The translations under genes and the position numbers were made by a program. Positions 1-64,000 of a stretch of DNA of 64,000 bases are shown one piece after another. How positions within the stretch are numbered: position 1 is the stretch's first letter; every line of letters begins with the position of its first letter. The notes below the pieces were generated by a model, which had not been told where the DNA came from, searched no databases, and was given only the letters and a program-made list of their open reading frames with translations. The stretch is from assembly GCA_015057555.1 (NCBI GenBank), contig SVEC01000001.1, positions 62,001-126,000 on the forward strand, read 5' to 3'. This stretch comes from Lachnospiraceae bacterium. GTDB lineage: Bacteria; Bacillota; Clostridia; Lachnospirales; Lachnospiraceae.

Positions 1-66
1 AAAGTAGGATACTATTTAATTCCATTAAAACAAAGAATAAAAAGAATTCTTGGAGTGAAACCATGA
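1..66 (+). CDS. 3' end of an upstream gene (partial)
   Basis: The last 21 codons of a gene that begins before the window. The frame opens at base 1 and stops at TGA 64-66. The tail is basic and hydrophobic and ends ILGVKP. Its stop codon overlaps the ATG of the next gene (ATGA), so the two are probably translationally coupled within one exopolysaccharide operon. A glycosyltransferase would fit this position, but too little is visible to say. Confidence 0.6.
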   Translation, partial: KVGYYLIPLKQRIKRILGVKP

Positions 67-1190
67 ATGTAATTATTAAATTAGATACATTTGTATATTT
101 GTTTTTCTTTTTAATATCATTTTGCAAGGGATTAAGTTTAGAGTTTGATTCCAAGCTTTATTTATTAATTTACACATTAGGATTAATATTGGCCTGTTTC
201 AGATTAATAAAGCTAAAATACCAGAAAAGAGAAATTATTAATGTTGGTATTTTGCTTGTTGTAGGAATGTTAGTCTTCTTTGTTAGTAACGAAACTACAG
301 TGCTTTTTACAGCAATTGCCTTGATGTTTTTGAAAAATATAGACATAAAGAAACTTATAAGTACATTATTTCTATCAAGATTAATGGCTTTTATATTAAT
401 GTTAGTTGCTTCAATCATAGGGATTATAGATATGAATGAGGTGTCGTTTTATAGGTCATCCATAGGAGGATTTGTTACTAGATATTCTTTTGGTTATAGC
501 ACACCGAATCTAACTCATTCTACATTTAATCTTATTGTTATGATGTATTTATATTTGTTTTTTGAAAAAATAAATATTAAGACAATAATTGTTGTGTTTT
601 TTATGAACATAATGCTATATAGATTTACTGATTCTAGAACAGGTTTCTATGTGCTAATTATCATAGTGGTATTGTTTTACTTTGTAAAAAAATTAAAGAA
701 GGTTCGAGAAAAAATACCAACCATATTAAATGTACTTTTTCTAGTGTTAATTTTAATCAGTTTCCTTGTGACATATATGTATGGTAAGGTTAATTGGGTG
801 TACAATCTAGATGAGTTATTGACAGGACGTATTAGATACATGAGTATAACCTTTAATAATTACCAACCAGGTTTGATAAACAAAAATGACTATTCTAGAA
901 TAATTTTTGATAATGGATTTTTTGATCTGATATATAAAAGTGGAATCCTAGCATTTATATGGTTTGTTGTAGTTCAAATTAAAACAAATAATTATATTAA
1001 GAGCAACAAGTTATACAAAGAGGCAATTTTAACATGCACCTTTTTTATATATTCGTTTTTTGAAAGCTATTACGCAAGCTCTATTATGAATATTAGCTTG
1101 ATTTTCTTTATGTATGTTTTGTTTTCACAAAAGAATAAAATGGGAGAAGTGAAAAGTGAAAAAAGTATCGATAATAATTCCAGTTTATAA
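63..1190 (+). CDS. Wzy-like polysaccharide polymerase (multi-spanning membrane protein)
   Basis: A 375-residue protein made almost wholly of hydrophobic segments, about ten membrane spans by eye. A longer hydrophilic loop near residues 255-295 contains LLTGRIRYM, and the tail is charged. This is the usual layout of O-antigen/EPS polymerases, which join lipid-linked repeat units outside the membrane. Such proteins share little sequence, so the call rests on topology and context: it lies between glycosyltransferase-type genes and upstream of a flippase. The start overlaps the previous stop by 4 bases, and the 3' end overlaps the next gene by 35 bases. Base composition is very AT-rich even for this window, as is common in surface-polysaccharide loci. 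Confidence 0.65.
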   Translation: MNVIIKLDTFVYLFFFLISFCKGLSLEFDSKLYLLIYTLGLILACFRLIKLKYQKREIINVGILLVVGMLVFFVSNETTVLFTAIALMFLKNIDIKKLISTLFLSRLMAFILMLVASIIGIIDMNEVSFYRSSIGGFVTRYSFGYSTPNLTHSTFNLIVMMYLYLFFEKINIKTIIVVFFMNIMLYRFTDSRTGFYVLIIIVVLFYFVKKLKKVREKIPTILNVLFLVLILISFLVTYMYGKVNWVYNLDELLTGRIRYMSITFNNYQPGLINKNDYSRIIFDNGFFDLIYKSGILAFIWFVVVQIKTNNYIKSNKLYKEAILTCTFFIYSFFESYYASSIMNISLIFFMYVLFSQKNKMGEVKSEKSIDNNSSL

Positions 1191-2115
1191 TGCTGAATTG
1201 TATTTAGAAAAATGTTTGAATAGTGCCTTTTCTCAGACTTACAAAAATATTGAGGTTATTGTAGTAAATGATGGCTCAAAAGATGATAGTGAGAGAATTT
1301 GTTTTAAGTATAAAAGAAATAATAATTTTATATATACATACATTGAAAATTCAGGAGTCTCTAATGCAAGAAATGCTGGAATCGAAATGTCAACAGGGGA
1401 TTATCTGTTCTTTTTGGATGGAGATGATTATATAGATGAAAATACAATAGAAGAATTAGTGAGTCATGACTTTGGAGAAAAGTTAGTAGGAGTTTCTATT
1501 TCTGGATATACATATGACAGTAATTTAAGCAAAGAAGAGTTAATAAAAAAAATTATGCTTAATAAAATGCTTGGTAGTGCATGTGGATATCTGTTTAAAC
1601 GAGAAAAATTAAAAGATTTAAGATTTGATACGAACACGTCATATATGGAAGATACATTGTTTTTGATTTCATATTTGGATTCGAATGAGAAAATAGAATA
1701 TGTGACTGGTCCCATATATCATTATGTGTCAAATGATAATAGTACAACAAAAAGCAACGATTATGATAAAATTATTAAAAATATAGAATTCTTTTTATAT
1801 TCTATAAATAAAATTCAAGAGAATAATAGTGGGCTATCAAAATATTATGACTACAAAAGAATAAAACTGATAGAATCAGAATTTATAAAAGTAAAAAGCA
1901 TAGATATTATAAAGAAGTTATGTAATGAGTATATTGTGGTAAGCGAAATGAAAACATGTTCTATCGAAAATCACATTTTGAAGCTATTTCAGCGCAATAT
2001 CTTAAAAAAACGTTATTGGTATATATATATATATTGTATTACAAGAAAATTTTACGTAGAGCTAAAAAAGAAAACTCGCAAATTGAAAAAGATATTATAT
2101 GTATCATTTTTATAG
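1156..2115 (+). CDS. Family 2 glycosyltransferase
   Basis: A 319-residue GT-A fold glycosyltransferase. The N-terminus has the family signature VSIIIPVYNAELYLEKCLNS, followed by VIVVNDGSKDDS (nucleotide-sugar binding) and FFLDGDDYID near residue 90, which supplies the metal-binding DxD. The protein should transfer a sugar from a nucleotide donor to the growing lipid-linked repeat unit at the inner membrane face. Donor and acceptor cannot be read from sequence. The start is GTG, 35 bases inside the polymerase gene and preceded by GGGAGAAG. The C-terminal 60 residues are strongly basic, which may help membrane attachment. Confidence 0.85.
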   Translation: MKKVSIIIPVYNAELYLEKCLNSAFSQTYKNIEVIVVNDGSKDDSERICFKYKRNNNFIYTYIENSGVSNARNAGIEMSTGDYLFFLDGDDYIDENTIEELVSHDFGEKLVGVSISGYTYDSNLSKEELIKKIMLNKMLGSACGYLFKREKLKDLRFDTNTSYMEDTLFLISYLDSNEKIEYVTGPIYHYVSNDNSTTKSNDYDKIIKNIEFFLYSINKIQENNSGLSKYYDYKRIKLIESEFIKVKSIDIIKKLCNEYIVVSEMKTCSIENHILKLFQRNILKKRYWYIYIYCITRKFYVELKKKTRKLKKILYVSFL

Positions 2116-2190
2116 AATTCATAGTATCAGAGAATTAATAACATTATATGTGAATTTTAAGACTCAAATAGAAATATAGGAGAGTATTAA

Positions 2191-3294
2191 ATGAGAAAGG
2201 TATTATTAGTTACATTGCAGGGTGACAATATAGGAAATAGACTTCAAAATTATGCGCTTCAAAAGGTTATAAATAATTACGGGTATGAAGTGTGGACTCC
2301 TTATTATGAACTCCCGGAAAATGATAATATACTAAAAAAAATTAAAAATAAAATTAAACATATCATGGGGAAAATAGGTGTTGATAGATTCAAATGGATT
2401 GATTTGAAAAAACGCAGAGAACAAGCATTTAGGACTTTTAATGATAAATATATAGAAAATATGTTTAAGATAGGATATAAATCCATAAATAATAAGGAGT
2501 GGAATGACTATGATTTTGCCATTACAGGAAGCGATCAGGTGTGGCACAAATGGTCTGACGACGAGGCCGAATTAGACTATTTTTATTTGAAATTCATGCC
2601 AGAAGATAAAAGAATATCGTATGCTCCGAGCTTTGGATTTCAAGAGATTTTAGATATTGATAAAAATAAACATATTAGTGGATTGAATGGAATCACTTGT
2701 CTTTCATGTAGGGAAGAAAAGGGAAAAGATTTGATCTATAATCTAGTGAAACGTGAGGCAAAGGTAGTTCTTGATCCAACACTATTATTAAGCAGGAATG
2801 AGTGGGAAAATATAGTAATAAGACCTTCATACATAAATAAAGAAAGAGACTTTATATTAGTGTATTTCCTAGGGAATGAAGTAGAGGAATACAAGAAGGC
2901 TATAGAATATATATCGAAAGAGAAAAACGTGGATATAATTAATATATATGATATAAAAGAACCTAGTTACTATTGTACTACACCAGATGAGTTTTTATGG
3001 CTTGTGAGGAATGCTACATATATTTGTACAGATTCTTTTCATGCGTGCGTCTTTTCTATAATTTTTCAAAAAAAATTCCTTGTTTTTAGGAGAATTGAAA
3101 AAGGCTTTGATAATATGTTTGATAGAATAGAATCATTAATGAAATTAGTCGGCTTAAACAATAGAGAGTATAATGGTGATATTTCAAATTTGTATGAAAA
3201 TATAGATTGGGATAAAGTATATGATAACTTAGAAATAGAACGAAAAAGTTCATCGGATTTTTTGTATGAAGCAATAAAATGTATTATTAATTGA
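2191..3294 (+). CDS. Polysaccharide pyruvyl transferase family protein
   Basis: A 367-residue member of the polysaccharide pyruvyl transferase family, whose members move pyruvate from PEP onto sugar hydroxyls as a ketal. The family pattern is seen in order: VTLQGDNIGNRLQNYALQK at the N-terminus, ITGSDQVWHK near residue 110, ISYAPSFGF, VLDPTLLL near residue 195, and CTDSFHACVFSI near residue 275. The RBS (AGGAGAGT) is well placed. Its neighbours are a glycosyltransferase and an acyltransferase, so it probably decorates the repeat unit. An FrhB-like gene, a frequent companion of this family, lies 2.7 kb downstream. Confidence 0.85.
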   Translation: MRKVLLVTLQGDNIGNRLQNYALQKVINNYGYEVWTPYYELPENDNILKKIKNKIKHIMGKIGVDRFKWIDLKKRREQAFRTFNDKYIENMFKIGYKSINNKEWNDYDFAITGSDQVWHKWSDDEAELDYFYLKFMPEDKRISYAPSFGFQEILDIDKNKHISGLNGITCLSCREEKGKDLIYNLVKREAKVVLDPTLLLSRNEWENIVIRPSYINKERDFILVYFLGNEVEEYKKAIEYISKEKNVDIINIYDIKEPSYYCTTPDEFLWLVRNATYICTDSFHACVFSIIFQKKFLVFRRIEKGFDNMFDRIESLMKLVGLNNREYNGDISNLYENIDWDKVYDNLEIERKSSSDFLYEAIKCIIN

Positions 3295-3329
3295 CAAATA
3301 GAATTTTAAAAGTTAGGAGAATACACGAG

Positions 3330-4418
3330 TTGGAAAGAATACTACAAAGAAATCAAGGATTGGATTTTGCACGAATTATAGCTATGTTAGGAATTATTAC
3401 ACTACATGTTCTAGGACAAGGAGGAGTATTAAAAAATTTACACGAAAGTGAGACAAATTATTGGATTTATTGGTTTATCGAAATTGTTGCATACTGTTCA
3501 GTGAATGTTTTTGCAATGCTTTCAGGTTATTTGAATTGTGAGAAATGTAAATTTTCGTCAAGTAGGATATTAGAACTAATTTGTTCGTTGATGTTTTATA
3601 CAATAGGTATTACTATAATCTTTTATTGTTTTTATAGAGAAAAAGTTTCAAGCATAAAAGATGTTATTAAATCATTATTTCCAATGCTTGCAGGACGCTA
3701 TTGGTATATTACCTGTTTTATATTGGTTTATTATACTATGCCATTTATTAATTATTTTATAAAACAGTTATCATATGAGCAGTGCAAGAAAATAGGTGTT
3801 ATAATGTTTGTATTAGTATCAGTTGTTCCGTCTTTTGCGCATACCGATTTTTTTGCAGTAAACTTTGGATATTCGGCTATGTGGTTGATATTATGCTACT
3901 ATTGGGGTGGTATAATAAAAAAACGAGAAAATGAAAAATATGACATATCAAACAGCAGGTGTTTGTTTTTATATTTTCTGTGCTTGATTATCGTTTTACT
4001 AGCTAGAATGACTACATTTTTTGTTTTTGGAAGAGGTTTGAATTATATGTGTTCGTATACTTCGCCTTTTATTGTTATGGCTTCAGTGTTGCTTTTGCTG
4101 TTAGCGAAAAACTTGTTTAATAAACATAGTAAAATTAATAAAGTACTGATGTTGTTTTCGAATGCTGCTTTTGATGTATATTTATTACATTGTCATATTT
4201 TAGTATATGATGTTCTATTGGTAGATAGATTTAGTAGTTTTTGCAATGTGAAAATTTATTTAATACCTATTTTATTAGGACTAGTTATAGTTAGTATATA
4301 CATAGTAGGTACCATAACATATATTATTAGAAAACAAGTATTTAAAATCTTGAAAATAGATTTAATATATAAGCTTGCAGGTAAACTTGTAGATAAATAT
4401 TTATTTGTGGAATTGTAA
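3330..4418 (+). CDS. Acyltransferase family 3 membrane protein
   Basis: A multi-pass membrane acyltransferase (OafA/WecH type) of about 362 residues. The N-terminus GLDFARIIAMLGIITLHV has the Arg and His that define the family, and about ten membrane spans follow. It would O-acetylate or otherwise acylate the polysaccharide. Start choice: an in-frame TTG at 3291 overlaps the previous stop but has no ribosome site, whereas TTG at 3330 follows TAGGAGA at 3313-3319 with about 10 bases between them. I use 3330. The same strand and tight spacing place it in the exopolysaccharide operon. Confidence 0.8.
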   Translation: MERILQRNQGLDFARIIAMLGIITLHVLGQGGVLKNLHESETNYWIYWFIEIVAYCSVNVFAMLSGYLNCEKCKFSSSRILELICSLMFYTIGITIIFYCFYREKVSSIKDVIKSLFPMLAGRYWYITCFILVYYTMPFINYFIKQLSYEQCKKIGVIMFVLVSVVPSFAHTDFFAVNFGYSAMWLILCYYWGGIIKKRENEKYDISNSRCLFLYFLCLIIVLLARMTTFFVFGRGLNYMCSYTSPFIVMASVLLLLLAKNLFNKHSKINKVLMLFSNAAFDVYLLHCHILVYDVLLVDRFSSFCNVKIYLIPILLGLVIVSIYIVGTITYIIRKQVFKILKIDLIYKLAGKLVDKYLFVEL

Positions 4419-4449
4419 ATTGTTCATAGATAAGTAGGAGAATTAATTC

Positions 4450-5970
4450 ATGAAAAACCAACTTAAAATAGGTATAGTTTTATCATATATTAATATGGCA
4501 TTAAATGTGATTATTCAGTTGTCCTACACTCCTATTATGATTCGTTTGCTTGGTCAAAGTGAGTACGGTTTATATAATTTGGTTAGTAGTGTGGTGAGTT
4601 ATCTGAGTTTATTTAGCTTAGGTTTTTCTGGAGCATATTTAAGATTTTATAACAGGGCTAAAATAGAAGGGGAGAAAAAGGAAGCACAGCTAAATGGTAC
4701 CTTTTTTCTTTCTTTTTGTGTAATGGCATCGATGGCGTTGATTAGTGGTCTCATATTAGCCCAGTTTACGGATGTGATATTTGGTGACAAGCTTTCTTTA
4801 GATGAATTAGGTAAGGCGAAGACGTTAATGATTATCTTAGTTATCAATTTATCAATTTCCTTGCTTTCTTCATTTTTTGATTCAGTAATTTCAGCCTATG
4901 AGAGATTTTTGATTCAGAGATTGCTGACCATATTAGCAACAGTTTTCAATCCAATAATTTGCTTGCCATTATTACTCTTGGGTTATGGTTCTGTTGAGAT
5001 TGTACTGATAACTACATTTATTACTTTAGCTAAATTTATAGCCGACATAATATTCTGTTTTAGAGTATTAAAGCTTAAGTTGACCCTGCAGAACTTTGAT
5101 GTGAATTTGATTAAAGAAATAATGGTGTTTAGTGGTTATATATTCCTTAATATGGTTATTGACCAGATTAATTGGAATGTTGATAAATATATATTAGGCA
5201 GAACTAGTGGGACAGAGGGTGTTGCTATATATGGAGTTGGAGCATTGATTAATTCTTTAGTTATGACATTCTCGACATCTATATCGTCAGTGTTTTCGCC
5301 ACGGATTCATAGTATTGCAAATGGCGCCAAAGAGAATATGTCAAAAGAATTTACTGATTTGTTTGTTAAAGTTGGTCGTATTCAGTTTATTGTTTTGGGC
5401 TTAGTAGTGTCAGGATTTTTTTTCTTTGGAAAGTTTTTTGTTACAGATGTATATGCGGGAAAAGAGTATTATGATGCTTATTATGTTGCTTTGTTATTGA
5501 TAATTCCGGCAATGGTGCCATATATTCAAAATCTGGGTTTAGAGATACAGAGATCTGTTAACAAGCATCAAGTAAGATCTGTTGCGTATGCTGTAATGGC
5601 GACTTTTAATGTTATCTTGAGTATACCGTTGGCTAAATCACTTGGACCAATAGGTGCTGCTATAGGTACATCTATAAGCTTATTCTTTGGAAACATAATT
5701 TTTATGAATATTTATTATCATAAAAAGCTGGAGATAGATGTTATTAGATTTTGGAAAAATATAGGAAGAATATCCCTTGGCATGGTGCCAGCTTTTTTAG
5801 GTGGGGTTGTATATATGCTTTTAGATATTCCGGCTAAATTAAGTTACTTTATAATATGTATAATGATTTATACCTTGATATATTGTGTATCGATATACCT
5901 TATAGGTATGAACTCTCAAGAAAAGGAACTTGTTAAGGACGTGTTTAAGAAGCTTTGTATAATTAGGTAA
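4450..5970 (+). CDS. Wzx-like oligosaccharide flippase
   Basis: A 506-residue integral membrane protein with about 14 predicted spans, typical of the polysaccharide transporter (PST/MOP) family. It opens with a span and loop reading SYTPIMIRLLGQSEYGLYNL, the classic start of EPS flippases. It should move undecaprenyl-linked repeat units across the membrane for polymerisation by the Wzy-like protein at the start of the window. The RBS is AGGAGAATTAATTC. The length matches the family. No truncation is seen. Confidence 0.88.
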   Translation: MKNQLKIGIVLSYINMALNVIIQLSYTPIMIRLLGQSEYGLYNLVSSVVSYLSLFSLGFSGAYLRFYNRAKIEGEKKEAQLNGTFFLSFCVMASMALISGLILAQFTDVIFGDKLSLDELGKAKTLMIILVINLSISLLSSFFDSVISAYERFLIQRLLTILATVFNPIICLPLLLLGYGSVEIVLITTFITLAKFIADIIFCFRVLKLKLTLQNFDVNLIKEIMVFSGYIFLNMVIDQINWNVDKYILGRTSGTEGVAIYGVGALINSLVMTFSTSISSVFSPRIHSIANGAKENMSKEFTDLFVKVGRIQFIVLGLVVSGFFFFGKFFVTDVYAGKEYYDAYYVALLLIIPAMVPYIQNLGLEIQRSVNKHQVRSVAYAVMATFNVILSIPLAKSLGPIGAAIGTSISLFFGNIIFMNIYYHKKLEIDVIRFWKNIGRISLGMVPAFLGGVVYMLLDIPAKLSYFIICIMIYTLIYCVSIYLIGMNSQEKELVKDVFKKLCIIR

Positions 5971-5996
5971 TGTGTTAGTTTATAGAAAGGTTTAAG

Positions 5997-6992
5997 ATGA
6001 GTCAAAATAGTTTGGTAACATATGCTGCATATTATGGTGAGGATGATATTAGGATGAGTAGCTCCTCTGGAGCTATATTCTCTGTGCTGGCAGAATATGC
6101 TTTGTCTGCTAAGGGAGTTGTATATGGAGTTGCTATGACTGAATACTGTAAGGATGCACAGTTTGTCAGGATATGTAATATAAATGAGCTATATAGGCTT
6201 AGGGGCTCAAAGTATTTTCAAGCAAGGGTGGGAGATGCATACAAAACTGTGGAAAATGATTTGAAGCAGGGAAAGGATGTGCTTTTTACAGGTACAGGCT
6301 GCCAGATAAATGGATTAAAAGCATTCCTAGGTAAGGATTACGATAATCTAGTATGTGTGGATGTAATTTGCCATGGTGTTCCTTCGCCGGCAGTATGGAG
6401 AAAATATGTTGAAGAAAAAGAGAAACAGTTGGGTAGTAAATTAAAAAGAACAGAATTTAGATGCAAGGATAACGGTTGGGAGACTTTTGGAATGAAACTT
6501 GTAAAAGATAATGAAACAAGTATTTTTATACCAATGAGTAAAGATTCATTCATGAAAATGTTTTTGAAAAACTACACCTTAAGACCATCCTGTTATGAAT
6601 GTGTAGCAAAAAAAGTAAAGAAATCCGATTTGACGATAGCAGATTTTTGGGGTATAGATAGTGTGGCACCAGAGATGAATGATGGTAAAGGTACATCATT
6701 AGTTTTAATTCGAACTGGTAAGGGGATGGATCTATTTGATAGGATAAGTACCAAGCTTAAGGTAAAGCAAGTTACCTATGAAGAGGGAGTACGAGGAAAT
6801 CCTTCAGAGTATAAGTCTGTGATTAAACCTGCTAAGAGAGATGCCTTCTTTAAGGATTTTATAGATGCATGCAATAATGGTGTGTGTGATGTGGGAAAAT
6901 TAGCAGATAAATATTGTAGAGAAAGCATAATTATTGGTATAAAGCGATCTTTTAAGAGAATTTTACGAAAGAAAACAAACCTCAAGAAATAG
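5997..6992 (+). CDS. FrhB-like (F420 hydrogenase beta subunit C-terminal) protein lacking its ferredoxin domain
   Basis: A 331-residue protein of the coenzyme F420 hydrogenase/dehydrogenase beta-subunit family, a flavin/Fe-S protein type that recurs in EPS loci beside pyruvyl transferases. Visible motifs are SSSSGAIFSVLAEYAL, LFTGTGCQINGLKAFLG, VDVICHGVPSP, a CxxC-type SCYECV, and SDLTIADFWGID. Family members usually begin with about 60 residues carrying two 4Fe-4S motifs. This one starts directly at the catalytic part, after a clear RBS (AGAAAGG). The missing ferredoxin module is encoded downstream at 7070-7267, so the order is reversed. The actual reaction in polysaccharide synthesis is not known to me. 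Confidence 0.75.
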   Translation: MSQNSLVTYAAYYGEDDIRMSSSSGAIFSVLAEYALSAKGVVYGVAMTEYCKDAQFVRICNINELYRLRGSKYFQARVGDAYKTVENDLKQGKDVLFTGTGCQINGLKAFLGKDYDNLVCVDVICHGVPSPAVWRKYVEEKEKQLGSKLKRTEFRCKDNGWETFGMKLVKDNETSIFIPMSKDSFMKMFLKNYTLRPSCYECVAKKVKKSDLTIADFWGIDSVAPEMNDGKGTSLVLIRTGKGMDLFDRISTKLKVKQVTYEEGVRGNPSEYKSVIKPAKRDAFFKDFIDACNNGVCDVGKLADKYCRESIIIGIKRSFKRILRKKTNLKK

Positions 6993-7069
6993 AGGTTAGC
7001 AAAAGTGACTTGGGTTAAGGATTACATTTGCTATCATATCTTAAATACTAAAAAATGGAGAATTGATTA

Positions 7070-7267
7070 ATGCAACAGATACCAGTTTTATATACTAAAA
7101 AAGAGGAATGCTGTGGTTGTACAGCTTGCTATGCAATTTGTCCTAAAAATGCCATTACAATGGTAGAAGATGAAGAAGGATTTCAATATCCCCAGGTGGG
7201 TGAAAGTAAATGCATAAGATGTTATAAGTGTTTGGCAGTATGCCCAATAAAAAATCCTCAGTGGTAA
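7070..7267 (+). CDS. Two-cluster ferredoxin-like fragment (N-terminal module of an FrhB-like protein)
   Basis: A 65-residue product with two 4Fe-4S motifs, CCGCTACYAICP and CIRCYKCLAVCP. The sequence matches what normally forms the N-terminus of FrhB-like proteins in EPS loci. It stops abruptly after AVCPIKNPQW, and its last codons lie inside the left arm of a transcription terminator. It could be a working small ferredoxin serving the truncated FrhB-like protein upstream. More likely it is the 5' remnant of a second FrhB-like gene whose rest was deleted, fusing it to the operon terminator. The start follows ATGGAGAATTGATTA. Confidence 0.65.
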   Translation: MQQIPVLYTKKEECCGCTACYAICPKNAITMVEDEEGFQYPQVGESKCIRCYKCLAVCPIKNPQW

Positions 7268-7286
7268 GAACTACTGAGGACTTTTT
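7255..7286 (+). terminator. Intrinsic terminator of the exopolysaccharide operon
   Basis: An 11-bp stem (TCCTCAGTGGT at 7255-7265 with ACTACTGAGGA at 7270-7280, one G-U pair) with a 4-base loop, followed by CTTTTTG. The left arm overlaps the last codons and stop of the ferredoxin-like gene. Confidence 0.85.
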
Positions 7287-7421
7287 GTATAGTTCAAATT
7301 TTGAATGTGCAAGGGTCTTATTTTTGCAAATGTACGACGAATTATGGTATGTCCAGTCATTTACATTTTTTATAATAAGAATTATAATTACAATTAATAC
7401 AAAAAAGGAGGACATAAGCTA

Positions 7422-9824
7422 ATGAAAGCAAAAAAGAAAATAGTTTCATATTTACTATGTGTACTAATGGTTGCTGTAATATGTGGTTCATATAGTAACC
7501 TAGTTAAGGCATCTCAGGTGTCGGGAGAACCGGGTGTAGAACCTGCAAGCACCGTTATTCCTTACACAGATGCCCAGGTAAAGGATAGTGAGGGTACATT
7601 TACAGTGACTGGTGAAGTGGCTACATATTCGTTGCCAGCATATTCTTGGAATACAGATTCAGTTGAAATAAAAAATGTAACAGGATATTTGTATAAGCTG
7701 GATCCTGCTCAGGGAGAATTGTTCACTGTGAAGATGGAATATACAGGTACAGATGCTAATGCAAATATGTATGGGGAAATATATCATCCTATGGATTTGG
7801 AAACAGGAGAGTATTGCTTGACTGAAACCTATATTGCTCTTGATGTAAATAAAACTGTAGAAATTTTTAATGTTGCAACTGAGGCATATTTGTATTTAGG
7901 GGATTATGATTGGAGTGATGTTACAATCACTATAAGCAAGATGCAAAACATTTCAAGCCTTAAAAATACTGCTGTAAATGTGACCAAGGCTAGTACTATA
8001 ACAAAAACAATTTCTGATGTTTGTTACACATATAATTTTGATAATTTTTTTAGTAGAGGCTTTCTTATTAAGCTTCCTATAAAATCATACGAGGGATATA
8101 CTATAGGCTTGGAGGATAACGATAATGGAAATGCCCAGCTGTTGATATTTGAAGAATCTAAGCTAGGAAAAGAAGTAAGCTTTTATGAAGGTGTAGTAGA
8201 TAAGCAGTTATTTAATGCTAGTGATAAAGAAATTATATATTACATTTGGGTGTCAAGTATTAATGGTAGCTTAGATACCTTGACTGTGAATATTTCTGAT
8301 ATCGAGATGATAAGTGATAGAAATAATACAAAGCTTGCTATAGATGCAAAGCCTGTTAAGGTTCCTGCCGAGGAAAAAAATATTAATGTTATTTCAAAGA
8401 AGTATGATGCAAATGGTAATCAGTATAATGACCTAACTATCTATGGTGGTCAGGCATATTGTGTAGAAATTCCAGCAAATTCTCTTTATAAATTAAAGTG
8501 TGAGTTTGTAGGAGAGCAAAAAGCAGAGGATGCTAGTCAGTTTGCTACTACATATATAGTTGATGAGAATGATTTTGAAATCGCGTCACTTTGGGTAAGC
8601 GATTACAAGGAAGCTGCATATGAAGAAAATATTGAAGTTTATCTTTTGAATAACACAACCAATAAGAAAAAGATGTTTTATTTTATAGTAGCAGGAAGCT
8701 ATGACGAGGGAAATATCCAGATATCTGTAGAATCGATTCCTGAGGTTAAGGTTAGCTACCGTACTCACATTCAGTCAATTGGCTGGGAGGCGTCAGAGAA
8801 GGATATTTCAAAATGGAAGTCTAATGGTGCTATGTCAGGTACTTCAGGCAAATCAAAGAGACTTGAGGGCATCAACATTGTTGTAGATAGCGCAGCTGCA
8901 AATAAGGATTTAGATCTTGGAATTCAGTATACAACTCATTGTCAGTCCTATGGTTGGTTACCATGGTCGGCAAACGGAGAGATGAACGGAACTGAAGGGG
9001 AGGCTAAGAGATTAGAGGCCATCTCTATAAAGCTTACAGGTAAAGATGCAATCTGTTATGATATATACTACCGTGTTCACGCTCAGTCCTACGGTTGGTT
9101 AAATTGGGCTAAGAATGGTGGCGTTGCAGGAACTGCAGGCTACGGAAAGAGACTTGAGGGTATACAGATAGTAGTGGTTAAGAAGGGCACAGCAATTAAT
9201 GAAACACTAGGTGGTATAACCTCAATTAAGACAGATTCTTATATAGCAAAAGAGGGTGTTTCACCAGTTGTAAACTATGGTGGAATACCAAACTCTAGTC
9301 AGGATATTCCAGGAGAACATAATATTAATGTTTCCTATAGAACTCATGTACAGTCCTTCGGATGGCAAGGCTGGAAATATAACGGTCAGATGAGTGGTAC
9401 TTCTGGTAAGTCAAAGAGACTTGAAGGAATTAACATTAAGCTTACAAACCAGATGTATGACGGCGATATAGTTTATACTACACACGTACAGAAGTATGGT
9501 TGGCAGGGTAAGCTTGAGGACCAGTCTACTTGGAAGAAGAATGGTGAGATGGCTGGAACTTCAGGTGAAGCTAAACGTCTTGAGGCAATCTGTATCAACC
9601 TTACAGGTGAGATGGCAGAAAAATACGACATATATTATCGAGTACATGCTCAATCATATGGCTGGCTTGGATGGGTTAAGAATGGTGACCCAGCTGGAAC
9701 TGCAGGTTACGCAAAGAGACTTGAAGGAATCCAGATAGTCCTCGTACTAAAGGGAGAGGATGCACCAGCTAAAAACTATGAAGGAATTACATCCGTAAGA
9801 ACAGAAGGATATATTTCAAAGTAG
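7422..9824 (+). CDS. Secreted ChW-repeat protein
   Basis: An 800-residue exported protein with a strong RBS (AAAGGAGG). It has a basic start and hydrophobic signal peptide (KKKIVSYLLCVLMVAVICG) with cleavage likely near LVKASQ. Residues about 35-440 look like beta-rich extracellular domains I do not recognise. Residues about 443-781 hold six ChW (clostridial hydrophobic, conserved Trp) repeats with the pattern YRTHxQSxGW, W..NG, GTxGxxKRLEGI. They fall into two triplets (nt 8749-9180 and 9325-9762) joined by a linker, and repeats 1/4, 2/5 and 3/6 match best, so a three-repeat block was duplicated. ChW repeats are thought to bind cell-surface or extracellular polymers. The gene is monocistronic and follows the EPS operon terminator. 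Confidence 0.8.
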   Translation: MKAKKKIVSYLLCVLMVAVICGSYSNLVKASQVSGEPGVEPASTVIPYTDAQVKDSEGTFTVTGEVATYSLPAYSWNTDSVEIKNVTGYLYKLDPAQGELFTVKMEYTGTDANANMYGEIYHPMDLETGEYCLTETYIALDVNKTVEIFNVATEAYLYLGDYDWSDVTITISKMQNISSLKNTAVNVTKASTITKTISDVCYTYNFDNFFSRGFLIKLPIKSYEGYTIGLEDNDNGNAQLLIFEESKLGKEVSFYEGVVDKQLFNASDKEIIYYIWVSSINGSLDTLTVNISDIEMISDRNNTKLAIDAKPVKVPAEEKNINVISKKYDANGNQYNDLTIYGGQAYCVEIPANSLYKLKCEFVGEQKAEDASQFATTYIVDENDFEIASLWVSDYKEAAYEENIEVYLLNNTTNKKKMFYFIVAGSYDEGNIQISVESIPEVKVSYRTHIQSIGWEASEKDISKWKSNGAMSGTSGKSKRLEGINIVVDSAAANKDLDLGIQYTTHCQSYGWLPWSANGEMNGTEGEAKRLEAISIKLTGKDAICYDIYYRVHAQSYGWLNWAKNGGVAGTAGYGKRLEGIQIVVVKKGTAINETLGGITSIKTDSYIAKEGVSPVVNYGGIPNSSQDIPGEHNINVSYRTHVQSFGWQGWKYNGQMSGTSGKSKRLEGINIKLTNQMYDGDIVYTTHVQKYGWQGKLEDQSTWKKNGEMAGTSGEAKRLEAICINLTGEMAEKYDIYYRVHAQSYGWLGWVKNGDPAGTAGYAKRLEGIQIVLVLKGEDAPAKNYEGITSVRTEGYISK

Positions 9825-9840
9825 AATTAATGAATATACA

Positions 9841-9961
9841 AAAGGACCAGGAGATAACTATGAACTGGCCGCGACAGGGTGAAGCGGAGCCGACCGTCTT
9901 AAGTGTCGGCGAAGCTTTATCCCTAGGCAGGCCAGCCAAGAAGTAAATCCCTGGTCCTTTT
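9841..9961. ncRNA. Long structured palindromic element between convergent genes (candidate ncRNA or bidirectional terminator)
   Basis: A nested set of helices closes a 120-nt rod. AAAGGACCAGG (9841-9851) pairs with CCTGGTCCTTT (9950-9960), CTGGCC (9865-9870) with GGCCAG (9930-9935), GGGTGAAGC (9877-9885) with GCTTTATCCC (9914-9923, one bulge), and GCCGAC (9889-9894) with GTCGGC (9905-9910). Both strands end in TTTTG. It is visibly GC-richer than its surroundings and lies between the stop codons of the ChW gene and the convergent purine gene. That place suits a bidirectional terminator, but a plain terminator does not need this internal architecture of conserved-looking bulges. I could not match it to any RNA family I know. 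Confidence 0.6.
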
Positions 9962-9969
9962 GCATGTAT

Positions 9970-11148
9970 TTAATGATGGAACAATCTAATTCCTGTAAAC
10001 GCCATAGCCATTCCGTACTTGTCACAGCACTCGATAACTGCGTCATCTCTTATTGAGCCACCTGGCTGAGCGATGTACTTAACACCACTCTTCTTAGCTC
10101 TTTCAATGTTATCTGAGAATGGGAAGAATGCATCTGAACCAAGTGCAACATCCTCCATCTGGTCTAACCAAGCGCGCTTTTCTTCAGCAGTGAACACCTC
10201 TGGCTTCTCCTTGAATACTCTCTGCCAAGCGCCCTCAGCGAGAACATCCATATACTCATCGCCGATGTAGTTATCGATAGCATTGTCTCTGTCTGCACGT
10301 CCGATAGTGTCAAGGAATGGAAGGTTAAGAACCTTTGGACACTGACGGAGTAACCAGTTGTCAGCCTTCTGACCTGCAAGTCTTGTACAGTGAACTCTTG
10401 ACTGCTGACCAGCACCGATACCGATTGCCTGACCACCCTTAGCGTAGCATACTGAGTTTGACTGAGTATACTTAAGAGTGATAAGTGAGATGATAAGGTC
10501 AATCTTAGCTGACTCAGGAATATCCTTGTTAGCTGTTACAACATTTGCAAGAAGCTCGTTGTTGATAGGAAGCTCATTTCTTCCCTGCTCGAAGCTGATA
10601 CCGTATACCTGCTTAGTCTCAAGCTGCTCTGGTACGTAGCTTGGATCTATCTGAATGATATTGTAGTTACCCTTTTTCTTCTGCTTAAGAATCTCGAGTG
10701 CCTCTGGCTCATAGCCTGGAGCGATAACACCGTCAGATACCTCTCTCTTAATAATCTTAGCAGTTGATACATCACATACATCTGAAAGAGCGATGAAATC
10801 TCCAAATGATGACATTCTGTCAGCGCCTCTTGCTCTAGCGTATGCTGATGCAAGTGGTGATAACTCACCTAAATCATCTACCCAGTAAATCTTTGCAAGG
10901 GTCTCATCAAGTGGAAGACCTACTGCAGCACCTGCTGGTGATACGTGCTTGAATGATGTAGCAGCAGGAAGACCAGTTGCCTCCTTAAGCTCCTTAACTA
11001 ACTGCCAGCCGTTAAATGCATCAAGGAAGTTGATGTAGCCTGGCTTACCTGATAATACCTGGATAGGAAGGTCCTGTCCGTTTGCCATAAAAATTCTAGA
11101 TGGCTTCTGATTAGGGTTACAACCATACTTTAATTCTAATTCGTTCAT
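9970..11148 (-). CDS. AICAR transformylase (standalone PurH transformylase domain)
   Basis: A 392-residue stand-alone relative of the C-terminal transformylase half of PurH, which formylates AICAR with 10-formyl-THF in the ninth step of purine synthesis. Seen motifs: [14 protein letters not shown] at the N-terminus, [14 protein letters not shown] (the Lys-His catalytic region), [20 protein letters not shown], and [11 protein letters not shown]...QPGGSIRDD near the C-terminus. The N-terminal cyclohydrolase domain of PurH is absent. That step is supplied by the PurO-like gene just upstream on the same strand. The start is the ATG at 11148 (GAAAGGAACAG upstream), not the longer frame from 11187, which has no ribosome site. 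Confidence 0.88.
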
Positions 11149-11213
11149 GTTATATCTGTTCCTTTCGATTATATTTACAAAAAACACAAAAATTCAATCA
11201 TTTATCGCTGCGA

Positions 11214-11927
11214 TTACTGGTTCTTATTTATAATCCTAGTCTCATACTCGCCAGTTGCAATATCTATAAATCTTACGAAGAGTGATACCTTGTTCTCCTC
11301 ATTTAAGTTAGTCCAAAGCATATTTGTAAACTCGTCGATATCATCACAAATTTCAACCCACTTTGGCTCTCCCTCGAAGCTTGGAAGTGGATTACCGTCA
11401 TGCATATATGTATGGATGAAGTGTCCCTCGCCAGCTACAGGATTCTCATAAGCAAATGTATATCTGTTGCAAGCATCTGGGTTACCATTGTTGCTCTTTA
11501 AGATAGACATAGCGTAGTTATATGTGCCATTCTCGATATGCATAACACCTGAGATTCTAGGAGTGTAGTTAGGACCGTCTGGCTCAAACTCTCTAACGCG
11601 AAGACTCTGCTCAAATGTAAGCTGCTTATCCATACCATCATAGATTGTATCAGTCTGGTCACCGTTAGTTACGATAGTCTTGTTGCCAAGTACACGAACA
11701 GGTGCGTAGATAATAAGTGATGGGTCAGTAAGCTTTGAAGGGTCAAAAGCCTGTGTACGGATACCCTGGCCATCCTCTACAAATACACGGTTTCTACTGT
11801 TCTCACTTCTACCCATAATAAAGTAACCAGTTACAGCCTTCTTACCGTCATTAGACTTACCGATTACGATACCACGTCCTGGGTATGCATTGCTACTTAA
11901 CTCAGTTGCTAGATTCTTCATCTCCAT
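11214..11927 (-). CDS. IMP cyclohydrolase, PurO-like
   Basis: A 237-residue protein of the IMP_cyclohyd (PurO) family, first known from archaea. It closes the ring of FAICAR to give IMP, the last step of the pathway. Recognisable stretches are NAYPGRGIVIGKS, GYFIMGRSENSRNRVF, GDQTDTIYDG and PNYTPRISGVMH. It is cotranscribed with the AICAR transformylase 65 bases downstream, and together they replace bifunctional PurH. ATG at 11927 is preceded by AAGAGGTCC; the frame extends to 11984 but without an RBS. It is divergent from the sensor-kinase gene, with 225 bases between the two starts. Confidence 0.88.
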   Translation of the reverse strand: MEMKNLATELSSNAYPGRGIVIGKSNDGKKAVTGYFIMGRSENSRNRVFVEDGQGIRTQAFDPSKLTDPSLIIYAPVRVLGNKTIVTNGDQTDTIYDGMDKQLTFEQSLRVREFEPDGPNYTPRISGVMHIENGTYNYAMSILKSNNGNPDACNRYTFAYENPVAGEGHFIHTYMHDGNPLPSFEGEPKWVEICDDIDEFTNMLWTNLNEENKVSLFVRFIDIATGEYETRIINKNQ

Positions 11928-12152
11928 GGTTTGGACCTCTTTTCTTATAATTTTATTGTAAAAAAACCTTTTTAAACATAACATTTAAAGTGATTTATTT
12001 CAAGACCAAAACCCAAAATACTGACAAAATATAACTATATTTTCGTTATTAATATTTAAGAGTATGTGATAATATTTCATCATAAAATATTCTTAGCTGA
12101 TTCTTAACCAGAGGTAATGATATTATATATTCAGCTGGAAATGGGGGAAAAC

Positions 12153-13223
12153 ATGAAACATCACGATAAAACAAAGATTATTGTAAAAAATATAATAGTG
12201 ACACTGGGAATAATTCTTATGTTCTTCGGAATATGTATCCTAGTGGAGAAATGGTTAAATACATACATACCAATACCGGCTATTCTTACTTTAGGAGTAT
12301 TTTTGATATCCCTGATTACAAAAGGATTTGTGTATGGTATTGTTGCATCTCTTATTAGTGTTTTAGCACTTAACTATGCGTTTACATTTCCTTATTTCAA
12401 GTTTAATTTTACCATACCGGAGAATCTGGTATCTGCAGTTGTTATGTTTATTGTAACCATAGTTTCAAGTGCTCTTATTACCAGAGTTAGAAGGGCGGAG
12501 GAATTAAAGGTAGAATCAGAAAAAGAAAAGCTTAGGGCAAATCTTCTTAGAGCAGTGTCTCACGATCTCCGTACTCCTCTCACTACCATATATGGCTCCG
12601 GAGCTGGCATAGTAGATAATTTAGACAGTCTAGATAAAGAGGAAATAATTGAACTGGCTCAGGGTATTAAAGAGGATTCTCAGTGGCTTATTACTATGGT
12701 AGAGAATCTCCTGTCAGTAACTAAAATCAATGGACAGGGTGTTGCTCTTAAGAAAAGTCCTATAGTATTAGAAGAGCTGATTGATACAGCGCTAGTTAAG
12801 TTTAAGGTTCATCACGCTGATGTAGATGTTAGGCTTGATATTCCAGAGGATATTGTAATTATACCTATGGACCCTGTTCTTATAGGACAGGTTATTATGA
12901 ATATCCTTGAAAATGCAGTTCGCCACGGAGAGAACCTTACATATATAAGCATTAAAGTAAGAACACTTGGAGATAGAGCGATATTTGAGATTTCTAATGA
13001 TGGAAAAAACATTCCTAGGGATATTATAGATAATGTTTTTACAGGGTATTACGAGAAGAAAAATAAACCAGTGGATTCCAATGAGGGTATGGGGATTGGC
13101 CTTTCCGTATGTCACTCAATTATAAAGGTTCACGGTGGAGATATAACTGTAGAGAATCTTAAGCCAAAGGGGTGTTGCTTTAGATTTTGGTTAGGTTTGG
13201 AGGCAAATGAGGATGAGTGCTAA
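12153..13223 (+). CDS. KdpD-like sensor histidine kinase (DUF4118 membrane domain)
   Basis: A 356-residue membrane kinase. Residues about 10-110 hold three to four membrane spans of the DUF4118 type found in KdpD, then a short coiled region. Next come a HisKA domain with the phospho-acceptor in AVSHDLRTPLTT (His137) and an HATPase domain with the N box ILENAVRHG and G boxes GMGIGLSV. The large N-terminal KdpD/Usp sensor of true KdpD is absent, so it is a short KdpD-like kinase. The start at 12153 follows GGGGGAAAAC; the frame opens 36 bases earlier without a ribosome site. It overlaps the response regulator and heads a four-gene unit with a Na/Pi symporter, so sensing of phosphate, sodium or osmotic state is plausible. 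Confidence 0.85.
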   Translation: MKHHDKTKIIVKNIIVTLGIILMFFGICILVEKWLNTYIPIPAILTLGVFLISLITKGFVYGIVASLISVLALNYAFTFPYFKFNFTIPENLVSAVVMFIVTIVSSALITRVRRAEELKVESEKEKLRANLLRAVSHDLRTPLTTIYGSGAGIVDNLDSLDKEEIIELAQGIKEDSQWLITMVENLLSVTKINGQGVALKKSPIVLEELIDTALVKFKVHHADVDVRLDIPEDIVIIPMDPVLIGQVIMNILENAVRHGENLTYISIKVRTLGDRAIFEISNDGKNIPRDIIDNVFTGYYEKKNKPVDSNEGMGIGLSVCHSIIKVHGGDITVENLKPKGCCFRFWLGLEANEDEC

Positions 13224-13920
13224 GCATAAAATACTAATTGTAGAGGATGAAAAAAATATAAGGAACCTAGTGAAGACTATTCTAAAGACAAAAGGTTATC
13301 AGGTATTTGATGCCACCAATGGTAGCACAGGTGTGATAATGTTTAATTCTCACTGCCCTGATTTAATAATTCTGGATCTTGGGCTACCGGATATGGATGG
13401 TGTGGAATTCATAAAAATAATAAGGCAGGAGCACCAGACCCCTATTATTGTTCTTTCTGCTAGACATAAGGAAAGCGACAAGGTAAGTGCCTTGGATCTT
13501 GGAGCTAACGATTATGTTACTAAACCATTCGGGACGGAGGAGTTGCTTGCCAGAGTTCGCGCAACATTAAGAAATACTTTGATTAAGGAATCCGGTGGAG
13601 ATCTTAAGGGAGCAAAATTCACAGTAGATAACCTAACCATAGATTATGACAAGAGACGGGTAATCATTGATGGTGATGAGATTCATCTCACCCAGACAGA
13701 GTACAATATAGTAGAGTATTTAAGCATTCATTCTGGCCGAGTTTTGACATATTCAGACATAGTGAAGAAGATATGGGGATATTCTGATTCAGGAAGCATT
13801 AAGAAGCTTCAGGTTAATATGGCAAATATTCGCAAGAAGCTTAACGAAAAGCCTGGCGAGAACAAGTACATAACCAATGAGCTTGGTGTTGGATACAGAA
13901 TGAATAGCGATGATAATTAG
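13213..13920 (+). CDS. OmpR/KdpE-family response regulator
   Basis: A 235-residue response regulator. The receiver has the acidic pair EDE, the phospho-acceptor Asp55 in ILDLGLPDMDG and the conserved Lys in YVTKPFG. The C-terminal winged helix (from about residue 135) includes LTQTEYNIVEYLSIHSGRV and GVGYRM, as in KdpE and OmpR. It overlaps the kinase gene by 11 bases. ATG 13213 lies 9 bases after GGAGG, while ATG 13207 is only 3 bases from it, so 13213 is preferred. This subfamily binds tandem direct repeats near -35. Whether it recognises the repeats found at 55.8-61.1 kb is an open question. Confidence 0.88.
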   Translation: MSAKHKILIVEDEKNIRNLVKTILKTKGYQVFDATNGSTGVIMFNSHCPDLIILDLGLPDMDGVEFIKIIRQEHQTPIIVLSARHKESDKVSALDLGANDYVTKPFGTEELLARVRATLRNTLIKESGGDLKGAKFTVDNLTIDYDKRRVIIDGDEIHLTQTEYNIVEYLSIHSGRVLTYSDIVKKIWGYSDSGSIKKLQVNMANIRKKLNEKPGENKYITNELGVGYRMNSDDN

Positions 13921-13952
13921 TTTTGCATAGGTAAAGGAGAGTATAAGGAGAA

Positions 13953-15599
13953 ATGTCTACAACCATAGTAATAGGACTTTTAGGTGGACTTGCGCTGTTT
14001 CTGTACGGAATGCAAATGATGAGTGCAGGCCTTGAGGCTGCGGCGGGAAGTAAGATGAAGGAGATTTTGGAGAAGCTTACTTCTAATAGGCTTAAAGGAG
14101 TTTTGGTAGGCGCCGCTATAACAGCGGTAATTCAATCTTCATCAGCTACAACTGTAATGGTAGTTGGATTTGTTAACTCAGGGATGATGACCCTTAGACA
14201 AGCTGTATGGATAATTATGGGTGCCAATATAGGTACTACAATCACAGGACAGCTGATAGCCTTAGATGTGGGAGCCATAGCTCCACTTATAGCCTTCGGT
14301 GGAGTGGCGGTTATTATGTTCACTAAAAAGGAAAAGGTTCATCACATAGCAAATATTTTTGCAGGACTTGGAATCTTATTCATCGGTATGGATATGATGG
14401 GAAGTGCTATGAATCCTCTTAGAGATAACCAGCAATTTATTAGTATAATGACAGAGTTTGAAAATCCTGTTCTTGGAATATTGGCTGGTATGATATTTAC
14501 AGCTATTATTCAGTCCTCTTCAGCTTCAGTAGGTATATTGCAGACCTTAGCAGGCAGTGGAATTATAGGACTTGATAGTGCGGCCTTTGTTCTATTTGGA
14601 CAGAACATCGGTACCTGTATAACAGCTTTCCTGGCAGCTATCAGTGCCAATAGAAATGCAAAGAGAACAACCATAGTGCATATAACCTTTAATGTTATAG
14701 GTACGATTATATTTACAACATTATGCTTGGTTACACCTTTAATTGGATGGGTGGAGGGTTTTACTCCTAATAATGCCCCAGCTCAGATAGCTAACCTTCA
14801 TACTATATTCAATGTGGTTACAACCTTGCTGTTGCTTCCATTTGGTCAGCTTTTAGCTGGCTTTGCAGAGGTTATCCTAAAGGATAAATCTATAGATAAC
14901 CAGTTTGAGGATGAGGAGCTGCACTACATAAAGCATATATCAAATATTAATGAGGAGAAGCTTGGAGTATCAGCTATTAGCATGGAGGGTACCCGTCTTG
15001 AGATGCTTAGAATGTTTGATATGGCTAAGGTAAATGTAAAAAATGCCTTTGATTTATTTGTCAACTTTAATCAAGAGAAGGCAAATCGCCTGGATAAGAA
15101 GGAGGAGTATGTTGACTATCTTAACAAGGAGATTTCTAAGCACATTTCCCGAGTTATAACTCACGAGAGAAGTGAGATGGGTAGTGTGATATATAATGCT
15201 TACTTCACTATGACAAGCAACATAGAAAGAGTAAGCGACCACGCGGAAAATATAGCTGGCTATGCCAGACAGATGAATGATAAGGGGATGGAAATATCTG
15301 AATACGCCAAGCAGGATGTAGCAAGAATGAAGGCTATATGTGAGGATTTTGCGGATGTATTGTTTGAAAACACAGAGGATGTAGTGGATTGGCATAAACG
15401 TGTGGCAAGCATCGAGCAGCAGATAGATGATATGACAGAGGAATTCAGAGGTAATATGTATACTCGTATGCAGAAGGGTATATGTAACGGTGAAAGTCAT
15501 ATTCTCTTTTCGGAGATGGTAACAGATTTTGAGAGAATCGGAGATCATTATCTTAATATCTCTGACGAGATTATGAGGATAAAATTAGCAGGAGCATAA
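13953..15599 (+). CDS. Na/Pi cotransporter family protein with PhoU-like domain
   Basis: A 548-residue symporter of the NptA/PNaS type. Two inverted transport modules each carry the QSSSA signature (IQSSSATTVMVVGF near residue 60, IQSSSASVGILQTL near residue 188) inside about eight membrane spans. Residues about 340-540 are a cytosolic PhoU-like helical domain. It should import phosphate with sodium. Spacing of 32 bases from the response regulator, with its own RBS (AAGGAGA), indicates an operon with the two-component system. No separate PhoU, Pst or Kdp genes lie nearby. Confidence 0.88.
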   Translation: MSTTIVIGLLGGLALFLYGMQMMSAGLEAAAGSKMKEILEKLTSNRLKGVLVGAAITAVIQSSSATTVMVVGFVNSGMMTLRQAVWIIMGANIGTTITGQLIALDVGAIAPLIAFGGVAVIMFTKKEKVHHIANIFAGLGILFIGMDMMGSAMNPLRDNQQFISIMTEFENPVLGILAGMIFTAIIQSSSASVGILQTLAGSGIIGLDSAAFVLFGQNIGTCITAFLAAISANRNAKRTTIVHITFNVIGTIIFTTLCLVTPLIGWVEGFTPNNAPAQIANLHTIFNVVTTLLLLPFGQLLAGFAEVILKDKSIDNQFEDEELHYIKHISNINEEKLGVSAISMEGTRLEMLRMFDMAKVNVKNAFDLFVNFNQEKANRLDKKEEYVDYLNKEISKHISRVITHERSEMGSVIYNAYFTMTSNIERVSDHAENIAGYARQMNDKGMEISEYAKQDVARMKAICEDFADVLFENTEDVVDWHKRVASIEQQIDDMTEEFRGNMYTRMQKGICNGESHILFSEMVTDFERIGDHYLNISDEIMRIKLAGA

Positions 15600-15613
15600 A
15601 GGAGAGGGAAATT

Positions 15614-15724
15614 ATGTGGATGGATATAGCGGTAGGGATTATGGCGGTTTTGGCTTTCGGAGCAAGTGCGATTTGCTTTTTCGAAGGGCTGAAGGATTAT
15701 GATAAAGATGATGAAATTAGGTGA
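15614..15724 (+). CDS. 36-residue single-span membrane peptide
   Basis: A short ORF with an excellent ribosome site (AAAGGAGAGGG) starting 15 bases after the symporter stop and ending just before the operon terminator. The product opens MWMDIAVGIMAVLAFGASAI, one hydrophobic helix, and ends with a charged tail (LKDYDKDDEIR). This is the layout of small accessory subunits such as KdpF that stabilise transporters. Position suggests a partner of the Na/Pi symporter. I do not recognise the sequence. Confidence 0.6.
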   Translation: MWMDIAVGIMAVLAFGASAICFFEGLKDYDKDDEIR

Positions 15725-15732
15725 AAAGCAAG

Positions 15733-15763
15733 AGCTTTCAGCATGGTGCCGAAAGCTTTTTTT
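15733..15763 (+). terminator. Intrinsic terminator of the two-component/symporter operon
   Basis: AGCTTTC (15733-15739) pairs with GAAAGCT (15751-15757), with an inner GCA/TGC pair around a TGG loop, followed by a run of seven or more T. Confidence 0.85.
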
Positions 15764-15895
15764 ATTAGAAAATAGTATAAAAATCAAACAGTAGCAAATT
15801 GAAATAAATGTGATAAAATATGTTTTGTTCGCAAATTTGTAAATACTTACAAATATTGACTGACAAGATAGTGACATATAGGGAGGACAGCAATT

Positions 15896-16759
15896 ATGAC
15901 AGTTAGAGTAATGGCAGATAGTACATGTGATTTATCATTTGGCATGGTACAGGATTTGGGAATAATTATAGTACCACTTCACATAGTGCTTGGTGAAGAA
16001 GAATACCTGGATGGCAAGGATATAACTCCAGACAAGATATACAGATGGTCAGATGAACATAATGATACACCAAAGACCTCAGCAGTTGGCCTTAGAGAAG
16101 CTATGGAGGCAATTGAGGAAGCTGGAGTTACACAGGATACTAACGACGAGCTGATTATATTTACCATATCTGAGAAGATGTCTGTCACTGCGAATGCGTT
16201 TCGTATTGCGGCAGAAGAATTAGAGGTGGCAGATAGGGTATCTGTAATTGATTCAGCTAATCTATCTACAGGAATTGGACTAATGGTGGTTGAGGCAGCT
16301 CATATGGCGAAGAAGGGAATGGATAGAAAAAAGATAGTAGCTGAAATAGAGAGAATTAAACCACTTGTTCGTGCAAGCTTTGTAGTTGACACACTTACAT
16401 ATTTGCATAGAGGAGGCCGTTGTAGCGGCGTTGCTGCCCTTGCAGGTGGTGTGCTTAAGCTACATCCTATGATTGTTGTTAAGGATGGAGAAATGGGAGC
16501 AACTAAGAAATACCGTGGTAAGATGGAAAGCGTTATTATGGACTATGTTAAGGAACTGGAACCACAGCTTAAGAAGGCACGGAAGGATAGGGTGTTCATA
16601 ACTCATTCAGGCTGTAAGAGTGAGGTGGTAAGCTCTGTATATAATTATCTTACCAAGATGGATTACTTCAAGGAGATTATAATAACAAGAGCAGGAGGAG
16701 TTATTTCCTCTCATTGTGGTCCGGGAACTTTGGGAGTTTTATTCATAGAGGGTGAGTAG
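15896..16759 (+). CDS. DegV family fatty-acid-binding protein
   Basis: A 287-residue DegV protein. The two-domain fold is recognised from VMADSTCDLSFGMVQDLG at the start, TPKTSAVGLREAMEAI, the domain-two motif LHRGGRCSGVAALAGGVLKL, and the tail VISSHCGPGTLGVLF. DegV/FakB proteins bind a fatty acid and, in characterised systems, present it to a FakA kinase for phospholipid synthesis. No FakA is in the window. It has its own RBS (GGGAGGACAG), and a second DegV paralogue lies at 23.8 kb. It is monocistronic. Confidence 0.88.
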   Translation: MTVRVMADSTCDLSFGMVQDLGIIIVPLHIVLGEEEYLDGKDITPDKIYRWSDEHNDTPKTSAVGLREAMEAIEEAGVTQDTNDELIIFTISEKMSVTANAFRIAAEELEVADRVSVIDSANLSTGIGLMVVEAAHMAKKGMDRKKIVAEIERIKPLVRASFVVDTLTYLHRGGRCSGVAALAGGVLKLHPMIVVKDGEMGATKKYRGKMESVIMDYVKELEPQLKKARKDRVFITHSGCKSEVVSSVYNYLTKMDYFKEIIITRAGGVISSHCGPGTLGVLFIEGE

Positions 16760-16938
16760 ACTAATGAGGGAATTTGATTCTTAAGATTTATTTAAGTTCA
16801 TAAATTTACCTTGATTAATTATATAAAAGCTTATAATATATAAGTTGACAAAATTTAACACTAGTGGGTATGTATGAGCGTTCATAGATTTTCATTGGTG
16901 AGTTTATGTCAGAGCATATAATAAGGGAGAAAAATGAT

Positions 16939-17679
16939 ATGAAAAGACAGATGAAAAGGCTGGTGCTTGGGGTTGCACTTAGCATGATGACTATGTGTTT
17001 TGTGGCTTGTGGAGATGACAAGAAGGATGGTGTAAAGGTTGACACAGATGTGAAGGTGGAAACAGGAGATGTTGACACAGATGTGAAGGTTGAGACAGAT
17101 GTAAATGTTGAAACGGATGTTGATGTTAACGTAGGAGATGTGAAAACTGACAATAAAATCCATCTGGATAAGTACATCGGTGGAACTGGAAAAGCTATCA
17201 ATCAAGCAGGATATAAGTATGATAGTGTATCTGGAAGAAATGGTAAATATGTAGTAAAGTACAAGATTACTGATGTGGAGCCTGATATTAGAACTGAGCT
17301 TAGTAAGATTCAAGGTTCTAATATTGCAAAATTATTAATTAAGGATGATACCATTGGACTTGGCTATGAGCCTAATGGTGACAAATACAAATTTAAGCTT
17401 ACTGCTGGCTCTGTATATATGAATTTTGAATTAGTGGGAAGCGAGCAGATATTTGAGCAGTATCGAAGTGTAGAGCATAAAAAAATCAGGGACATGGGAG
17501 AGCTTCATTCTATACCTATCATTAATCTTGAGATAGAGTATATGTATTGCTATGCGATTTTCGACGAATCAGGAAGTGCTATTATCGAGACAGATAATTT
17601 CACACCTGAAACTGCCCAGGAGATGCTTTCCTACTGTACAGTGGAAGATTTTTATTATGAGTATGGCTTGGCTGATTAG
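16939..17679 (+). CDS. Lipoprotein with a VxTDVxVET-type acidic repeat
   Basis: A 246-residue predicted lipoprotein. Signal peptide MKRQMKRLVLGVALSMMTMC ends in the lipobox FVAC with Cys24. Residues about 30-70 are a low-complexity acidic stretch built from the units VDTDVKVET and DVNVETDVDV, and at DNA level it is made of direct repeats that could expand or contract. The rest, about 175 residues, is a folded domain I do not recognise, with YVVKYKITDVEPD and an acidic, aromatic C-terminus. ATG 16939 follows AAGGGAGAAAAA; the frame extends to 16906 without a better site. Function unknown; it is probably cell-surface anchored. Confidence 0.65.
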   Translation: MKRQMKRLVLGVALSMMTMCFVACGDDKKDGVKVDTDVKVETGDVDTDVKVETDVNVETDVDVNVGDVKTDNKIHLDKYIGGTGKAINQAGYKYDSVSGRNGKYVVKYKITDVEPDIRTELSKIQGSNIAKLLIKDDTIGLGYEPNGDKYKFKLTAGSVYMNFELVGSEQIFEQYRSVEHKKIRDMGELHSIPIINLEIEYMYCYAIFDESGSAIIETDNFTPETAQEMLSYCTVEDFYYEYGLAD

Positions 17680-17695
17680 TGTTTTGTAGGGTGTT

Positions 17696-18634
17696 CTACA
17701 ATATAGAATCAAATAGCTGGTTTATCACAGAGGTGTATTCTGATACAGAGGATACACCTCTTATTTTTTTTATTATTTCCATTTCAAATTGTAGGTATTG
17801 ATTCCAATATGTCCACATCTCCTGCATCTTATGTAGAAAATGCTTTTCCTTAGCTACAGTGGCTTTGTAGGTTTCGTATACGTCATTATGGAAGTCTATA
17901 AATTCTACCTTACTCATAGCTTTACCACCCTTAAGCTGCCTAAAAAGAGCAGGGTTGGCCAACGCACCTCGCCCACACATTATGCTTGATATATTTGGGT
18001 AATGGCATATTATCTGGTCTCTGTCTGAAGTAGAGTTGATGTTTCCGTTGTAACAAATTTTTGTGCTGGTATTAGGGGACTCAAATACCTTGGAAAATTC
18101 ATCTAATCTAGGCTCGCCACTATAGAAATCACTTTTATATCTAGGGTGAATGGTAAGCTCGTGGATAGGATACTTTTTATACACCTCCAGCAAATCATTA
18201 AAATCTGCGTTATCAGTTAATCCAAGTCTGGTTTTTACGGTGATTTTACATTTCCAATTATGCGTAAATATAGTGTCTAGGAATTCGTCCAAGTAGTCAG
18301 TGTCAGCCAGCATACTTGCCCCCTTACCTTTAGATACTATTAATCTAACCGGACAACCTAGATTAAGATTTATTTCATCATATCCCATAGATTCTAGTAT
18401 TTCACCCACGCGAATAAAACCCTCAGCGTCACGGGTTAATATCTGTGGCACCATAGGGATTCCATGATTGTTCTCAGGGCATATTTCATTATATTCCTTA
18501 GGAACTATAACAGGCTTTTCGTTAGGCTGTATAAATGGAGCGTACAGCTTGTCAGCGAAAGGGAAGTGTCTCCATACAATCTGTCTATACAAATAATCTG
18601 TTATACCCTCCATTGGGGCGAAATAGTAGTTCAT
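17696..18634 (-). CDS. tRNA-dihydrouridine synthase
   Basis: A 312-residue Dus protein, an FMN enzyme that reduces uridines in the tRNA D-loop. Motifs in order: YYFAPMEGITDYLYR (FMN-binding start), MVPQILTRD, INLNLGCPVRLIVSKGKGA with the catalytic Cys, ITVKTRLGL, LTIHPRYKSDFYSG, and SSIMCGRGALANPALF (phosphate binding). The length is normal for the family. It converges with the lipoprotein gene to its left, and that gene's terminator lies inside the 3' end of this coding sequence. Confidence 0.9.
   Translation of the reverse strand: MNYYFAPMEGITDYLYRQIVWRHFPFADKLYAPFIQPNEKPVIVPKEYNEICPENNHGIPMVPQILTRDAEGFIRVGEILESMGYDEINLNLGCPVRLIVSKGKGASMLADTDYLDEFLDTIFTHNWKCKITVKTRLGLTDNADFNDLLEVYKKYPIHELTIHPRYKSDFYSGEPRLDEFSKVFESPNTSTKICYNGNINSTSDRDQIICHYPNISSIMCGRGALANPALFRQLKGGKAMSKVEFIDFHNDVYETYKATVAKEKHFLHKMQEMWTYWNQYLQFEMEIIKKIRGVSSVSEYTSVINQLFDSIL
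17729..17771 (+). terminator. Intrinsic terminator lying inside the convergent dus coding sequence
   Basis: AGAGGTGTAT (17729-17738) pairs perfectly with ATACACCTCT (17752-17761) and is followed by TATTTTTTTTATT on the plus strand. It should end transcription of the lipoprotein gene, yet it is also codons for the last residues of Dus on the other strand. Confidence 0.75.
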
Positions 18635-18671
18635 AGGTGGCTCCTTTTTTTATGTTTTAACAAAAACCTTC

Positions 18672-18701
18672 TTGCCTAATATACCACATATCGACTATAA
18701 T
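18672..18701 (+). promoter_or_regulatory. Sigma-A-type promoter for the NhaC-family gene
   Basis: TTGCCT (18672-18677), an 18-base spacer and TATAAT (18696-18701), 33 bases before the NhaC-family start. Confidence 0.55.
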
Positions 18702-18733
18702 TGACACAGTATATTTAGAGAGGAGATTCACTA

Positions 18734-20419
18734 ATGAAGAAGAAAAGTATTATTTTTCTCATCGCAACAGTTGTAATAGCAGCTATATTTATTGCTCTTA
18801 CACTTAACACACCTGGTAGTGTGGACCTTGAGACCTACTCACCAAAGGTGTATGCTAGCATAGGTGCTCTTTTACCACCTATTATAGCAATTGTTCTTGC
18901 TCTTATAACTAAGGAGGTTTATTCTTCACTTTTTGTTGGTATAGTAGCAGGAGCATTACTTTATGCAAATGGTAACCTAGAGCTTATGCTTAACACCATG
19001 CTTTATAATGAGGACGGTGGTATGGTTTACAAGCTTGCTGACAGTTGGAATGTTGGTATTCTTGTATTCCTTGTAATTCTTGGAATTATGGTTGCTCTTA
19101 TGAACAAGGTTGGTGGTTCAGCTGCGTTTGGTCAGTGGGCAGCTACTCATATTAAGAGTAGAGTAGGAGCACAGCTTGCAACTATGTTACTTGGCGTGCT
19201 TATTTTCGTAGATGATTACTTTAACTGTCTTACAGTTGGTTCTGTTATGAGACCTGTAACTGACAGACATAAGGTTTCTCGTGCAAAGCTTGCATATCTT
19301 ATCGATGCTACGGCAGCACCTGTTTGTATCATCGCACCTGTATCAAGTTGGGCAGCAGCAGTTACATCATCAGTACCAGAGGGCTCAGATATTAATGGAT
19401 TCTCTATGTTCCTTCAGACAATCCCTTACAACTTCTATGCTATTGGTACATTGCTTATGATTATTCTCATAACTACTATGAAGGTTGATTTTGGTCCTAT
19501 GAAGCTTCATGAGATTAATGCTATTCATAACAATGATTTATTTACTACAGCAGCTAGACCTTACGGTGATGTTGAGGATAATAAGAATATCCAGGTTGGT
19601 AAGGTTATAGATCTTGTATTTCCTGTAATTGCTCTTATTATCTGCTGTATTATCGGTATGGTTTACACAGGTGGATTCTTTGAGGGAGAGACCTTTATCA
19701 ATGCATTTGCAAATGCAGACGCTTCTATGGGTCTTGTATTCGGTAGCTTGGTAACTCTTATTATTACCTTCTGCTTCTATATGATTCGTGGAGTTATGAG
19801 CTTTAAGGAGTTTACAGAGTGTATCCCAGAGGGCTTTAAGGCTATGGTTGCACCAATCCTTATCCTTACTATGGCTTGGACACTCTCAGGTATGACTGGT
19901 CTTCTTGGAGCAGACATATATGTGGAGGAGTTAGTGGCTAGCTCTGCAGGAGCTCTTAAGATGTTCCTGCCATGTATCATCTTCCTTGTAGCTATATTCC
20001 TTGCGTTCTCAACCGGAACAAGCTGGGGAACCTTTGGTATTCTTATACCTATAGTTTGTCCTGTATTCTCAGGAGCAGATATGCAGGAGATGCTTATTAT
20101 CTCTATCGCAGCATGTCTTTCAGGTGCAGTTTGTGGTGACCACTGCTCACCTATATCAGATACTACAATTATGGCATCTGCAGGAGCTCAGTCAGATCAC
20201 GTTAATCATGTATCTACTCAGCTTCCATATGCGTTGTTATCAGCCTTCATTTCATTTGCAGGCTTCCTTGTAGCAGGTGTTATAGGATACTTAACTAATA
20301 GTAAGATGGCTGTTTGGTCACTTCCTATTGTACTCTTCCTTATGGTAGGAGTAATCTTCATAATCAAGAAGGTTACTAGAAATGATTTGCTTAACGAGGA
20401 AAGACTTGAAGATTGTTAA
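18734..20419 (+). CDS. NhaC-family Na+/H+ antiporter
   Basis: A 561-residue membrane protein with about 12-13 spans. Family features are FVDDYFNCLTVGSVMRPVTD near residue 157, the helix APVCIIAPVSSWAAAV, a long hydrophilic loop, and AFSTGTSWGTFGILIPI followed by GDHCSPISDTTIMASAG. These are the usual conserved blocks of NhaC/arginine-ornithine-type antiporters in Clostridia. It would exchange sodium, or possibly a metabolite, for protons. Substrate cannot be fixed from sequence. RBS GAGAGGAGA. An EamA transporter gene follows after 18 bases. Confidence 0.82.
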   Translation: MKKKSIIFLIATVVIAAIFIALTLNTPGSVDLETYSPKVYASIGALLPPIIAIVLALITKEVYSSLFVGIVAGALLYANGNLELMLNTMLYNEDGGMVYKLADSWNVGILVFLVILGIMVALMNKVGGSAAFGQWAATHIKSRVGAQLATMLLGVLIFVDDYFNCLTVGSVMRPVTDRHKVSRAKLAYLIDATAAPVCIIAPVSSWAAAVTSSVPEGSDINGFSMFLQTIPYNFYAIGTLLMIILITTMKVDFGPMKLHEINAIHNNDLFTTAARPYGDVEDNKNIQVGKVIDLVFPVIALIICCIIGMVYTGGFFEGETFINAFANADASMGLVFGSLVTLIITFCFYMIRGVMSFKEFTECIPEGFKAMVAPILILTMAWTLSGMTGLLGADIYVEELVASSAGALKMFLPCIIFLVAIFLAFSTGTSWGTFGILIPIVCPVFSGADMQEMLIISIAACLSGAVCGDHCSPISDTTIMASAGAQSDHVNHVSTQLPYALLSAFISFAGFLVAGVIGYLTNSKMAVWSLPIVLFLMVGVIFIIKKVTRNDLLNEERLEDC

Positions 20420-20437
20420 TTAAAAGGATTTAGTAAT

Positions 20438-21370
20438 ATGAAAACCACAGATAAATCTTTACAGAGACGTAATTCATGTATATTAATATTTACATCCTTC
20501 GTCTGGGGTATATCATTTGTGGCACAAAGCGAGGGCGGAGATGCTATTGGACCACTTTCCTTTAACAGCATCCGTTCTATCATAGGTTCACTGGTTTTGA
20601 TGCTTTGTATTGCAATCTTTGATAAGATTGGAATACTTACTAAAAAACCAGAGACAAAAGAGCAGCAGAGAACTCTTCTTCTTGGAGGAGTTCTCTGTGG
20701 TTTTGCTCTGTGTATTGCCACAAATCTTCAGCAGATAGCTATAAGTATAGGTGCCCCGGTTGGAAAGGCCGGATTTTTAACTGCTTGTTATATTCTTTTA
20801 GTTCCTATCTTAGGTATATTTCTTAAGAGGAAATGTGGAATCAATGTGTGGATAGGAGTTGTTATAGCAGTTGTGGGATTATATCTATTGTGTATAGATG
20901 GGGAGTTTGTTATCAAGACACCTGACATTCTTCTGATGCTTTGTGCCTTGTGCTTTTCATTTCACATTATGATTATAGACCATTTTACTCCTAAGGTTGA
21001 TGGCTTTAGAATGTCCTGTATACAGTTTATGGTGACAGGAATTATAACTGCAGTTCCTATGTTTTTCTTTGAGATAAAGGCAGACTTTAGTGATTGGCTA
21101 GGTGGCTTTGCAAATTTGGACGCTTGGATTCCTCTTTTGTATGCAGCTATATTCTCCTGTGCGGTAGGATATACCCTGCAGATCATTGGTCAAAAGGGAC
21201 TTAACCCAGCTGTAGCTTCCCTACTTATGAGCTTAGAGTCAGTATTTTCTGTGCTGGCTGGTTGGGTGCTTCTAAAGCAAAAACTTAGTGGCAAGGAGCT
21301 TCTGGGATGCTTGTTTATATTCGTCGCAGTAGTGCTAGCCCAGCTTCCAGGGAAGAAGGGTGGTATGTAA
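20438..21370 (+). CDS. EamA/DMT-family transporter
   Basis: A 310-residue ten-span transporter made of two EamA repeats. The first begins SCILIFTSFVWGISFVAQ, and the second ends with LNPAVASLLMSLESVFSVLA, the typical repeat end with its Glu. Members export amino acids, metabolites or drugs. The substrate here is unknown. The gene follows the NhaC-family gene closely (18 bases, AAAGGA), so the two are probably cotranscribed. Confidence 0.85.
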   Translation: MKTTDKSLQRRNSCILIFTSFVWGISFVAQSEGGDAIGPLSFNSIRSIIGSLVLMLCIAIFDKIGILTKKPETKEQQRTLLLGGVLCGFALCIATNLQQIAISIGAPVGKAGFLTACYILLVPILGIFLKRKCGINVWIGVVIAVVGLYLLCIDGEFVIKTPDILLMLCALCFSFHIMIIDHFTPKVDGFRMSCIQFMVTGIITAVPMFFFEIKADFSDWLGGFANLDAWIPLLYAAIFSCAVGYTLQIIGQKGLNPAVASLLMSLESVFSVLAGWVLLKQKLSGKELLGCLFIFVAVVLAQLPGKKGGM

Positions 21371-21483
21371 GGAAGCTTCTTGGACTGTATAACCGAGCTA
21401 GCAAGATACACATGGGGATTTGTCTATTTTTTATATAAAATATAAAAATTACAAAAAAATATGTGTTATTTGCATAATTTTTC

Positions 21484-21512
21484 TTGAATATATATGTCAT
21501 ATAGAGTACAAT
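21484..21512 (+). promoter_or_regulatory. Sigma-A-type promoter for the EF-G-like gene
   Basis: TTGAAT (21484-21489), exactly 17 bases, then TACAAT (21507-21512), placing transcription start about 45 bases before the GGGAGG ribosome site of the EF-G-like gene. Confidence 0.7.
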
Positions 21513-21562
21513 TAGATTTAGGGACAAGTAACCAAATAATTAGTATCAGGGAGGTAGCTAGC

Positions 21563-23653
21563 ATGAATGTTTACACAACGGACAAGATTAGAAACGTAGT
21601 TTTATTAGGTCATAGTGGATCTGGAAAGACCAGTTTAGTAGAGTCTATGGCTTATCTGGCAGGTATTACCAATCGTATGGGTAAGGTTGAAGATGGTAAT
21701 ACAGTAAGTGATTTTGGTAAAGAAGAGCAGAAACGACAGATTTCAATTACTACCTCTGTAGTTCCTATAGAGTGGAATGGAGTTAAGATTAACGTTCTTG
21801 ATACACCTGGATATTTTGATTTTATCGGTGAGGTTGAGCAGGCTATAAGCGCAGCTGATGCGGCTATTATAGTTGTAAATGGTAAGGCTGGTGTAGAGGC
21901 TGGTACAGAGCGTGCATGGGAGCTTTGTGAGAAGTATAAGCTTCCTCGTATGATTTACGTTACTGGTATGGACGCTGACAACGCGTCATTTAAGAATGTT
22001 GTTGAGAAGCTTACTGAGATGTATGGTAAGAAGATTGCACCTTTCCATTTCCCTATTAGAGAGAATGAGAAGTTTGTAGGATACATAAATGTTATCAGTG
22101 AAACTGGTAATCGTTGGGAAGGTAAGGAAGTTGTAGAGTGCGATATTCCTGATTATTCTAGAGAGAACCTTGATATCTATAAGGAAACTCTTATGGAAGC
22201 AGTTGCTGAGACTAGCGAGGAGTTTATGGATAGATACTTTAGTGGAGACACTTTCTCTGAGATGGAGATTAGAGCAGCCCTTAGAACAAATGTTATTGGT
22301 AGTAGCTTAGTGCCTATTTCTATGGGTTCTAATACACTTTGTCAGGGTACATTTACTCTTATTGATGATATTGTTAAGTATCTCCCAAGCCCAGAGAATA
22401 AGGAAATCGCAGGCTTCAATATGAAGACTAACGAAGTATTTGAGGCAAATTATGATTTTGCTAAGCCTAAGTCAGCTTATGTATTTAAGACTATAGTAGA
22501 TCCATTTATTGGTAAGTACTCACTTATTAAGGTTTGCTCAGGTGTATTTAAGTCTGATGATATGATTTACAACAAGGATAAGGATATTGAGGAGAAGGTT
22601 AATAAGCTTTACGTGCTTCAGGGTGGTAAGGCTATGGAGGTTCCAGAGCTTCATGCAGGAGATATTGGTGCCATTGCAAAGCTTACTGCTGCTAGAACTG
22701 GTAATACACTTTCTACTAAGGCTTGCATAATCGAGTATGGTAAGTTTGAGATTTCAAAGCCATATACATTTATGAGATACAAGGTTCCTAACAAGAACAA
22801 TATCGATAAGGTGGCTCAGTCACTTCAGAAGATGACTCACGAGGATCAGACACTTAAGGTTGTTAATGATGCTGAGAACAAGCAGCTTCTTCTCTACGGT
22901 ATTGGTGAGAAGCAGCTTGAGGTAGTTAAGAGCAGACTTGAGAATGAGTACAAGTGTGAGATAGAGCTTTCTAAGCCAAAGATAGCATTTAAGGAGACTA
23001 TTAAGAAGAATTCAGATGTGGAATATAAGTATAAGAAGCAGTCTGGTGGACATGGTCAGTATGGTCACGTAAAGATGAGATTTTCACCACTTGCAGAGGG
23101 AGAGAAGGCTTATGAGTTTAGTCAGGAGGTTGTAGGTGGTGCAGTTCCAAAGAACTTCTTCCCAGCAGTTGAGAAGGGTATACAGGAGGCATGTGAGAGA
23201 GGACCTCTTGCAGCTTATCCAGTAGTTGGTATTAATGCAGTTCTTTACGATGGTTCTTATCATGCAGTTGACTCATCTGAGATGGCATTTAAGAAGGCAG
23301 CATCACAGGCGCTTAAGAAGGGTATTATGGAGGCAGGTCCAGTTCTCCTTGAGCCTATAGTAAATCTTAAGGTTGTAGTTCCAGATAAGTATACTGGAGA
23401 TGTAATGGGCGACTTAAATAAGCGTCGTGGTAGAGTTCTTGGTATGAACCCTAGTGGAAAGGGTAAGCAGACTATCGAGGCAGATATTCCTATGATGGAG
23501 CTTACAGGATACTGCACAATCCTTCGTGCTATGACTGGTGGTAGAGGAGATTACTCATACGAATTCGTTAGATACGAGCAGGTACCTAGTGATATCCAGA
23601 AGGCAGAGGTTGAGGCAAGAGCTAACAAGGTAGCTGAAGGTGCAGAAGATTAA
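21563..23653 (+). CDS. EF-G-like translational GTPase (paralogue)
   Basis: A 696-residue protein with full EF-G domain order. G1 is GHSGSGKTSL and G3 is DTPGYFDF, where the usual catalytic His is Tyr. G4 reads TGMD instead of NKxD. Domain IV contains SGGHGQYGHVKMRFSP and domain V has LNKRRGRVLGM. It matches the EF-G-like subfamily of Clostridia rather than housekeeping FusA, whose gene normally sits with the ribosomal str operon. The altered G3 and G4 residues suggest slow or differently controlled GTP use. ATG 21563 follows AGGGAGGTAGCTAGC; the frame extends upstream to 21494, which overlaps the promoter. Codon use is strongly biased, as in highly expressed genes. Confidence 0.85.
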   Translation: MNVYTTDKIRNVVLLGHSGSGKTSLVESMAYLAGITNRMGKVEDGNTVSDFGKEEQKRQISITTSVVPIEWNGVKINVLDTPGYFDFIGEVEQAISAADAAIIVVNGKAGVEAGTERAWELCEKYKLPRMIYVTGMDADNASFKNVVEKLTEMYGKKIAPFHFPIRENEKFVGYINVISETGNRWEGKEVVECDIPDYSRENLDIYKETLMEAVAETSEEFMDRYFSGDTFSEMEIRAALRTNVIGSSLVPISMGSNTLCQGTFTLIDDIVKYLPSPENKEIAGFNMKTNEVFEANYDFAKPKSAYVFKTIVDPFIGKYSLIKVCSGVFKSDDMIYNKDKDIEEKVNKLYVLQGGKAMEVPELHAGDIGAIAKLTAARTGNTLSTKACIIEYGKFEISKPYTFMRYKVPNKNNIDKVAQSLQKMTHEDQTLKVVNDAENKQLLLYGIGEKQLEVVKSRLENEYKCEIELSKPKIAFKETIKKNSDVEYKYKKQSGGHGQYGHVKMRFSPLAEGEKAYEFSQEVVGGAVPKNFFPAVEKGIQEACERGPLAAYPVVGINAVLYDGSYHAVDSSEMAFKKAASQALKKGIMEAGPVLLEPIVNLKVVVPDKYTGDVMGDLNKRRGRVLGMNPSGKGKQTIEADIPMMELTGYCTILRAMTGGRGDYSYEFVRYEQVPSDIQKAEVEARANKVAEGAED

Positions 23654-23670
23654 GATATAATATATTTATG

Positions 23671-23711
23671 ACAAAGGAACAACGAGGGTATTACCCTCGT
23701 TGTTCCTTTGT
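23671..23711 (+). terminator. Perfect 20-bp inverted repeat downstream of the EF-G-like gene
   Basis: The 20 bases at 23671-23690 (ACAAAGGAAC...) are exactly complementary to 23692-23711. No long T run follows, but the right arm itself ends CCTTTGTTA. It is probably a terminator, with the very long perfect stem compensating for the weak tail. Confidence 0.65.
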
Positions 23712-23827
23712 TACAGAAAATAGATATTTATATATAGCCAATTATAATCTCATAATGTATAATAACTTGGTATTAATTGGAAGATAATAGTTAATAATTA
23801 TATCATCAAAAAAGGACAGGTAATAGT

Positions 23828-24682
23828 ATGGCAGTAAAGTTTGTAGTTGATTCAGCATCGGATATCTTACCACAGGAAGCGCTAGATATGGGGATTACAC
23901 GTATTTCTATGAAGGTATCATTTGGTACTGAGGAATATGCAGATGGGATAGAGTTAGATCACACACAGTTTTATGAAAAATTAGCACAAGCTGATGAGCT
24001 TCCACGCACATCTCAGATTACTCCTATAGAATTTTCAGATACTTATGAAAGTGTGTTAGGTGATGGAGATGAGTTGGTTGTAATTACTATGTCAGGAAAG
24101 CTTTCTGGAACTTATCAGAGTGCTATGCTTGCTGCACAGGATTATGAAGGAAAAGTTTTCGTAGTTGACAGTGATAATGCAACCTTAGGCGAGAGAATAA
24201 TTGTGGAGCGAGGCTTAGAACTAGCCAAGCAGGGTATGAGAGCTAAGGACATAGCGGCAACTCTTGATGTTGAGAAGAAGAAGGTTAGACTAATAGCACT
24301 TCTTGATACCCTAGAGTATTTGAAGAAGGGTGGAAGAATATCAAGTACGGTTGCCTTTGTAGGTAGTATGCTTTCTATAAAGCCGGTTGTGGCTGTTGAG
24401 GATGGTGAAGTAAAGCAGGTTGGAAGGGCAAGAGGTTCCAAGCAGGGCAATAATCTGCTTAGAGAATTAATTGGAAAATGTGGTGGAGTTAATTTTGATA
24501 TGCCTTACGCATTGGCTTATTCCGGAACATCAGATTCATTACTTGTAAAATATATAGATGAGAATAAGGATTTATATGATGAGCGTATAGTGGCAGAAAA
24601 GCTTCCTATACATACAGTAGGAAGTACCATCGGTACTCATGTAGGTCCAGGAGCTATAGCAGTAGCGTTTTTTGAAAACTAA
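23828..24682 (+). CDS. DegV family fatty-acid-binding protein (second paralogue)
   Basis: A 284-residue DegV/FakB-type protein. Motifs: KFVVDSASDILPQEALDMG, LPRTSQITPIEF, TMSGKLSGTYQSA (fatty-acid head-group region), YLKKGGRISSTVAFVGSML and GSTIGTHVGPGAIAVAFF at the C-terminus. It is only moderately similar to the copy at 15.9 kb, so the two may carry different acyl chains. It is monocistronic, with RBS AAAGGACAGG and a strong terminator 31 bases past the stop. Confidence 0.88.
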   Translation: MAVKFVVDSASDILPQEALDMGITRISMKVSFGTEEYADGIELDHTQFYEKLAQADELPRTSQITPIEFSDTYESVLGDGDELVVITMSGKLSGTYQSAMLAAQDYEGKVFVVDSDNATLGERIIVERGLELAKQGMRAKDIAATLDVEKKKVRLIALLDTLEYLKKGGRISSTVAFVGSMLSIKPVVAVEDGEVKQVGRARGSKQGNNLLRELIGKCGGVNFDMPYALAYSGTSDSLLVKYIDENKDLYDERIVAEKLPIHTVGSTIGTHVGPGAIAVAFFEN

Positions 24683-24712
24683 AGATGTAGTTTTATGTAA
24701 ACTAGATATTCG

Positions 24713-24746
24713 AAGGATTTGGTAATTTTTCACCAAATCCTTTTTT
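24713..24746 (+). terminator. Intrinsic terminator after the second DegV gene
   Basis: AAGGATTTGGT (24713-24723) pairs with ACCAAATCCTT (24732-24742), with TTTT following. Confidence 0.88.
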
Positions 24747-24826
24747 GTACCATTTTTTGGACTTGTTATTATATATAATCCAAAATATAAACAAAAAGAA
24801 ATAATAACGGAAAGTGAGGAATTTTT

Positions 24827-25231
24827 ATGAAGAACGACATTTTAACAAACCAGGAGAGAATAACAACCACATTTGACAGAGAGAACATTGACATTAAGAG
24901 ATTTGCCAAGCAACAGATGGAGTTTTACAGAGATGTGAAGCAACATATTTATAATCTTAAAATTGACATCGCTGAGATTGGAGCGGATATTGAGGATATC
25001 TTATATCGTATTGAATCTGAGAGCTATAAGACCATGGATAGCTGTAGAGTGTTTAAGGAGCTTAAGCTTCTTCGAAATATGAAGAGGTCTAAGGAGAGAG
25101 AGTTGGAGTGCTGTATCCAAATGACTAGAAAGATTGATTGCGACAGGCTGGCTAAGATTTTGGAAAATAGCTATAGTAAGGTGTTTGTGAATAGTGTTAC
25201 CGAGCTTAAGAAGGCTGTTGATGTGGCATAG
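24827..25231 (+). CDS. Hypothetical coiled-coil protein
   Basis: A 134-residue soluble, charged protein that I do not recognise. It appears almost wholly helical, with heptad-like stretches such as FYRDVKQHIYNLKIDIAEIG and a basic middle (RNMKRSKEREL). It contains three cysteines, two adjacent in ELECCIQ. No signal peptide or membrane segment. RBS GTGAGG; codon use resembles the resident genes. It stands alone just before the accessory island. Confidence 0.6.
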   Translation: MKNDILTNQERITTTFDRENIDIKRFAKQQMEFYRDVKQHIYNLKIDIAEIGADIEDILYRIESESYKTMDSCRVFKELKLLRNMKRSKERELECCIQMTRKIDCDRLAKILENSYSKVFVNSVTELKKAVDVA

Positions 25232-25383
25232 ACAATGATTAAGAAGAAAATTATTTACTAATATCTCCATTTCAGGCGGTGTGCACAGCTCTCTATTACA
25301 TTTTAATTTTCAATTGAAAAAAACATAATAAAGTAATACAATGTTCTTGAAATATAAATAGGAAATTAAAAGGAGTGTTATTA

Positions 25384-25698
25384 ATGGAAAAAAATAAAAT
25401 GCATAAACTAGACCTGATTTTTATAGTTGGAATTGGAATTATAGCAATAATAAGTGCACTGATAGATTGCTTCTATACGAAAGTTTTTCCTGTGTTCTCT
25501 GTTGGGAGTGTGTATTGTGTTTCTTATCCTCTATTGATTGTACTGCTAATATATTCTGCACTTAAATATAAAGAAGAACAAGATAAACCAGTATATGTTA
25601 GGTGGTATATGTTTTTAATTTTACCATTTTTACATATTGCGTTTATGATAGTTGGCTTTATAATTGGTAATCTACTAAATAATTTATTTAATCTATAA
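25384..25698 (+). CDS. Small three-span membrane protein
   Basis: A 104-residue protein with three hydrophobic segments (LIFIVGIGIIAIISALIDC, the middle segment ending LLIVLLIYSAL, and LPFLHIAFMIVGFIIGNLL), a short charged stretch between the second and third, and no recognised family. ATG 25384 lies 8 bases after GGAG; an upstream GTG in frame at 25375 lies too close to the ribosome site. Last gene before the first phosphatase-gene fragment at 25.79 kb. Confidence 0.6.
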   Translation: MEKNKMHKLDLIFIVGIGIIAIISALIDCFYTKVFPVFSVGSVYCVSYPLLIVLLIYSALKYKEEQDKPVYVRWYMFLILPFLHIAFMIVGFIIGNLLNNLFNL

Positions 25699-25791
25699 TT
25701 AACAAACAAGATAGGAGAAATATATAATATATATATTCCTAAATGTCCATCAAACTGGGTAATTTCGAGCAAAAAGGAGAAAATAATTACT

Positions 25792-25937
25792 ATGATAAAA
25801 ATCGTATCCATCTGTTACGGTAACATCGGTTGTTTGGGGTGAGAAGCTAGGGGTATGAAGGATTTGAGGTGGTGTAAAGGGCATTTTATGCCAGGTTTAT
25901 ACCAGAAAATTAGATAGGGTTGTGGCGTAGTGTGGAA
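25792..25937 (+). repeat. Phosphatase 5'-end fragment and associated repeat, copy A (att-like)
   Basis: ATG at 25792 after AAAAAGGAGA opens a 16-codon frame reading MIKIVSICYGNIG and stopping at 25842. It is a decayed copy of the start of the low-molecular-weight phosphatase gene at 40363. The whole 146-base block through the 27-bp element resembles 29243-29389 (copy C) closely, by eye at about five bases in six. It contains two TATGCCA-like boxes 11 bases apart (25887 and 25898). Read as an old recombination-site remnant. Confidence 0.65.
25911..25937 (+). repeat. 27-bp element, copy 1 of 3
   Basis: A 27-base sequence beginning TAGATAGGGTTGTGGCG is present without change at 25911-25937, 27432-27458 and 29363-29389. 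Each time it is followed within ten bases by an intrinsic terminator whose own stem sequence differs. Confidence 0.85.
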
Positions 25938-25944
25938 GGAAAAG

Positions 25945-25990
25945 AGAGCAATTTTTAAGTAGTGAGTATGCTTTTAAATTGCTCTTTTTT
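25945..25990 (+). terminator. Intrinsic terminator following 27-bp element copy 1
   Basis: AGAGCAATTTTTAAG (25945-25959) pairs with CTTTTAAATTGCTCT (25971-25985) with minor mismatches and is followed by TTTTT. Confidence 0.8.
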
Positions 25991-26102
25991 GAATAAAAAT
26001 GTCATTTGCGTCAAAAATATTCAATATAGAATTGAAAAGTCAGATGAATTGATATATAATAACTATGAATAAAAATGTCGTATGCGTCAAAAATATTCAA
26101 TA
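25991..26102 (+). promoter_or_regulatory. Promoter flanked by two 36-bp direct repeats (ATPase gene)
   Basis: Two 36-base copies (25991-26026 and 26067-26102, two mismatches) beginning GAATAAAAATGTC flank a promoter: TTGAAA at 26032-26037, 17 bases, TATAAT at 26055-26060. Copy one ends 5 bases before -35, and copy two begins about at the transcription start and runs to the ribosome site. This geometry fits an operator pair, possibly for autoregulation, or an RNA-level signal in copy two. Confidence 0.75.
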
Positions 26103-26116
26103 CAAGAGGTGCGAGA

Positions 26117-27370
26117 ATGGATATTAAAAGAGATAAATACTTAGCAGACTTGATTAACAGAATGCACAATGGAATGATAAAGGTTGTAACTGGTATCAGG
26201 AGATGTGGAAAATCATATTTGATTTTTACTATTTTTAAAAGTTACTTAAAAGAACAAGGGGTTGATGAGTCACATATTGTTACTATTGAGTTAGATCAAA
26301 GAAAGGATAAAAAGTATCGAGAACCGGATGAGATTTTGGAGTATATTGAGTCGCGTATTGTTGATGAAGGACAGTATTATATATTATTAGATGAAGTACA
26401 ATTATTGAATGAATTTGAAGAAGTTTTAAACTCATTACTTCACATTAAAAATTTGGATATATATGTAACCGGAAGTAATTCTAAGTTCCTGTCGAAGGAT
26501 GTTATTACTGAGTTCCGTGGAAGAGGGGATGAGATTCATATTTATCCATTAACATTTAAAGAATTCATGCAGGCTTATGAAGGTGATATATATCATGGCT
26601 GGGCAGAATATGTTGTCTATGGTGGTTTGCCGCTCACAGTGACAATGAAAACTGAAGAACAGAAGATTAACTATTTGACAAAACTGTTTGAAGAGACATA
26701 TTTAAAAGATATCATCGAAAGACATCATATAGAAAAAACGCAGGAGTTGGAAGATTTAGTTAACGTATTGGCGTCAGCCATTGGTTCTCTTACCAATGTA
26801 CCGAAGATTGAGGCTACATTTAGAAGTGTAATACAGTCCAAGATTAGTGCAAATACAATTCGGCAATATATAGAATATTTAGAGGATGCCTTTGTTATTA
26901 ATAGAGCTAATCGTTACAATGTTAAAGGTAGAAAGTATATAGGAACACCGCTTAAATATTACTTCGAAGATGTAGGCTTACGGAATGCCAGATTGGGTTT
27001 TAGGCAGGTAGAAGAAACTCATATTATGGAAAATGTAATTTACAATGAATTACGTAGTAGAGGTTATTCTGTAGATGTAGGAGTAGTTGAAAAACGTGTT
27101 AGAAATGAAGAAGGAAAAGAGGAAAGAACGTATTTAGAAATTGATTTTATTGCAAATCTTGGAAGTAAACGATATTACATTCAGTCAGCATTTAGTATGC
27201 CAACAGAAGAAAAACGTATTCAGGAGAAGGCATCTCTTATTAACATAGGAGATTCGTTTAAGAAAATCATTATTGTTAAGGATGTTGTTAATGTAACAAG
27301 AGATGAAGACGGAATTACGACAATGAGTATCTATGATTTTCTTTTAAAGGAAAATAGTTTGGAACTTTAG
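26117..27370 (+). CDS. AAA_14/DUF4143 ATPase
   Basis: A 417-residue ATPase of the family often annotated as ATP-binding protein DUF4143. Walker A is TGIRRCGKS (residues 25-33) and Walker B YYILLDEVQ (near residue 90). TGSNSKFLS and the arginine-rich EFRGRGDEIHIYPLTFKEF follow. The C-terminal DUF4143 part has a nuclease-like core (TYLEIDFIANLGSKRYYIQ). Biological role of the family is poorly known. ATG 26117 after AGAGGTGCG is chosen over the 26075 frame start, which is inside the upstream repeat. It is a single-gene module between two phosphatase-gene fragments, with a paralogue at 29.56 kb. Confidence 0.82.
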   Translation: MDIKRDKYLADLINRMHNGMIKVVTGIRRCGKSYLIFTIFKSYLKEQGVDESHIVTIELDQRKDKKYREPDEILEYIESRIVDEGQYYILLDEVQLLNEFEEVLNSLLHIKNLDIYVTGSNSKFLSKDVITEFRGRGDEIHIYPLTFKEFMQAYEGDIYHGWAEYVVYGGLPLTVTMKTEEQKINYLTKLFEETYLKDIIERHHIEKTQELEDLVNVLASAIGSLTNVPKIEATFRSVIQSKISANTIRQYIEYLEDAFVINRANRYNVKGRKYIGTPLKYYFEDVGLRNARLGFRQVEETHIMENVIYNELRSRGYSVDVGVVEKRVRNEEGKEERTYLEIDFIANLGSKRYYIQSAFSMPTEEKRIQEKASLINIGDSFKKIIIVKDVVNVTRDEDGITTMSIYDFLLKENSLEL

Positions 27371-27431
27371 ATGAGAGAGGTTGGTAAACAAGGATAGAAG
27401 AAATTTTATGAGATAATCAAAAGTGCAGGGA

Positions 27432-27458
27432 TAGATAGGGTTGTGGCGTAGTGTGGAA
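27432..27458 (+). repeat. 27-bp element, copy 2 of 3
   Basis: Identical to 25911-25937 and 29363-29389. The upstream sequence differs here (AAGTGCAGGGA), so only the 27 bases plus the terminator position are shared. Confidence 0.85.
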
Positions 27459-27459
27459 G

Positions 27460-27508
27460 AATAGCATTTCGGCAGTAAAGTGTGTTTATTGCCGAAATGT
27501 TATTTTTG
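27460..27508 (+). terminator. Intrinsic terminator after the first DUF4143 ATPase
   Basis: AATAGCATTTCGGC with continuing AGTAAA pairs with TTTATT and GCCGAAATGTTATT around a GTGTG loop, followed by TTTTG. Confidence 0.85.
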
Positions 27509-27630
27509 TAATGGTAATGGTTTTGTAATGGTATTTCTGAGTCCTGAATATTGGACAATTTAAAGTATATAATCTTAATATAACATTAGACAGGAAGAAT
27601 TATTAATAACGAAAGACGGAGGATGCGGTT

Positions 27631-27855
27631 ATGAAGGATTATTACATTACAGTCACAGGTATGAATCACTATTACGGTTTAGCGCCATTTTCAGTGGGAA
27701 AGGTATTGAAGTGCTATAAAGAACCATCAAATCCCTATGACAATGAGGCAATTGTAGTAAAGCTAAAGGAAGTAGGTAATATATCAGATTTAAGGAGTTA
27801 CAAAAACTATGATAAACATCCTATTCATCTGCCACGGCACTACCTCTGCGAGTAA
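27631..27855 (+). pseudogene. HIRAN-like domain gene truncated at an att-like site
   Basis: A 74-residue frame with a good RBS (GACGGAGG). The first 50 residues (ITVTGMNHYYGLAPF, KEPSNPYDNEAIVVKL) resemble a HIRAN domain, which in other proteins binds 3' DNA ends or occurs in helicases and small stand-alone proteins. The domain stops after VGNISDL, exactly where the copy-B repeat begins. The last 24 codons are the phosphatase 5' region read out of frame. I infer that insertion removed the 3' half of the gene. Confidence 0.6.
27787..27842 (+). repeat. Phosphatase 5'-end repeat, copy B (att-like)
   Basis: A 56-base block from GATTTAAGGAG through the ATG at 27809 to TGCCACGGCACTA. It matches copy D (36689-36744) at 54 of 56 positions. 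It includes a ribosome site and the start of a phosphatase-like frame reading MINILFICHG, then diverges. Both B and D leave the phosphatase sequence at the same base, as expected for a recombination crossover inside or next to TGCCACGGCA. Confidence 0.8.
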
Positions 27856-28020
27856 AACTCGTGTCGGCTGTTAGTTGGGTAAATCAGTGCAAATCGTGGC
27901 GTTGTGAAAAGTGCCTTACTACGGTTTTACTATGGTTCAGCCGATGAAAACTATATATGTACAAATCCCCTTTTAGGGGGTAGTAGAAGGGCACCATACA
28001 GCATTGCAGGTGCCTTTTTT
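27843..28020 (+). other. Non-coding segment with several stems and an intrinsic terminator
   Basis: Between copy B and the Fic gene no convincing gene is seen. The segment has a short hairpin (CGAGT...ACTCG, about 27848-27860), a long-range pairing of TCGGCTG with CAGCCGA spanning about 70 bases, CCCCTTTTAGGGG, and a clear terminator with GGCACC (27990-27995), GGTGCC (28009-28014) and six T. It may be a small RNA carried by the element or the 3' remnant of a lost gene. Confidence 0.45.
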
Positions 28021-28131
28021 GGAATAAAACAGTTTTTGCATTATTCCGTTATTTCAGCAAATGTTGTTCCGATATTGTTGATATTGTTCCGTTAAAGTGG
28101 TATACTATATCTTAGATTGGAGGGATAGTCT

Positions 28132-29022
28132 ATGTTTATGACAGTAAAACAGGCTTCTGAAAAATGGGGCATTTCTGATAGAAGAATCCGAGTTCTTTGC
28201 TCTGAAGGGAAAATTCTGGGTGCGTACCAGGAAGGGCGCGGTTGGAAAATTCCTGTGGACGCAAAGAAGCCTGCCGATGGTCGTTACAAATCAAAGGAGA
28301 GCCTTTTGGCGCAAATCGACCGTAAAAAGATTGAGTTGGATGGCAGAAGACCTTTGACAGCGGGCGAAGTGGCAAGGCTTAATGAGGAGTTTATCGTGGA
28401 ATACACATATAACTCTAATGCCATCGAAGGAAATACACTTACCCTGCGAGAAACAGACTTGGTACTCCGAGGTCTTACGATTGACCAGAAACCATTAAAG
28501 GACCACATGGAGGCAGTCGGTCATAAAGAAGCATTTGATTTTGTGAGTGAACTTGTGAAAGATAATGTTCCGATTAGCGAGAGCATCATCAAACAGATTC
28601 ACTATCTCGTCCTTGCTGATAAGAAAGAAGACCGTGGCGTCTACCGCAGAGTTCCGGTTCGTATTATGGGCGCACAGCATGAACCTGTGCAGCCGTATCT
28701 TATTGAACCGAAGATGGAACAGTTGTTGCGTGATTTTGCTGAAAGCACAGAGCATATCGTAACAAAACTGGCTCGTTTCCATATTGAGTTTGAGGGCATC
28801 CATCCTTTTATTGACGGTAACGGCAGAACCGGAAGACTGCTTGTGAATCTTGAGTTGATGAAAGCAGGGTTTCCGCCTATCGACATTAAGTTTACAGATA
28901 GAATTGCCTACTACAATGCATTTGATGAGTATCATGTAAAACATAATCTTTCCATGATGGAAAATCTGTTTGCAGGATACATCAATGCAAGGTTGGATAT
29001 GTATCTAGATATGCAGGATTAA
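28132..29022 (+). CDS. Fic family protein with N-terminal MerR-like helix-turn-helix
   Basis: A 296-residue Fic protein, likely an AMP transferase acting on protein targets. Residues 4-45 (TVKQASEKWGISDRRIRVLC) form an excisionase/MerR-type DNA-binding domain. SNAIEGN at residues 95-101 is the inhibitory-helix motif that blocks the ATP site within the same chain. HPFIDGNGRTGRLL at residues 224-237 is the complete catalytic motif, with the His and both Arg. RBS GGAGGGATAG. Codon use is clearly richer in G and C than the neighbouring AT-rich genes, which points to recent transfer. It may act as a regulated toxin that represses its own promoter through the HTH. Confidence 0.85.
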   Translation: MFMTVKQASEKWGISDRRIRVLCSEGKILGAYQEGRGWKIPVDAKKPADGRYKSKESLLAQIDRKKIELDGRRPLTAGEVARLNEEFIVEYTYNSNAIEGNTLTLRETDLVLRGLTIDQKPLKDHMEAVGHKEAFDFVSELVKDNVPISESIIKQIHYLVLADKKEDRGVYRRVPVRIMGAQHEPVQPYLIEPKMEQLLRDFAESTEHIVTKLARFHIEFEGIHPFIDGNGRTGRLLVNLELMKAGFPPIDIKFTDRIAYYNAFDEYHVKHNLSMMENLFAGYINARLDMYLDMQD

Positions 29023-29052
29023 CCGACCTGCTTTTGAACAAGGAGGTCACCC

Positions 29053-29172
29053 ATGCCTTTTGAAATAGTAAGAACCCTCGATTTCTACTACGTTTTTACT
29101 ACTACCCACGGCATCAATTTGCCACATTTTGCCCCGTTTCGGATTTCTGTGACAGAGTTTGGTGCAATATAA
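29053..29172 (+). CDS. Possible 39-residue small protein
   Basis: A short frame preceded by an excellent ribosome site (AAGGAGGTCACCC), 30 bases after the Fic stop. The product begins MPFEIVRTLDFYYVFTTTHG and ends with FGAI. No family is recognised. It might be a genuine small partner of the Fic protein or the cut-off 5' end of another gene lost by recombination. The composition resembles the Fic gene. Confidence 0.3.
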   Translation: MPFEIVRTLDFYYVFTTTHGINLPHFAPFRISVTEFGAI

Positions 29173-29242
29173 ATGCTTTGATATCCTCGGCAAATGGGGG
29201 CAAATCAGAGCAAAATATAACATTTTAGGAGGCACTTCAAAT

Positions 29243-29389
29243 ATGATTAAGATACTATTCATCTGCCACGGCAACATCGGTTGTTTGAGGTGAGAAGATA
29301 GGAATATGAAGGGCTTGAGGTGATGGTGTTGGCAATTTATGCCAGGTTTATGCCAGAAAAATTAGATAGGGTTGTGGCGTAGTGTGGAA
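29243..29389 (+). repeat. Phosphatase 5'-end fragment and associated repeat, copy C (att-like)
   Basis: ATG 29243, after TTTAGGAGG, opens a frame reading MIKILFICHGNIG that stops at 29293, nearly the true phosphatase start. The block then follows copy A closely, with two TATGCCA boxes 11 bases apart (29338 and 29349), and ends with the third 27-bp element (29363-29389). Confidence 0.75.
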
Positions 29390-29425
29390 AGCAATCTCAA
29401 CTGCTGAGGCGGTTGGGGTTGCTTT
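29388..29425 (+). terminator. Hairpin after 27-bp element copy 3
   Basis: AAAGCAATCTCAACTGC (29388-29404) pairs, with G-U pairs, with GCGGTTGGGGTTGCTTT (29409-29425). The following T run is short. Confidence 0.65.
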
Positions 29426-29446
29426 ATTGTTATAAAATGAGTATAT

Positions 29447-29543
29447 TTCGGCTAAAATATAATCATAATAAAAATTAGCCGAAATATACTTGATTCTTGT
29501 GTGATATTCGGCTAAAATGTAATCATAATACAAATTAGCCGAA
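29447..29543 (+). promoter_or_regulatory. Two 37-bp palindromic direct repeats before the second DUF4143 ATPase
   Basis: Copies at 29447-29483 and 29507-29543 lie 60 bases apart and differ at two positions. Each begins TTCGGCTAA and ends TTAGCCGAA, so each is itself an inverted repeat with a 19-base centre (…TAATCATAAT…). A TTGATT/TAAAAT promoter with 18-base spacing straddles copy two, and the ribosome site follows directly. The sequence is unrelated to the repeats before the first ATPase, but the arrangement is the same. Confidence 0.75.
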
Positions 29544-29557
29544 AGAGGGTGGAAAGT

Positions 29558-30781
29558 ATGAATTATATAAAAAGAAATTTGGAGAACGTAGTTAGTCAAG
29601 TTACAAAGGAATATCCTGTGGTGTTAGTCACAGGACCAAGACAGGTTGGTAAGACTACTATGCTTCAGAAGTTAATGGAAGGAACAGATAGAGGATATGT
29701 TACCTTGGATGATTTGAATGAAAGAAATATTGCAAAGACTGATCCGGAATTATTTTTGCAGTTGCACAAGCCACCTGTGATGATTGATGAGGTACAATAT
29801 GCACCAGAATTATTTACTTATATAAAAATGCACGTAGATAAATATCATGAGCCAGGTGCATTTTGGCTTACGGGTTCTCAGGTGTTTAAACTAATGCGTG
29901 GAGTACAAGAATCATTAGCAGGAAGAGTAGCTGTGCTGTCGCTTACATCTTTATCTCAGGCAGAAATTTCAGGTGGTGATATGGAACCATTAATAATAGA
30001 TATGGAGGCTTTATCCACTAGAAAGAATGGAAGAAAAGAAGCAGACACAAGAGCTATTTTTGAACGAATCTATAAAGGCTCAATGCCAGTAATTGTAAGT
30101 GGTGCGAATAGTAATAGTCAGATATTTTATAGCAGTTATTTGTCAACTTATATTGAGCGTGATGTAAAGGCGTTGTCGGATGCTATTGATTCACTTAAGT
30201 TTCTTAGATTTATTACAGCAGTAGCAGCAAGGTGTGGTCAAATGCTGAATATGGCAGAGGTTGCTAGAGATGCAGATATAAATCAGACACAGGCAAAGAA
30301 CTGGTTGGGGATTTTGGAAACACTTGGAATTATATTTTATCTTCATCCATATTCCAATAATTTACTAAAACGTCTTGTGAAAACACCTAAATTGTATTTT
30401 TATGATACAGGATTGGTATGTTACCTAACCAAGTGGAGTAGTGCTGAAACTTTAGAGAGTGGTGCTATGAATGGTGCAATTTTAGAAAATTATGTGGTTG
30501 CAGAGATTATGAAAACTTACTTGAATTGTGGAAAGGAACCTTACATTTACTATTATCGAGATAAGGATTCTAAGGAAATAGATATTGTTCTAGAACATGA
30601 TGGGGTTTTGAATCCAATAGAAATTAAGAAAACTTCCAATCCTGGAACAGAGCTGACAAAGGTATTCGGTTTACTGGATAAGTCATCAACACCACGTTCG
30701 AAGGGGGCTGTTATATGTATGAAGCCAGGTCTTAGTGCAATTGATAGAGATAATTATATTGTTCCTGTTTGGATGATATAA
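29558..30781 (+). CDS. AAA_14/DUF4143 ATPase (second)
   Basis: A 407-residue ATPase of the same broad family as the gene at 26.1 kb but from a different subgroup. Walker A GPRQVGKTT is at residues 26-34, VMIDEVQYAP is Walker B, FWLTGSQVFKLM sensor-like, and SYLSTYIERDVKAL precedes the DUF4143 part. The C-terminus shows an endonuclease-like pattern, EIDIVLEHDG then NPIEIKKT, that could be a PD-(D/E)xK core. ATG 29558 follows GAGGGTGGAAAGT; a GTG at 29549 lies inside the ribosome site. Role unknown; it is probably a single-gene cargo module with its own repeat-bearing promoter. Confidence 0.82.
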   Translation: MNYIKRNLENVVSQVTKEYPVVLVTGPRQVGKTTMLQKLMEGTDRGYVTLDDLNERNIAKTDPELFLQLHKPPVMIDEVQYAPELFTYIKMHVDKYHEPGAFWLTGSQVFKLMRGVQESLAGRVAVLSLTSLSQAEISGGDMEPLIIDMEALSTRKNGRKEADTRAIFERIYKGSMPVIVSGANSNSQIFYSSYLSTYIERDVKALSDAIDSLKFLRFITAVAARCGQMLNMAEVARDADINQTQAKNWLGILETLGIIFYLHPYSNNLLKRLVKTPKLYFYDTGLVCYLTKWSSAETLESGAMNGAILENYVVAEIMKTYLNCGKEPYIYYYRDKDSKEIDIVLEHDGVLNPIEIKKTSNPGTELTKVFGLLDKSSTPRSKGAVICMKPGLSAIDRDNYIVPVWMI

Positions 30782-30846
30782 ATGTGAGGTATATAAACAT
30801 AATAAGGAAACATTGTAATGGGGAGAGAAAGTATAAATGAGAACGT

Positions 30847-30875
30847 AAAACCTGCATTTATGTGCAGGTTTTATT
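30847..30875 (+). terminator. Intrinsic terminator after the second DUF4143 ATPase
   Basis: AACCTGCA and TGCAGGTT form an 8-bp stem around TTTATG, followed by TTATTTTG. Confidence 0.75.
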
Positions 30876-31011
30876 TTGTTACATTTTGAGATATGATGTT
30901 AACAAAATAAAATAAAGTCCTTTTTATTGGACACTAAACATGATATAATTATAAAAAATATGCAAAGAAAGAGGTGATGCCAATGAAGTATAGATAAAGG
31001 AGGAAAAAATT

Positions 31012-31587
31012 ATGAGAAATTTTATTGATTACGAAGAAGAGAACTGTATAGGCGTGGAGGAAACTGAAAAGCAAGGGAACCCCGATTCATTTATTCGCTA
31101 TATAGGGGATAGTACAACAAATGTTATGCATGATAAACTGTGTATAAAGGTTAATGAAATACCTGAAAGTGATAGAATTACTTTGAATGAATTGGATAAA
31201 ACCATGAAAATTTGTCATAATTGTCGGAGAAAAATTTATATAAGGAATGCGATAAAGGATGATGAAAATTTTTCTTGGTATTTAGATTTTTTTGATGCCG
31301 CAAATTATGGGACAAGTAGACTAAGAGGTTTTATTTATATGCGGGGAGTAGAATTGTTAAAGATTTCTGATATAGAATTACAGATAAAATATAAGGAAGA
31401 TACTTGGATTGCTGCTTACGTAAAGCGTAACAGATATAAATTGTTTCACAACAGTTATGTTTTTACTTCTAAGTATGATAGACGTATTATACCTGGAAAG
31501 TTTCATGTTCAAAAGAAAGATCCAATGAGACTGACAGACCTGCTTAGATATATAGCGATGTATGATTGGGAAGGCCATTTTTGTTAG
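31012..31587 (+). CDS. Hypothetical protein with Ada-like zinc motif
   Basis: A 191-residue protein with a strong RBS (AAAGGAGG). The segment from about residue 30 to 75 (YIGDSTTNVMHDKLCIKV ... KICHNCRRK) resembles the small zinc modules in which a His and Cys pair up with a CxxC, as in Ada-type metal-binding domains and nuclease tails. The remaining 115 residues are mixed and rich in aromatic and basic residues. No catalytic motif is recognised. It lies upstream of the methyltransferase/helicase pair on the same strand, but a separate promoter region of 100 bases intervenes. Confidence 0.55.
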   Translation: MRNFIDYEEENCIGVEETEKQGNPDSFIRYIGDSTTNVMHDKLCIKVNEIPESDRITLNELDKTMKICHNCRRKIYIRNAIKDDENFSWYLDFFDAANYGTSRLRGFIYMRGVELLKISDIELQIKYKEDTWIAAYVKRNRYKLFHNSYVFTSKYDRRIIPGKFHVQKKDPMRLTDLLRYIAMYDWEGHFC

Positions 31588-31686
31588 AACTGTTATGTTT
31601 TAATTACTTCCACCATTCCCAGTATATTTTCCCCACAAAATGTTATATAATATCCCCATAATAACCCACCAAGGAGGAACACTCGT

Positions 31687-32280
31687 ATGAAACTCACACC
31701 AACCCTAAACTATTACAACGAAAATGCTGAAGAATTCACAGCCAGCACAATAAATGTGGACTTTACAAGCGTTCAGGACAAGTTCTTGAATAAACTCTCT
31801 TCAAGTTCATCTATATTGGATTTCGGTTGTGGAGCAGGGCGTGATACAAAGTATTTCCTTGAGAAAGGTTACATGGTTGAGGCAATAGATGGTTCGGAAG
31901 AACTGTGTAAGCTTGCCAGTGAGTATACTGGAATAGAAGTGAAGCGTATGCTTTTTCAGGAGCTTCATGATGTTGAAAAATACGATGGGATCTGGGCTTG
32001 TTCTTCCATACTGCATCTTCCGTACGAGGAATTGGTGGAAGTAATGAAGAAGATGAAAGTGGCACTTAAGGACACAGGAATCATCTACACATCCTTCAAA
32101 TACGGAAGCTTTGAAGGTGTTAGAAATGGTAGATACTTTATTGATATGACAGAAAAAAGTTTAGAGAAATTGCTTCAGGATGTGGGTGGACTTGCTGTAG
32201 AAGAAATGTGGGTAACATCCGATGTAAGACCGGGGCGAGGTGAAGAAAAATGGTTAAATCTCTTTCTCCGAAAGAAATAG
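31687..32280 (+). CDS. Class I SAM-dependent methyltransferase
   Basis: A 197-residue methyltransferase. Motif I is ILDFGCGAGRDT, motif II the acidic EAIDGSEELC, and later motifs are IWACSSILHLPYEEL and GIIYTSFKYG. It resembles TehB-like small-molecule or protein methyltransferases rather than DNA methylases: no DPPY or NPPF motif and no target-recognition domain. It overlaps the helicase gene by 31 bases, which implies coupled translation and a shared role. RBS AAGGAGG. Confidence 0.82.
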   Translation: MKLTPTLNYYNENAEEFTASTINVDFTSVQDKFLNKLSSSSSILDFGCGAGRDTKYFLEKGYMVEAIDGSEELCKLASEYTGIEVKRMLFQELHDVEKYDGIWACSSILHLPYEELVEVMKKMKVALKDTGIIYTSFKYGSFEGVRNGRYFIDMTEKSLEKLLQDVGGLAVEEMWVTSDVRPGRGEEKWLNLFLRKK

Positions 32281-34730
32281 TTGAATATCCAAATGGTGGA
32301 AAGAGTTATTTCTATGTTGTTGATCAGACAGCAATTATTGTGGATGAAGGAATTTGCAAATGTAGTTCGGAAGAAGATGCATTCCCTTACACTTTGATTA
32401 CTGAAAAGCAAAACTCTTATATGCATCGATATGGTAAGGTGTATAGATTCCTGCGTGAAGACGAGGATGCTATTGAGAGCTTTTTGGAGAATGCTGATGA
32501 CAATACAGACATTAATTTTTCTATATGCACAGTGAATCGTGAAGATGATTCAAATGCATCACCATTGGAGTTTTTGTTCGAAGAGAAATTTACAAATGTA
32601 TATGGCATGGAAGGTCTAAAATATTTAAGGAAGGAATATGGCGTTGTTGATAAGGACGGTCATAATTTCTTTCTTGATTATTATGCTCAAAAGGATGATT
32701 GTGGAGTTGCAGTAGAAGAAAATGGTGTGTCATATCACCATCCACAGATAATTGGAATTGACAGATATAGAAACCAGTTGCTAAAGCAAAATACCTGCAC
32801 AAATTGGGGCATTAAGCTGTATAGATTTTCTACAGAGGATTGTCAGTTTGATAACCGTATAGAGGATGATATTCGTACCTTCTTCGGAGATGATATAAGC
32901 AAATATGAAGAAAATGGATTGATTATAGATAGACCTGTGGAATTGTACGACCACCAGGTGGTTACCCTTCAGGCCATTGAGCAGAAGAGATTGGCGGGGG
33001 TAAAAACATTTTTGATTGTATTCCCAACGGCAAGCGGAAAGTCTAAGATTGTAGAAGAGGACATACAGGCATTTGCAGCGGGAAGAGAGAAGTTTAAGGC
33101 CTTGGTGCTAGCGCCAAATATAAATATTGTAGAAGACTGGAGACATAGGATAGAAAATTCCTTAAATAAATATAAGGACTGTATACAGGTAAAAACATTT
33201 GCGAACATAGTAAGAAACTATACGAACATTTCGCCAAATGAGTATGATTACATAGCAATAGATGAGGCCCATCATGCAGTGGCGCCTATGCTGAAGAGAG
33301 TGATACAGTATTTTACACCAGAGTTTATGATAGGACTTACTGCGACGGACCAAAGACCGGACAAGAAAAAACTGGAAAGTGTGTTCGGTAGCTACAAGAC
33401 TGGACTATCCTTGGTTCAGGCTATGGAAGAGGGAATAGTGGCACAGGCAAATGTGTATCGTGTAGAGACCAATATCAACTTAAGTCAGGTGCGATTCAAT
33501 GGAAAGGATTATGTGAATGCAGACCTGGAGAAGAGCATTCGTGTTACTTCCAGAAATGAGTTGATTGTAAATGTACTTAAGGAATATTTTTGTGAAGGTG
33601 AAGTAGCTAATCGTCAGGGTATTATATTCTGTGTAAACACTAAGCATACATTGGAGATGGAAAAGCTTTTAAATGAAGTTGGCATCAGTGCAAAATCCTA
33701 TACAAGCAAGACGAAGAATGCTGATAAAGTAATGGTGGATTTTAAGGATAAGAAGATTCGTTTTCTATGTGCTTGCAGCATGATTTCAGAAGGGTGGGAT
33801 TACCCGGAGCTTGGGATTCTTGTTATGGCAAGACCAACACTTTCTAAGGTGCTTTACTTGCAACAGATAGGTAGAGGCTTGCGTAAGACCGACACCAAGA
33901 AAAATGTATTCGTAATTGATGTGGTTGATGAGTATGGAGCTATGGCGAGACCATGTTCTATGCACAGTATATTTCAAAATGCTATGTACGTTCCATTTGG
34001 AAATATTACAAACAGGGCATACTCTGTGGGAGATATGATTGAAATAGACGGTATTATAGAACGAGTAGAACGTATAGTGGAAATTGATATCAATAGCTTC
34101 GAAGATAAGTATGGTGATTACCTAAGTCAGGAGCAGCTGGCTAGGGAATATTATGTCAGCACTGGCACCATAACAAGCTGGATAAAGAAGGGCAAGATTA
34201 AGCCTACAGTTTCCTATCCATTTGGTAATAAGCAGATATATCTATTTAGCCCAGAGGATGTAAAGAACATAAGAAATGAATTAAACATCCCAGAGCATAC
34301 CGAGGAAACCATCAAGAAAGACTTCTTTGATTTCTTGGCAGAAAGAGACTATTCACTATCTTATAAGATGCCATTTTTGCTATCATTTATTAAGAATATG
34401 AATTCCATAGGAGACGCAAATATAGAGACTGTATTAGATGATTATATTGCATTCTATGAGGATAGAATAGCGCGAGGTCTACCAGTAGATAGACCATCCT
34501 GCCCTTATAATGCAGAGACATTGAAGGATAGGAAAATGATAAAAACAAATATGCTGACCAACCCATTTGAGAAGTTTGAGAGAAAGAGATTCTTGTATCA
34601 TTCTAAGGATCTGGGTGTTATCTCTATGAACCATGCACTGTTTTCGAGGATGGGAGAGGAAGATTTTCAGAAGGTGAAAGAACAGATGCTGGAGGATGTG
34701 AAGAATTACTATAAGGATATGGGTGTGTAG
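32250..34730 (+). CDS. Nuclease-helicase fusion with MerR-like domain
   Basis: An 826-residue multidomain protein. Residues about 105-200 look like a VSR/DUF559-type PD-(D/E)xK nuclease (FLDYYAQ with Asp143, VAVEENGVSYHH with Glu156, then GIKLYRFS). Residues about 230-580 are a superfamily 2 helicase with Walker A FPTASGKS (258-265), IDEAHH (from 337), GLTATDQRPD, SEGWDYPEL and QQIGRGLRK. Residues about 630-685 (LSQEQLAREYYVSTGTITSW ... NKQIYLF) read as a MerR/excisionase-type DNA-binding domain. Nuclease, translocase and DNA reader in one chain next to a methyltransferase suggest a restriction-like or genome-defence role. Confidence 0.75.
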   Translation: MVKSLSPKEIVEYPNGGKSYFYVVDQTAIIVDEGICKCSSEEDAFPYTLITEKQNSYMHRYGKVYRFLREDEDAIESFLENADDNTDINFSICTVNREDDSNASPLEFLFEEKFTNVYGMEGLKYLRKEYGVVDKDGHNFFLDYYAQKDDCGVAVEENGVSYHHPQIIGIDRYRNQLLKQNTCTNWGIKLYRFSTEDCQFDNRIEDDIRTFFGDDISKYEENGLIIDRPVELYDHQVVTLQAIEQKRLAGVKTFLIVFPTASGKSKIVEEDIQAFAAGREKFKALVLAPNINIVEDWRHRIENSLNKYKDCIQVKTFANIVRNYTNISPNEYDYIAIDEAHHAVAPMLKRVIQYFTPEFMIGLTATDQRPDKKKLESVFGSYKTGLSLVQAMEEGIVAQANVYRVETNINLSQVRFNGKDYVNADLEKSIRVTSRNELIVNVLKEYFCEGEVANRQGIIFCVNTKHTLEMEKLLNEVGISAKSYTSKTKNADKVMVDFKDKKIRFLCACSMISEGWDYPELGILVMARPTLSKVLYLQQIGRGLRKTDTKKNVFVIDVVDEYGAMARPCSMHSIFQNAMYVPFGNITNRAYSVGDMIEIDGIIERVERIVEIDINSFEDKYGDYLSQEQLAREYYVSTGTITSWIKKGKIKPTVSYPFGNKQIYLFSPEDVKNIRNELNIPEHTEETIKKDFFDFLAERDYSLSYKMPFLLSFIKNMNSIGDANIETVLDDYIAFYEDRIARGLPVDRPSCPYNAETLKDRKMIKTNMLTNPFEKFERKRFLYHSKDLGVISMNHALFSRMGEEDFQKVKEQMLEDVKNYYKDMGV

Positions 34731-34757
34731 GCTTATGAAAGGTAAAAGGGGAGTATA

Positions 34758-36116
34758 ATGGTAAAAAGATCAGTTTGTTTATGTGATAACGAATTAATAG
34801 GTATTGAAACAATATATACCGTAGTTGGTGGTAAACAAATAAATGAACCTGAAAGATTGAAAGAAGTACGTGAAAAAAGTAATAATAATGAACTGTTTTG
34901 TTCGTGTGGGTGCGGTAAGAATGTGATACTGGTAGCAGGTGATAAAAATCTTCGAAAACAACATTTTAGGTTAAAGGGTAGTATGGATAACGAAGAGTGC
35001 ACGTATGTCTCTGAAGGAGTAGCGTCAGTTTATTCCAAGATAGTATTGAAATGTTGGTTGGATGATAAATTGATTACTAAGGATGTGCAATCGCGAGTTC
35101 CAATATATGAAGTTGGTGATGTTAATAGAAAATATGAATTTTCGTTTTTATCAAGAAATAAAGGAATCGCTGTTAGTTATTGTTATAATAGAGCAAATTT
35201 ATCTGATGAAAAGATAAGAATTTTGGAAAATAATGGGAATAATATACATATTACTTTTATTGTAGATATAAGTAATTCTGGTTGTAACGGGCAATATCCA
35301 GAAAGTCTAATGAAGGTGCAAGAGAAACAAGGATACTGCTTGCTTTTAGACGCTGATGGAATGGAGTATGATTCATCAAAGATGAAAGCTATATGCTACG
35401 CTAAAAATATATATGGACTTTGGGAAGAACTTGTAATTGCAGAAGGGGCTATAGATGATTTTTCAATAGATGATAATGGGAATATTATATATAGATGTGC
35501 GGAACTAAGTGTATTAAAAGACATAACATTAAGTAAATTTAATACAAAAAATGAAGAAGAACAAAAGCAAATAGCTTTAGAATTAGAGAAAAGGCAATTT
35601 GATGAAATAAGAATTTACGAGGAAGAACAAGAACGAAAAAGACAACATGAAGAATATATGAGAAAAATGAAAGAAGAGAAAGCGGAAAAGGAGAGATTGA
35701 GAAGAGAAAAAATAGAAAAGGCACAAATCGAGAAAAAACAGAGAGAAGAAGATTTCAATAAAAATATCACATCGGAAATAGTGCAACATAAGACACTTGT
35801 TTTTGATGGAGAGGGTAAAAGATGGTTGAATTGTGATTATTGTAAGAAATGGAAAACACAAAAAGACTTTGTTTCCTATGGTGGAAAAAATCATATGAAT
35901 GGTGGTACATGTTATGAATGTGATAAAACAAATCCAAATGCAAAAATGTATAAAACATATGCTGAAAAATCACAAAAAATAGTTCCAAAAAGTAAGTGCC
36001 CCAAATGTGGAGGAATGCTAAAAGAAAGAAATGGCAAATATGGACTGTTTTTAGGGTGTAGTAATTATCCCAAGTGTGATTTTACTGTAAAAAAAACTAA
36101 CTTGTATAATATTTGA
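34758..36116 (+). CDS. CoiA-like protein with coiled coil and topoisomerase-type zinc ribbon
   Basis: A 452-residue protein. Near residues 46-70 FCSCGCGKN, then KQHFRLKG, is the zinc and HFR signature of CoiA-like (competence/nuclease) proteins. Residues about 260-345 form a very charged coiled coil (EEEQKQIALELEKRQFDEIR). Two zinc modules follow: NCDYCKKW...TCYECD, and CPKCGG...FLGCSNYPKCDF, the latter the C4 finger of type I topoisomerases. It follows the helicase by 27 bases with RBS AAAGGGGAG, so it is likely the third member of that unit. Expected to bind or cut DNA. Confidence 0.7.
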   Translation: MVKRSVCLCDNELIGIETIYTVVGGKQINEPERLKEVREKSNNNELFCSCGCGKNVILVAGDKNLRKQHFRLKGSMDNEECTYVSEGVASVYSKIVLKCWLDDKLITKDVQSRVPIYEVGDVNRKYEFSFLSRNKGIAVSYCYNRANLSDEKIRILENNGNNIHITFIVDISNSGCNGQYPESLMKVQEKQGYCLLLDADGMEYDSSKMKAICYAKNIYGLWEELVIAEGAIDDFSIDDNGNIIYRCAELSVLKDITLSKFNTKNEEEQKQIALELEKRQFDEIRIYEEEQERKRQHEEYMRKMKEEKAEKERLRREKIEKAQIEKKQREEDFNKNITSEIVQHKTLVFDGEGKRWLNCDYCKKWKTQKDFVSYGGKNHMNGGTCYECDKTNPNAKMYKTYAEKSQKIVPKSKCPKCGGMLKERNGKYGLFLGCSNYPKCDFTVKKTNLYNI

Positions 36117-36173
36117 AAAACTATGATATTATTCATATGAATCAGATGATATAATGTAATATACAGTAATATT

Positions 36174-36651
36174 GTTGAGGATGAAAATATAATTGAAAAG
36201 CAAAAGCTGATTGATAGTTTTTTATCTTCATTAGATGGCACGAAAAAAGAGAAGTTACTTGAACAACTAGAAGATTATGTTCATGTTTTTTGGTACTATA
36301 ATAGAAGAAGTTAGATTGAATGGAAGAATCGCATTATATTGTGTTGCGGCAATAAAAGCGATGATGAGGACCAAATATAAGTGCCAATATGATGTGTGTC
36401 ATTGTACGTACTTAAGAAAAGGGGATGAGGGAATGACATCAGGAATGGAAAATTTGGACATTCTTGGGCTATTCCAAAAGAAGCAGGAACGCCCGTTGAT
36501 AAAAGAATTAAGTCAGAGAAATATAAGAAGTCTTAATTTTGAAAAATAAATTGAGTACTTTTAGGAGGATGATAGATATATGTACAGTAAGTATAGAATT
36601 AAAAGATGCTATAGAACCCAAAAGGATGATGTGACAAGGGAGCTTATATAA
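36174..36651 (+). pseudogene. Decayed gene remnants
   Basis: No intact gene is visible. A frame without a start codon (reading VEDENIIEKQKLIDSFLSSL, ending at 36314) and a second frame (GHSWAIPKEAGTPVDKRI, ending near 36540) look like pieces of real proteins broken by stops and frameshifts. A 23-codon frame with a ribosome site (ATG 36580) follows. I cannot name the parent genes. Confidence 0.4.
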
Positions 36652-36688
36652 AAATCCCTGAAAGCCTTAATTTATAAGGATTTAAGAA

Positions 36689-36744
36689 GATTTAAGGAGC
36701 TATAAAAACTATGATAAACATCCTATTCATCTGCCACGGCACTA
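36689..36744 (+). repeat. Phosphatase 5'-end repeat, copy D (att-like)
   Basis: A 56-base block matching copy B at 54 positions, with ATG at 36711 and the product start MINILFICHG. After TGCCACGGCACTA it diverges. About 60 bases further on, TTTACCACTGG and CCACTTTTGCAGG resemble the sequence at 40160-40190 beside the intact phosphatase gene, which suggests a related element end. Confidence 0.8.
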
Positions 36745-36862
36745 TTTTCCGAAATTGAAAAAGGCCTGTAAAATGGGCGTTTCCGGTGCAAAGGAGGTGA
36801 AGTTTACCACTGGTTTCCCACTTTTGCAGGAAGAAAAAATTAAATAGAGCTCAAACTCATAG

Positions 36863-36911
36863 ATGGCGTTCCGGCAAATAGGGCTGTTGGGATGCCATTT
36901 TTATTTTTATA
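36863..36911 (+). terminator. Intrinsic terminator upstream of the recombinase remnant
   Basis: ATGGCGTTCC pairs, with G-U pairs, with GGGATGCCAT, and TTTTTATTTTTAT follows. Confidence 0.7.
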
Positions 36912-36929
36912 TATTATTCCAGTTAAAAT

Positions 36930-37277
36930 ATGAACCACATGGATTTGCACAACGCCTACGAAAGCTACAAGCTTGGAATGACCGACAGAGAGACTTATCT
37001 GGAGCAGAGAAAGACCTACGAGCAGTTGCTTGTGTGCATGCAGGACAATATCGAAAAGCAGAAGGCAGTAGTTAGCAAGATGGCTCAAGTGGATCTGCCG
37101 GAAGTGGCCGGTTTTGAAATGCTGGAAGGGCAGATGAAACTGCAGAAATTGAATAAGGAAATCGTGGATGCTTTCGTGTCGGAGATTGTTGTGCATGATA
37201 GGGAGAGGATGGAGATAAAGTGGAAGTTTCGGGATGAGTTTTTGGAGGCGGAAAAGGGCGAAATTTGTAGTAAATGA
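36930..37277 (+). pseudogene. C-terminal remnant of a large serine recombinase
   Basis: A 115-residue frame preceded by an in-frame stop. It reads like the C-terminal part of large serine recombinases of Clostridia: a coiled-coil segment (YESYKLGMTDRETYLEQRK) followed by the family ending, IVDAFVSEIVVHDRERMEI and then WKFRDEF. The catalytic resolvase domain, zinc ribbon and most of the DNA-binding region are missing. It lies just inside copy D and is the only recombinase trace in the island, so it probably belonged to an element that integrated at the phosphatase gene. Confidence 0.7.
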
Positions 37278-37351
37278 TATGGAGATTAATGGGAGGGGGT
37301 GGTATAATTATTGTTGAGTGATAATTGAGATAAATGAAAGGGGCGATAGAA

Positions 37352-39778
37352 TTGTCATTTTTTGAAAAGAATTATAAAAATTTAATGCTATTGAGTCAAA
37401 ATGATTCAAAACAAGATGGATTTAGGAATGCACAATTAGGTGCTTTGTATTCTATTGGTGCGCATTTTTTTTATAATAGTGAGCCGGGCATAATTACAAT
37501 GCCAACAGGTAGTGGCAAGACGGCAGTTATTATGAGTGCTCCTTTTTTACTGCAAGCAAAACGTGTATTAATTATTACACCAAGTAGACTTGTGAGAAGT
37601 CAAATAGCAAATGATTTCTCTGAATTAAATACGCTTAATAAGATAGGCGCATTTAGAAAGGTAATTGGAAGAATCAAAGTTAAGGAAATTGAAACAGTTA
37701 TTAGCTTTGATGATGTAGAAGAATTGAAGAAATATGATGTAATTGTATCGGCTCCTAACAGTATAAAAGTAAGTAAGAGTGCAGAAATTCATATACCTGC
37801 TGATTTTTTTGATTTGGTAATTGCTGACGAAGCACATCATTCTGCTTCAGAATTGTGGGGACAAATATTAAGTTATTTCAGTTGTGCAAAGCAGATTTTA
37901 GTAACAGCGACTCCGTATCGAAGAGATCATAAAGAAATAAAAGGAAAATTTTTGTACAGTTATACAATGACACAAGCTTATAAAGATGGAATATTTGGTG
38001 AGATTGAGTTTTTGCCAGTAAATTCATTAGGAAATGCTGATGTTGCAATTGCTAAGGAAACAGAAAAACAGTTTTTAAAGGACAAGGAAAGTGGGTTGTT
38101 TCATCGAGTGATGGTAAGAACTGCTTCTAAGAAGAGAGCTGACGAATTGGTGAAAGTTTACGAAGAGAATACAGAACTGTGCCTTTTGAAAATAGATAGT
38201 GATGTGGCGTATTCTGAGATTCGAGCTACCATTAATAAGTTAAAATTGGGAGAAATAGATGGTGTTATTTGTGTTGATATGATGGGAGAGGGGTTTGATT
38301 TTCCTAATTTAAAAATTGCTGCTGTACATGCACCACATAAATCATTGGAAGTGACACTTCAGTTTATAGGACGATTTTCAAGGACAAGTGGTAGTAATAT
38401 AGGCAAAGCAAAATTCATAGCTGTGCCTAGCGAAATAGAAATAGAGGCAGAAAAGATATATGATTCGGATGCTGTATGGTCAGAATTGATTCCGCATATG
38501 AATGATCAAAAATTGATGCATGAGATTAATAATCGAGAGGTTATAAATAAAATTAAAAGTATACGGTCGGATGGAGAATACAAGGCGATTTCAGCAGGTA
38601 TTTTCAAACCATTTGCGCATTCGAAAATATATGATGTGTTTGGAGAAGTGGATTATAGTTTTCAATTACATGATTTTGAAAATGCTAAAGTTGTTAATGA
38701 GTTTAGGGAACCAGATACAAATAGTATTGTCTATTTATTAAAAGAGGACGTAAAACCTAAATGGATAACAGATAATCAAATAATGAATACGGAATACAAT
38801 TTAGTTGTTGTATACTATGATATGGTACATAAGTTATTACACATTAATTCTTCTATAAAGAAAGAAGAATTATATGAGTTAATAGCTGAAAAAATGGTTA
38901 AGAATGGTAAATACAAAAGAATTCCATCTTCATATTTAAAACGTGTATATAGAAATATGAAATCAATAGACTTTTTCAATATTGGCCTTAAGAGTGGAAT
39001 TAATAGTAGCAAAAAGGAAGATTATAGAATAATTGCAGGTCAAGGAGTTCATAAAGCGTTAACTGAGGAGTATGGAAGTACTTTTTTTAGAGGACATAGT
39101 ATGGCTGGTGGTACTGATCCTGAATTAGGTAAAATAACTATGGGATATAGTGCTGGGTCTAAGGTGTGGAGTAATGCGTATTTACAAATTCCCGATTATA
39201 TAATGTGGTGTAAACATGTATCAAAGCAAATTAGAGATAAATCTATTGTAAAAACAGGAACAGAATTTGATAATGTTCCGGATACAGAATTTATTACAAA
39301 ATTGCCCAAAGACTTTTTTGTTGTGTCGATAATATGGGATCTGTCAGTATATGAAGGCAATATCACACAATTATTAGATTGGGATAGAGGAGAATGTTGG
39401 CAATTATTAGATTTAGAAGTAAAATTCGTAGAGCAGATTAACGAGCATGAGTTTTCTTTTTTATTAGTAGCATCGGATAATCAAATAGAAATTAAATCAA
39501 CTATCTCTGATAAAGGTATGACCTTTTCTCTGTTAGCAGAAGATTCAGACAGATTTAGGGTTGTTGAACAATCCACAGCATATAACTTGTGTGACTATTT
39601 GAAATATTACCAACCTACATTCTATCTGACAGATTTCTCCGCTATTTGTAATAATGAATATTTTGCAGTTAATCAAAAGAATAGTATCATAAACACAGAA
39701 TGGTTTGAGCAGATTGATTGGAGTGAATATGATATTACAAAGGAGTTTAGGGAGAAGGATGTTTTCATGGGTGACTAA
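37352..39778 (+). CDS. Superfamily 2 DEAD/DEAH helicase, large accessory type
   Basis: An 808-residue protein. The helicase core has MPTGSGKTAVI (Walker A), ITPSRLVRSQ, VIADEAHHS, LVTATPYRRD, GVICVDMMGEGFDFP and LQFIGRFSRT. The C-terminal 400 residues match no domain I recognise and include an HGH-like FFRGHSMAGG. Start: TTG 37352 lies 8 bases after AAAGGGG. ATG 37334 is in frame but precedes that ribosome site and has none of its own. The downstream TOPRIM-nuclease fragment overlaps its end, so the pair may be the remains of a helicase plus OLD-like nuclease defence system. Confidence 0.75.
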   Translation: MSFFEKNYKNLMLLSQNDSKQDGFRNAQLGALYSIGAHFFYNSEPGIITMPTGSGKTAVIMSAPFLLQAKRVLIITPSRLVRSQIANDFSELNTLNKIGAFRKVIGRIKVKEIETVISFDDVEELKKYDVIVSAPNSIKVSKSAEIHIPADFFDLVIADEAHHSASELWGQILSYFSCAKQILVTATPYRRDHKEIKGKFLYSYTMTQAYKDGIFGEIEFLPVNSLGNADVAIAKETEKQFLKDKESGLFHRVMVRTASKKRADELVKVYEENTELCLLKIDSDVAYSEIRATINKLKLGEIDGVICVDMMGEGFDFPNLKIAAVHAPHKSLEVTLQFIGRFSRTSGSNIGKAKFIAVPSEIEIEAEKIYDSDAVWSELIPHMNDQKLMHEINNREVINKIKSIRSDGEYKAISAGIFKPFAHSKIYDVFGEVDYSFQLHDFENAKVVNEFREPDTNSIVYLLKEDVKPKWITDNQIMNTEYNLVVVYYDMVHKLLHINSSIKKEELYELIAEKMVKNGKYKRIPSSYLKRVYRNMKSIDFFNIGLKSGINSSKKEDYRIIAGQGVHKALTEEYGSTFFRGHSMAGGTDPELGKITMGYSAGSKVWSNAYLQIPDYIMWCKHVSKQIRDKSIVKTGTEFDNVPDTEFITKLPKDFFVVSIIWDLSVYEGNITQLLDWDRGECWQLLDLEVKFVEQINEHEFSFLLVASDNQIEIKSTISDKGMTFSLLAEDSDRFRVVEQSTAYNLCDYLKYYQPTFYLTDFSAICNNEYFAVNQKNSIINTEWFEQIDWSEYDITKEFREKDVFMGD

Positions 39779-40034
39779 AGGAAAAGAAATCGAGAACTAT
39801 TTACCAAAGAGTGCCTTGGAAACTATGTTAGAAATAACAATTCGAAAAGAATGTGGTCAATATAGTCTGTTTTCGGATTATGTTGAAAAGTATTATAAAA
39901 ATTTTTCGCATAAAAAAGTCCCGTTTGCTAATAAAATAAAAGAATATATAACGTTTGAAAATTCTATACGTATATTAGATTTAAAGAGTCAGATAGAAAA
40001 ACTGTACAAACAAATGAAAAAGTGGAATGGGTGA
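39759..40034 (+). pseudogene. C-terminal fragment of an OLD-like (TOPRIM) nuclease
   Basis: A 91-residue frame starting 20 bases before the helicase stop (AGGGAGAAGG upstream). It opens FSWVTKGKEIENYLPKSALE, which resembles the stretch after the TOPRIM core in OLD-family ATP-dependent endonucleases, where a REIENYL motif is followed by a helical tail. The ATPase and TOPRIM parts are missing, so it is either a remnant or a much-reduced partner. Overlap with the helicase suggests they were once coupled. Confidence 0.5.
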
Positions 40035-40194
40035 TTAGGTATGAGAGGTGGAATAATAAATATGCAAAGGATAACTGAGATATAGTACATAGAAAGTGCA
40101 AATTCTATATATGAATATTGATATGAAAAAAGTGTATTCCCCAGTGGTACGCCCCTGAACTTTACCACTTTTTTTACCACTTTTGCAGGGAAAG

Positions 40195-40338
40195 ATATGC
40201 CAAGATATGCCAGCATATGCCAAGATATGCCATTTTACCCCTATTTGGTGTCTGCCGTCCGGGTAGACTAACATCTTGAAAAAAGCCCGTATTTTCGGGC
40301 TCTTGCCACGATATGCCACCATATGCTATCATATGCCA
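40195..40338 (+). repeat. Helically phased ATATGCCA repeats before the phosphatase gene
   Basis: ATATGCCA occurs at 40195, 40205, 40215 and 40225, each exactly 10 bases apart, and again at 40311, 40321 (as ATATGCTA) and 40331, also 10 bases apart. Between the two blocks is a hairpin (GCCCG/CGGGC at about 40285-40300) with a T run on the minus strand, so it is a minus-strand terminator. One copy per helical turn points to cooperative protein binding on one face of the DNA. Confidence 0.8.
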
Positions 40339-40362
40339 AGAAACGAAAGGAAATTTGAAATT

Positions 40363-40839
40363 ATGATTAAAATATTGTTTGTGTGCCACGGCAACATTTG
40401 CCGTTCATCTATGGCAGAATTCGTCCTAAAGGACATGACACAAAAACTTCATATCTCCCACCTATTCCACATTGCCTCCTGTGCCACCAGCACTGAGGAA
40501 ATCTGGAATGGAGTAGGAAACCCTGTCTACCCACCAGCTAAAAAGGAACTAGCTAAGCACGGCATCTCCTGCGAGGGCAAGAGAGCAGTTCAGCTTCGCA
40601 AGGACGACTACAGTAAGTACGATTACTTAATTTGTATGGACTCTGCAAATGTTCGTAATTCCCTTCGAATCCTTGGAGGTGATCCTGATAACAAAATCAA
40701 GATGTGCCTAGAATTTGCAGGTATCAATCGTGATGTGGCAGATCCTTGGTATACTGGCAACTTTGAAGCTACCTACAATGATGTGGTTATGGGCTGTGAG
40801 GGCTTGCTACAGCACTTGAGAGAAATGGGAGAGATTTAA
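40363..40839 (+). CDS. Low-molecular-weight protein tyrosine phosphatase (site E, intact)
   Basis: A 158-residue phosphatase. The catalytic P-loop is VCHGNICRSS with Cys8 and Arg14 (CX5R), and the general acid is Asp127 in VADPWYTG. It removes phosphate from protein tyrosines; in Gram-positives such enzymes often act on capsule-synthesis kinases, though none is nearby. ATG 40363 follows AAAGGAAA. The frame extends upstream to 40276, but only through repeat and terminator sequence. The codons for Cys8-His9-Gly10 are TGCCACGGC, the core shared with the partial copies at 25.8-36.7 kb. The gene is intact although its 5' region appears to have been replaced by element DNA. Confidence 0.92.
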   Translation: MIKILFVCHGNICRSSMAEFVLKDMTQKLHISHLFHIASCATSTEEIWNGVGNPVYPPAKKELAKHGISCEGKRAVQLRKDDYSKYDYLICMDSANVRNSLRILGGDPDNKIKMCLEFAGINRDVADPWYTGNFEATYNDVVMGCEGLLQHLREMGEI

Positions 40840-40840
40840 T

Positions 40841-41581
40841 ATGTCCATCAATTTTGAAAACAAATTATTTATAGACGCACCAACAACATTGCAGGGAGAT
40901 TTAAGTAATCTTATTAATAATTCTACAGCAGCCTATGGATTAGCTGAAAGTCAGGATAATCCTGAGACTGCATTGGCTAGAAAAGCACTTTGGGATAAGC
41001 TGATTAATAAGTCTAAAAGTCATATGGAGTTAGGGATGATTGCCCTTGGAATTATTTCGGGTTTGTTTTTATTTTTTTCCTTGGGTGCATTTATTTTATA
41101 TTGTAATGATGAAAATGAAGGGTACATATTAATTATTGCTATATTTGTGGCTTTAACCTGCTATTGTGGATGGGTTAGTAAGAAGCTTCTACATATGAAG
41201 GAAAATCAGTTTGTGATTGATATATCTAATTATAATGATGAATGCTATCAGTTCCGTATTATGCCAGATAACAGGCTATACATTTTGGTAGGTGCAAATT
41301 TTGATGAGAATGGAGAAACTCTAGCAACCAATGCTATAACCGAGGTTGATCCTGTGTGCTCAGATTTGATTGTTATGAATAGCATTAGCAGTATTAATCA
41401 ATATGCTGAGGGAGCAGTTATAAAAGGGGAAGCAATTATTAAATCCTATAGAATAAGGGAGGGATATAGAAGATATCTTCAGCTTGAGTATCCTCAGCAG
41501 ATGACTGTTTTCTTGCAAAAGGGAATATATCCAGAAGAAATGCTTGAGAAAGTAGCTCATACTTATAGTATGACAATTTAA
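40841..41581 (+). CDS. Hypothetical membrane protein
   Basis: A 246-residue protein starting 1 base after the phosphatase stop, so the two are cotranscribed. Residues 1-60 are soluble; two membrane spans follow (MIALGIISGLFLFFSLGAFI and ILIIAIFVALTCYCGWVS), then a 120-residue soluble domain. No signal peptide. I do not recognise the family. The coupling hints that it could be a substrate or partner of the phosphatase. Confidence 0.65.
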   Translation: MSINFENKLFIDAPTTLQGDLSNLINNSTAAYGLAESQDNPETALARKALWDKLINKSKSHMELGMIALGIISGLFLFFSLGAFILYCNDENEGYILIIAIFVALTCYCGWVSKKLLHMKENQFVIDISNYNDECYQFRIMPDNRLYILVGANFDENGETLATNAITEVDPVCSDLIVMNSISSINQYAEGAVIKGEAIIKSYRIREGYRRYLQLEYPQQMTVFLQKGIYPEEMLEKVAHTYSMTI

Positions 41582-41588
41582 TAAAAGG

Positions 41589-41632
41589 AAAAGCTTCGAC
41601 GAGAAAAAATCGTCGAAGCTTTTCTTTTTTTT
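41589..41632 (+). terminator. Intrinsic terminator of the phosphatase operon
   Basis: AAAAGCTTCGACGA (41589-41602) pairs perfectly with TCGTCGAAGCTTTT (41610-41623), followed by CTTTTTTTT. It separates the accessory island from the RiPP locus. Confidence 0.92.
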
Positions 41633-41720
41633 ACGTTTCTACAAATTTTTTAGTTCTTATTTTCTATAATTCTTATCACCCATATTTTGCTTAAAATATT
41701 TGATTTTGGGAGGTAATAAA

Positions 41721-42158
41721 GTGTTTGTCAAAGGATTTGAAAATGCAAGTACAGAAGAGCTAAAAAATTTTTTGGAGTACGTTTACATAGATGAAGATTA
41801 TGATTTGACAAAATACAAGGAAAAGGAGGATTACATAGAATTATTTTACCAAAGATTTAAGCATAGGGTTAGGTTTAAGGATATACAGTATATAGAGGCT
41901 TATAATGGTTATACTGAGTTTCAGGTTGGGACAAAAAGGTTTAGAAGAGAGGAGTCATTAAAGGAAATAGAAAAAATGATAGATATGTCTATGTTTGTGA
42001 GAATCCAGAGAAGCTTCATAGTGAATTTATTGCATATTAAAAGGTATGAAAAAATGGAAGTGGAAGTGGGGGGAATAAGGATACCGGTTTCTAGGAGAAG
42101 AAGGAAAAGCTTCGAGGAAATTTATACCAGATATCAAATTTCAACATGCAATTTATAG
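41721..42158 (+). CDS. LytTR-family transcriptional regulator
   Basis: A 145-residue protein. The C-terminal 95 residues form a LytTR DNA-binding domain: VRFKDIQYIEAYNGYTEFQV, then MFVRIQRSFIVNLLHIKRYE and IPVSRRRRKSFEEIY. No receiver domain precedes it, only about 45 acidic residues, so it is not a classic response regulator and may respond through its short N-terminus. GTG 41721 follows GGGAGG with 7 bases between. It is immediately upstream of the RiPP precursor, and a LytTR-type repeat lies at its stop codon, so it most likely controls the peptide operon. Confidence 0.85.
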   Translation: MFVKGFENASTEELKNFLEYVYIDEDYDLTKYKEKEDYIELFYQRFKHRVRFKDIQYIEAYNGYTEFQVGTKRFRREESLKEIEKMIDMSMFVRIQRSFIVNLLHIKRYEKMEVEVGGIRIPVSRRRRKSFEEIYTRYQISTCNL

Positions 42159-42236
42159 ATTTGTCTTAACCATTTATAGACATAAAAAACCACTAAAGGA
42201 GTTATCATTGCATAGTAAAAATTCTATTGCTACAAT
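42151..42236 (+). promoter_or_regulatory. LytTR-type operator and promoter of the RiPP operon
   Basis: ATTTATAGA at 42151-42159 and again at 42172-42180 are identical 9-mers separated by 12 bases, the exact spacing of AgrA/ComE-type LytTR sites. Downstream is TTGCAT (42208-42213), 17 bases, TACAAT (42231-42236). The first repeat overlaps the stop codon of the regulator gene. Confidence 0.7.
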
Positions 42237-42354
42237 CCCAATTAGAAGATAAGAGATGGTAGTTAGATTACTTATTATTCTTCTGTGGGGATTCTATTAT
42301 CGGCTCTTGGGAGGTCGGTTTATAGGATAAATAATGTAGAAAGGAGAAATGACT

Positions 42355-42510
42355 ATGGGATGTTCAAATGACGCAGCAGTAGTTGCAAGCTGTGGTATCT
42401 CTTGTTTAGCAGGATGTGGCGCAAGTGCCCTCTTTACTTTAGGAATGGGTACAGCTGTTCTTGCAGTTGCAGGTACTTCAGGTGGTGCTTTAGGTTCAGT
42501 AGCAAGCTAG
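42355..42510 (+). CDS. Cys-rich RiPP precursor, thuricin CD alpha-like (candidate sactipeptide)
   Basis: A 51-residue peptide with a strong ribosome site (AAGGAG, 8 bases before ATG 42355). It starts MGCSNDAAVVASCGISC and continues LAGCGASALFTLGMGTAVLA. Cys13, Cys17 and Cys21 form CxxxCxxxC, the spacing found in thuricin CD alpha. The rest is a hydrophobic Gly/Ala/Ser/Thr-rich tail, with Ser and Thr available as thioether acceptors. There is almost no leader: the first Cys is residue 3 and the core motif begins at residue 13. It is followed by a radical SAM/SPASM gene, a second SPASM gene and an ABC exporter. I infer an antimicrobial or signalling peptide with Cys-to-alpha-carbon crosslinks. 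Confidence 0.8.
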   Translation: MGCSNDAAVVASCGISCLAGCGASALFTLGMGTAVLAVAGTSGGALGSVAS

Positions 42511-42537
42511 TAATAGCTACATATTGACCAGACAAAG

Positions 42538-42582
42538 GGCGGACAAGCATTTTCAGTGATTTGGGTTTGTCCGCCTATTTTC
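42538..42582 (+). terminator. Attenuator hairpin between precursor and maturase genes
   Basis: GGCGGACAAG (42538-42547) pairs with TTTGTCCGCC (42566-42575), followed by TATTTTCT, a weak T tail. Partial read-through would give more precursor than enzyme, as is common in RiPP operons. Confidence 0.7.
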
Positions 42583-42608
42583 TAATATGAATATACGGGG
42601 GTGAAAAA

Positions 42609-44123
42609 TTGAGTAATAAGAGCCTTTATTTTGACAGATTTAAGACCTTATCAGGTAATACATATTTGTACGATGGAGTTACCTCGGTGGTGGTGCCGGA
42701 TAACGGGATTTTGGAGCAGATAATTAGAATGAAGCATCAAGGGAAAAGTGATGAAGAGGTTTTGGCTGAATTATCTGGACCAGATATATCAGACAAGGAA
42801 CTAAAAAGTACCTTGATTTTTTATAACAGATGGGAGAAGAATTTTCAGGGCTTTTCCCTAGCTAGGAAGGAGCATAGCATACCTAAGGTTACAGCACAGG
42901 ATATAAAGGATACCTTGGACCAGGGAGATATATACATATTAATCCTAAATGTAACTGAGGATTGTAATTTTCGCTGCAAGTATTGCTACCTTTCTGAAGC
43001 CTATGATTACACAAGAAATCGAACTACAAAGCGTATGAGCTTTGACACTGCTAAGGCAGCTATCGATTATTATTACAAGCTTTTAGATGACTACAGGTTC
43101 AAGAAGCCTAACAAGAAGGTGAATATAAATTTCTTCGGTGGAGAGCCACTGTTGGAGTTTGAGCTTCTGAAAAAATGTGTGGAATATGCCAAGGCTAATA
43201 CCACCAGAGAGGTAGCATTTAATATTACTACTAACGGTTATCTTCTTACAGATAAAATCAGTGACTTTTTGGTAGAGAATAATTTTTACATATCCGTAAG
43301 CTTAGACGGAGCCAAAAAGAATAATAGCCAGAGAGTATTGGCAAATGATATTCCTACCTTTGACCGAATAGTGGACAACCTTAAGAACTTTAAGAAGCGT
43401 TATCCTGAGTACACTAACATAGGCATTTTATCAGTATATGATATTAACACAGACCTTGACGAGAATGTGGCTTTCTTCAAGGATCCAGAGCTTCCACCTG
43501 TCCTTAGAGCTACAGGTGTTTCAAATAACAATACTGATTACTATGACCAGTTTAAGGATGCTGATTATGAAAAGTTTAGGGAAACTATGTACAGACTCAG
43601 GGAGGAATATCTGGATAAAAAGATGAAAAGTGAACCTATGTCAGGCTATCTGCAGGTGTTTTTTGAATCAGAGCTATTTACAGTTCTTATGAGAAAACGT
43701 CACAGAGATGACAACACCGGTTCTATTATTCCTTACACCGGTACCTGCGTGCCAGGCATAAGACTTAGTGTTAGAGCTGACGGAACCCTTGACATCTGTG
43801 AGCGTATGAATCAGGAGTTCCCTATAGGAAATGTACATACAGGCTACAACTACGAGGCCTTGGCAAATATAGTTAACAAATATAACGAGAGCATTACCGC
43901 AAGCTGTAGAGAGTGTATAGGCAATAAGATTTGTCAGATATGCTTCGCACAGGTTGCAGGAGACAAGAGCTTTACCTACAAGCCTGAGATATGTAAGCAG
44001 ATTCAGGAGATGATTAAGAATGGAAACTCTGTAATATACAGTATTCTTGAGGAGAATCCTGAGGCCTATACATTGGAGGGTATGGAAAAGGTAATTGAGA
44101 ATATGATTAAGTTTGAGGGATAA
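42609..44123 (+). CDS. Radical SAM/SPASM peptide maturase (sactisynthase-like)
   Basis: A 504-residue enzyme. Residues 1-90 resemble a peptide-recognition (RRE, PqqD-like) module, with YLYDGVTSVVVPDNGILEQI. The radical SAM cluster motif is CNFRCKYC (Cys119, 123, 126), and NFFGGEPLLEF (GGEP at 177-180) contacts SAM. The SPASM domain supplies Cys380, 397, 433, 436, 442, 445 and 462 for auxiliary Fe-S clusters. This is the layout of AlbA/TrnC-type enzymes that make Cys-to-alpha-carbon thioethers. Start TTG 42609 follows GGGGGTG. It is 98 bases after the precursor, past the attenuator, and most likely acts on the 51-residue peptide. Confidence 0.85.
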   Translation: MSNKSLYFDRFKTLSGNTYLYDGVTSVVVPDNGILEQIIRMKHQGKSDEEVLAELSGPDISDKELKSTLIFYNRWEKNFQGFSLARKEHSIPKVTAQDIKDTLDQGDIYILILNVTEDCNFRCKYCYLSEAYDYTRNRTTKRMSFDTAKAAIDYYYKLLDDYRFKKPNKKVNINFFGGEPLLEFELLKKCVEYAKANTTREVAFNITTNGYLLTDKISDFLVENNFYISVSLDGAKKNNSQRVLANDIPTFDRIVDNLKNFKKRYPEYTNIGILSVYDINTDLDENVAFFKDPELPPVLRATGVSNNNTDYYDQFKDADYEKFRETMYRLREEYLDKKMKSEPMSGYLQVFFESELFTVLMRKRHRDDNTGSIIPYTGTCVPGIRLSVRADGTLDICERMNQEFPIGNVHTGYNYEALANIVNKYNESITASCRECIGNKICQICFAQVAGDKSFTYKPEICKQIQEMIKNGNSVIYSILEENPEAYTLEGMEKVIENMIKFEG

Positions 44124-44136
44124 AGGAGGAGATAAA

Positions 44137-45393
44137 GTGAGTTGGTTAAGGTTTTATCCGGATGTGATTTTGAAGAAGGGATATGTGAATTCAACCCTTT
44201 ATTTTCTCGGTGAGAAGAAGACTATCGTTCTTACCGGAAGAGAAAGTGAGTTATTAAATTATCTCCTAGAGCATTCTGTGGAGCAGGCTAAGGATACTTT
44301 TGGAAGTGAATTAGTAGAATGTGCCATTAACAAGGTTTTAGATAGTGGAATGGGTAATTTGTATGATAACAAGGTGTTTGCAGAAAAATACAAGCCTAAT
44401 ATTGACTTTTTTGTGGAGCAGTTTTTTCAGGATAGATTTAGTATCTATGAATTTTGTGTTCAGCTTCCTGTGTCAGAGGATTCGGAGTATAGGGCTCCAA
44501 AGAATGTATTAGTTCATGAGGGCTGCAATTCATGTCTTGTACCAGATATTGATGTGATGGATGCAGTAAGCTATAGGCAACTACTGTACAACAATCTAAA
44601 GCTTATACGGGGAGTGAACGTCAATCATTTTACAATACAAGGAGGTAATCCACTTGATAACTGGGAGCTTGTAATGGAGCTTTTACAGGAGGCTAAGGAA
44701 GGCTTTAAATGTATGACAGAGCTGGTATTTCCTAACAAGCCTATTAGCAGAGATATTGTTGAACAGCTTAAGGCATATAATGTGCTGGTAAAGCTTAGTC
44801 TTTATGCAGAGGAAATTATAGAACAAAATGAGGTGTTTACTAATAATGTTAATCTGCTTATTCAGGAGGACATGGATGTGAAGGTAAATGTTATTTATCA
44901 TTCCAAGTCCTATGTTTATCCAAGTGCAGTTAATGAGGTAATAAAGCAGTTGGGAATAGACAATAAGGATTGCACTCATTTGATTTGTGGTCCAAAGGAT
45001 AAGCTGATTGCCTTAAGTACAAATATTGATAGAGTGGAAAACATTGGCCCGGATGGGTACTATTCCAAGCGAAGCTGTATGCTGGGAAGAATAGCTATAA
45101 CAGCAGACGGATTTATTCGTCCGTGTAGCTTTAATTCCCACGTTATTGGTTATCTAAGCCATGGAATAATGACTGTATTTGAAAAGGACCTTCATACAAA
45201 ATTCTGGCGTCATTCCAAGGAAGATGTGCAAAGATGTAGGGGCTGTGAAAATCGATATGCATGTATGGATTGTGCCAGTCTTGAGGAATATATTGATCAG
45301 GATGAGAAATATTTATCAGTACTATGTAATTACAATCCTGAGGAGGGTATATGGGTTGATGAGGCCCTTAGAGAGGAGGACTTTGCATGGTAG
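44137..45393 (+). CDS. SPASM protein with degenerate radical SAM domain (pseudo-rSAM)
   Basis: A 418-residue protein shaped like a radical SAM/SPASM maturase but without CX3CX2C. The expected place reads VHEGCNSCLVPDID, with only Cys130 and Cys133. The SAM-contact motif is IQGGNPLDNW instead of GGEP. The SPASM region is complete (RSCMLGRIAITADGFIRPC, RCRGCENRYACMDC and a last LC). The N-terminal 80 residues could be a second peptide-recognition module. I infer a non-catalytic partner that binds the precursor or auxiliary clusters alongside the active enzyme, where thuricin CD uses two active ones. GTG 44137 follows AAAGGAGGAG; the frame opens at 44113, overlapping the previous gene. Confidence 0.78.
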   Translation: MSWLRFYPDVILKKGYVNSTLYFLGEKKTIVLTGRESELLNYLLEHSVEQAKDTFGSELVECAINKVLDSGMGNLYDNKVFAEKYKPNIDFFVEQFFQDRFSIYEFCVQLPVSEDSEYRAPKNVLVHEGCNSCLVPDIDVMDAVSYRQLLYNNLKLIRGVNVNHFTIQGGNPLDNWELVMELLQEAKEGFKCMTELVFPNKPISRDIVEQLKAYNVLVKLSLYAEEIIEQNEVFTNNVNLLIQEDMDVKVNVIYHSKSYVYPSAVNEVIKQLGIDNKDCTHLICGPKDKLIALSTNIDRVENIGPDGYYSKRSCMLGRIAITADGFIRPCSFNSHVIGYLSHGIMTVFEKDLHTKFWRHSKEDVQRCRGCENRYACMDCASLEEYIDQDEKYLSVLCNYNPEEGIWVDEALREEDFAW

Positions 45394-46118
45394 TTGCAGA
45401 TGTATTCAACCTTTCAAAAAGCTATAAGGATAAAAAGGTTTTAGATAACATTTCCTTTCAGCTGAAAAATGGAGATATAGTAGGTTATCTAGGAAAAAAT
45501 GGTTCAGGAAAAACTACAACTATTAATATTTTGGTAGGTTTATTAGGGTATGATTCTGGAAGTATATCATTGCTAGGTAGAGATATTTCAAAGGATTACA
45601 ATAAGCTTTATGGTAGAGTTGGAATTATGTTTGATGAGAATGGTCTGTATTCCAAAATGACAGTAAAGCAGAATTTAGACTATTTCGAGAAGCTATTTAA
45701 GATGGATACTAGAAAGAATAAAACCTTTATAGCAGAGTTATATAAGGAGATGGATTACGATAACATTAAGAATGTGCAGGTTTCTAAGCTTTCTAAAGGA
45801 ATGAAGCGTATGGTTGCATTAGCTAGAACGCTTATGATGTGGCCGGAGATTCTTATATTAGATGAGCCCTTTGATGGAATTGATATAGAAAACAGAAGTA
45901 GCTTTATTAGGCTTATCAAAAAGTATTATCAGGCGAAAAAGCCGGCTATTATTTTAACATCACATGTAATGGCTGATATTGAGGAGTTGGCTAATAGGAT
46001 TATTGTTCTCAGAGATAGTAAGATTATAGTGGATGAGACTATGGAAAATTTCAAAGCTCAGGGAAAGGATAATTCTATGACTCTAAGTGAAATATATCTA
46101 AGCAAGATATGCAGTTAG
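45387..46118 (+). CDS. ABC transporter ATP-binding protein (RiPP export/immunity)
   Basis: A 243-residue ATPase. Walker A is GKNGSGKTTT, the signature SKLSKGMKRMVALART (LSKGM variant), Walker B ILILDEPFDGID, and the switch His is in ILTSHVMADIEEL. This type powers two-component exporters such as bacteriocin self-protection pumps. Its ATG overlaps the stop of the pseudo-rSAM gene by 7 bases, so translation is coupled, and the permease follows after 9 bases. It likely exports the modified peptide or protects the producer. Confidence 0.9.
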   Translation: MVVADVFNLSKSYKDKKVLDNISFQLKNGDIVGYLGKNGSGKTTTINILVGLLGYDSGSISLLGRDISKDYNKLYGRVGIMFDENGLYSKMTVKQNLDYFEKLFKMDTRKNKTFIAELYKEMDYDNIKNVQVSKLSKGMKRMVALARTLMMWPEILILDEPFDGIDIENRSSFIRLIKKYYQAKKPAIILTSHVMADIEELANRIIVLRDSKIIVDETMENFKAQGKDNSMTLSEIYLSKICS

Positions 46119-46127
46119 GAGGAAGCT

Positions 46128-46847
46128 ATGAAGAAGGATGTATATATGATAGGTGTAATAGTCAAAAAGGAAATAGTGGACACCATAAGAACTCTAGGAA
46201 TCTTTTTGATTGCCATGATTTTTTGCTTCAATCTTTGTATATATATTACAGATACTGAGATTTTTGAATTGGGTATTCCTAAGGAGATTTTGCCCTACCA
46301 GCTGGGACTTAGCATGATGTATCTTGTGGCTATGACCTCCTTATTCTTAGGTACAACCTTAACCAATAAGATGATATATGAAGAGAAGCGAACAAAAACT
46401 ATGCATATGCTTCTTGGTATGGGAGTGCCTAAGGAGGTGGTTTGGCTAGGAAAAATATTAGCCATAGTAATAATGTGTGCCCTGTTTGGTGTGTTAAATG
46501 TTTTAGTACATATAATTTTTGTATGGATTTGGTTTGATGTACTGATTAAATTTAATGGTATGGCCATTGCTATGGTATTTATCACTGTTCCTATGCTTTG
46601 CTATGGTTTTATTGCTTTAGCATCAGTGGCATATATGTATTTTAGTAGAATGAATATTGTGGGAATGTTTATTCAGATAGTGCCTTATCTGGCAGTGTGG
46701 GAGGTATCCTCAAGCCTGGTGGAATATACCAAGGTTCCTTTATATATAATGTTGCTAAGCTTAGGTATAGGCTTGGTTGCAATTATAGTATCAATGCTTT
46801 GTGTTATGGGAATGTCTAAGGAAAGGATTGTGAGTAGAGTTGACTAA
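46128..46847 (+). CDS. ABC-2-type permease (RiPP export/immunity)
   Basis: A 239-residue membrane protein with six predicted spans. The loop YEEKRTKTMHMLLGMGVPKE is typical of ABC-2 permeases. It pairs with the preceding ATPase as a homodimeric exporter. RBS AGGAGG. No peptidase domain is present in the exporter, so if a leader is removed another protease is needed. Confidence 0.85.
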   Translation: MKKDVYMIGVIVKKEIVDTIRTLGIFLIAMIFCFNLCIYITDTEIFELGIPKEILPYQLGLSMMYLVAMTSLFLGTTLTNKMIYEEKRTKTMHMLLGMGVPKEVVWLGKILAIVIMCALFGVLNVLVHIIFVWIWFDVLIKFNGMAIAMVFITVPMLCYGFIALASVAYMYFSRMNIVGMFIQIVPYLAVWEVSSSLVEYTKVPLYIMLLSLGIGLVAIIVSMLCVMGMSKERIVSRVD

Positions 46848-46854
46848 TATAGTG

Positions 46855-47292
46855 ATGAAAAAAAGATATGTGGATCAGGTATATGGGTTCACCATGGACA
46901 TACCTGTTGGCTGGGAAATAAAGCAAAATATTGATGATATGAGGTTGTTTGTCTTTAGAGAGGATTCAAATGAGAGAGCCTTATCTAACTTGAATTTAAC
47001 AGTGCTAGAAAATATAAATGATGGAACCATAGAGCAGATATTACGAAAAACAAGAAGTGATGTAAGAAAAATGCTACAGAATTTTCAAGCTTTTGAAACT
47101 AAAAAAATAGATGATAATCTCGGAAGTTTTATATGTAGAGGAATTTTTCAAGGCAGAGAGTATATATATCATCAAAATATTTATCTAATAGAAGATGAAA
47201 TATTTTGCTTTACTACATGTTTTAGCTGCGAAGATAATGAGGAGCTTCAAGTACAGCTAGATTATATGTTGCTGTCAGTGGATTTTTGTTAG
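46855..47292 (+). CDS. DcrB/PsbP-like small protein in the RiPP operon
   Basis: A 145-residue soluble protein. The opening VYGFTMDIPVGWEI and later LNLTVLENINDG, ending in DYMLLSVDF, fit the DcrB/PsbP-like fold seen in small bacterial proteins that often carry a lipid or TM anchor. None is visible here. The start is uncertain: ATG 46855 or TTG 46840 (which overlaps the permease stop), and neither has a good ribosome site. Position between exporter and small membrane protein suggests immunity or assembly help. Function unproved. Confidence 0.55.
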   Translation: MKKRYVDQVYGFTMDIPVGWEIKQNIDDMRLFVFREDSNERALSNLNLTVLENINDGTIEQILRKTRSDVRKMLQNFQAFETKKIDDNLGSFICRGIFQGREYIYHQNIYLIEDEIFCFTTCFSCEDNEELQVQLDYMLLSVDFC

Positions 47293-47303
47293 GAGGTGAT
47301 ATG

Positions 47304-47498
47304 ATGCCTACAGTGTTTTATTGGATAATGTGTATTGTTATATTATTGGTATTTGATAGAATGTTTGGTAAAAGAGACAAGAAACCTCAGGAAACTGAAA
47401 CTCCAAGAGAGAAAAAGGTTAGAACTGTAAAAGGTGTAATTCTTGCGGTGGCTATGGTTGGATTAGCCTGTGCAATTTCATATTATGTGAGAAAGTAG
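47304..47498 (+). CDS. Small two-span membrane protein, possible immunity factor
   Basis: A 64-residue protein with two hydrophobic helices (VFYWIMCIVILLVF and VKGVILAVAMVGLACAISYY) separated by a charged, Lys/Glu-rich linker. ATG 47304 is 7 bases after AGGAGG; the upstream gene's stop overlaps the ribosome site. Last gene before the operon terminator. Small membrane proteins at this place in bacteriocin operons often give self-immunity, which is only inferred here. Confidence 0.6.
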   Translation: MPTVFYWIMCIVILLVFDRMFGKRDKKPQETETPREKKVRTVKGVILAVAMVGLACAISYYVRK

Positions 47499-47503
47499 TG
47501 AAT

Positions 47504-47549
47504 AATACCCCTAGCTTTAGGTAATGATACTTGAGTAGGGGTATTTTTT
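47504..47549 (+). terminator. Intrinsic terminator of the RiPP operon
   Basis: AATACCCCTA (47504-47513) pairs with TAGGGGTATT (47536-47545), followed by TTTT. Confidence 0.88.
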
Positions 47550-47588
47550 ACATATTTCCCCTAGTTTGCCAACAGGGAGTTATGTAAG

Positions 47589-49274
47589 ATGAAGAAGGAG
47601 AAATTTTTGATTCATGCAATAATACTTGCAGTAGCTGGTTTTGTGTCTAGAGTACTTGGACTTCTTTATGCAGTTCCTCTCTACCACATAATAGGTGAGG
47701 AGGGAAATGGCTATTACGGTACAGCTTATGAAATATACAATATGCTTCTTCTAATCACTGCCTACAGTATGCCTATGGCCATATCCAAGATTATGTCTGT
47801 GTATGTGGCTGAAAAAGATTATGTAAACTGTCAGCGTCTGCTTAGAACCTGCTTGGTTTATGTAATACTGGTAGGTGGAGCTGGTGCAGTTATTACCTAT
47901 GTGTTTGCGGAAAGCTTTGTGGTTACACCAGCGGTATTGGCTTTAAAGGTTATGGCACCAACCATATTTTTCGCTGGGGTGCTTAGCGTTTTAAGAGGCT
48001 ACACTCAAGCCCATAATACTATGATACCCACAGCTGTTTCTCAGATAGTGGAGCAGGTATTTAATGCAGCATTAAGTATTATACTGGCACTTATTTTAGT
48101 GAGATATGCAAAGAATGGTGGAGGAGAGACCATATTAAATGTGATAGGTCTTAATCAAGATAAAAATTCTCAATCTATTCCACCGGTAGCATATGGTGCT
48201 ATGGGTAGTGCACTAGGTACCTTGGGAGGAGTTTTTGTTGCATTAATATATATGACAGCAAATATTATGTCAACTAAAGCTAAACGTAGAGAACAGTATA
48301 TTCCTAAGGCAAATAAATTTGAAGATAATCAGTATATTGAAAGTAAGAAGGATAAAAAAGCACCAGAATCATATTTTACCTTATTCAGAGTAATATTTAT
48401 GTATGCTTCACCCATTATATTAACCAGCTTTGTTTACAATATAGCTACCACCCTGGACATGAAAATTTTCTGGAATTGGGCTTTAGAAAAAGGATATCAA
48501 CAGGATACTGCAGCTAGTATATTTGGTATATATTCCAGACAGTACCTAGTGCTAATCAATGTTCCCATAACTATAGCCTCGGCAATTTCCTCTTCTATGC
48601 TTCCCGGTTTATCGGTGGATTTTTCCTCACAGGAGCTGGAATCTGTAAAAAATCGTCTCAGCAAGTCTGTACGCTCTGTAGTGGTATGGGCAGTGCCAGC
48701 GGTGGTAGGACTTACAGTTCTTGCAAAGCCTATTATGCAGCTATTGTTTAAGGGCACCTCTGAAGCCGCATCAGATGCCTTGGTGCTGGGCAGTATTTCG
48801 GTGCTTTTTTTCTCTGTGGCAACGGTGTTGAATACCGGACTTCAGGCTATGGGAAAAAGCTTCATTGCCATCAAAAATGTTACTCGTGCCCTTATTATTC
48901 ACCTTTTATATGTGGTGGGAATGTTAAAGGTGTCAGGTGCAGTTATGGGAATACTGGTTACTGGTTCCGTGATATATTCTATGGCTATGTGCTTTGGAAA
49001 TATTAAGTCTTTGGAGAAATATTTTGATTGTAAGCTAAATGTACTAAGTCTTATGGGAAAGCCTATAATAGCATCCTTGGTTATGGGTGTAGTAAGTATA
49101 CTTACCTACACATTATTGAATGGTGTAGGACTTACTAATTTTTTCAGTGTTCTTATTACAGTAGGAGTATCTGTAGCGGTGTATTTTGTAATGTTTTATT
49201 TTAAGGATGACTATATGGTTAAGAGTATATTTAGAGTGTCATTAAAGGGTAAAATTAAAGCTAAGAAAATATAA
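47589..49274 (+). CDS. SpoVB/MurJ-like lipid flippase
   Basis: A 561-residue polytopic protein of the polysaccharide biosynthesis/MOP family, about 14 spans. The start (GFVSRVLGLLYAVPLYHIIG) and YGTAYEIYNMLLLITAYSMP are typical of the SpoVB/YtgP group, relatives of the lipid II flippase MurJ. A long charged insertion (residues about 220-265, rich in Lys) lies between the two halves. It probably flips a lipid-linked cell-wall precursor. RBS position is weak (CAGGGAG). It follows the RiPP terminator and is not thought to be part of that system. Confidence 0.82.
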   Translation: MKKEKFLIHAIILAVAGFVSRVLGLLYAVPLYHIIGEEGNGYYGTAYEIYNMLLLITAYSMPMAISKIMSVYVAEKDYVNCQRLLRTCLVYVILVGGAGAVITYVFAESFVVTPAVLALKVMAPTIFFAGVLSVLRGYTQAHNTMIPTAVSQIVEQVFNAALSIILALILVRYAKNGGGETILNVIGLNQDKNSQSIPPVAYGAMGSALGTLGGVFVALIYMTANIMSTKAKRREQYIPKANKFEDNQYIESKKDKKAPESYFTLFRVIFMYASPIILTSFVYNIATTLDMKIFWNWALEKGYQQDTAASIFGIYSRQYLVLINVPITIASAISSSMLPGLSVDFSSQELESVKNRLSKSVRSVVVWAVPAVVGLTVLAKPIMQLLFKGTSEAASDALVLGSISVLFFSVATVLNTGLQAMGKSFIAIKNVTRALIIHLLYVVGMLKVSGAVMGILVTGSVIYSMAMCFGNIKSLEKYFDCKLNVLSLMGKPIIASLVMGVVSILTYTLLNGVGLTNFFSVLITVGVSVAVYFVMFYFKDDYMVKSIFRVSLKGKIKAKKI

Positions 49275-49359
49275 TTCTAATGCAAATTTCTTCTTTATTT
49301 TAAGCTTGTATTTTGGTAAAATTAAGTTACATTTCAGATAGAAAGGAAGGTATATTTTA

Positions 49360-49899
49360 ATGGAATTAAAGGGATCAAGAACAGAGGCCAATCTTATGGC
49401 TGCATTTGCAGGAGAGTCACAGGCTACTAACAAGTACAGATACTATGCATCAAAGGCTAAGAAGGATGGTTATGTACAGATTGCAAATATATTCGAGGAG
49501 ACAGCTAACAATGAGAAGGAGCATGCTAAGCTTTGGTTTAAGCTTCTTCACGGTGGAGCAGTTCCAGGAACTGTTGAGAATCTTAAGGACGCAGCAGAGG
49601 GTGAGAACTATGAGTGGACTGACATGTATGCTGAGTTTGCAAAGGTAGCTAGAGAGGAAGGCTTTGAGGAGATTGCAGCACAGTTTGATGGTGTAGCAGC
49701 TATTGAGAAGGAGCATGAGGAACGTTATAGAAAGCTTCTTGCTAACATCGAGGGAGACCTTGTATTCTCTAAGGATGGAGATGTTATCTGGCAGTGTATT
49801 AACTGTGGACATATCTGCATCGGTAAGAAGGCTCCTGAGGTTTGTCCTGTTTGTGCACACCCACAGAGCTACTTCCAGGTGAAGCCGGAGAACTTCTAG
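49360..49899 (+). CDS. rbr: Rubrerythrin
   Basis: A 179-residue peroxide reductase of anaerobes. The N-terminal ferritin-like domain has the di-iron ligands in [30 protein letters not shown] and [13 protein letters not shown]. The C-terminal rubredoxin-like domain has [10 protein letters not shown] and CPVCAHPQ. It reduces hydrogen peroxide in the cytosol with electrons from rubredoxin or NADH systems. RBS GAAAGGAAGG, monocistronic, and strongly biased codons suggest high expression. Confidence 0.95.
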
Positions 49900-49910
49900 A
49901 AGCAGAACAT

Positions 49911-49942
49911 AAAAATAAGGCTGTTTAAACAGCCTTATTTTT
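49911..49942. terminator. Perfect 32-bp palindromic bidirectional terminator
   Basis: AAAAATAAGGCTGTTT (49911-49926) is followed by its exact reverse complement (49927-49942). A-tract and T-tract on both sides serve rubrerythrin (+) and the convergent diguanylate cyclase gene (-), whose stop codon it overlaps by two bases. Confidence 0.9.
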
Positions 49943-50999
49943 ATGCTCTGCAGACCACCTTATTTCTTCCACCTTCTTTTGCTTCATACAGCGCCATGTC
50001 CGCCTCAGTTATAGCGTTTTCGTAGTTCACTCCATCATAGCTTGCTACGCCAAGAGAGATTGTGATAGGGCACACATCATTGTCTGTGACAGCAACTTTT
50101 TCTCTAATACGTTCAGCTACATTGATACCCTCGTTAACTGGACAGTTTGGCATAATTACTAGGAATTCCTCACCACCCCAGCGGATTATGTAGTCATTTG
50201 AACGGGTGCAGCTTTTTATTACGGAAGCTACAGACATAAGCACCTGGTCACCCATATCATGACCGTAGGTGTCATTAACCTTTTTGAAGAAATCTATATC
50301 TGCCATAAGAATGCTTACAGTTTCTGAATTCTCAAAGGTGAATTGCCTACCATTTGTTATAGAATGGAACTTGTGTCGGTTAAATACCTTAGTAAGAGGG
50401 TCTAAAACTAGAGAGTCTTCCAGCTGATGCTTTACATTGTAGGTGTCATAGTACACTCCACACATAACATAGTTAACAGCCACGATTCCAAAGAAACAAG
50501 GCAAACCAAGAGAAAACATAATGTCAATATTTTCATAGTGATTAAATTGATGGGATATAATAATATTTAAGAATACGCAACTGTGAGATATGGTGCTAAC
50601 CCAAAATGGAGAAGCAAATGTGGCAATCATAAATACCATATGCATAATTATAAAGCCCTCACTGGCGTGGGTTTTATCCGGTAAAAATATTATAGCGCCT
50701 ATAGTACACCACATCATCATATGTGCCATAAACTGAGAGCTTATGGACATAATTAAGTAGTTGGTGGTTTTAGCATTGATTATAAGAAATGCAATCAGTG
50801 GAATAAATATAAATAATCTAGGGAATAAAGTTTCCCAAGCAAATCTACCAAATAGCTGACAGTCAGATACGAAATATGTGGTTGAACCAAGAGATGCGAC
50901 TATAATTGCATAAAAATTAAACTTTCTATAATACATAAACTTTGACTGTAGAAAGTGCTTTTTTTCATCTCCCTTTAACTTAAGAAAACCAGCCTTCAT
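49941..50999 (-). CDS. Membrane diguanylate cyclase (GGDEF)
   Basis: A 352-residue protein. The N-terminal half has about six membrane spans of an unnamed sensory type. The C-terminal GGDEF domain contains LDPLTKVFNRHKF, ILMADIDFFKKVND and the active site RWGGEEF. RSND lies five residues before GGEEF, an intact RxxD product-inhibition site. It should make cyclic di-GMP from two GTP. ATG 50999 follows TGAGGAAAAT; the longer frame from 51062 lacks a ribosome site. Confidence 0.9.
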   Translation of the reverse strand: MKAGFLKLKGDEKKHFLQSKFMYYRKFNFYAIIVASLGSTTYFVSDCQLFGRFAWETLFPRLFIFIPLIAFLIINAKTTNYLIMSISSQFMAHMMMWCTIGAIIFLPDKTHASEGFIIMHMVFMIATFASPFWVSTISHSCVFLNIIISHQFNHYENIDIMFSLGLPCFFGIVAVNYVMCGVYYDTYNVKHQLEDSLVLDPLTKVFNRHKFHSITNGRQFTFENSETVSILMADIDFFKKVNDTYGHDMGDQVLMSVASVIKSCTRSNDYIIRWGGEEFLVIMPNCPVNEGINVAERIREKVAVTDNDVCPITISLGVASYDGVNYENAITEADMALYEAKEGGRNKVVCRA

Positions 51000-51093
51000 A
51001 TTATTTTCCTCATTTGATAAATTTGACCATAGTATAACACGAATCTTATAATATATCGACAAGTATGAAGAAAATTTTAATGAAAACTAAATT

Positions 51094-51615
51094 TTATACT
51101 ATTGGAAAACATTTGGTTCCAGCAGGAAATGGATAAAATATTCCAATATCAGGCGCTTTGAAGGAAAAAACAGCAAATGCAACCGTAAACAATATGAATA
51201 ATGCTAGGGCAGTATAGGCACTGTATAAATTATCCTCCACAGTAATAAATTTATCTAATAGTAAGGTTACCAGAAGACTAATAAGGTAAGTTGCTATATT
51301 GTACCAATCCATAAGCCTGCTAGTTACTCCCAAGGCAGTATAGAACATTACGACGATTACCACCATACCAGCGATAATGGACATGATTCGTCGCTTTAAA
51401 AATCCTGGAGATGTATTTCCACGCAAGCTATCCCAAATGGTTATAAATAGCATAGGAAAGAAAAGTAGCTTAAGGTGTTCCCATGTGGATTCATTTGTGG
51501 CTGAGAAAAGTCCCACAATGTTATTTTGTCCTGACCAGTCGTAGGTGAAGTGAAGCAAAAAACCTATGGTGGCTAAAATTATATATCGAATAATTATGTT
51601 ATTTGATTTTTTCAT
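51094..51615 (-). CDS. DUF6512-type membrane protein
   Basis: A 173-residue protein with five or six membrane spans. The segment LHFTYDWSGQNNIVGLFSAT then NESTWEHLKLLFFPML matches a small clostridial membrane family I know as DUF6512, of unknown role. ATG 51615 follows ACAGGTATA. The open frame begins at 51705 but without a ribosome site. It is divergent from the NUDIX gene; the diguanylate cyclase downstream on the same strand is about 95 bases away. Confidence 0.7.
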   Translation of the reverse strand: MKKSNNIIIRYIILATIGFLLHFTYDWSGQNNIVGLFSATNESTWEHLKLLFFPMLFITIWDSLRGNTSPGFLKRRIMSIIAGMVVIVVMFYTALGVTSRLMDWYNIATYLISLLVTLLLDKFITVEDNLYSAYTALALFILFTVAFAVFSFKAPDIGIFYPFPAGTKCFPIV

Positions 51616-51737
51616 ATAATATACCTGTTTTAATTGTTTTTTATAGTATATGGATTTAATAGAAAAAAATGCATTACTTTGGATAGGAATTATGCTATAA
51701 TACATAAGTTAAAGACATAATCATGTAGGAGAACCAT

Positions 51738-52196
51738 ATGAAATTAACCACACTTTGCTATATAGAAAAAGATGATAGTTATCTGATGCTATACCGCAAC
51801 AAAAAGCAGCAGGACCAAAGTCAGGGCAAGTGGCTTGGCATAGGTGGAAAGCTTGAAGAGGGAGAGAGTCCTGAGGACTGTGTTGTTAGAGAGGTTCTTG
51901 AGGAGACAGGTCTTACGCTAAAAAACTATGAGTCTAGAGGAGTTATCACCTTTATCTCAGATATCTGGGAGGATGAGCTAATGTTTATGTTCACAGCTAC
52001 AGACTTTGAAGGAGAGATAAACGAGAACTGTACAGAGGGTGAGCTTGCTTGGATAAAGAAGGATGAGATTATGAAATTAAGCTTGTGGGAGGGTGATAGG
52101 TACTTTCTGCAGGATTTGATAGAGGGTAAGAAGCTAGTAAATATGAAGCTTACCTATGAAGGAGACAGGCTTGTTTCCTGCGAGAAATATTATTAG
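51738..52196 (+). CDS. NUDIX hydrolase, MutT-like
   Basis: A 152-residue NUDIX enzyme. The NUDIX box is complete: GGKLEEGESPEDCVVREVLE and then ETGL. The N-terminus TTLCYIEKDDSYLMLYRNKK resembles 8-oxo-dGTP diphosphatases, so nucleotide-pool cleaning is likely. RBS GTAGGAGAA. Short gaps (29, 11 and 21 bases) link it with the following zinc-ribbon, prephenate dehydratase and Fur-like genes in a probable operon. Confidence 0.9.
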   Translation: MKLTTLCYIEKDDSYLMLYRNKKQQDQSQGKWLGIGGKLEEGESPEDCVVREVLEETGLTLKNYESRGVITFISDIWEDELMFMFTATDFEGEINENCTEGELAWIKKDEIMKLSLWEGDRYFLQDLIEGKKLVNMKLTYEGDRLVSCEKYY

Positions 52197-52225
52197 AATT
52201 ATGTAAACTAGAAAGGGATATATTT

Positions 52226-52492
52226 ATGTACTACGTACCAGAAGGCACTACAAAGTGTGGATATTACCAATGTGAAAGCTGTGGAGAAAAGTTTCTTTCT
52301 CTTCAGACTATGAACACTATAGATTGCATTTACTGCGAGCAGGATGTGGATCTTGAGATTGGTCCTGATGAGGATATGAGTACCTTAAAGGATACTGCGA
52401 AGCTTATAGAGGTTTTAGAGGGCGAGGATGTGGAGAAAATGGACACATTATTAAGCCTTGCTATTACAGGTGGAAATTACGATTGGATTTAG
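52226..52492 (+). CDS. Small zinc-ribbon protein
   Basis: An 88-residue protein with CESCGEKF and CIYCEQD, two CxxC knuckles about 17 residues apart forming one zinc site. An acidic helical tail follows (EVLEGEDVEKMDTLLSLAIT). No family is recognised. RBS AAAGGGATA. It is encoded between NUDIX and prephenate dehydratase genes. It may be an adaptor or a small regulatory protein. Confidence 0.65.
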   Translation: MYYVPEGTTKCGYYQCESCGEKFLSLQTMNTIDCIYCEQDVDLEIGPDEDMSTLKDTAKLIEVLEGEDVEKMDTLLSLAITGGNYDWI

Positions 52493-52503
52493 AGGATTAG
52501 CTT

Positions 52504-53373
52504 ATGAAGATAGGGATACTAGGACCGGAAGGTACCTTTAGTGACAAAGCATATATGGAATATGAGAGGAAAATAGGCCAGCAGCTAGAAGGGGAGTATT
52601 TTCAGACCATTGATGAGGTATTTGAGGCAGTGTGCTCAAGTGATGAGGATAAGGATTCTGAGTTATGTCAACTAGCTATAGTGCCTATAGAGAATACTTT
52701 GGATGGCTACGTGCAAAGGACCTTAGACCTGCTTCTTGAAAAGGATGTTTGCATTATAGACGAGAATAAGGTGGCAGTACAATTTTCCTTGGTGGGAAAT
52801 GTGAATTCTCTTGATGAGATTACCACCCTTTATGTTCAGTTTAAGGCCAATGGTCAGTGTAGACAGTTCATTAATTCACTAAAGGGTGCCAAAATAATTT
52901 CCACAGAAAGCAATATGGAGTCCTACTACAAATTAGGTGATGAAAAAGGGGCAGCAGCGATTGTTCCACATCATATTGCAGCTAAGGAAAAGGATAGATT
53001 TGTGGTGGAAAATGTAACTGATTCAGACCACAATCATACTAGATTTTTGATTATAAAGAAGGGACAGGCTAGGGATAATAAGGCCATTAATCAGCCTACA
53101 AATCCTGATTGTAAGGTTAGGGTTAGAGTTCCAATATATGTTATGCCGGTAGGGGATAGACCAGGTATGCTTTTTGAGATTCTTAAGAATTTCAATGACA
53201 GGAAGATAAATATGATTTCCATAATGTCTAGACCTACTAAGCAGGAGCTGGGCACTTATAATTTCTATATTGAAATAGATGGAAGCATGGAGAGATTGGA
53301 TATAATCTTAGAGACATTGCAGGATATTAGTAAAAGTAATGCTGTAAAGATATTAGGAATCTATAAGGAATAG
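52504..53373 (+). CDS. pheA: Prephenate dehydratase
   Basis: A 289-residue enzyme that turns prephenate into phenylpyruvate in phenylalanine synthesis. It begins IGILGPEGTFSDKAYMEY, has VPIENTLDGYVQRTLDLL, and the catalytic TRF is present in HNHTRFLII near residue 180. The C-terminal ACT domain (PGMLFEILKNFNDRKINMIS, then SRP) gives phenylalanine feedback control. No chorismate mutase domain is fused. RBS GAGGATTAG. Confidence 0.92.
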   Translation: MKIGILGPEGTFSDKAYMEYERKIGQQLEGEYFQTIDEVFEAVCSSDEDKDSELCQLAIVPIENTLDGYVQRTLDLLLEKDVCIIDENKVAVQFSLVGNVNSLDEITTLYVQFKANGQCRQFINSLKGAKIISTESNMESYYKLGDEKGAAAIVPHHIAAKEKDRFVVENVTDSDHNHTRFLIIKKGQARDNKAINQPTNPDCKVRVRVPIYVMPVGDRPGMLFEILKNFNDRKINMISIMSRPTKQELGTYNFYIEIDGSMERLDIILETLQDISKSNAVKILGIYKE

Positions 53374-53394
53374 TTAGATGAAAGGAATTTAGAT

Positions 53395-53832
53395 ATGGCG
53401 GAAAAGGACAATCAGGCTATAGAGTCTCTTGCCCTTAACAAGGAGGACATCCTGGTAAAGCTTAAGGAAAAGGGCTTAAGGCTTACTCAGCAGAGAAAGC
53501 TTATAGTTGATATAATTGCAAATGAAGAGTATTCCTGCTGCAAGGAGATTTATATTCTTGCTCACAAAAAGGATGATAGCATCGGTATCGCTACTGTTTA
53601 TCGTATGCTAAATGTGCTGGAAGAAATAGGTGCAGTTAATAGAAAGAATATTCAAAAGGCAGCCTGTTCAGGTCGTTGTTGTGACATGAGTGGTGGATGT
53701 ACAGTTGTAACTGATAGCCAGAAAATCATTCTCTCAGAGGCTGATTTGCAGGAGGCTCTTAAGTATATTATGGAAAAGAACGGTTACGAAAAGGCACAGG
53801 AGATTAAAGCTGTGCTGGTTAATCAGGAGTAG
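53395..53832 (+). CDS. Fur-family transcriptional regulator, atypical metal region
   Basis: A 145-residue regulator. The winged helix ([40 protein letters not shown]) is clear. The dimerisation half is short. The usual HHH and CxxC region is replaced by [12 protein letters not shown], so metal binding must differ from standard Fur, Zur or PerR. It overlaps no neighbour but lies 21 bases after pheA. Its target is unknown; the Cys cluster might sense a thiophilic metal or redox state. Confidence 0.8.
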
Positions 53833-53857
53833 TATAGAGATTGTGAGGATAAGAACT

Positions 53858-54613
53858 ATGAAATTTATATCTTGGAATGTAAATGGTCTTAGAGCTTGTA
53901 TGACTAAGGGCTTTATGGACTTTTTTGAAAAGGTGGATGCAGATTTTTTCTGCCTTCAGGAGATTAAGCTTTCAGAGGGGCAGATTGAGTGGGAGAAGGA
54001 AGGCTATCATGCGTATTGGAATTATGCTGAGAAGAAGGGATATTCGGGAACAGCTATATTTACCAAGCATGAGCCTATAAGTGTAGCTTACGGAATAGGT
54101 ATAGAGGAGCACGACCATGAGGGAAGAGTTATAACTCTTGAGTATGATGATTTTTATATGGTGACCTGCTATACTCCAAACTCTCAAAATGAGCTTGCCA
54201 GACTTGATTACAGAATGGTGTGGGAGGATGATTTTAGAGCTTACCTTAATGGAATTAAGGAGAAGAAGAGTGTGCTGGTTTGTGGGGACCTAAACGTGGC
54301 CCACCAGGAGATAGACCTTAAGAATCCTAAGACTAACAGACGTAACGCAGGTTTTACAGACGAAGAGCGTGAGAAGATGACAGTTCTTCTTGAAACAGGA
54401 TTTATAGATACCTTTAGATATTTTTATCCAGATATGACAGATATTTACTCTTGGTGGTCTTACCGATTTAAGGCCAGAGAGAAGAATGCAGGGTGGCGTA
54501 TAGACTATTTCCTTGCTTCAGAAGATTTGAAAGATAAGCTTCAGGGCGCTGCGATTCATACAGATGTATTAGGCTCAGACCATTGTCCTGTAGAGGTTAC
54601 AGTGGAAATTTAG
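53858..54613 (+). CDS. xth: Exodeoxyribonuclease III
   Basis: A 251-residue AP endonuclease/exonuclease of the Xth family for base-excision repair. Motifs: [72 protein letters not shown] and [10 protein letters not shown], with all catalytic acidic and His residues. ATG 53858 follows GAGGATAAG; the frame opens 15 bases upstream. It is the last gene of the NUDIX-to-xth run. Confidence 0.93.
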
Positions 54614-54765
54614 TTATTTTGCTTATATCTGAAAAAAATCCTCAAAAAAATTGTGTAAATTATCTAAAAAATTCTTCTTAAAGGTTGAAATATAATACAA
54701 ATGTTATATAATGGACATAGGGGTTTTTAAAACACGTACATTTACATTTAAGGAGGTAGCAAGAC

Positions 54766-55671
54766 ATGATTTACACCGTAACATTTAATCCATCACTTGA
54801 CTACGTAGTGACAGTACCTGAGTTGAAGGCTGGATGTATTAACAGAGCTTCATCAGAGAAGGTTTTACCAGGTGGTAAGGGCATTAACGTGTCTATCGTT
54901 CTCACTAACTTAGGTATAGAGAATAAGGCTATAGGCTTTATTTCTGGTTTTACAGGCAAGGTCCTTAAGGATTTACTTAGAGAAAGAGGAATCAATTCTG
55001 ACTTTATTAAATTAGACAGAGGTCTTACTAGAATTAATGTTAAGCTTAGAGGCGATGAGGAGACAGAGATTAACTGTCAGGGTCCTCGTGTAGATGACGT
55101 ATACATCGGTGAGCTTTACGAGAAGCTTGATTACCTTGACGCAGATGATTATTTAGTTCTTGCAGGTAGTATTCCTGATACTATGCCAAAGTCACTTTAC
55201 CAGGAGATTCTTCACAGACTTAAGGATAATAAGCTTAAGGTTATAGTAGATGCTACAGGAGAGCTACTCTTAAATGTACTTCCATATAAGCCATTTCTTA
55301 TTAAGCCAAACGAGGTTGAGCTTGGTTCATTGTTTGATGTAGAGATTAAGGATAAGGATGATGTTGTTACATACGCTAAAAAGCTTCAGGAGAAGGGTGC
55401 TAGAAATGTTCTTGTATCAAGAGCAGAAAAGGGCGCAATCCTTGTAGCAGAGGATGGTAGTGTATATGAGCACGTAGCACCACAGGGTGAGGTTCTTAAC
55501 TCAGTAGGAGCAGGAGATTCTATGCTTGCAGGCTTCTTAGCAGGCTACACAGCTGACGGTGATATGGATAAGGCTCTTAAGCTTGGTATCTGCGCAGGTT
55601 CAGCTAGTGCATTCTCAGAGGATTTAGCAACTCAGAGAGAAGTAGATGCACTTATGGCGAGCTTTGAATAA
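54766..55671 (+). CDS. fruK: 1-phosphofructokinase
   Basis: A 301-residue PfkB-family kinase that phosphorylates fructose 1-phosphate to the 1,6-bisphosphate. It shows IYTVTFNPSLDYVVTV, LPGGKGINVSIVLTNLG, LAGSIPDTMPKSLY and the family signature VGAGDSMLAGFLAGY. Tagatose-6-phosphate kinases are close relatives, so the substrate is slightly uncertain. The usual fruA PTS and fruR genes are absent next to it. Strong RBS (AAGGAGG) and biased codons indicate good expression. Confidence 0.87.
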   Translation: MIYTVTFNPSLDYVVTVPELKAGCINRASSEKVLPGGKGINVSIVLTNLGIENKAIGFISGFTGKVLKDLLRERGINSDFIKLDRGLTRINVKLRGDEETEINCQGPRVDDVYIGELYEKLDYLDADDYLVLAGSIPDTMPKSLYQEILHRLKDNKLKVIVDATGELLLNVLPYKPFLIKPNEVELGSLFDVEIKDKDDVVTYAKKLQEKGARNVLVSRAEKGAILVAEDGSVYEHVAPQGEVLNSVGAGDSMLAGFLAGYTADGDMDKALKLGICAGSASAFSEDLATQREVDALMASFE

Positions 55672-55714
55672 GGTAGAGCTGAAAGATTATTTAGATAAAT
55701 TATTGCAGATTTTT

Positions 55715-55752
55715 ACACCAGGGACTTTATGAAAAAGTCTCTGGTGTTTTTT
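55715..55752 (+). terminator. Intrinsic terminator after fruK
   Basis: ACACCAGGGACTTT (55715-55728) pairs with AAAGTCTCTGGTGT, followed by TTTTT. Confidence 0.9.
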
Positions 55753-55757
55753 GCTTC

Positions 55758-55790
55758 TGATACAATTCAGATACATTTTAGTGATATAAT
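55758..55790 (+). promoter_or_regulatory. Tandem 11-bp repeat box and promoter, lipoprotein 1
   Basis: TGATACAATTC (55758-55768) followed directly by AGATACATTTT (55769-55779), then 5 bases and TATAAT (55785-55790). No -35 consensus is present: the repeats take its place, as in PhoB/OmpR-activated promoters. Confidence 0.75.
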
Positions 55791-55943
55791 TATATTTGAG
55801 TTAGTAGATTTGGACATATAGAGAGAAAAATGTTAGTATGGCCCGCGAAAACCATGGTGAGCAGGTGGAGTGTAGGAAAATCCGGGCATATAGAGAAAAA
55901 CTTGCTCATATTGTCCGTGAAAACATATTAGGAGGAGTGCATC

Positions 55944-57302
55944 ATGAAAAAAACAGTAATTACAGGATTAATTACAATAGCTATATTATCCCTTATCGGC
56001 TGTGGTAACCAGAAACAAGTGGATTATACCACTGAGGCTACAGAGGAATCTGCCGATGCTATGGTAGAAGCAGAAATTCCTGACAAGGTATCTTATGAGC
56101 TTATGGGAGAGGGTGGAACCATAATAGTAGATGCTGATATTATCCTCCCTGAAAATCACGACAAATGCACTGTGGTGGAGTATTCTATCAAACGATTTAC
56201 AGATGAGGATGTGAAAGGCCTGGTTGAAAAGATATTCGACAAGGACAGCTATTTCCTGTATATGCCTTATTCTGAGGAACAGATAGAGATTGCAAAGGAC
56301 AAGCTTACAAGCATAAAGGATGCATCAACAGATGATAGGGAAAGATACACACTGCAAAATGAGCTACTCAATTTGGATAATCGTATAAAAAATCTAAGTC
56401 CTGCCTTTAAGGATATGGAACAAATAGAAGAGCTTAAGCTTTATACCATACCGGAAGAGGACGGGTGGCATCCTGAGATTGAAAAATGCTGTCTCATAGG
56501 AGCCATAGATGGAAGATACTATTATATGCTAATAGCTCAGGGCGAAGATAAGGGAAATGTAATCATGAAGCTACAGCTGCTTAGAGATATGAATAATGAT
56601 GCAAATGGTAATCTAGGTCCGGACAGCTTAGATGTTCAGATATATGAAAATAAGTGTGTGTATTCTAAGGATGAAGCAAAGAAGCTTGCCACAGATTACA
56701 TACAGTCATTGGGGTATACAGATTATGAAGCTATAGAAGTATTTGACTGTAAGGAAAATAATTATGCCCCAAGTCAGGATATTAGGGAAATGAATAGCTA
56801 TAATATATACTTTGGTAGGAAGATAGATGGATATAATCTGGCATTTAACACATCAAACTGCCCAGACTTTTTTATAGATGTAGTAGGGGACAGCTATATA
56901 GCTGGTAATAACACAGCTACGGAATACATAAAGGTAAATGTAGATAGCGATGGAATAAGTGAGCTACTGATATTCAATCCTATGAAGGAGGAACGGATAT
57001 TAGATAATCACGCTAAGATGCTGTCCTTTGAAAATATAGATAATATAGCTAGGGAGGACCTACAAAGCTATATTGATTATACCTTCGATGGAATGCAAAT
57101 ACAGACTATAAATATCACTGAGATAGACCTTGGCTATGGTTATACCTATGATATGGAAACTGATAGATATGCACTTATTCCTGTGTGGTTTTATATGATG
57201 GATGATAATATAGATAATTCGAATTTTAGAAGGAGAGATTATATAAGCTATAATGCCTTGGATGGCTCTCATAAGGATACAAGTACAGTCATATATTATT
57301 AG
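55944..57302 (+). CDS. Lipoprotein array member 1
   Basis: A 452-residue lipoprotein (signal peptide with lipobox LIGC, Cys20). It shares with its downstream paralogues a acidic linker, then DKVSYEL, a domain with DKDSYFLYMPYSEEQIE, an ACGLAG-like core (CCLIGAIDGRYYYM), YIQSLGYTDYEAIEV, NVDSDGISELL and a C-terminal IPVWFYMMDD...NALDGS. The family matches lipoproteins annotated in Lachnospiraceae as a DUF (perhaps DUF6034; from memory). Function unknown; anchored outside the membrane. RBS AGGAGGAG. Of the five members it is among the most diverged. Confidence 0.75.
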   Translation: MKKTVITGLITIAILSLIGCGNQKQVDYTTEATEESADAMVEAEIPDKVSYELMGEGGTIIVDADIILPENHDKCTVVEYSIKRFTDEDVKGLVEKIFDKDSYFLYMPYSEEQIEIAKDKLTSIKDASTDDRERYTLQNELLNLDNRIKNLSPAFKDMEQIEELKLYTIPEEDGWHPEIEKCCLIGAIDGRYYYMLIAQGEDKGNVIMKLQLLRDMNNDANGNLGPDSLDVQIYENKCVYSKDEAKKLATDYIQSLGYTDYEAIEVFDCKENNYAPSQDIREMNSYNIYFGRKIDGYNLAFNTSNCPDFFIDVVGDSYIAGNNTATEYIKVNVDSDGISELLIFNPMKEERILDNHAKMLSFENIDNIAREDLQSYIDYTFDGMQIQTINITEIDLGYGYTYDMETDRYALIPVWFYMMDDNIDNSNFRRRDYISYNALDGSHKDTSTVIYY

Positions 57303-57305
57303 CTT

Positions 57306-57338
57306 TGATACATTTCAGATACATTTCTGTGTTATGAT
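57306..57338 (+). promoter_or_regulatory. Tandem 11-bp repeat box and promoter, lipoprotein 2
   Basis: TGATACATTTC (57306-57316) followed directly by AGATACATTTC (57317-57327), then 5 bases and TATGAT (57333-57338), the same geometry as at 55758 and 61028. It starts 4 bases after the stop of lipoprotein 1. Confidence 0.75.
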
Positions 57339-57392
57339 GCAATTTGTAGATGTGTGTGTTTATGTTATACGGGGACAAAAAGGAGAAATGAA

Positions 57393-58793
57393 ATGAGAAA
57401 AAACACTTTAAAACTAGGCATAGCCTGTCTATCACTAGGGCTACTTTGTGGCTGTAACCAAAAGAAACAGGTTGAATATACCAGTCAGGATACAGTTCAG
57501 TCAGTAGAGAATACTCTGGAAGAAATTCCCATAGAGTCGGAAGAGAGTATATGCCCAGAAATACTTAACTATCAGATAACTGGGGAACAATCTGATGTTA
57601 CAGTAGTTGCAAAAACAAAGGTTCCTAGGAATCATGATAGGTGTCCTATAGTGGAATTTACCACAAAGTACATAGAGGACAAGGACATTCTAATTTATGC
57701 AGATATGGTATTTGATAAGGATAGTTATTTCCTTTATATGCCATATGATAGTGAGCAAATCGGCGAACTAAGGAATAAGCTTACAACCATCAAGGACGAG
57801 ACAGCGGACAGTGAGCTTAGGAATGCTATAGAGGAGTATCATTTGCCAAATATGAATTTTCGCTTACAAAATCTTAGTGGACAGAGCGAGACCATAGCTG
57901 GTGACTTTAGCTTCTACAGCGTACATAGTGCAGATTTGAATAACCTTAACGGAATCATGGAATATAACGGAAGCTTTGAATATGTAGATGCCTGTGGCTT
58001 GGCAGGTACTATTAATGGGGAATATTATACTATGAATTTTCAGAAGGCTGGAAATAATTCTTGTATATTGATTGATAGAATGGATACCTATTGTAATGTA
58101 AGTGATATAGGCTCTGAAAGCTTTGATGTAAAGCTTGAGGGTAATCCATGTACCTATAGTCAGGAGGAGGCAAATGAGCTGGCTGCCGAATTTGTTAAGA
58201 AGCTGGGCTATGATAATATGACAATGATTCAGTCTAATGATGTTAGGAAGAGCATTATTACAGAGGATGAATATATAGGGGAAGAAAGCTATAGCATAGA
58301 AGGCTACAATGTATACTTTGCCAGAGGCTATGAGGATTATTCCTTAGCCTTTAACAGTATGTATTTTGAGGGCTGGTTAAGTGGAGCATATTTTTTCGAT
58401 GAAGATGGAAATATGATGATAGGAAGCTACCAGTGTCCGGAATCTATTCGTGTGTATGTGGACAGCCAGGGAGTATGCCAGCTTGAGCTTTGGAATCCTT
58501 GGGAGGAAAAGGGTATTATAACAGACAGTGCAAATATGATTGACTTTGAGGATGTTGACGAAATAGCAAAGAGAGAATTTGAAAATTACACAGATAATTA
58601 TATCTCAGGCTATACCATAGATGAGGTGGTGCTTGGATATACAGTGGTACGTGATGGAGACAGTGTAACCTTGGTACCGGCATGGTATTATTACGCAGAT
58701 ATATGTGATGAAAATGACGTGATGTTTTTCAAGAATGCCAAGGTGATAATCAACGCCTTAGATGGAACGTTGGAGCATAGCTTTAGATATTAA
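57393..58793 (+). CDS. Lipoprotein array member 2
   Basis: A 466-residue paralogue of the neighbouring lipoproteins. Lipobox LCGC with Cys21. Shared blocks: KDSYFLYMPYDSEQIGELRN, ACGLAGTINGEYYTM, FVKKLGYDNMTMIQS, YNVYFARGYEDYSLAFNS, IRVYVDSQGVCQLELWNP and VPAWYYYADI...NALDGT. ATG 57393 follows AAAAGGAG; the open frame extends to 57354. Its promoter carries the tandem repeat box. The PEBP-like gene follows after 12 bases and is probably cotranscribed. Confidence 0.75.
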   Translation: MRKNTLKLGIACLSLGLLCGCNQKKQVEYTSQDTVQSVENTLEEIPIESEESICPEILNYQITGEQSDVTVVAKTKVPRNHDRCPIVEFTTKYIEDKDILIYADMVFDKDSYFLYMPYDSEQIGELRNKLTTIKDETADSELRNAIEEYHLPNMNFRLQNLSGQSETIAGDFSFYSVHSADLNNLNGIMEYNGSFEYVDACGLAGTINGEYYTMNFQKAGNNSCILIDRMDTYCNVSDIGSESFDVKLEGNPCTYSQEEANELAAEFVKKLGYDNMTMIQSNDVRKSIITEDEYIGEESYSIEGYNVYFARGYEDYSLAFNSMYFEGWLSGAYFFDEDGNMMIGSYQCPESIRVYVDSQGVCQLELWNPWEEKGIITDSANMIDFEDVDEIAKREFENYTDNYISGYTIDEVVLGYTVVRDGDSVTLVPAWYYYADICDENDVMFFKNAKVIINALDGTLEHSFRY

Positions 58794-58805
58794 AGGAGTG
58801 GTTTT

Positions 58806-59471
58806 ATGAGAACATTTAAAAAATCAATTCTAAATGGAGTAATACTTTGCTCATTACTTTTTGTAGCTACTGGATGCGGGGACAAGGAAAATACTGAAGC
58901 AACAACTAGTGAAATTATAACAGAAGCAACCACAGAAGCAACCACAAAAGCAACCACAGAAGCAACTACAGAGGTTACCACCGAGGAGGCAGTGGTAAGT
59001 GTAGATTTATTTGCGGATTCTGGACTTCCTACCTTTGAGTTGTCTTCAGAGGATTTAAAGGATGGTGTATGGGATCCTGTTATAGCTAGCGTAGATGATG
59101 GTAAAAATGTATCGCCGCAGCTTTCCTGGGAGCCAGTTCCAGAGGCCACTAGCTATGTAATATATATGGTGGATACATCAGCTGGAAATTGGATGCATTG
59201 GAAGGTGAATGGTGTAACAGAGACACATATTCCACAGGGATATTCATCTAGTGAGGAGTATATTGGTCCATACCCACCAGGTGGAACTCATAGCTACGAT
59301 GTGTATGTATTTGCACTTAGACAGCCAGTAGAGGTGGCTAGAGGGCCATTGAACTGCAAAACAAATTTGTTTACAAAATACGCTATGGAGCTTGATGCTG
59401 TGGAGGAAGGCTCAAGTGGGAACATAGTGTCATACGGATACTTGCCTGGAACATATACCAGAGGAGAGTAA
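58806..59471 (+). CDS. PEBP (YbhB/YbcL)-fold lipoprotein
   Basis: A 221-residue lipoprotein with lipobox ATGC (Cys24), a Thr/Glu-rich linker built from EATTEATTKATTEAT-type repeats (residues about 30-60), and a phosphatidylethanolamine-binding-protein domain. The PEBP pattern is NVSPQLSWEPVP (ligand site), WMHWKVNGV and IGPYPPGGTHSYDVYVFAL. Family members bind small anionic ligands; the bacterial role is unclear. RBS AAAGGAG. It is unrelated to the array lipoproteins but sits among them and probably shares the transcript of member 2. Confidence 0.82.
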   Translation: MRTFKKSILNGVILCSLLFVATGCGDKENTEATTSEIITEATTEATTKATTEATTEVTTEEAVVSVDLFADSGLPTFELSSEDLKDGVWDPVIASVDDGKNVSPQLSWEPVPEATSYVIYMVDTSAGNWMHWKVNGVTETHIPQGYSSSEEYIGPYPPGGTHSYDVYVFALRQPVEVARGPLNCKTNLFTKYAMELDAVEEGSSGNIVSYGYLPGTYTRGE

Positions 59472-59512
59472 GTACAATAAGACATATAAGAAAACTTATA
59501 AGGAGGCAATGT

Positions 59513-60964
59513 ATGGTGAAAAGGAAGTCTATATACCTAACATTAGCAACAATTGCAATAATTGCCCTAACCGGCTGTGGCAAGAAACAGGTGGACTACA
59601 ACGTGACAGACTCTGCGGGTAATGCCCAAATCACAGAAGCTGGAGACAATCAGGATACTATAGAAACAGAAATCCCTGAGACCTTAGCCTATGAGCTTGA
59701 GGGAAAAAACAGCTATATTAAAGTGGATGCCACAGTAAAACTTCCGGATAAGTACAACCAGTGTTCGGTGGTAGAATTTTCTAAGAAACCATATGAGGAT
59801 GCAGACATAAAGTATTATGCTGATAAAATCTTTGACCCGGGAAGCTATTTTCTGTTTATGCCTTATTCTGCGGAGCAGATAGCCTATTGTAGAGATAAGA
59901 TTAATGATATTATCTCTGGAAGTGAGGATGAGAATTTCAAGGCCTTTTTAGAGGAATACTATATTTTTAAATTAAATTATCGTGAGACGCTTCTCTCGGG
60001 GGATGAGGAGATAGATGGTGAAGTGAAATTTTATAATGTGATTGCAAATCCCTATGATGAAAGTTTAGAATACACCAATATGTGTCAGCTAATGGGCACC
60101 ATAGATGGAGTTTATTATACTCTTACCTTTGCGAAAAATGATATTAACTATCACATGTATTTGCGACGAGTTGGAGACTACTCTACGCAGGAGATAGGAG
60201 CGGAAAGCTTTGATATGAAGCTGACTGGAAATCTTTGCGAATATACTCAGGAGGAGGCTGAAAATCTTGCCAGAGAGTATGTGGATGGCTTGGGCTACGG
60301 AGAGTTAGCTGTAGTAAAATCAATTAATGTGAGTAAACAGAGTGTCGTATATAAATACGTAGATGAATCCAGCGGTGGAGTAATATCTGTAAAGGAATCA
60401 GATAACGTAAGTAGTAATGTTACTGTGCATGTGGATGGTGATATAAAAGGTACTGAGCAGATAGAGGGCTACAAAATATATTTTGGTAGAAAGTACGGTG
60501 GATATTCTCTTACATATACAGCGGATAATTATTGGGGATATGGTGACTATACTGGATATGGCCAATATTCTACCTTTGAAGGAAACCAGGATTGGTTTAG
60601 CATAACTGATTTGAATGAATTCATAGGTGTTTATGTGGACAGTCAGGGAATCTGTGAGGTGGATATAGTAAATCCGTTGGTGGAGGAAAATGTTCTTACT
60701 GAGAATGCAGTGTTACTTAATTTTGAAGATATGAATGAGGTTGCCAAGAATCAACTACAGATATATGCAGATAATTACAAGAATAATTTCAATATAGTGG
60801 AGCTAGAGCTGGGTTATACATTTGTAAAAGAGGATGGAAAGCTTTCATTGGTGCCAGCTTGGTATTTATTTGATAGTAACTCTGGTGAGGACAGGCAAAT
60901 ATATTATAGACATGCAAATATGAGTATCAATGCCTTAGATGGAACAATTTTATACGCATACTAG
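59513..60964 (+). CDS. Lipoprotein array member 3
   Basis: A 483-residue paralogue, the longest of the array. Lipobox LTGC with Cys22. Shared blocks: PGSYFLFMPYSAEQIAYCRD, CQLMGTIDGVYYTLTF, YVDGLGYGELAVVKS, YKIYFGRKYGGYSLTYT, IGVYVDSQGICEVDIVNP and LVPAWYLFDS...NALDGT. It has an extra insertion of about 30 residues (near 275-305, rich in Val and Ser). RBS AAGGAGG. No repeat box precedes it, so it probably reads through from the promoter of member 2, and a terminator follows. Confidence 0.75.
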   Translation: MVKRKSIYLTLATIAIIALTGCGKKQVDYNVTDSAGNAQITEAGDNQDTIETEIPETLAYELEGKNSYIKVDATVKLPDKYNQCSVVEFSKKPYEDADIKYYADKIFDPGSYFLFMPYSAEQIAYCRDKINDIISGSEDENFKAFLEEYYIFKLNYRETLLSGDEEIDGEVKFYNVIANPYDESLEYTNMCQLMGTIDGVYYTLTFAKNDINYHMYLRRVGDYSTQEIGAESFDMKLTGNLCEYTQEEAENLAREYVDGLGYGELAVVKSINVSKQSVVYKYVDESSGGVISVKESDNVSSNVTVHVDGDIKGTEQIEGYKIYFGRKYGGYSLTYTADNYWGYGDYTGYGQYSTFEGNQDWFSITDLNEFIGVYVDSQGICEVDIVNPLVEENVLTENAVLLNFEDMNEVAKNQLQIYADNYKNNFNIVELELGYTFVKEDGKLSLVPAWYLFDSNSGEDRQIYYRHANMSINALDGTILYAY

Positions 60965-60979
60965 GTGAGCGTTAACGTA

Positions 60980-61011
60980 ATCGAGTAGGAGTCAGCCTAC
61001 TCGATTTTTTT
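60980..61011 (+). terminator. Intrinsic terminator after lipoprotein 3
   Basis: ATCGAGTAGG (60980-60989) pairs with CCTACTCGAT (60996-61005), followed by six or more T. Confidence 0.92.
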
Positions 61012-61027
61012 GTAAAATGCATACATT

Positions 61028-61060
61028 TGATACAATTCAGATACATTTCTATGCTACCAT
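61028..61060 (+). promoter_or_regulatory. Tandem 11-bp repeat box and promoter, lipoprotein 4
   Basis: TGATACAATTC (61028-61038) followed directly by AGATACATTTC (61039-61049), then 5 bases and TACCAT (61055-61060). The third copy of the same box and spacing. Confidence 0.75.
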
Positions 61061-61102
61061 GCTATTAAGTGATAATGTATATACTATTAGGAGGATTAAT
61101 TT

Positions 61103-62461
61103 ATGAGAAGAAAAACAGCTATGGTTGTAGTAGGTATTATGCTTTGCTCTTTGATGGGTTGTGGCAAGAAAGAGGTGGATTACTCGGATGCTACAGAAAG
61201 TGCAAATGGTGAGGTGCAGGTGGAAAGCCAAACTACAGAGGCCCAGTCCATTGAGATTCCTGAGAACATAGAGTACACCATCACAGGTGCCAAGGGAAAC
61301 ATCGATGTTGCGGCAGAGATTAAGGTGCCAGAAGAATATGAGAAATGTACTGTTATGGAGCTTTCAAGGGTTGTATACGAGGATGAGGACATTAAGGCCA
61401 TGGCAGATAAAATCTTCGATGAGGGAAGCTATTTCCTATATATGCCATATAACGAGGAGGCTAGAGCCAATCTTCGCGATAAGCTGACAACTGCTTCAGC
61501 AAATGCTGCAAATGATTGGGAGGCTCGTACCTTTGAATTTGTATTATATCTTTTTGAACAGGAAGATTTCTTCGCGGTTTCAGAGGAAAACTTTGAGGAG
61601 CTTAAATTCTATCCAGACCATAGAACTGAGGAAGAGGCTTATTTTTGTAGAGTGCTTGGTGCTATAGATGGCAGATACTATATTCTCTCCTTAGAGAAGG
61701 ATGGTAATAATTGTGGTATGGATCTTATAAGATGGGATAGATTGGTAGGCTTTCAGCTTGCAGATTATAGTCCTGATAGCATAGATGTGAGATTAACAGA
61801 AAATGCAAGTCCATATTCTGAGGAAGAGTCGGAAGCTATGGCAAAGGAATTTGTTGAAGGGCTTGGATATAAAGAGTATGAACCAGTGCAGTCCAATATA
61901 GCTTTTTATGGTATTGCATTACCAAAGGATGTTAACAATATACAAACAGATGAATTTACTGCTGGTATAGATGGATACAATGTGTACCTTGGTCGCAATT
62001 ATAATAATTATTCTATGGCGTATTCATCAGAAAACTGGATAATGGCATATAATGACCTTGAAGGAAATGTAATGTTTTTTGAGGAATTTCCTGTAGAAAA
62101 ATTTGAGAATACAGAGTGTATAAGAGTATATGTAGATAGCCAGGGAATCTGTGAGATGAAAATATACAATCCTATGGAGGAGGTTGGCCCTCTTAATGAG
62201 GAGATAGTATTCCTACCATATGAAAAGGTGGATAGTATAGCTCAGGATGAACTGCAGGCTTATGCAGATGCAAATAGTGGAAAGCTTAAGATTGAATCAA
62301 TTCAGCTTGCATATGGTATGGTGGATGAGGATGGTAAGAAGGCGTTGGTTCCTGTATGGTATTATTTTGGTAAGGATGCTTTGAATAATCAGAGCTTTTA
62401 TCAGCAGAATGCAATTGTAATGATTAACGCCTTAGACGGAACAGTTATCACATACGAGTAA
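61103..62461 (+). CDS. Lipoprotein array member 4
   Basis: A 452-residue paralogue with lipobox LMGC (Cys20). It is nearly identical to member 5 over the first 140 residues (ESANGEVQVESQTTEAQSIE, IPENIEYTITG, EEYEKCTVMELSRVVYEDED), showing a recent duplication, and then diverges in the middle third. Shared end blocks: YVDSQGICEMKIYNPM and VPVWYYFGKD...NALDGT. RBS TTAGGAGG. It begins a second transcription unit under the third repeat box. Confidence 0.75.
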   Translation: MRRKTAMVVVGIMLCSLMGCGKKEVDYSDATESANGEVQVESQTTEAQSIEIPENIEYTITGAKGNIDVAAEIKVPEEYEKCTVMELSRVVYEDEDIKAMADKIFDEGSYFLYMPYNEEARANLRDKLTTASANAANDWEARTFEFVLYLFEQEDFFAVSEENFEELKFYPDHRTEEEAYFCRVLGAIDGRYYILSLEKDGNNCGMDLIRWDRLVGFQLADYSPDSIDVRLTENASPYSEEESEAMAKEFVEGLGYKEYEPVQSNIAFYGIALPKDVNNIQTDEFTAGIDGYNVYLGRNYNNYSMAYSSENWIMAYNDLEGNVMFFEEFPVEKFENTECIRVYVDSQGICEMKIYNPMEEVGPLNEEIVFLPYEKVDSIAQDELQAYADANSGKLKIESIQLAYGMVDEDGKKALVPVWYYFGKDALNNQSFYQQNAIVMINALDGTVITYE

Positions 62462-62520
62462 ATTATGAGTGCTATTATATAAGGTAGTGAGAATATGATT
62501 ATTTGTTTCGGAGGATAATT

Positions 62521-63879
62521 ATGAGAAAGAAAAGTGCTGTAGGTTTAGTAATATTAATGCTTTGTTCCCTTATAGGCTGTGGCAAAAAAGATGTGGACTA
62601 CTCAGGTGCTACTGAAAGTGCAAATGGAGAGGTGCATGTGGAGAGTCAAACTACTGTAGCCCAGTCCATTGAGATTCCTGAGAACATAGAGTACACCATC
62701 ACAGGCTCTAAGGGAACCATCGAAGTTGTGGCAGAGATTAAGGTGCCGGAGGAATATGAGAAATGTACTGTTATGGAGCTTTCAAGAGTTGTCTATGAGG
62801 ATGAGGACATTAAGACTATGGCGGACAAAATCTTCGATGAGGGAAGCTATTTTCTCTATATGCCTTATAACGAGGAAGCCAGAGCCAATCTTCGTGACAA
62901 GCTGACAACAGCTTCTGAAAATGCTGCAAATGAGGATGAAACTAAAATTTTCGAAGCCAAATTAACTAGCTTTAATGATGAAGAAAACCTTGTAGAGATA
63001 GATGAAACCTACGAGGAACTTAAATTCTATCCAGACCATAGAAAAGAGGATATAGAATACTTTTGTCAGGTGTTTGGTACTATAGATGGCAGAGGTTATC
63101 TTATGACCTTTGAAAAGGATAATAAAAATTCAAGCTTGAATTTAAGAAGATGGGACAGCTCGGTAGAGTTTCAGCTTGCTGATACCCCTGCTGATGGTGT
63201 TGATATGAATCTTGCAGGAGGAAATAGTTGCACATATTCTCAGGAGGAGTGTGAAGAGCTGGCTAGGGAATTTGTTAAAAAATTAGGGTACGATAAGTAT
63301 GATGTTGCACAGACAAATAATGCACATTTTGCTAAGGGACTTAAAGGCAATCCATACTATGAAGGGGAGTTTGTACTTGATCCTGTTCAAGAAATTGACG
63401 GATATAATGTATACCTTGGCCGTAGCTATAATGATTATTTTATGGTATATTCATCGGAAAATTGGATTTCTATTGTGATGGACGAGAAGCATCATAATGA
63501 TGAATATCATGCTGAAGAATTTGAAAACACAGAATGTGTAAGAGTATATGTAGATAGTCAGGGAATCTGTGATATGAAGATATATAATCCGCTAAAGGAG
63601 GAAGGTCCACTGAGTGAAGAGGTGGGATTCCTTCCATTTGACAAGGTGGATAGCATAGCTCAGGACGAGATGAAGACTTATACAGATGCAAACAGCGGTA
63701 GATTAAAGGTTGTTGGAGTGGAGCTTGGCTATGGAATCGTAGAGGATGAAGGAAAGAAGGCATTAATACCTGTGTGGTATTATTTTGCAAACGATCCTAC
63801 AGCAAGTAGCACCTTCTATCAGAGAAATGCATTATTTATGATTAACGCCTTAGACGGAACAGTTATCACTTATGAATAA
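62521..63879 (+). CDS. Lipoprotein array member 5
   Basis: A 452-residue paralogue with lipobox LIGC (Cys20), the closest relative of member 4. Shared blocks include IFDEGSYFLYMPYNEEARAN, FCQVFGTIDGRGYLMTF, FVKKLGYDKYDVAQT, YNVYLGRSYNDYFMVYSS, VRVYVDSQGICDMKIYNP and IPVWYYFAND...NALDGT. ATG 62521 follows CGGAGGATAATT; the frame opens at 62503. No repeat box precedes it, so it is probably cotranscribed with member 4. The high nucleotide identity with member 4 offers a substrate for recombination. Confidence 0.75.
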   Translation: MRKKSAVGLVILMLCSLIGCGKKDVDYSGATESANGEVHVESQTTVAQSIEIPENIEYTITGSKGTIEVVAEIKVPEEYEKCTVMELSRVVYEDEDIKTMADKIFDEGSYFLYMPYNEEARANLRDKLTTASENAANEDETKIFEAKLTSFNDEENLVEIDETYEELKFYPDHRKEDIEYFCQVFGTIDGRGYLMTFEKDNKNSSLNLRRWDSSVEFQLADTPADGVDMNLAGGNSCTYSQEECEELAREFVKKLGYDKYDVAQTNNAHFAKGLKGNPYYEGEFVLDPVQEIDGYNVYLGRSYNDYFMVYSSENWISIVMDEKHHNDEYHAEEFENTECVRVYVDSQGICDMKIYNPLKEEGPLSEEVGFLPFDKVDSIAQDEMKTYTDANSGRLKVVGVELGYGIVEDEGKKALIPVWYYFANDPTASSTFYQRNALFMINALDGTVITYE

Positions 63880-63959
63880 AAGCAATTTATATTTACTATT
63901 ACTTGGGGATAAATTAAAATGGGGATAAACAAATTTAAGACATGATTAGGAGAAATGTA

Positions 63960-64000
63960 ATGATTAATAATAAAATAAACTATAAGAAAATAGCCATAGC
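63960..64000 (+). CDS. Start of a further gene, probably another lipoprotein (partial)
   Basis: ATG 63960 after TTAGGAGAAATGTA opens a frame reading MINNKINYKKIAIA at the window edge. The basic start turning hydrophobic fits a signal peptide, and the position fits a sixth member of the array. Too short to prove. Confidence 0.45.
   Translation, partial: MINNKINYKKIAI

Follow-up and report, generated by a model that had tools for sequence, protein, structure and literature searches.

The need of thuricin CD-type systems for two similar radical enzymes was explained only in part in 2025, when the radical SAM cysteines of one of them, TrnD, proved dispensable in vitro. The locus described here, part of a 64,000-nucleotide stretch of Lachnospiraceae DNA (the window), raises the question of what the second protein contributes when it has no such cysteines, and whether a locus of this kind belongs to a new class. 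We consider it probable that it is a single-peptide sactipeptide locus on the thuricin CD/thuricin Z (huazacin) plan, in which a naturally occurring pseudo-radical-SAM protein serves as TrnD-like partner and scaffold.

Gene content, precursor and relatives of the locus

All parts listed in the sequence-only reading (regulator, peptide, two SPASM proteins, ABC pair, small proteins and terminator) were located, and the gene set, consisting of a LytTR gene, the peptide gene, enzyme 1, protein 2, the ABC pair and two small proteins, was confirmed at the coordinates given below. The locus is flanked by terminators on both sides and its boundaries are sharp: a strong hairpin at about 41586-41625 ends the upstream gene, and a Rho-independent terminator with a stem-loop and a T run (47503..47549, +) closes the operon. 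The assignment to the thuricin CD-type RiPP loci was borne out by gene content, motifs and architecture, as a short CxxxC precursor, two adjacent radical SAM/SPASM-type genes and ABC genes are all present; a CxxxCxxC in the second enzyme, which also belongs to the thuricin CD/Z type, is absent here.

In L007, a Lachnospiraceae MAG of the same genus from sheep rectum, the whole set is conserved gene for gene, with proteins 67-94% identical to those of the window. This origin agrees with the gut anaerobe host that had been proposed. Synonymous sites are at or near saturation between the two in all locus genes except the precursor, and gene-for-gene conservation in spite of this shows that the locus is not a product of chance. 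Two other congeners (L142 and L143) are devoid of the locus, and their flanking genes are about 0.1 kb apart.

The precursor gene (42355..42507, +) encodes a 51-aa peptide with cysteines at positions 3, 13, 17 and 21, the last three forming CxxxCxxxC, and with a Gly/Ala/Ser/Thr-rich tail. An alternative in-frame ATG two codons upstream would yield 53 aa; the Shine-Dalgarno sequence lies 8 nt before the second ATG (51 aa), but only 2 nt before the first. The window and L007 precursors are 94% identical (dN 0.027, dS 0.193). The precursor was present in two of the 145 relatives searched, adjoining locus genes both times, and a homologue away from SPASM genes, which the sequence-only reading had named as contrary evidence, was found in none of these genomes. 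The operon has one precursor gene rather than the two different ones of a two-component sactibiotic, and the genome (87% complete) contains a single precursor match. Neither the window precursor (E up to 1) nor that of L007 (E up to 10) matched any NCBIfam family, NF037972 included. This model ('huazacin family', cut-off 35 bits) gave 50.1 bits with the precursor of locus L046 and 32.1 bits with that of L034.

Downstream of the precursor gene, a hairpin (42537..42575, +) that folds both in the window and in L007 precedes enzyme 1; the differences between the two in its stem are paired changes, and a different stem is found in L008. The hairpin is likely to be a partial terminator or mRNA stabiliser, and would lead to an excess of precursor mRNA.

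The likeness to thuricin CD (trnA-G, Bacillus thuringiensis DPC 6431) comprises the CxxxCxxxC motif, three bridged cysteines (predicted in our case), a two-protein maturase and ABC genes, but thuricin CD consists of two synergistic peptides, whereas the window has one precursor. The thuricin Z/huazacin (thz) locus of B. thuringiensis serovar huazhongensis has a similarly short leader, two radical SAM-type proteins and ABC genes, and differs by two identical precursor genes and four bridged core cysteines; the passages on it in PMC8172795 mention no LytTR gene. In Ruminococcus albus 7 plasmid pRUMAL03 (L046) the order is the same as in the window: a LytTR gene, here followed by other genes, then the precursor(s), enzyme 1 and enzyme 2, and after these an ABC ATPase and one more hypothetical protein. 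In contrast to the window, L046 has two identical 68-aa precursors with CxxxC-x7-CxxxC, called 'huazacin family' by NCBI, and an enzyme 2 with an intact CDNNCFFC.

A new sactipeptide subclass had been suggested on the basis of the single precursor and the near-absent leader. We rejected this proposal because both features are known from thuricin Z/huazacin, which is described as one peptide sequence produced from two identical genes (PMC8172795), and whose precursors of 47 aa, which two Bacillus strains are reported to share in identical form, have the first cysteine of CxxxCxxxC at residue 12 (PMC3132745), compared to residue 13 here.

Enzyme 1 and the type of linkage

Enzyme 1 (42609..44123, +; 504 aa; PF04055, E 7.6e-18) is a TrnC-like radical SAM/SPASM protein, which starts with TTG in the window and with ATG in L007, and is 94% identical between the two. 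It has one CxxxCxxC (CNFRCKYC) and a seven-Cys SPASM domain, C380-x11-G-x4-C-x35-C-x2-C-x5-C-x2-C-x16-C, whose spacing equals that described for TrnC (C-x11-G-x4-C-x36-C-x2-C-x5-C-x2-C-x14-C; PMC12093266) except for the two long gaps. It thus combines the features expected of a TrnC-like enzyme: CxxxCxxC and a seven-Cys SPASM domain with C-x11-G-x4-C and C-x2-C-x5-C-x2-C.

All NCBIfam scores of enzyme 1 were far under the cut-offs of the named maturase families given here: 235.7 bits with the best match, TIGR04068 (CcpM; cut-off 500), 195.2 bits with the second-best, TIGR04148, 174.9 bits with NF035951 (RumMC, the ruminococcin C maturase; cut-off 720) and 148.6 bits, also below cut-off, with the ranthipeptide maturase PapB. 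TIGR04148 is the maturase of the GG-Bacteroidales pseudo-radical-SAM system, where it adjoins a curated family of radical SAM-like partners devoid of the cluster motif; that system differs from the window locus in phylum and precursor type.

That the best match is CcpM, a maturase of Cys-rich peptides, and that the PapB score is close to that of RumMC, a sactipeptide enzyme, would fit a C-beta/C-gamma thioether (ranthipeptide) or some other radical cross-link made by enzyme 1, with protein 2 still acting as helper. We think such a linkage unlikely, since the R. albus 7 peptide adjoining the same gene pair belongs to the huazacin family, the bridges of thuricin Z were reported to be at C-alpha (PMC8172795), and CxxxCxxxC followed by a hydrophobic G/A/S/T tail suits nested sactionine hairpins. 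In the sactipeptide reading, which we prefer, enzyme 1 would cleave SAM at its CxxxCxxC cluster and take the alpha-hydrogen from acceptor residues of the tail to form up to three nested Cys-S to C-alpha bridges, starting with the inner cysteine and proceeding outward. If the register is that of thuricin CD, the approximate pairings would be C21-L29 (or T28), C17-T33 and C13-L36.

Structure models built from two-row alignments were poor for both proteins (mean pLDDT 47.7 and 43.3). In a check for an N-terminal RRE domain, the poor enzyme 1 model had predicted helices within residues 34-79 (block pLDDT up to 78), and in a Foldseek search the core of the low-confidence protein 2 model matched radical SAM proteins at a TM of about 0.3. 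A role in anti-phage defence was considered and rejected: the two top PADLOC matches of enzyme 1 were viperin models confined to the radical SAM barrel, the third was a weak match to Cas8a (E 0.0068), and the scan of four other locus proteins gave no match.

Protein 2, a partner without CxxxCxxC

Protein 2 (44137..45393, +; 418 aa) is a TrnD-like protein with radical SAM fold and SPASM domain, in which CxxxCxxC is absent and seven SPASM cysteines are present; the observation that only one protein of the locus carries the radical SAM cysteines was therefore correct. Its best NCBIfam match was TIGR04193 (grasp-with-spasm SPASM maturase) with 42.1 bits, not reaching the cut-off of 175; the L046 partner scored 56.2 bits. 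The putative equivalence with TrnD is drawn from gene order and role, TrnC and TrnD being known here by description, and the distribution of the cysteines is the reverse: TrnD keeps CxxxCxxC and has a SPASM domain truncated to three cysteines.

According to the mutant data described for thuricin CD, TrnC and TrnD function as a complex, in which the fully bridged product is formed with TrnD C109A/C113A, at slightly reduced activity, but not with TrnC C114A/C118A; double mutants of the auxiliary clusters were dead, and many single ones kept significant activity (PMC12093266). From these mutants one would expect CxxxCxxC to be dispensable in the partner and the SPASM cysteines to be indispensable, and this is the pattern seen here. 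In contrast, for thuricin Z a 2021 review states that ThzC and ThzD are each active by themselves in vitro (PMC8172795), though the 2011 work of Murphy found no CX3CX2C in Bthur0011_60830 (PMC3132745).

Loss of the motif, an identity between window and L007 of 76% as compared to 94% for enzyme 1, and the report that TrnC alone forms product, although slowly and with <5% efficiency (PMC12093266), would be compatible with protein 2 being a relic heading for loss, enzyme 1 sufficing alone. We regard this as quite improbable, because the frame is intact in two species whose synonymous sites are saturated while dN is only 0.171, the first 40 residues are all identical, and the seven SPASM cysteines are invariant in 7/7 aligned partners. 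Counted by sites, there were 153 changes per 1002 nonsynonymous sites versus 187 per 252 synonymous sites, thus protein 2 is under purifying selection. The N-terminal part is 87% conserved between window and L007 and the barrel 71%, and the barrel was less conserved in the partner than in enzyme 1 in all six pairs compared. However, the N-terminal-over-barrel contrast is not special: of four control pairs with intact motifs, two had no such gap and in two (L009/L033 and L018/L046) the N-terminal part was ahead.

We give still less credence to the idea that protein 2 binds a third cluster through other cysteines and itself performs radical or redox chemistry. Window and L007 share candidate ligands (e.g. 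C107, C130, C192 and C279), and a GGN motif is retained at the SAM-binding place. In contrast, none of the three CxxxCxxC cysteines remains, L007 has Tyr in place of C133, the neighbour of C130, and the GC[NR]SC pair occurs also in the intact relatives L008 and L009, beside a normal CxxxCxxC. As a scaffold, the function that we favour, protein 2 would do no SAM chemistry; its N-terminal domain would bind enzyme 1 and the peptide, and its SPASM domain would hold auxiliary Fe-S clusters.

Besides the window, enzyme 1/protein 2 pairs were found in L007-L009, L016-L018, L033, L039, L043, L046 and L144. Beyond window and L007 these are ten loci, eight with a nearby Cys-rich peptide gene; no such gene was found near the pair at L017 and L033. 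The partner has kept CxxxCxxC in nine of the 12 pair loci, a count that leaves out L034 (partner gene with internal stops) and includes L033 and L039 for protein 2, though enzyme 1 is there split into two open frames. The motif is missing in the window, in L007 and in L017, a distant locus in which the middle cysteine is replaced by Gly, whereas in the window clade all three are gone; CxxxCxxC may thus have been lost twice. The partner phylogeny is weak, since of its 13 inner branches 6 are open. L039 has an ABC gene between enzyme 1 and the partner, and the partner frame of this locus stops short of the last SPASM cysteine. Loci with a partner-like protein and no enzyme 1 in the stretch fetched (L036, L037, L038 and L040) or with weaker matches and no recognised pair (L035, L041, L042, L044 and L045) were not counted, and L145 matched neither enzyme model. 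An origin from phage or plasmid was considered but not retained. In a plasmid search enzyme 1 had one match, pRUMAL03, and protein 2 had none; a viral-contig scan with A2 yielded 79 loci at 22-38% identity. With the pRUMAL03 enzyme as query 19 records matched, and in four of these besides pRUMAL03 (L146-L149) the annotations show no adjacent pair of the kind seen here, although in L146 another radical SAM gene lies at a distance of about 5 kb.

The supposed novelty of a partner without CxxxCxxC held in part. Such TrnD-like proteins have been known since 2011, when, in the account of Murphy, 2/10 were without the motif and Bthur0011_60830 was noted to have no CX3CX2C (PMC3132745); the locus is therefore a variant and no new class. 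In the same account, the CD0162/CD0163 pair of C. difficile 630 has a CxxxCxxxC peptide close by and a TrnD-like member devoid of CX3CX2C, but there CD0162 also has no motif (PMC3132745), whereas enzyme 1 of the window has it. What is added here to the 2011 report is the conserved SPASM domain, the purifying selection and the connection with the TrnC/TrnD biochemistry of 2025, and a limited literature search found no later discussion of pseudo-radical-SAM partners. We judge it an even chance that in this branch the TrnD-like partner became a pseudo-radical-SAM protein, in which the SAM-cleaving cluster is gone, while the N-terminal domain and the sites of two auxiliary clusters are maintained by selection.

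Regulation, export and the probable product

The first gene encodes a 145-aa LytTR DNA-binding regulator (41721..42155, +; PF04397, E 5.8e-19), in which no receiver domain was found. It accompanies the locus in L007; in L142 and L143 the flanking genes are the same, and the LytTR gene is missing between them. It is followed by a tandem direct repeat, ACCATTTAT / ACCACTAAA (42169..42197, +), with 20 bp from start to start; L007 has a repeat with the same spacing at a similar distance to the precursor. By the LytTR consensus, the repeat is a candidate LytTR binding site. Control of the operon by the regulator is likely, and we infer that it binds the repeat, which would switch on the precursor.

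The ATPase of the ABC transporter (45387..46118, +; PF00005, E 1.4e-30) could serve export or self-protection. It is followed by an ABC-2-like permease of 239 aa with many hydrophobic stretches (46128..46847, +; weak PF12730, E 0.063), whose gene order is the same in L007, L008 and L009. The next gene (46840..47292, +; TTG start) encodes a soluble 150-aa protein conserved in L007, an immunity or accessory candidate, in which no family above cut-off and no hydrophobic segment was found. The last one (47304..47498, +) encodes a 64-aa membrane protein with two hydrophobic segments and a charged stretch between them; it was scanned as 66 codons from 47298, the likely start being the ATG at 47304, and its L007 counterpart also has 64 aa. 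We infer that it is a candidate immunity protein. The ABC pair would export or expel the peptide, from which about 8 residues would be trimmed by a protease encoded outside the locus (no protease gene was found within it), and the producer would be protected by the 64-aa protein, perhaps together with the 150-aa protein.

We think it most likely that the product is a bacteriocin of narrow spectrum that acts on membranes. A signal sensed via a LytTR-controlled circuit seems a doubtful alternative: the LytTR gene and the conserved repeat directly upstream speak for it, as do the LytTR-type regulators seen by eye close to the genes in L008 and L018, and the annotation of a LytTR-type regulator and a GHKL-domain protein near the genes in pRUMAL03, but the window operon has no receptor kinase, and the ABC pair and small membrane protein resemble export and immunity functions.

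As a source of a likely narrow-spectrum peptide, the locus adds a compact example from a gut anaerobe. It seems to be evolution's version of the TrnD experiment, a partner that has SPASM clusters and has lost the catalytic one. If the two independent losses are true, the second protein would be a scaffold or electron relay in this family and not a catalyst, an idea that this natural protein pair makes directly testable.

Layout and maintenance of the locus

In the window, an operon-like gene set on the + strand is bounded by two strong terminators, one upstream (~41586-41625) and one closing the operon (47503-47549, +). The gene order is LytTR regulator, 51-aa peptide (the putative precursor, 42355-42507), radical SAM/SPASM enzyme (enzyme 1, 42609-44123), second SPASM protein (protein 2, 44137-45393), ABC ATPase, permease, 150-aa soluble protein and 64-aa membrane protein. 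The complete set was found between the same neighbours in L007, a genome of the same genus (Lachnospiraceae MAG RGIG6221, sheep rectum), where enzyme 1 starts with ATG at the place of the TTG of the window (42609). In two other congeners (L142 and L143) the flanking genes, a small phosphatase with or without a 246-aa gene on the left and a flippase plus rubrerythrin on the right, are merely 105 and 114 bp apart at the locus position. The gene set is an optional insert. Protein 2 was matched in 4 of 245 relatives, two of these four being the window genome and L007. Of the 145 relatives searched for the 51-aa peptide, 2 have it, and both carry the locus.

Left of 40276, the four same-genus genomes inspected each carry different genes. 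Named by eye, the genes there include a helicase-like 814-aa protein in the window (37334-39778), a restriction-modification-like set in L143 (reverse strand, 115-7601), ATPase, HNH and integrase-like genes in L142 (160-5784) and a PHP/ATPase-like protein in L007 (540-2927). This flank, beyond the small phosphatase gene, resembles a variable spot rich in defence genes. The 246-aa membrane-type protein (40841-41581, family unassigned) seemingly occurs, also by eye, in two copies in L007 (3869-5344) and in one copy each in the window and L142, and is absent at the same place in L143.

Between the window and L007 the locus proteins are 67-94% identical (dN 0.03-0.25), and synonymous sites are at or near saturation in all locus genes except the precursor (dS 0.19). 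The locus is not a chance arrangement, and because dN is low while dS outside the precursor is at or near saturation, every part of it is under selection. The precursor differs from L007 at 7 of 41 synonymous sites, compared with 200 of 300 in enzyme 1 (Fisher p 1.6e-9) and, a smaller contrast, 37 of 108 in rubrerythrin (p 0.045). The surrounding DNA (~42291-42490) is 92% identical to L007, nearly all other 100-base operon blocks being 62-89% identical and block 44091-44190 (95%) forming the exception. Possible reasons for this low divergence are codon selection, a constraint on the mRNA, or exchange of the segment that holds the precursor. The LytTR regulator, a tandem repeat and the precursor/enzyme hairpin suggest that expression would be LytTR-controlled, with the precursor in excess.

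The enzyme pair in other genomes

Enzyme 1 scored 235.7 bits against TIGR04068 (CcpM), where 500 are needed, and its matches to TIGR04148, RumMC and others were all below cut-off; the best family match of protein 2 was TIGR04193 (42.1 bits, 175 needed). The cysteines of enzyme 1 fit almost exactly the motif of TrnC, from the thuricin CD maturase pair TrnC/TrnD, as given in PMC12093266. In genome sets that overlap one another, enzyme 1 gave 6 matches at E 1e-50 (397 family genomes) and the partner alignment 6 in 392 order and 9 in 391 class genomes (at E 1e-12); the huazacin model gave 2 weak matches in 299 phylum genomes, none above cut-off, and the enzyme 1 search of plasmids returned one record. 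Together with L007 to L009, these searches placed the pair in 12 loci (the window, L007, L008, L009, L016, L017, L018, L033, L039, L043, L046 and L144).

A Cys-rich, Gly/Ala/Ser/Thr-rich peptide is encoded near the pair in eight of the ten loci beyond the window and L007: upstream of enzyme 1 in L008, L016 (two peptides), L043 (152 aa), L046 and L144, downstream of protein 2 in L018 and L039, and after the permease in L009. No peptide gene was found beside the pair in L017 and L033. The L046 locus lies on plasmid pRUMAL03 of Ruminococcus albus 7, where the order is two precursors, radical SAM protein, partner, ABC ATPase and a second hypothetical protein; a LytTR regulator gene stands upstream of them. 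Its precursors (7190-7641) are identical, 68 aa long and annotated 'huazacin family RiPP peptide'; its partner, annotated only 'hypothetical protein', has an intact motif (CDNNCFFC). Since the pairs elsewhere include this huazacin-family locus and mostly have Cys-rich peptides nearby, the window locus belongs with thuricin CD and thuricin Z (huazacin).

The spacing CxxxC-x7-CxxxC is shared by the pRUMAL03, L008 and L009 precursors. In L016, two different Cys-rich precursors with CxxC repeats precede the pair (6899-7326), which could be a two-peptide system. Enzyme 1 is split into two open frames in L033 (5028-6353) and L039 (9797-11250), and stops lie inside the partner gene of L034 (~G568:C110:2086-2940); these broken frames represent decay or assembly error in the relatives.

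Protein 2 and the CxxxCxxC motif

The sequence-only reading that enzyme 1 alone has the radical SAM cysteines was borne out: protein 2 of the window has none of the CxxxCxxC cysteines, where relatives show CNGNCDFC or CNYHCKYC. The motif is intact in 9 of the 12 partners, and in L017 its middle Cys is replaced (CDIEGDNC). In the enzyme 1 tree the window and L007 group with L008/L009 (98/95), and L017 with L016 (81/81). Since the partners of L008/L009 and L016, neighbouring window/L007 and L017, are intact, two separate losses would fit, the partner tree being too weak as a test. The Pfam radical SAM score of protein 2 is 16.7 bits (cut-off 29.5), compared with 37.9-45.6 for three of the four intact relatives scanned, 29.0 for L046 and 22 for L017 (motif broken). 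A low-confidence model of protein 2 still finds radical SAM structures including TigE, CteB and anSME, with TM near 0.3.

Protein 2 is under purifying selection. Its identities between the window and L007 are 90/104 in the N-terminal part, 142/201 in the barrel and 84/113 in the SPASM part. The N-terminal lead over the barrel is absent in control pairs L008/L009 and L008/L033 and present in L009/L033 and L018/L046, all with intact motifs, and also in L016/L017; because half of the intact-motif controls and L016/L017 show it, the contrast is suggestive at most. The partner barrel is less conserved than that of enzyme 1 in all six pairs with both proteins compared, as would be expected if partner chemistry matters less. 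In a seven-row partner alignment, only seven SPASM cysteines and one Trp are invariant. In TrnD the CxxxCxxC motif is retained and the SPASM part has three cysteines; protein 2 shows the reverse. Enzyme 1 would be the catalyst and protein 2 a cluster-bearing scaffold, apparently as a natural outcome.

The precursor and the thuricin-type plan

Novelty had also been seen in a single precursor and a near-absent leader, both of which have precedents: thuricin Z is encoded by two identical genes (PMC8172795), and a 47-aa precursor common to two Bacillus strains has CxxxCxxxC beginning at residue 12 (PMC3132745). If mature Cys4 is residue 12, the leader of the latter would be ~8 aa, and an equivalent cut in the window precursor would leave C13 near position 5. 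The spacing of the thuricin CD C5 bridge is +23. The C13-S21 and C9-T25 bridges of thuricin CD correspond to +8 and +16 (PMC12093266), and by thuricin CD spacing the predicted acceptors in the window are L29, T33 and L36.

According to Murphy et al. 2011, 2 of 10 TrnD-like proteins are without CX3CX2C; their own table gives 100% for the motif, and the count is uncertain (PMC3132745). A targeted literature search found no discussion of pseudo-radical-SAM partners (radical SAM-like, without CxxxCxxC) later than 2011. Such a partner is also known from the GG-Bacteroidales system. The class table of a 2026 rumen bacteriocin survey has 4 sactipeptides (PMC13289728).

The locus is real and under selection, and it would encode a thuricin-type sactipeptide, with product, linkages and activity all predicted. 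Its novelty is the pseudo-radical-SAM partner, because of which it counts as a variant of the thuricin-type plan.
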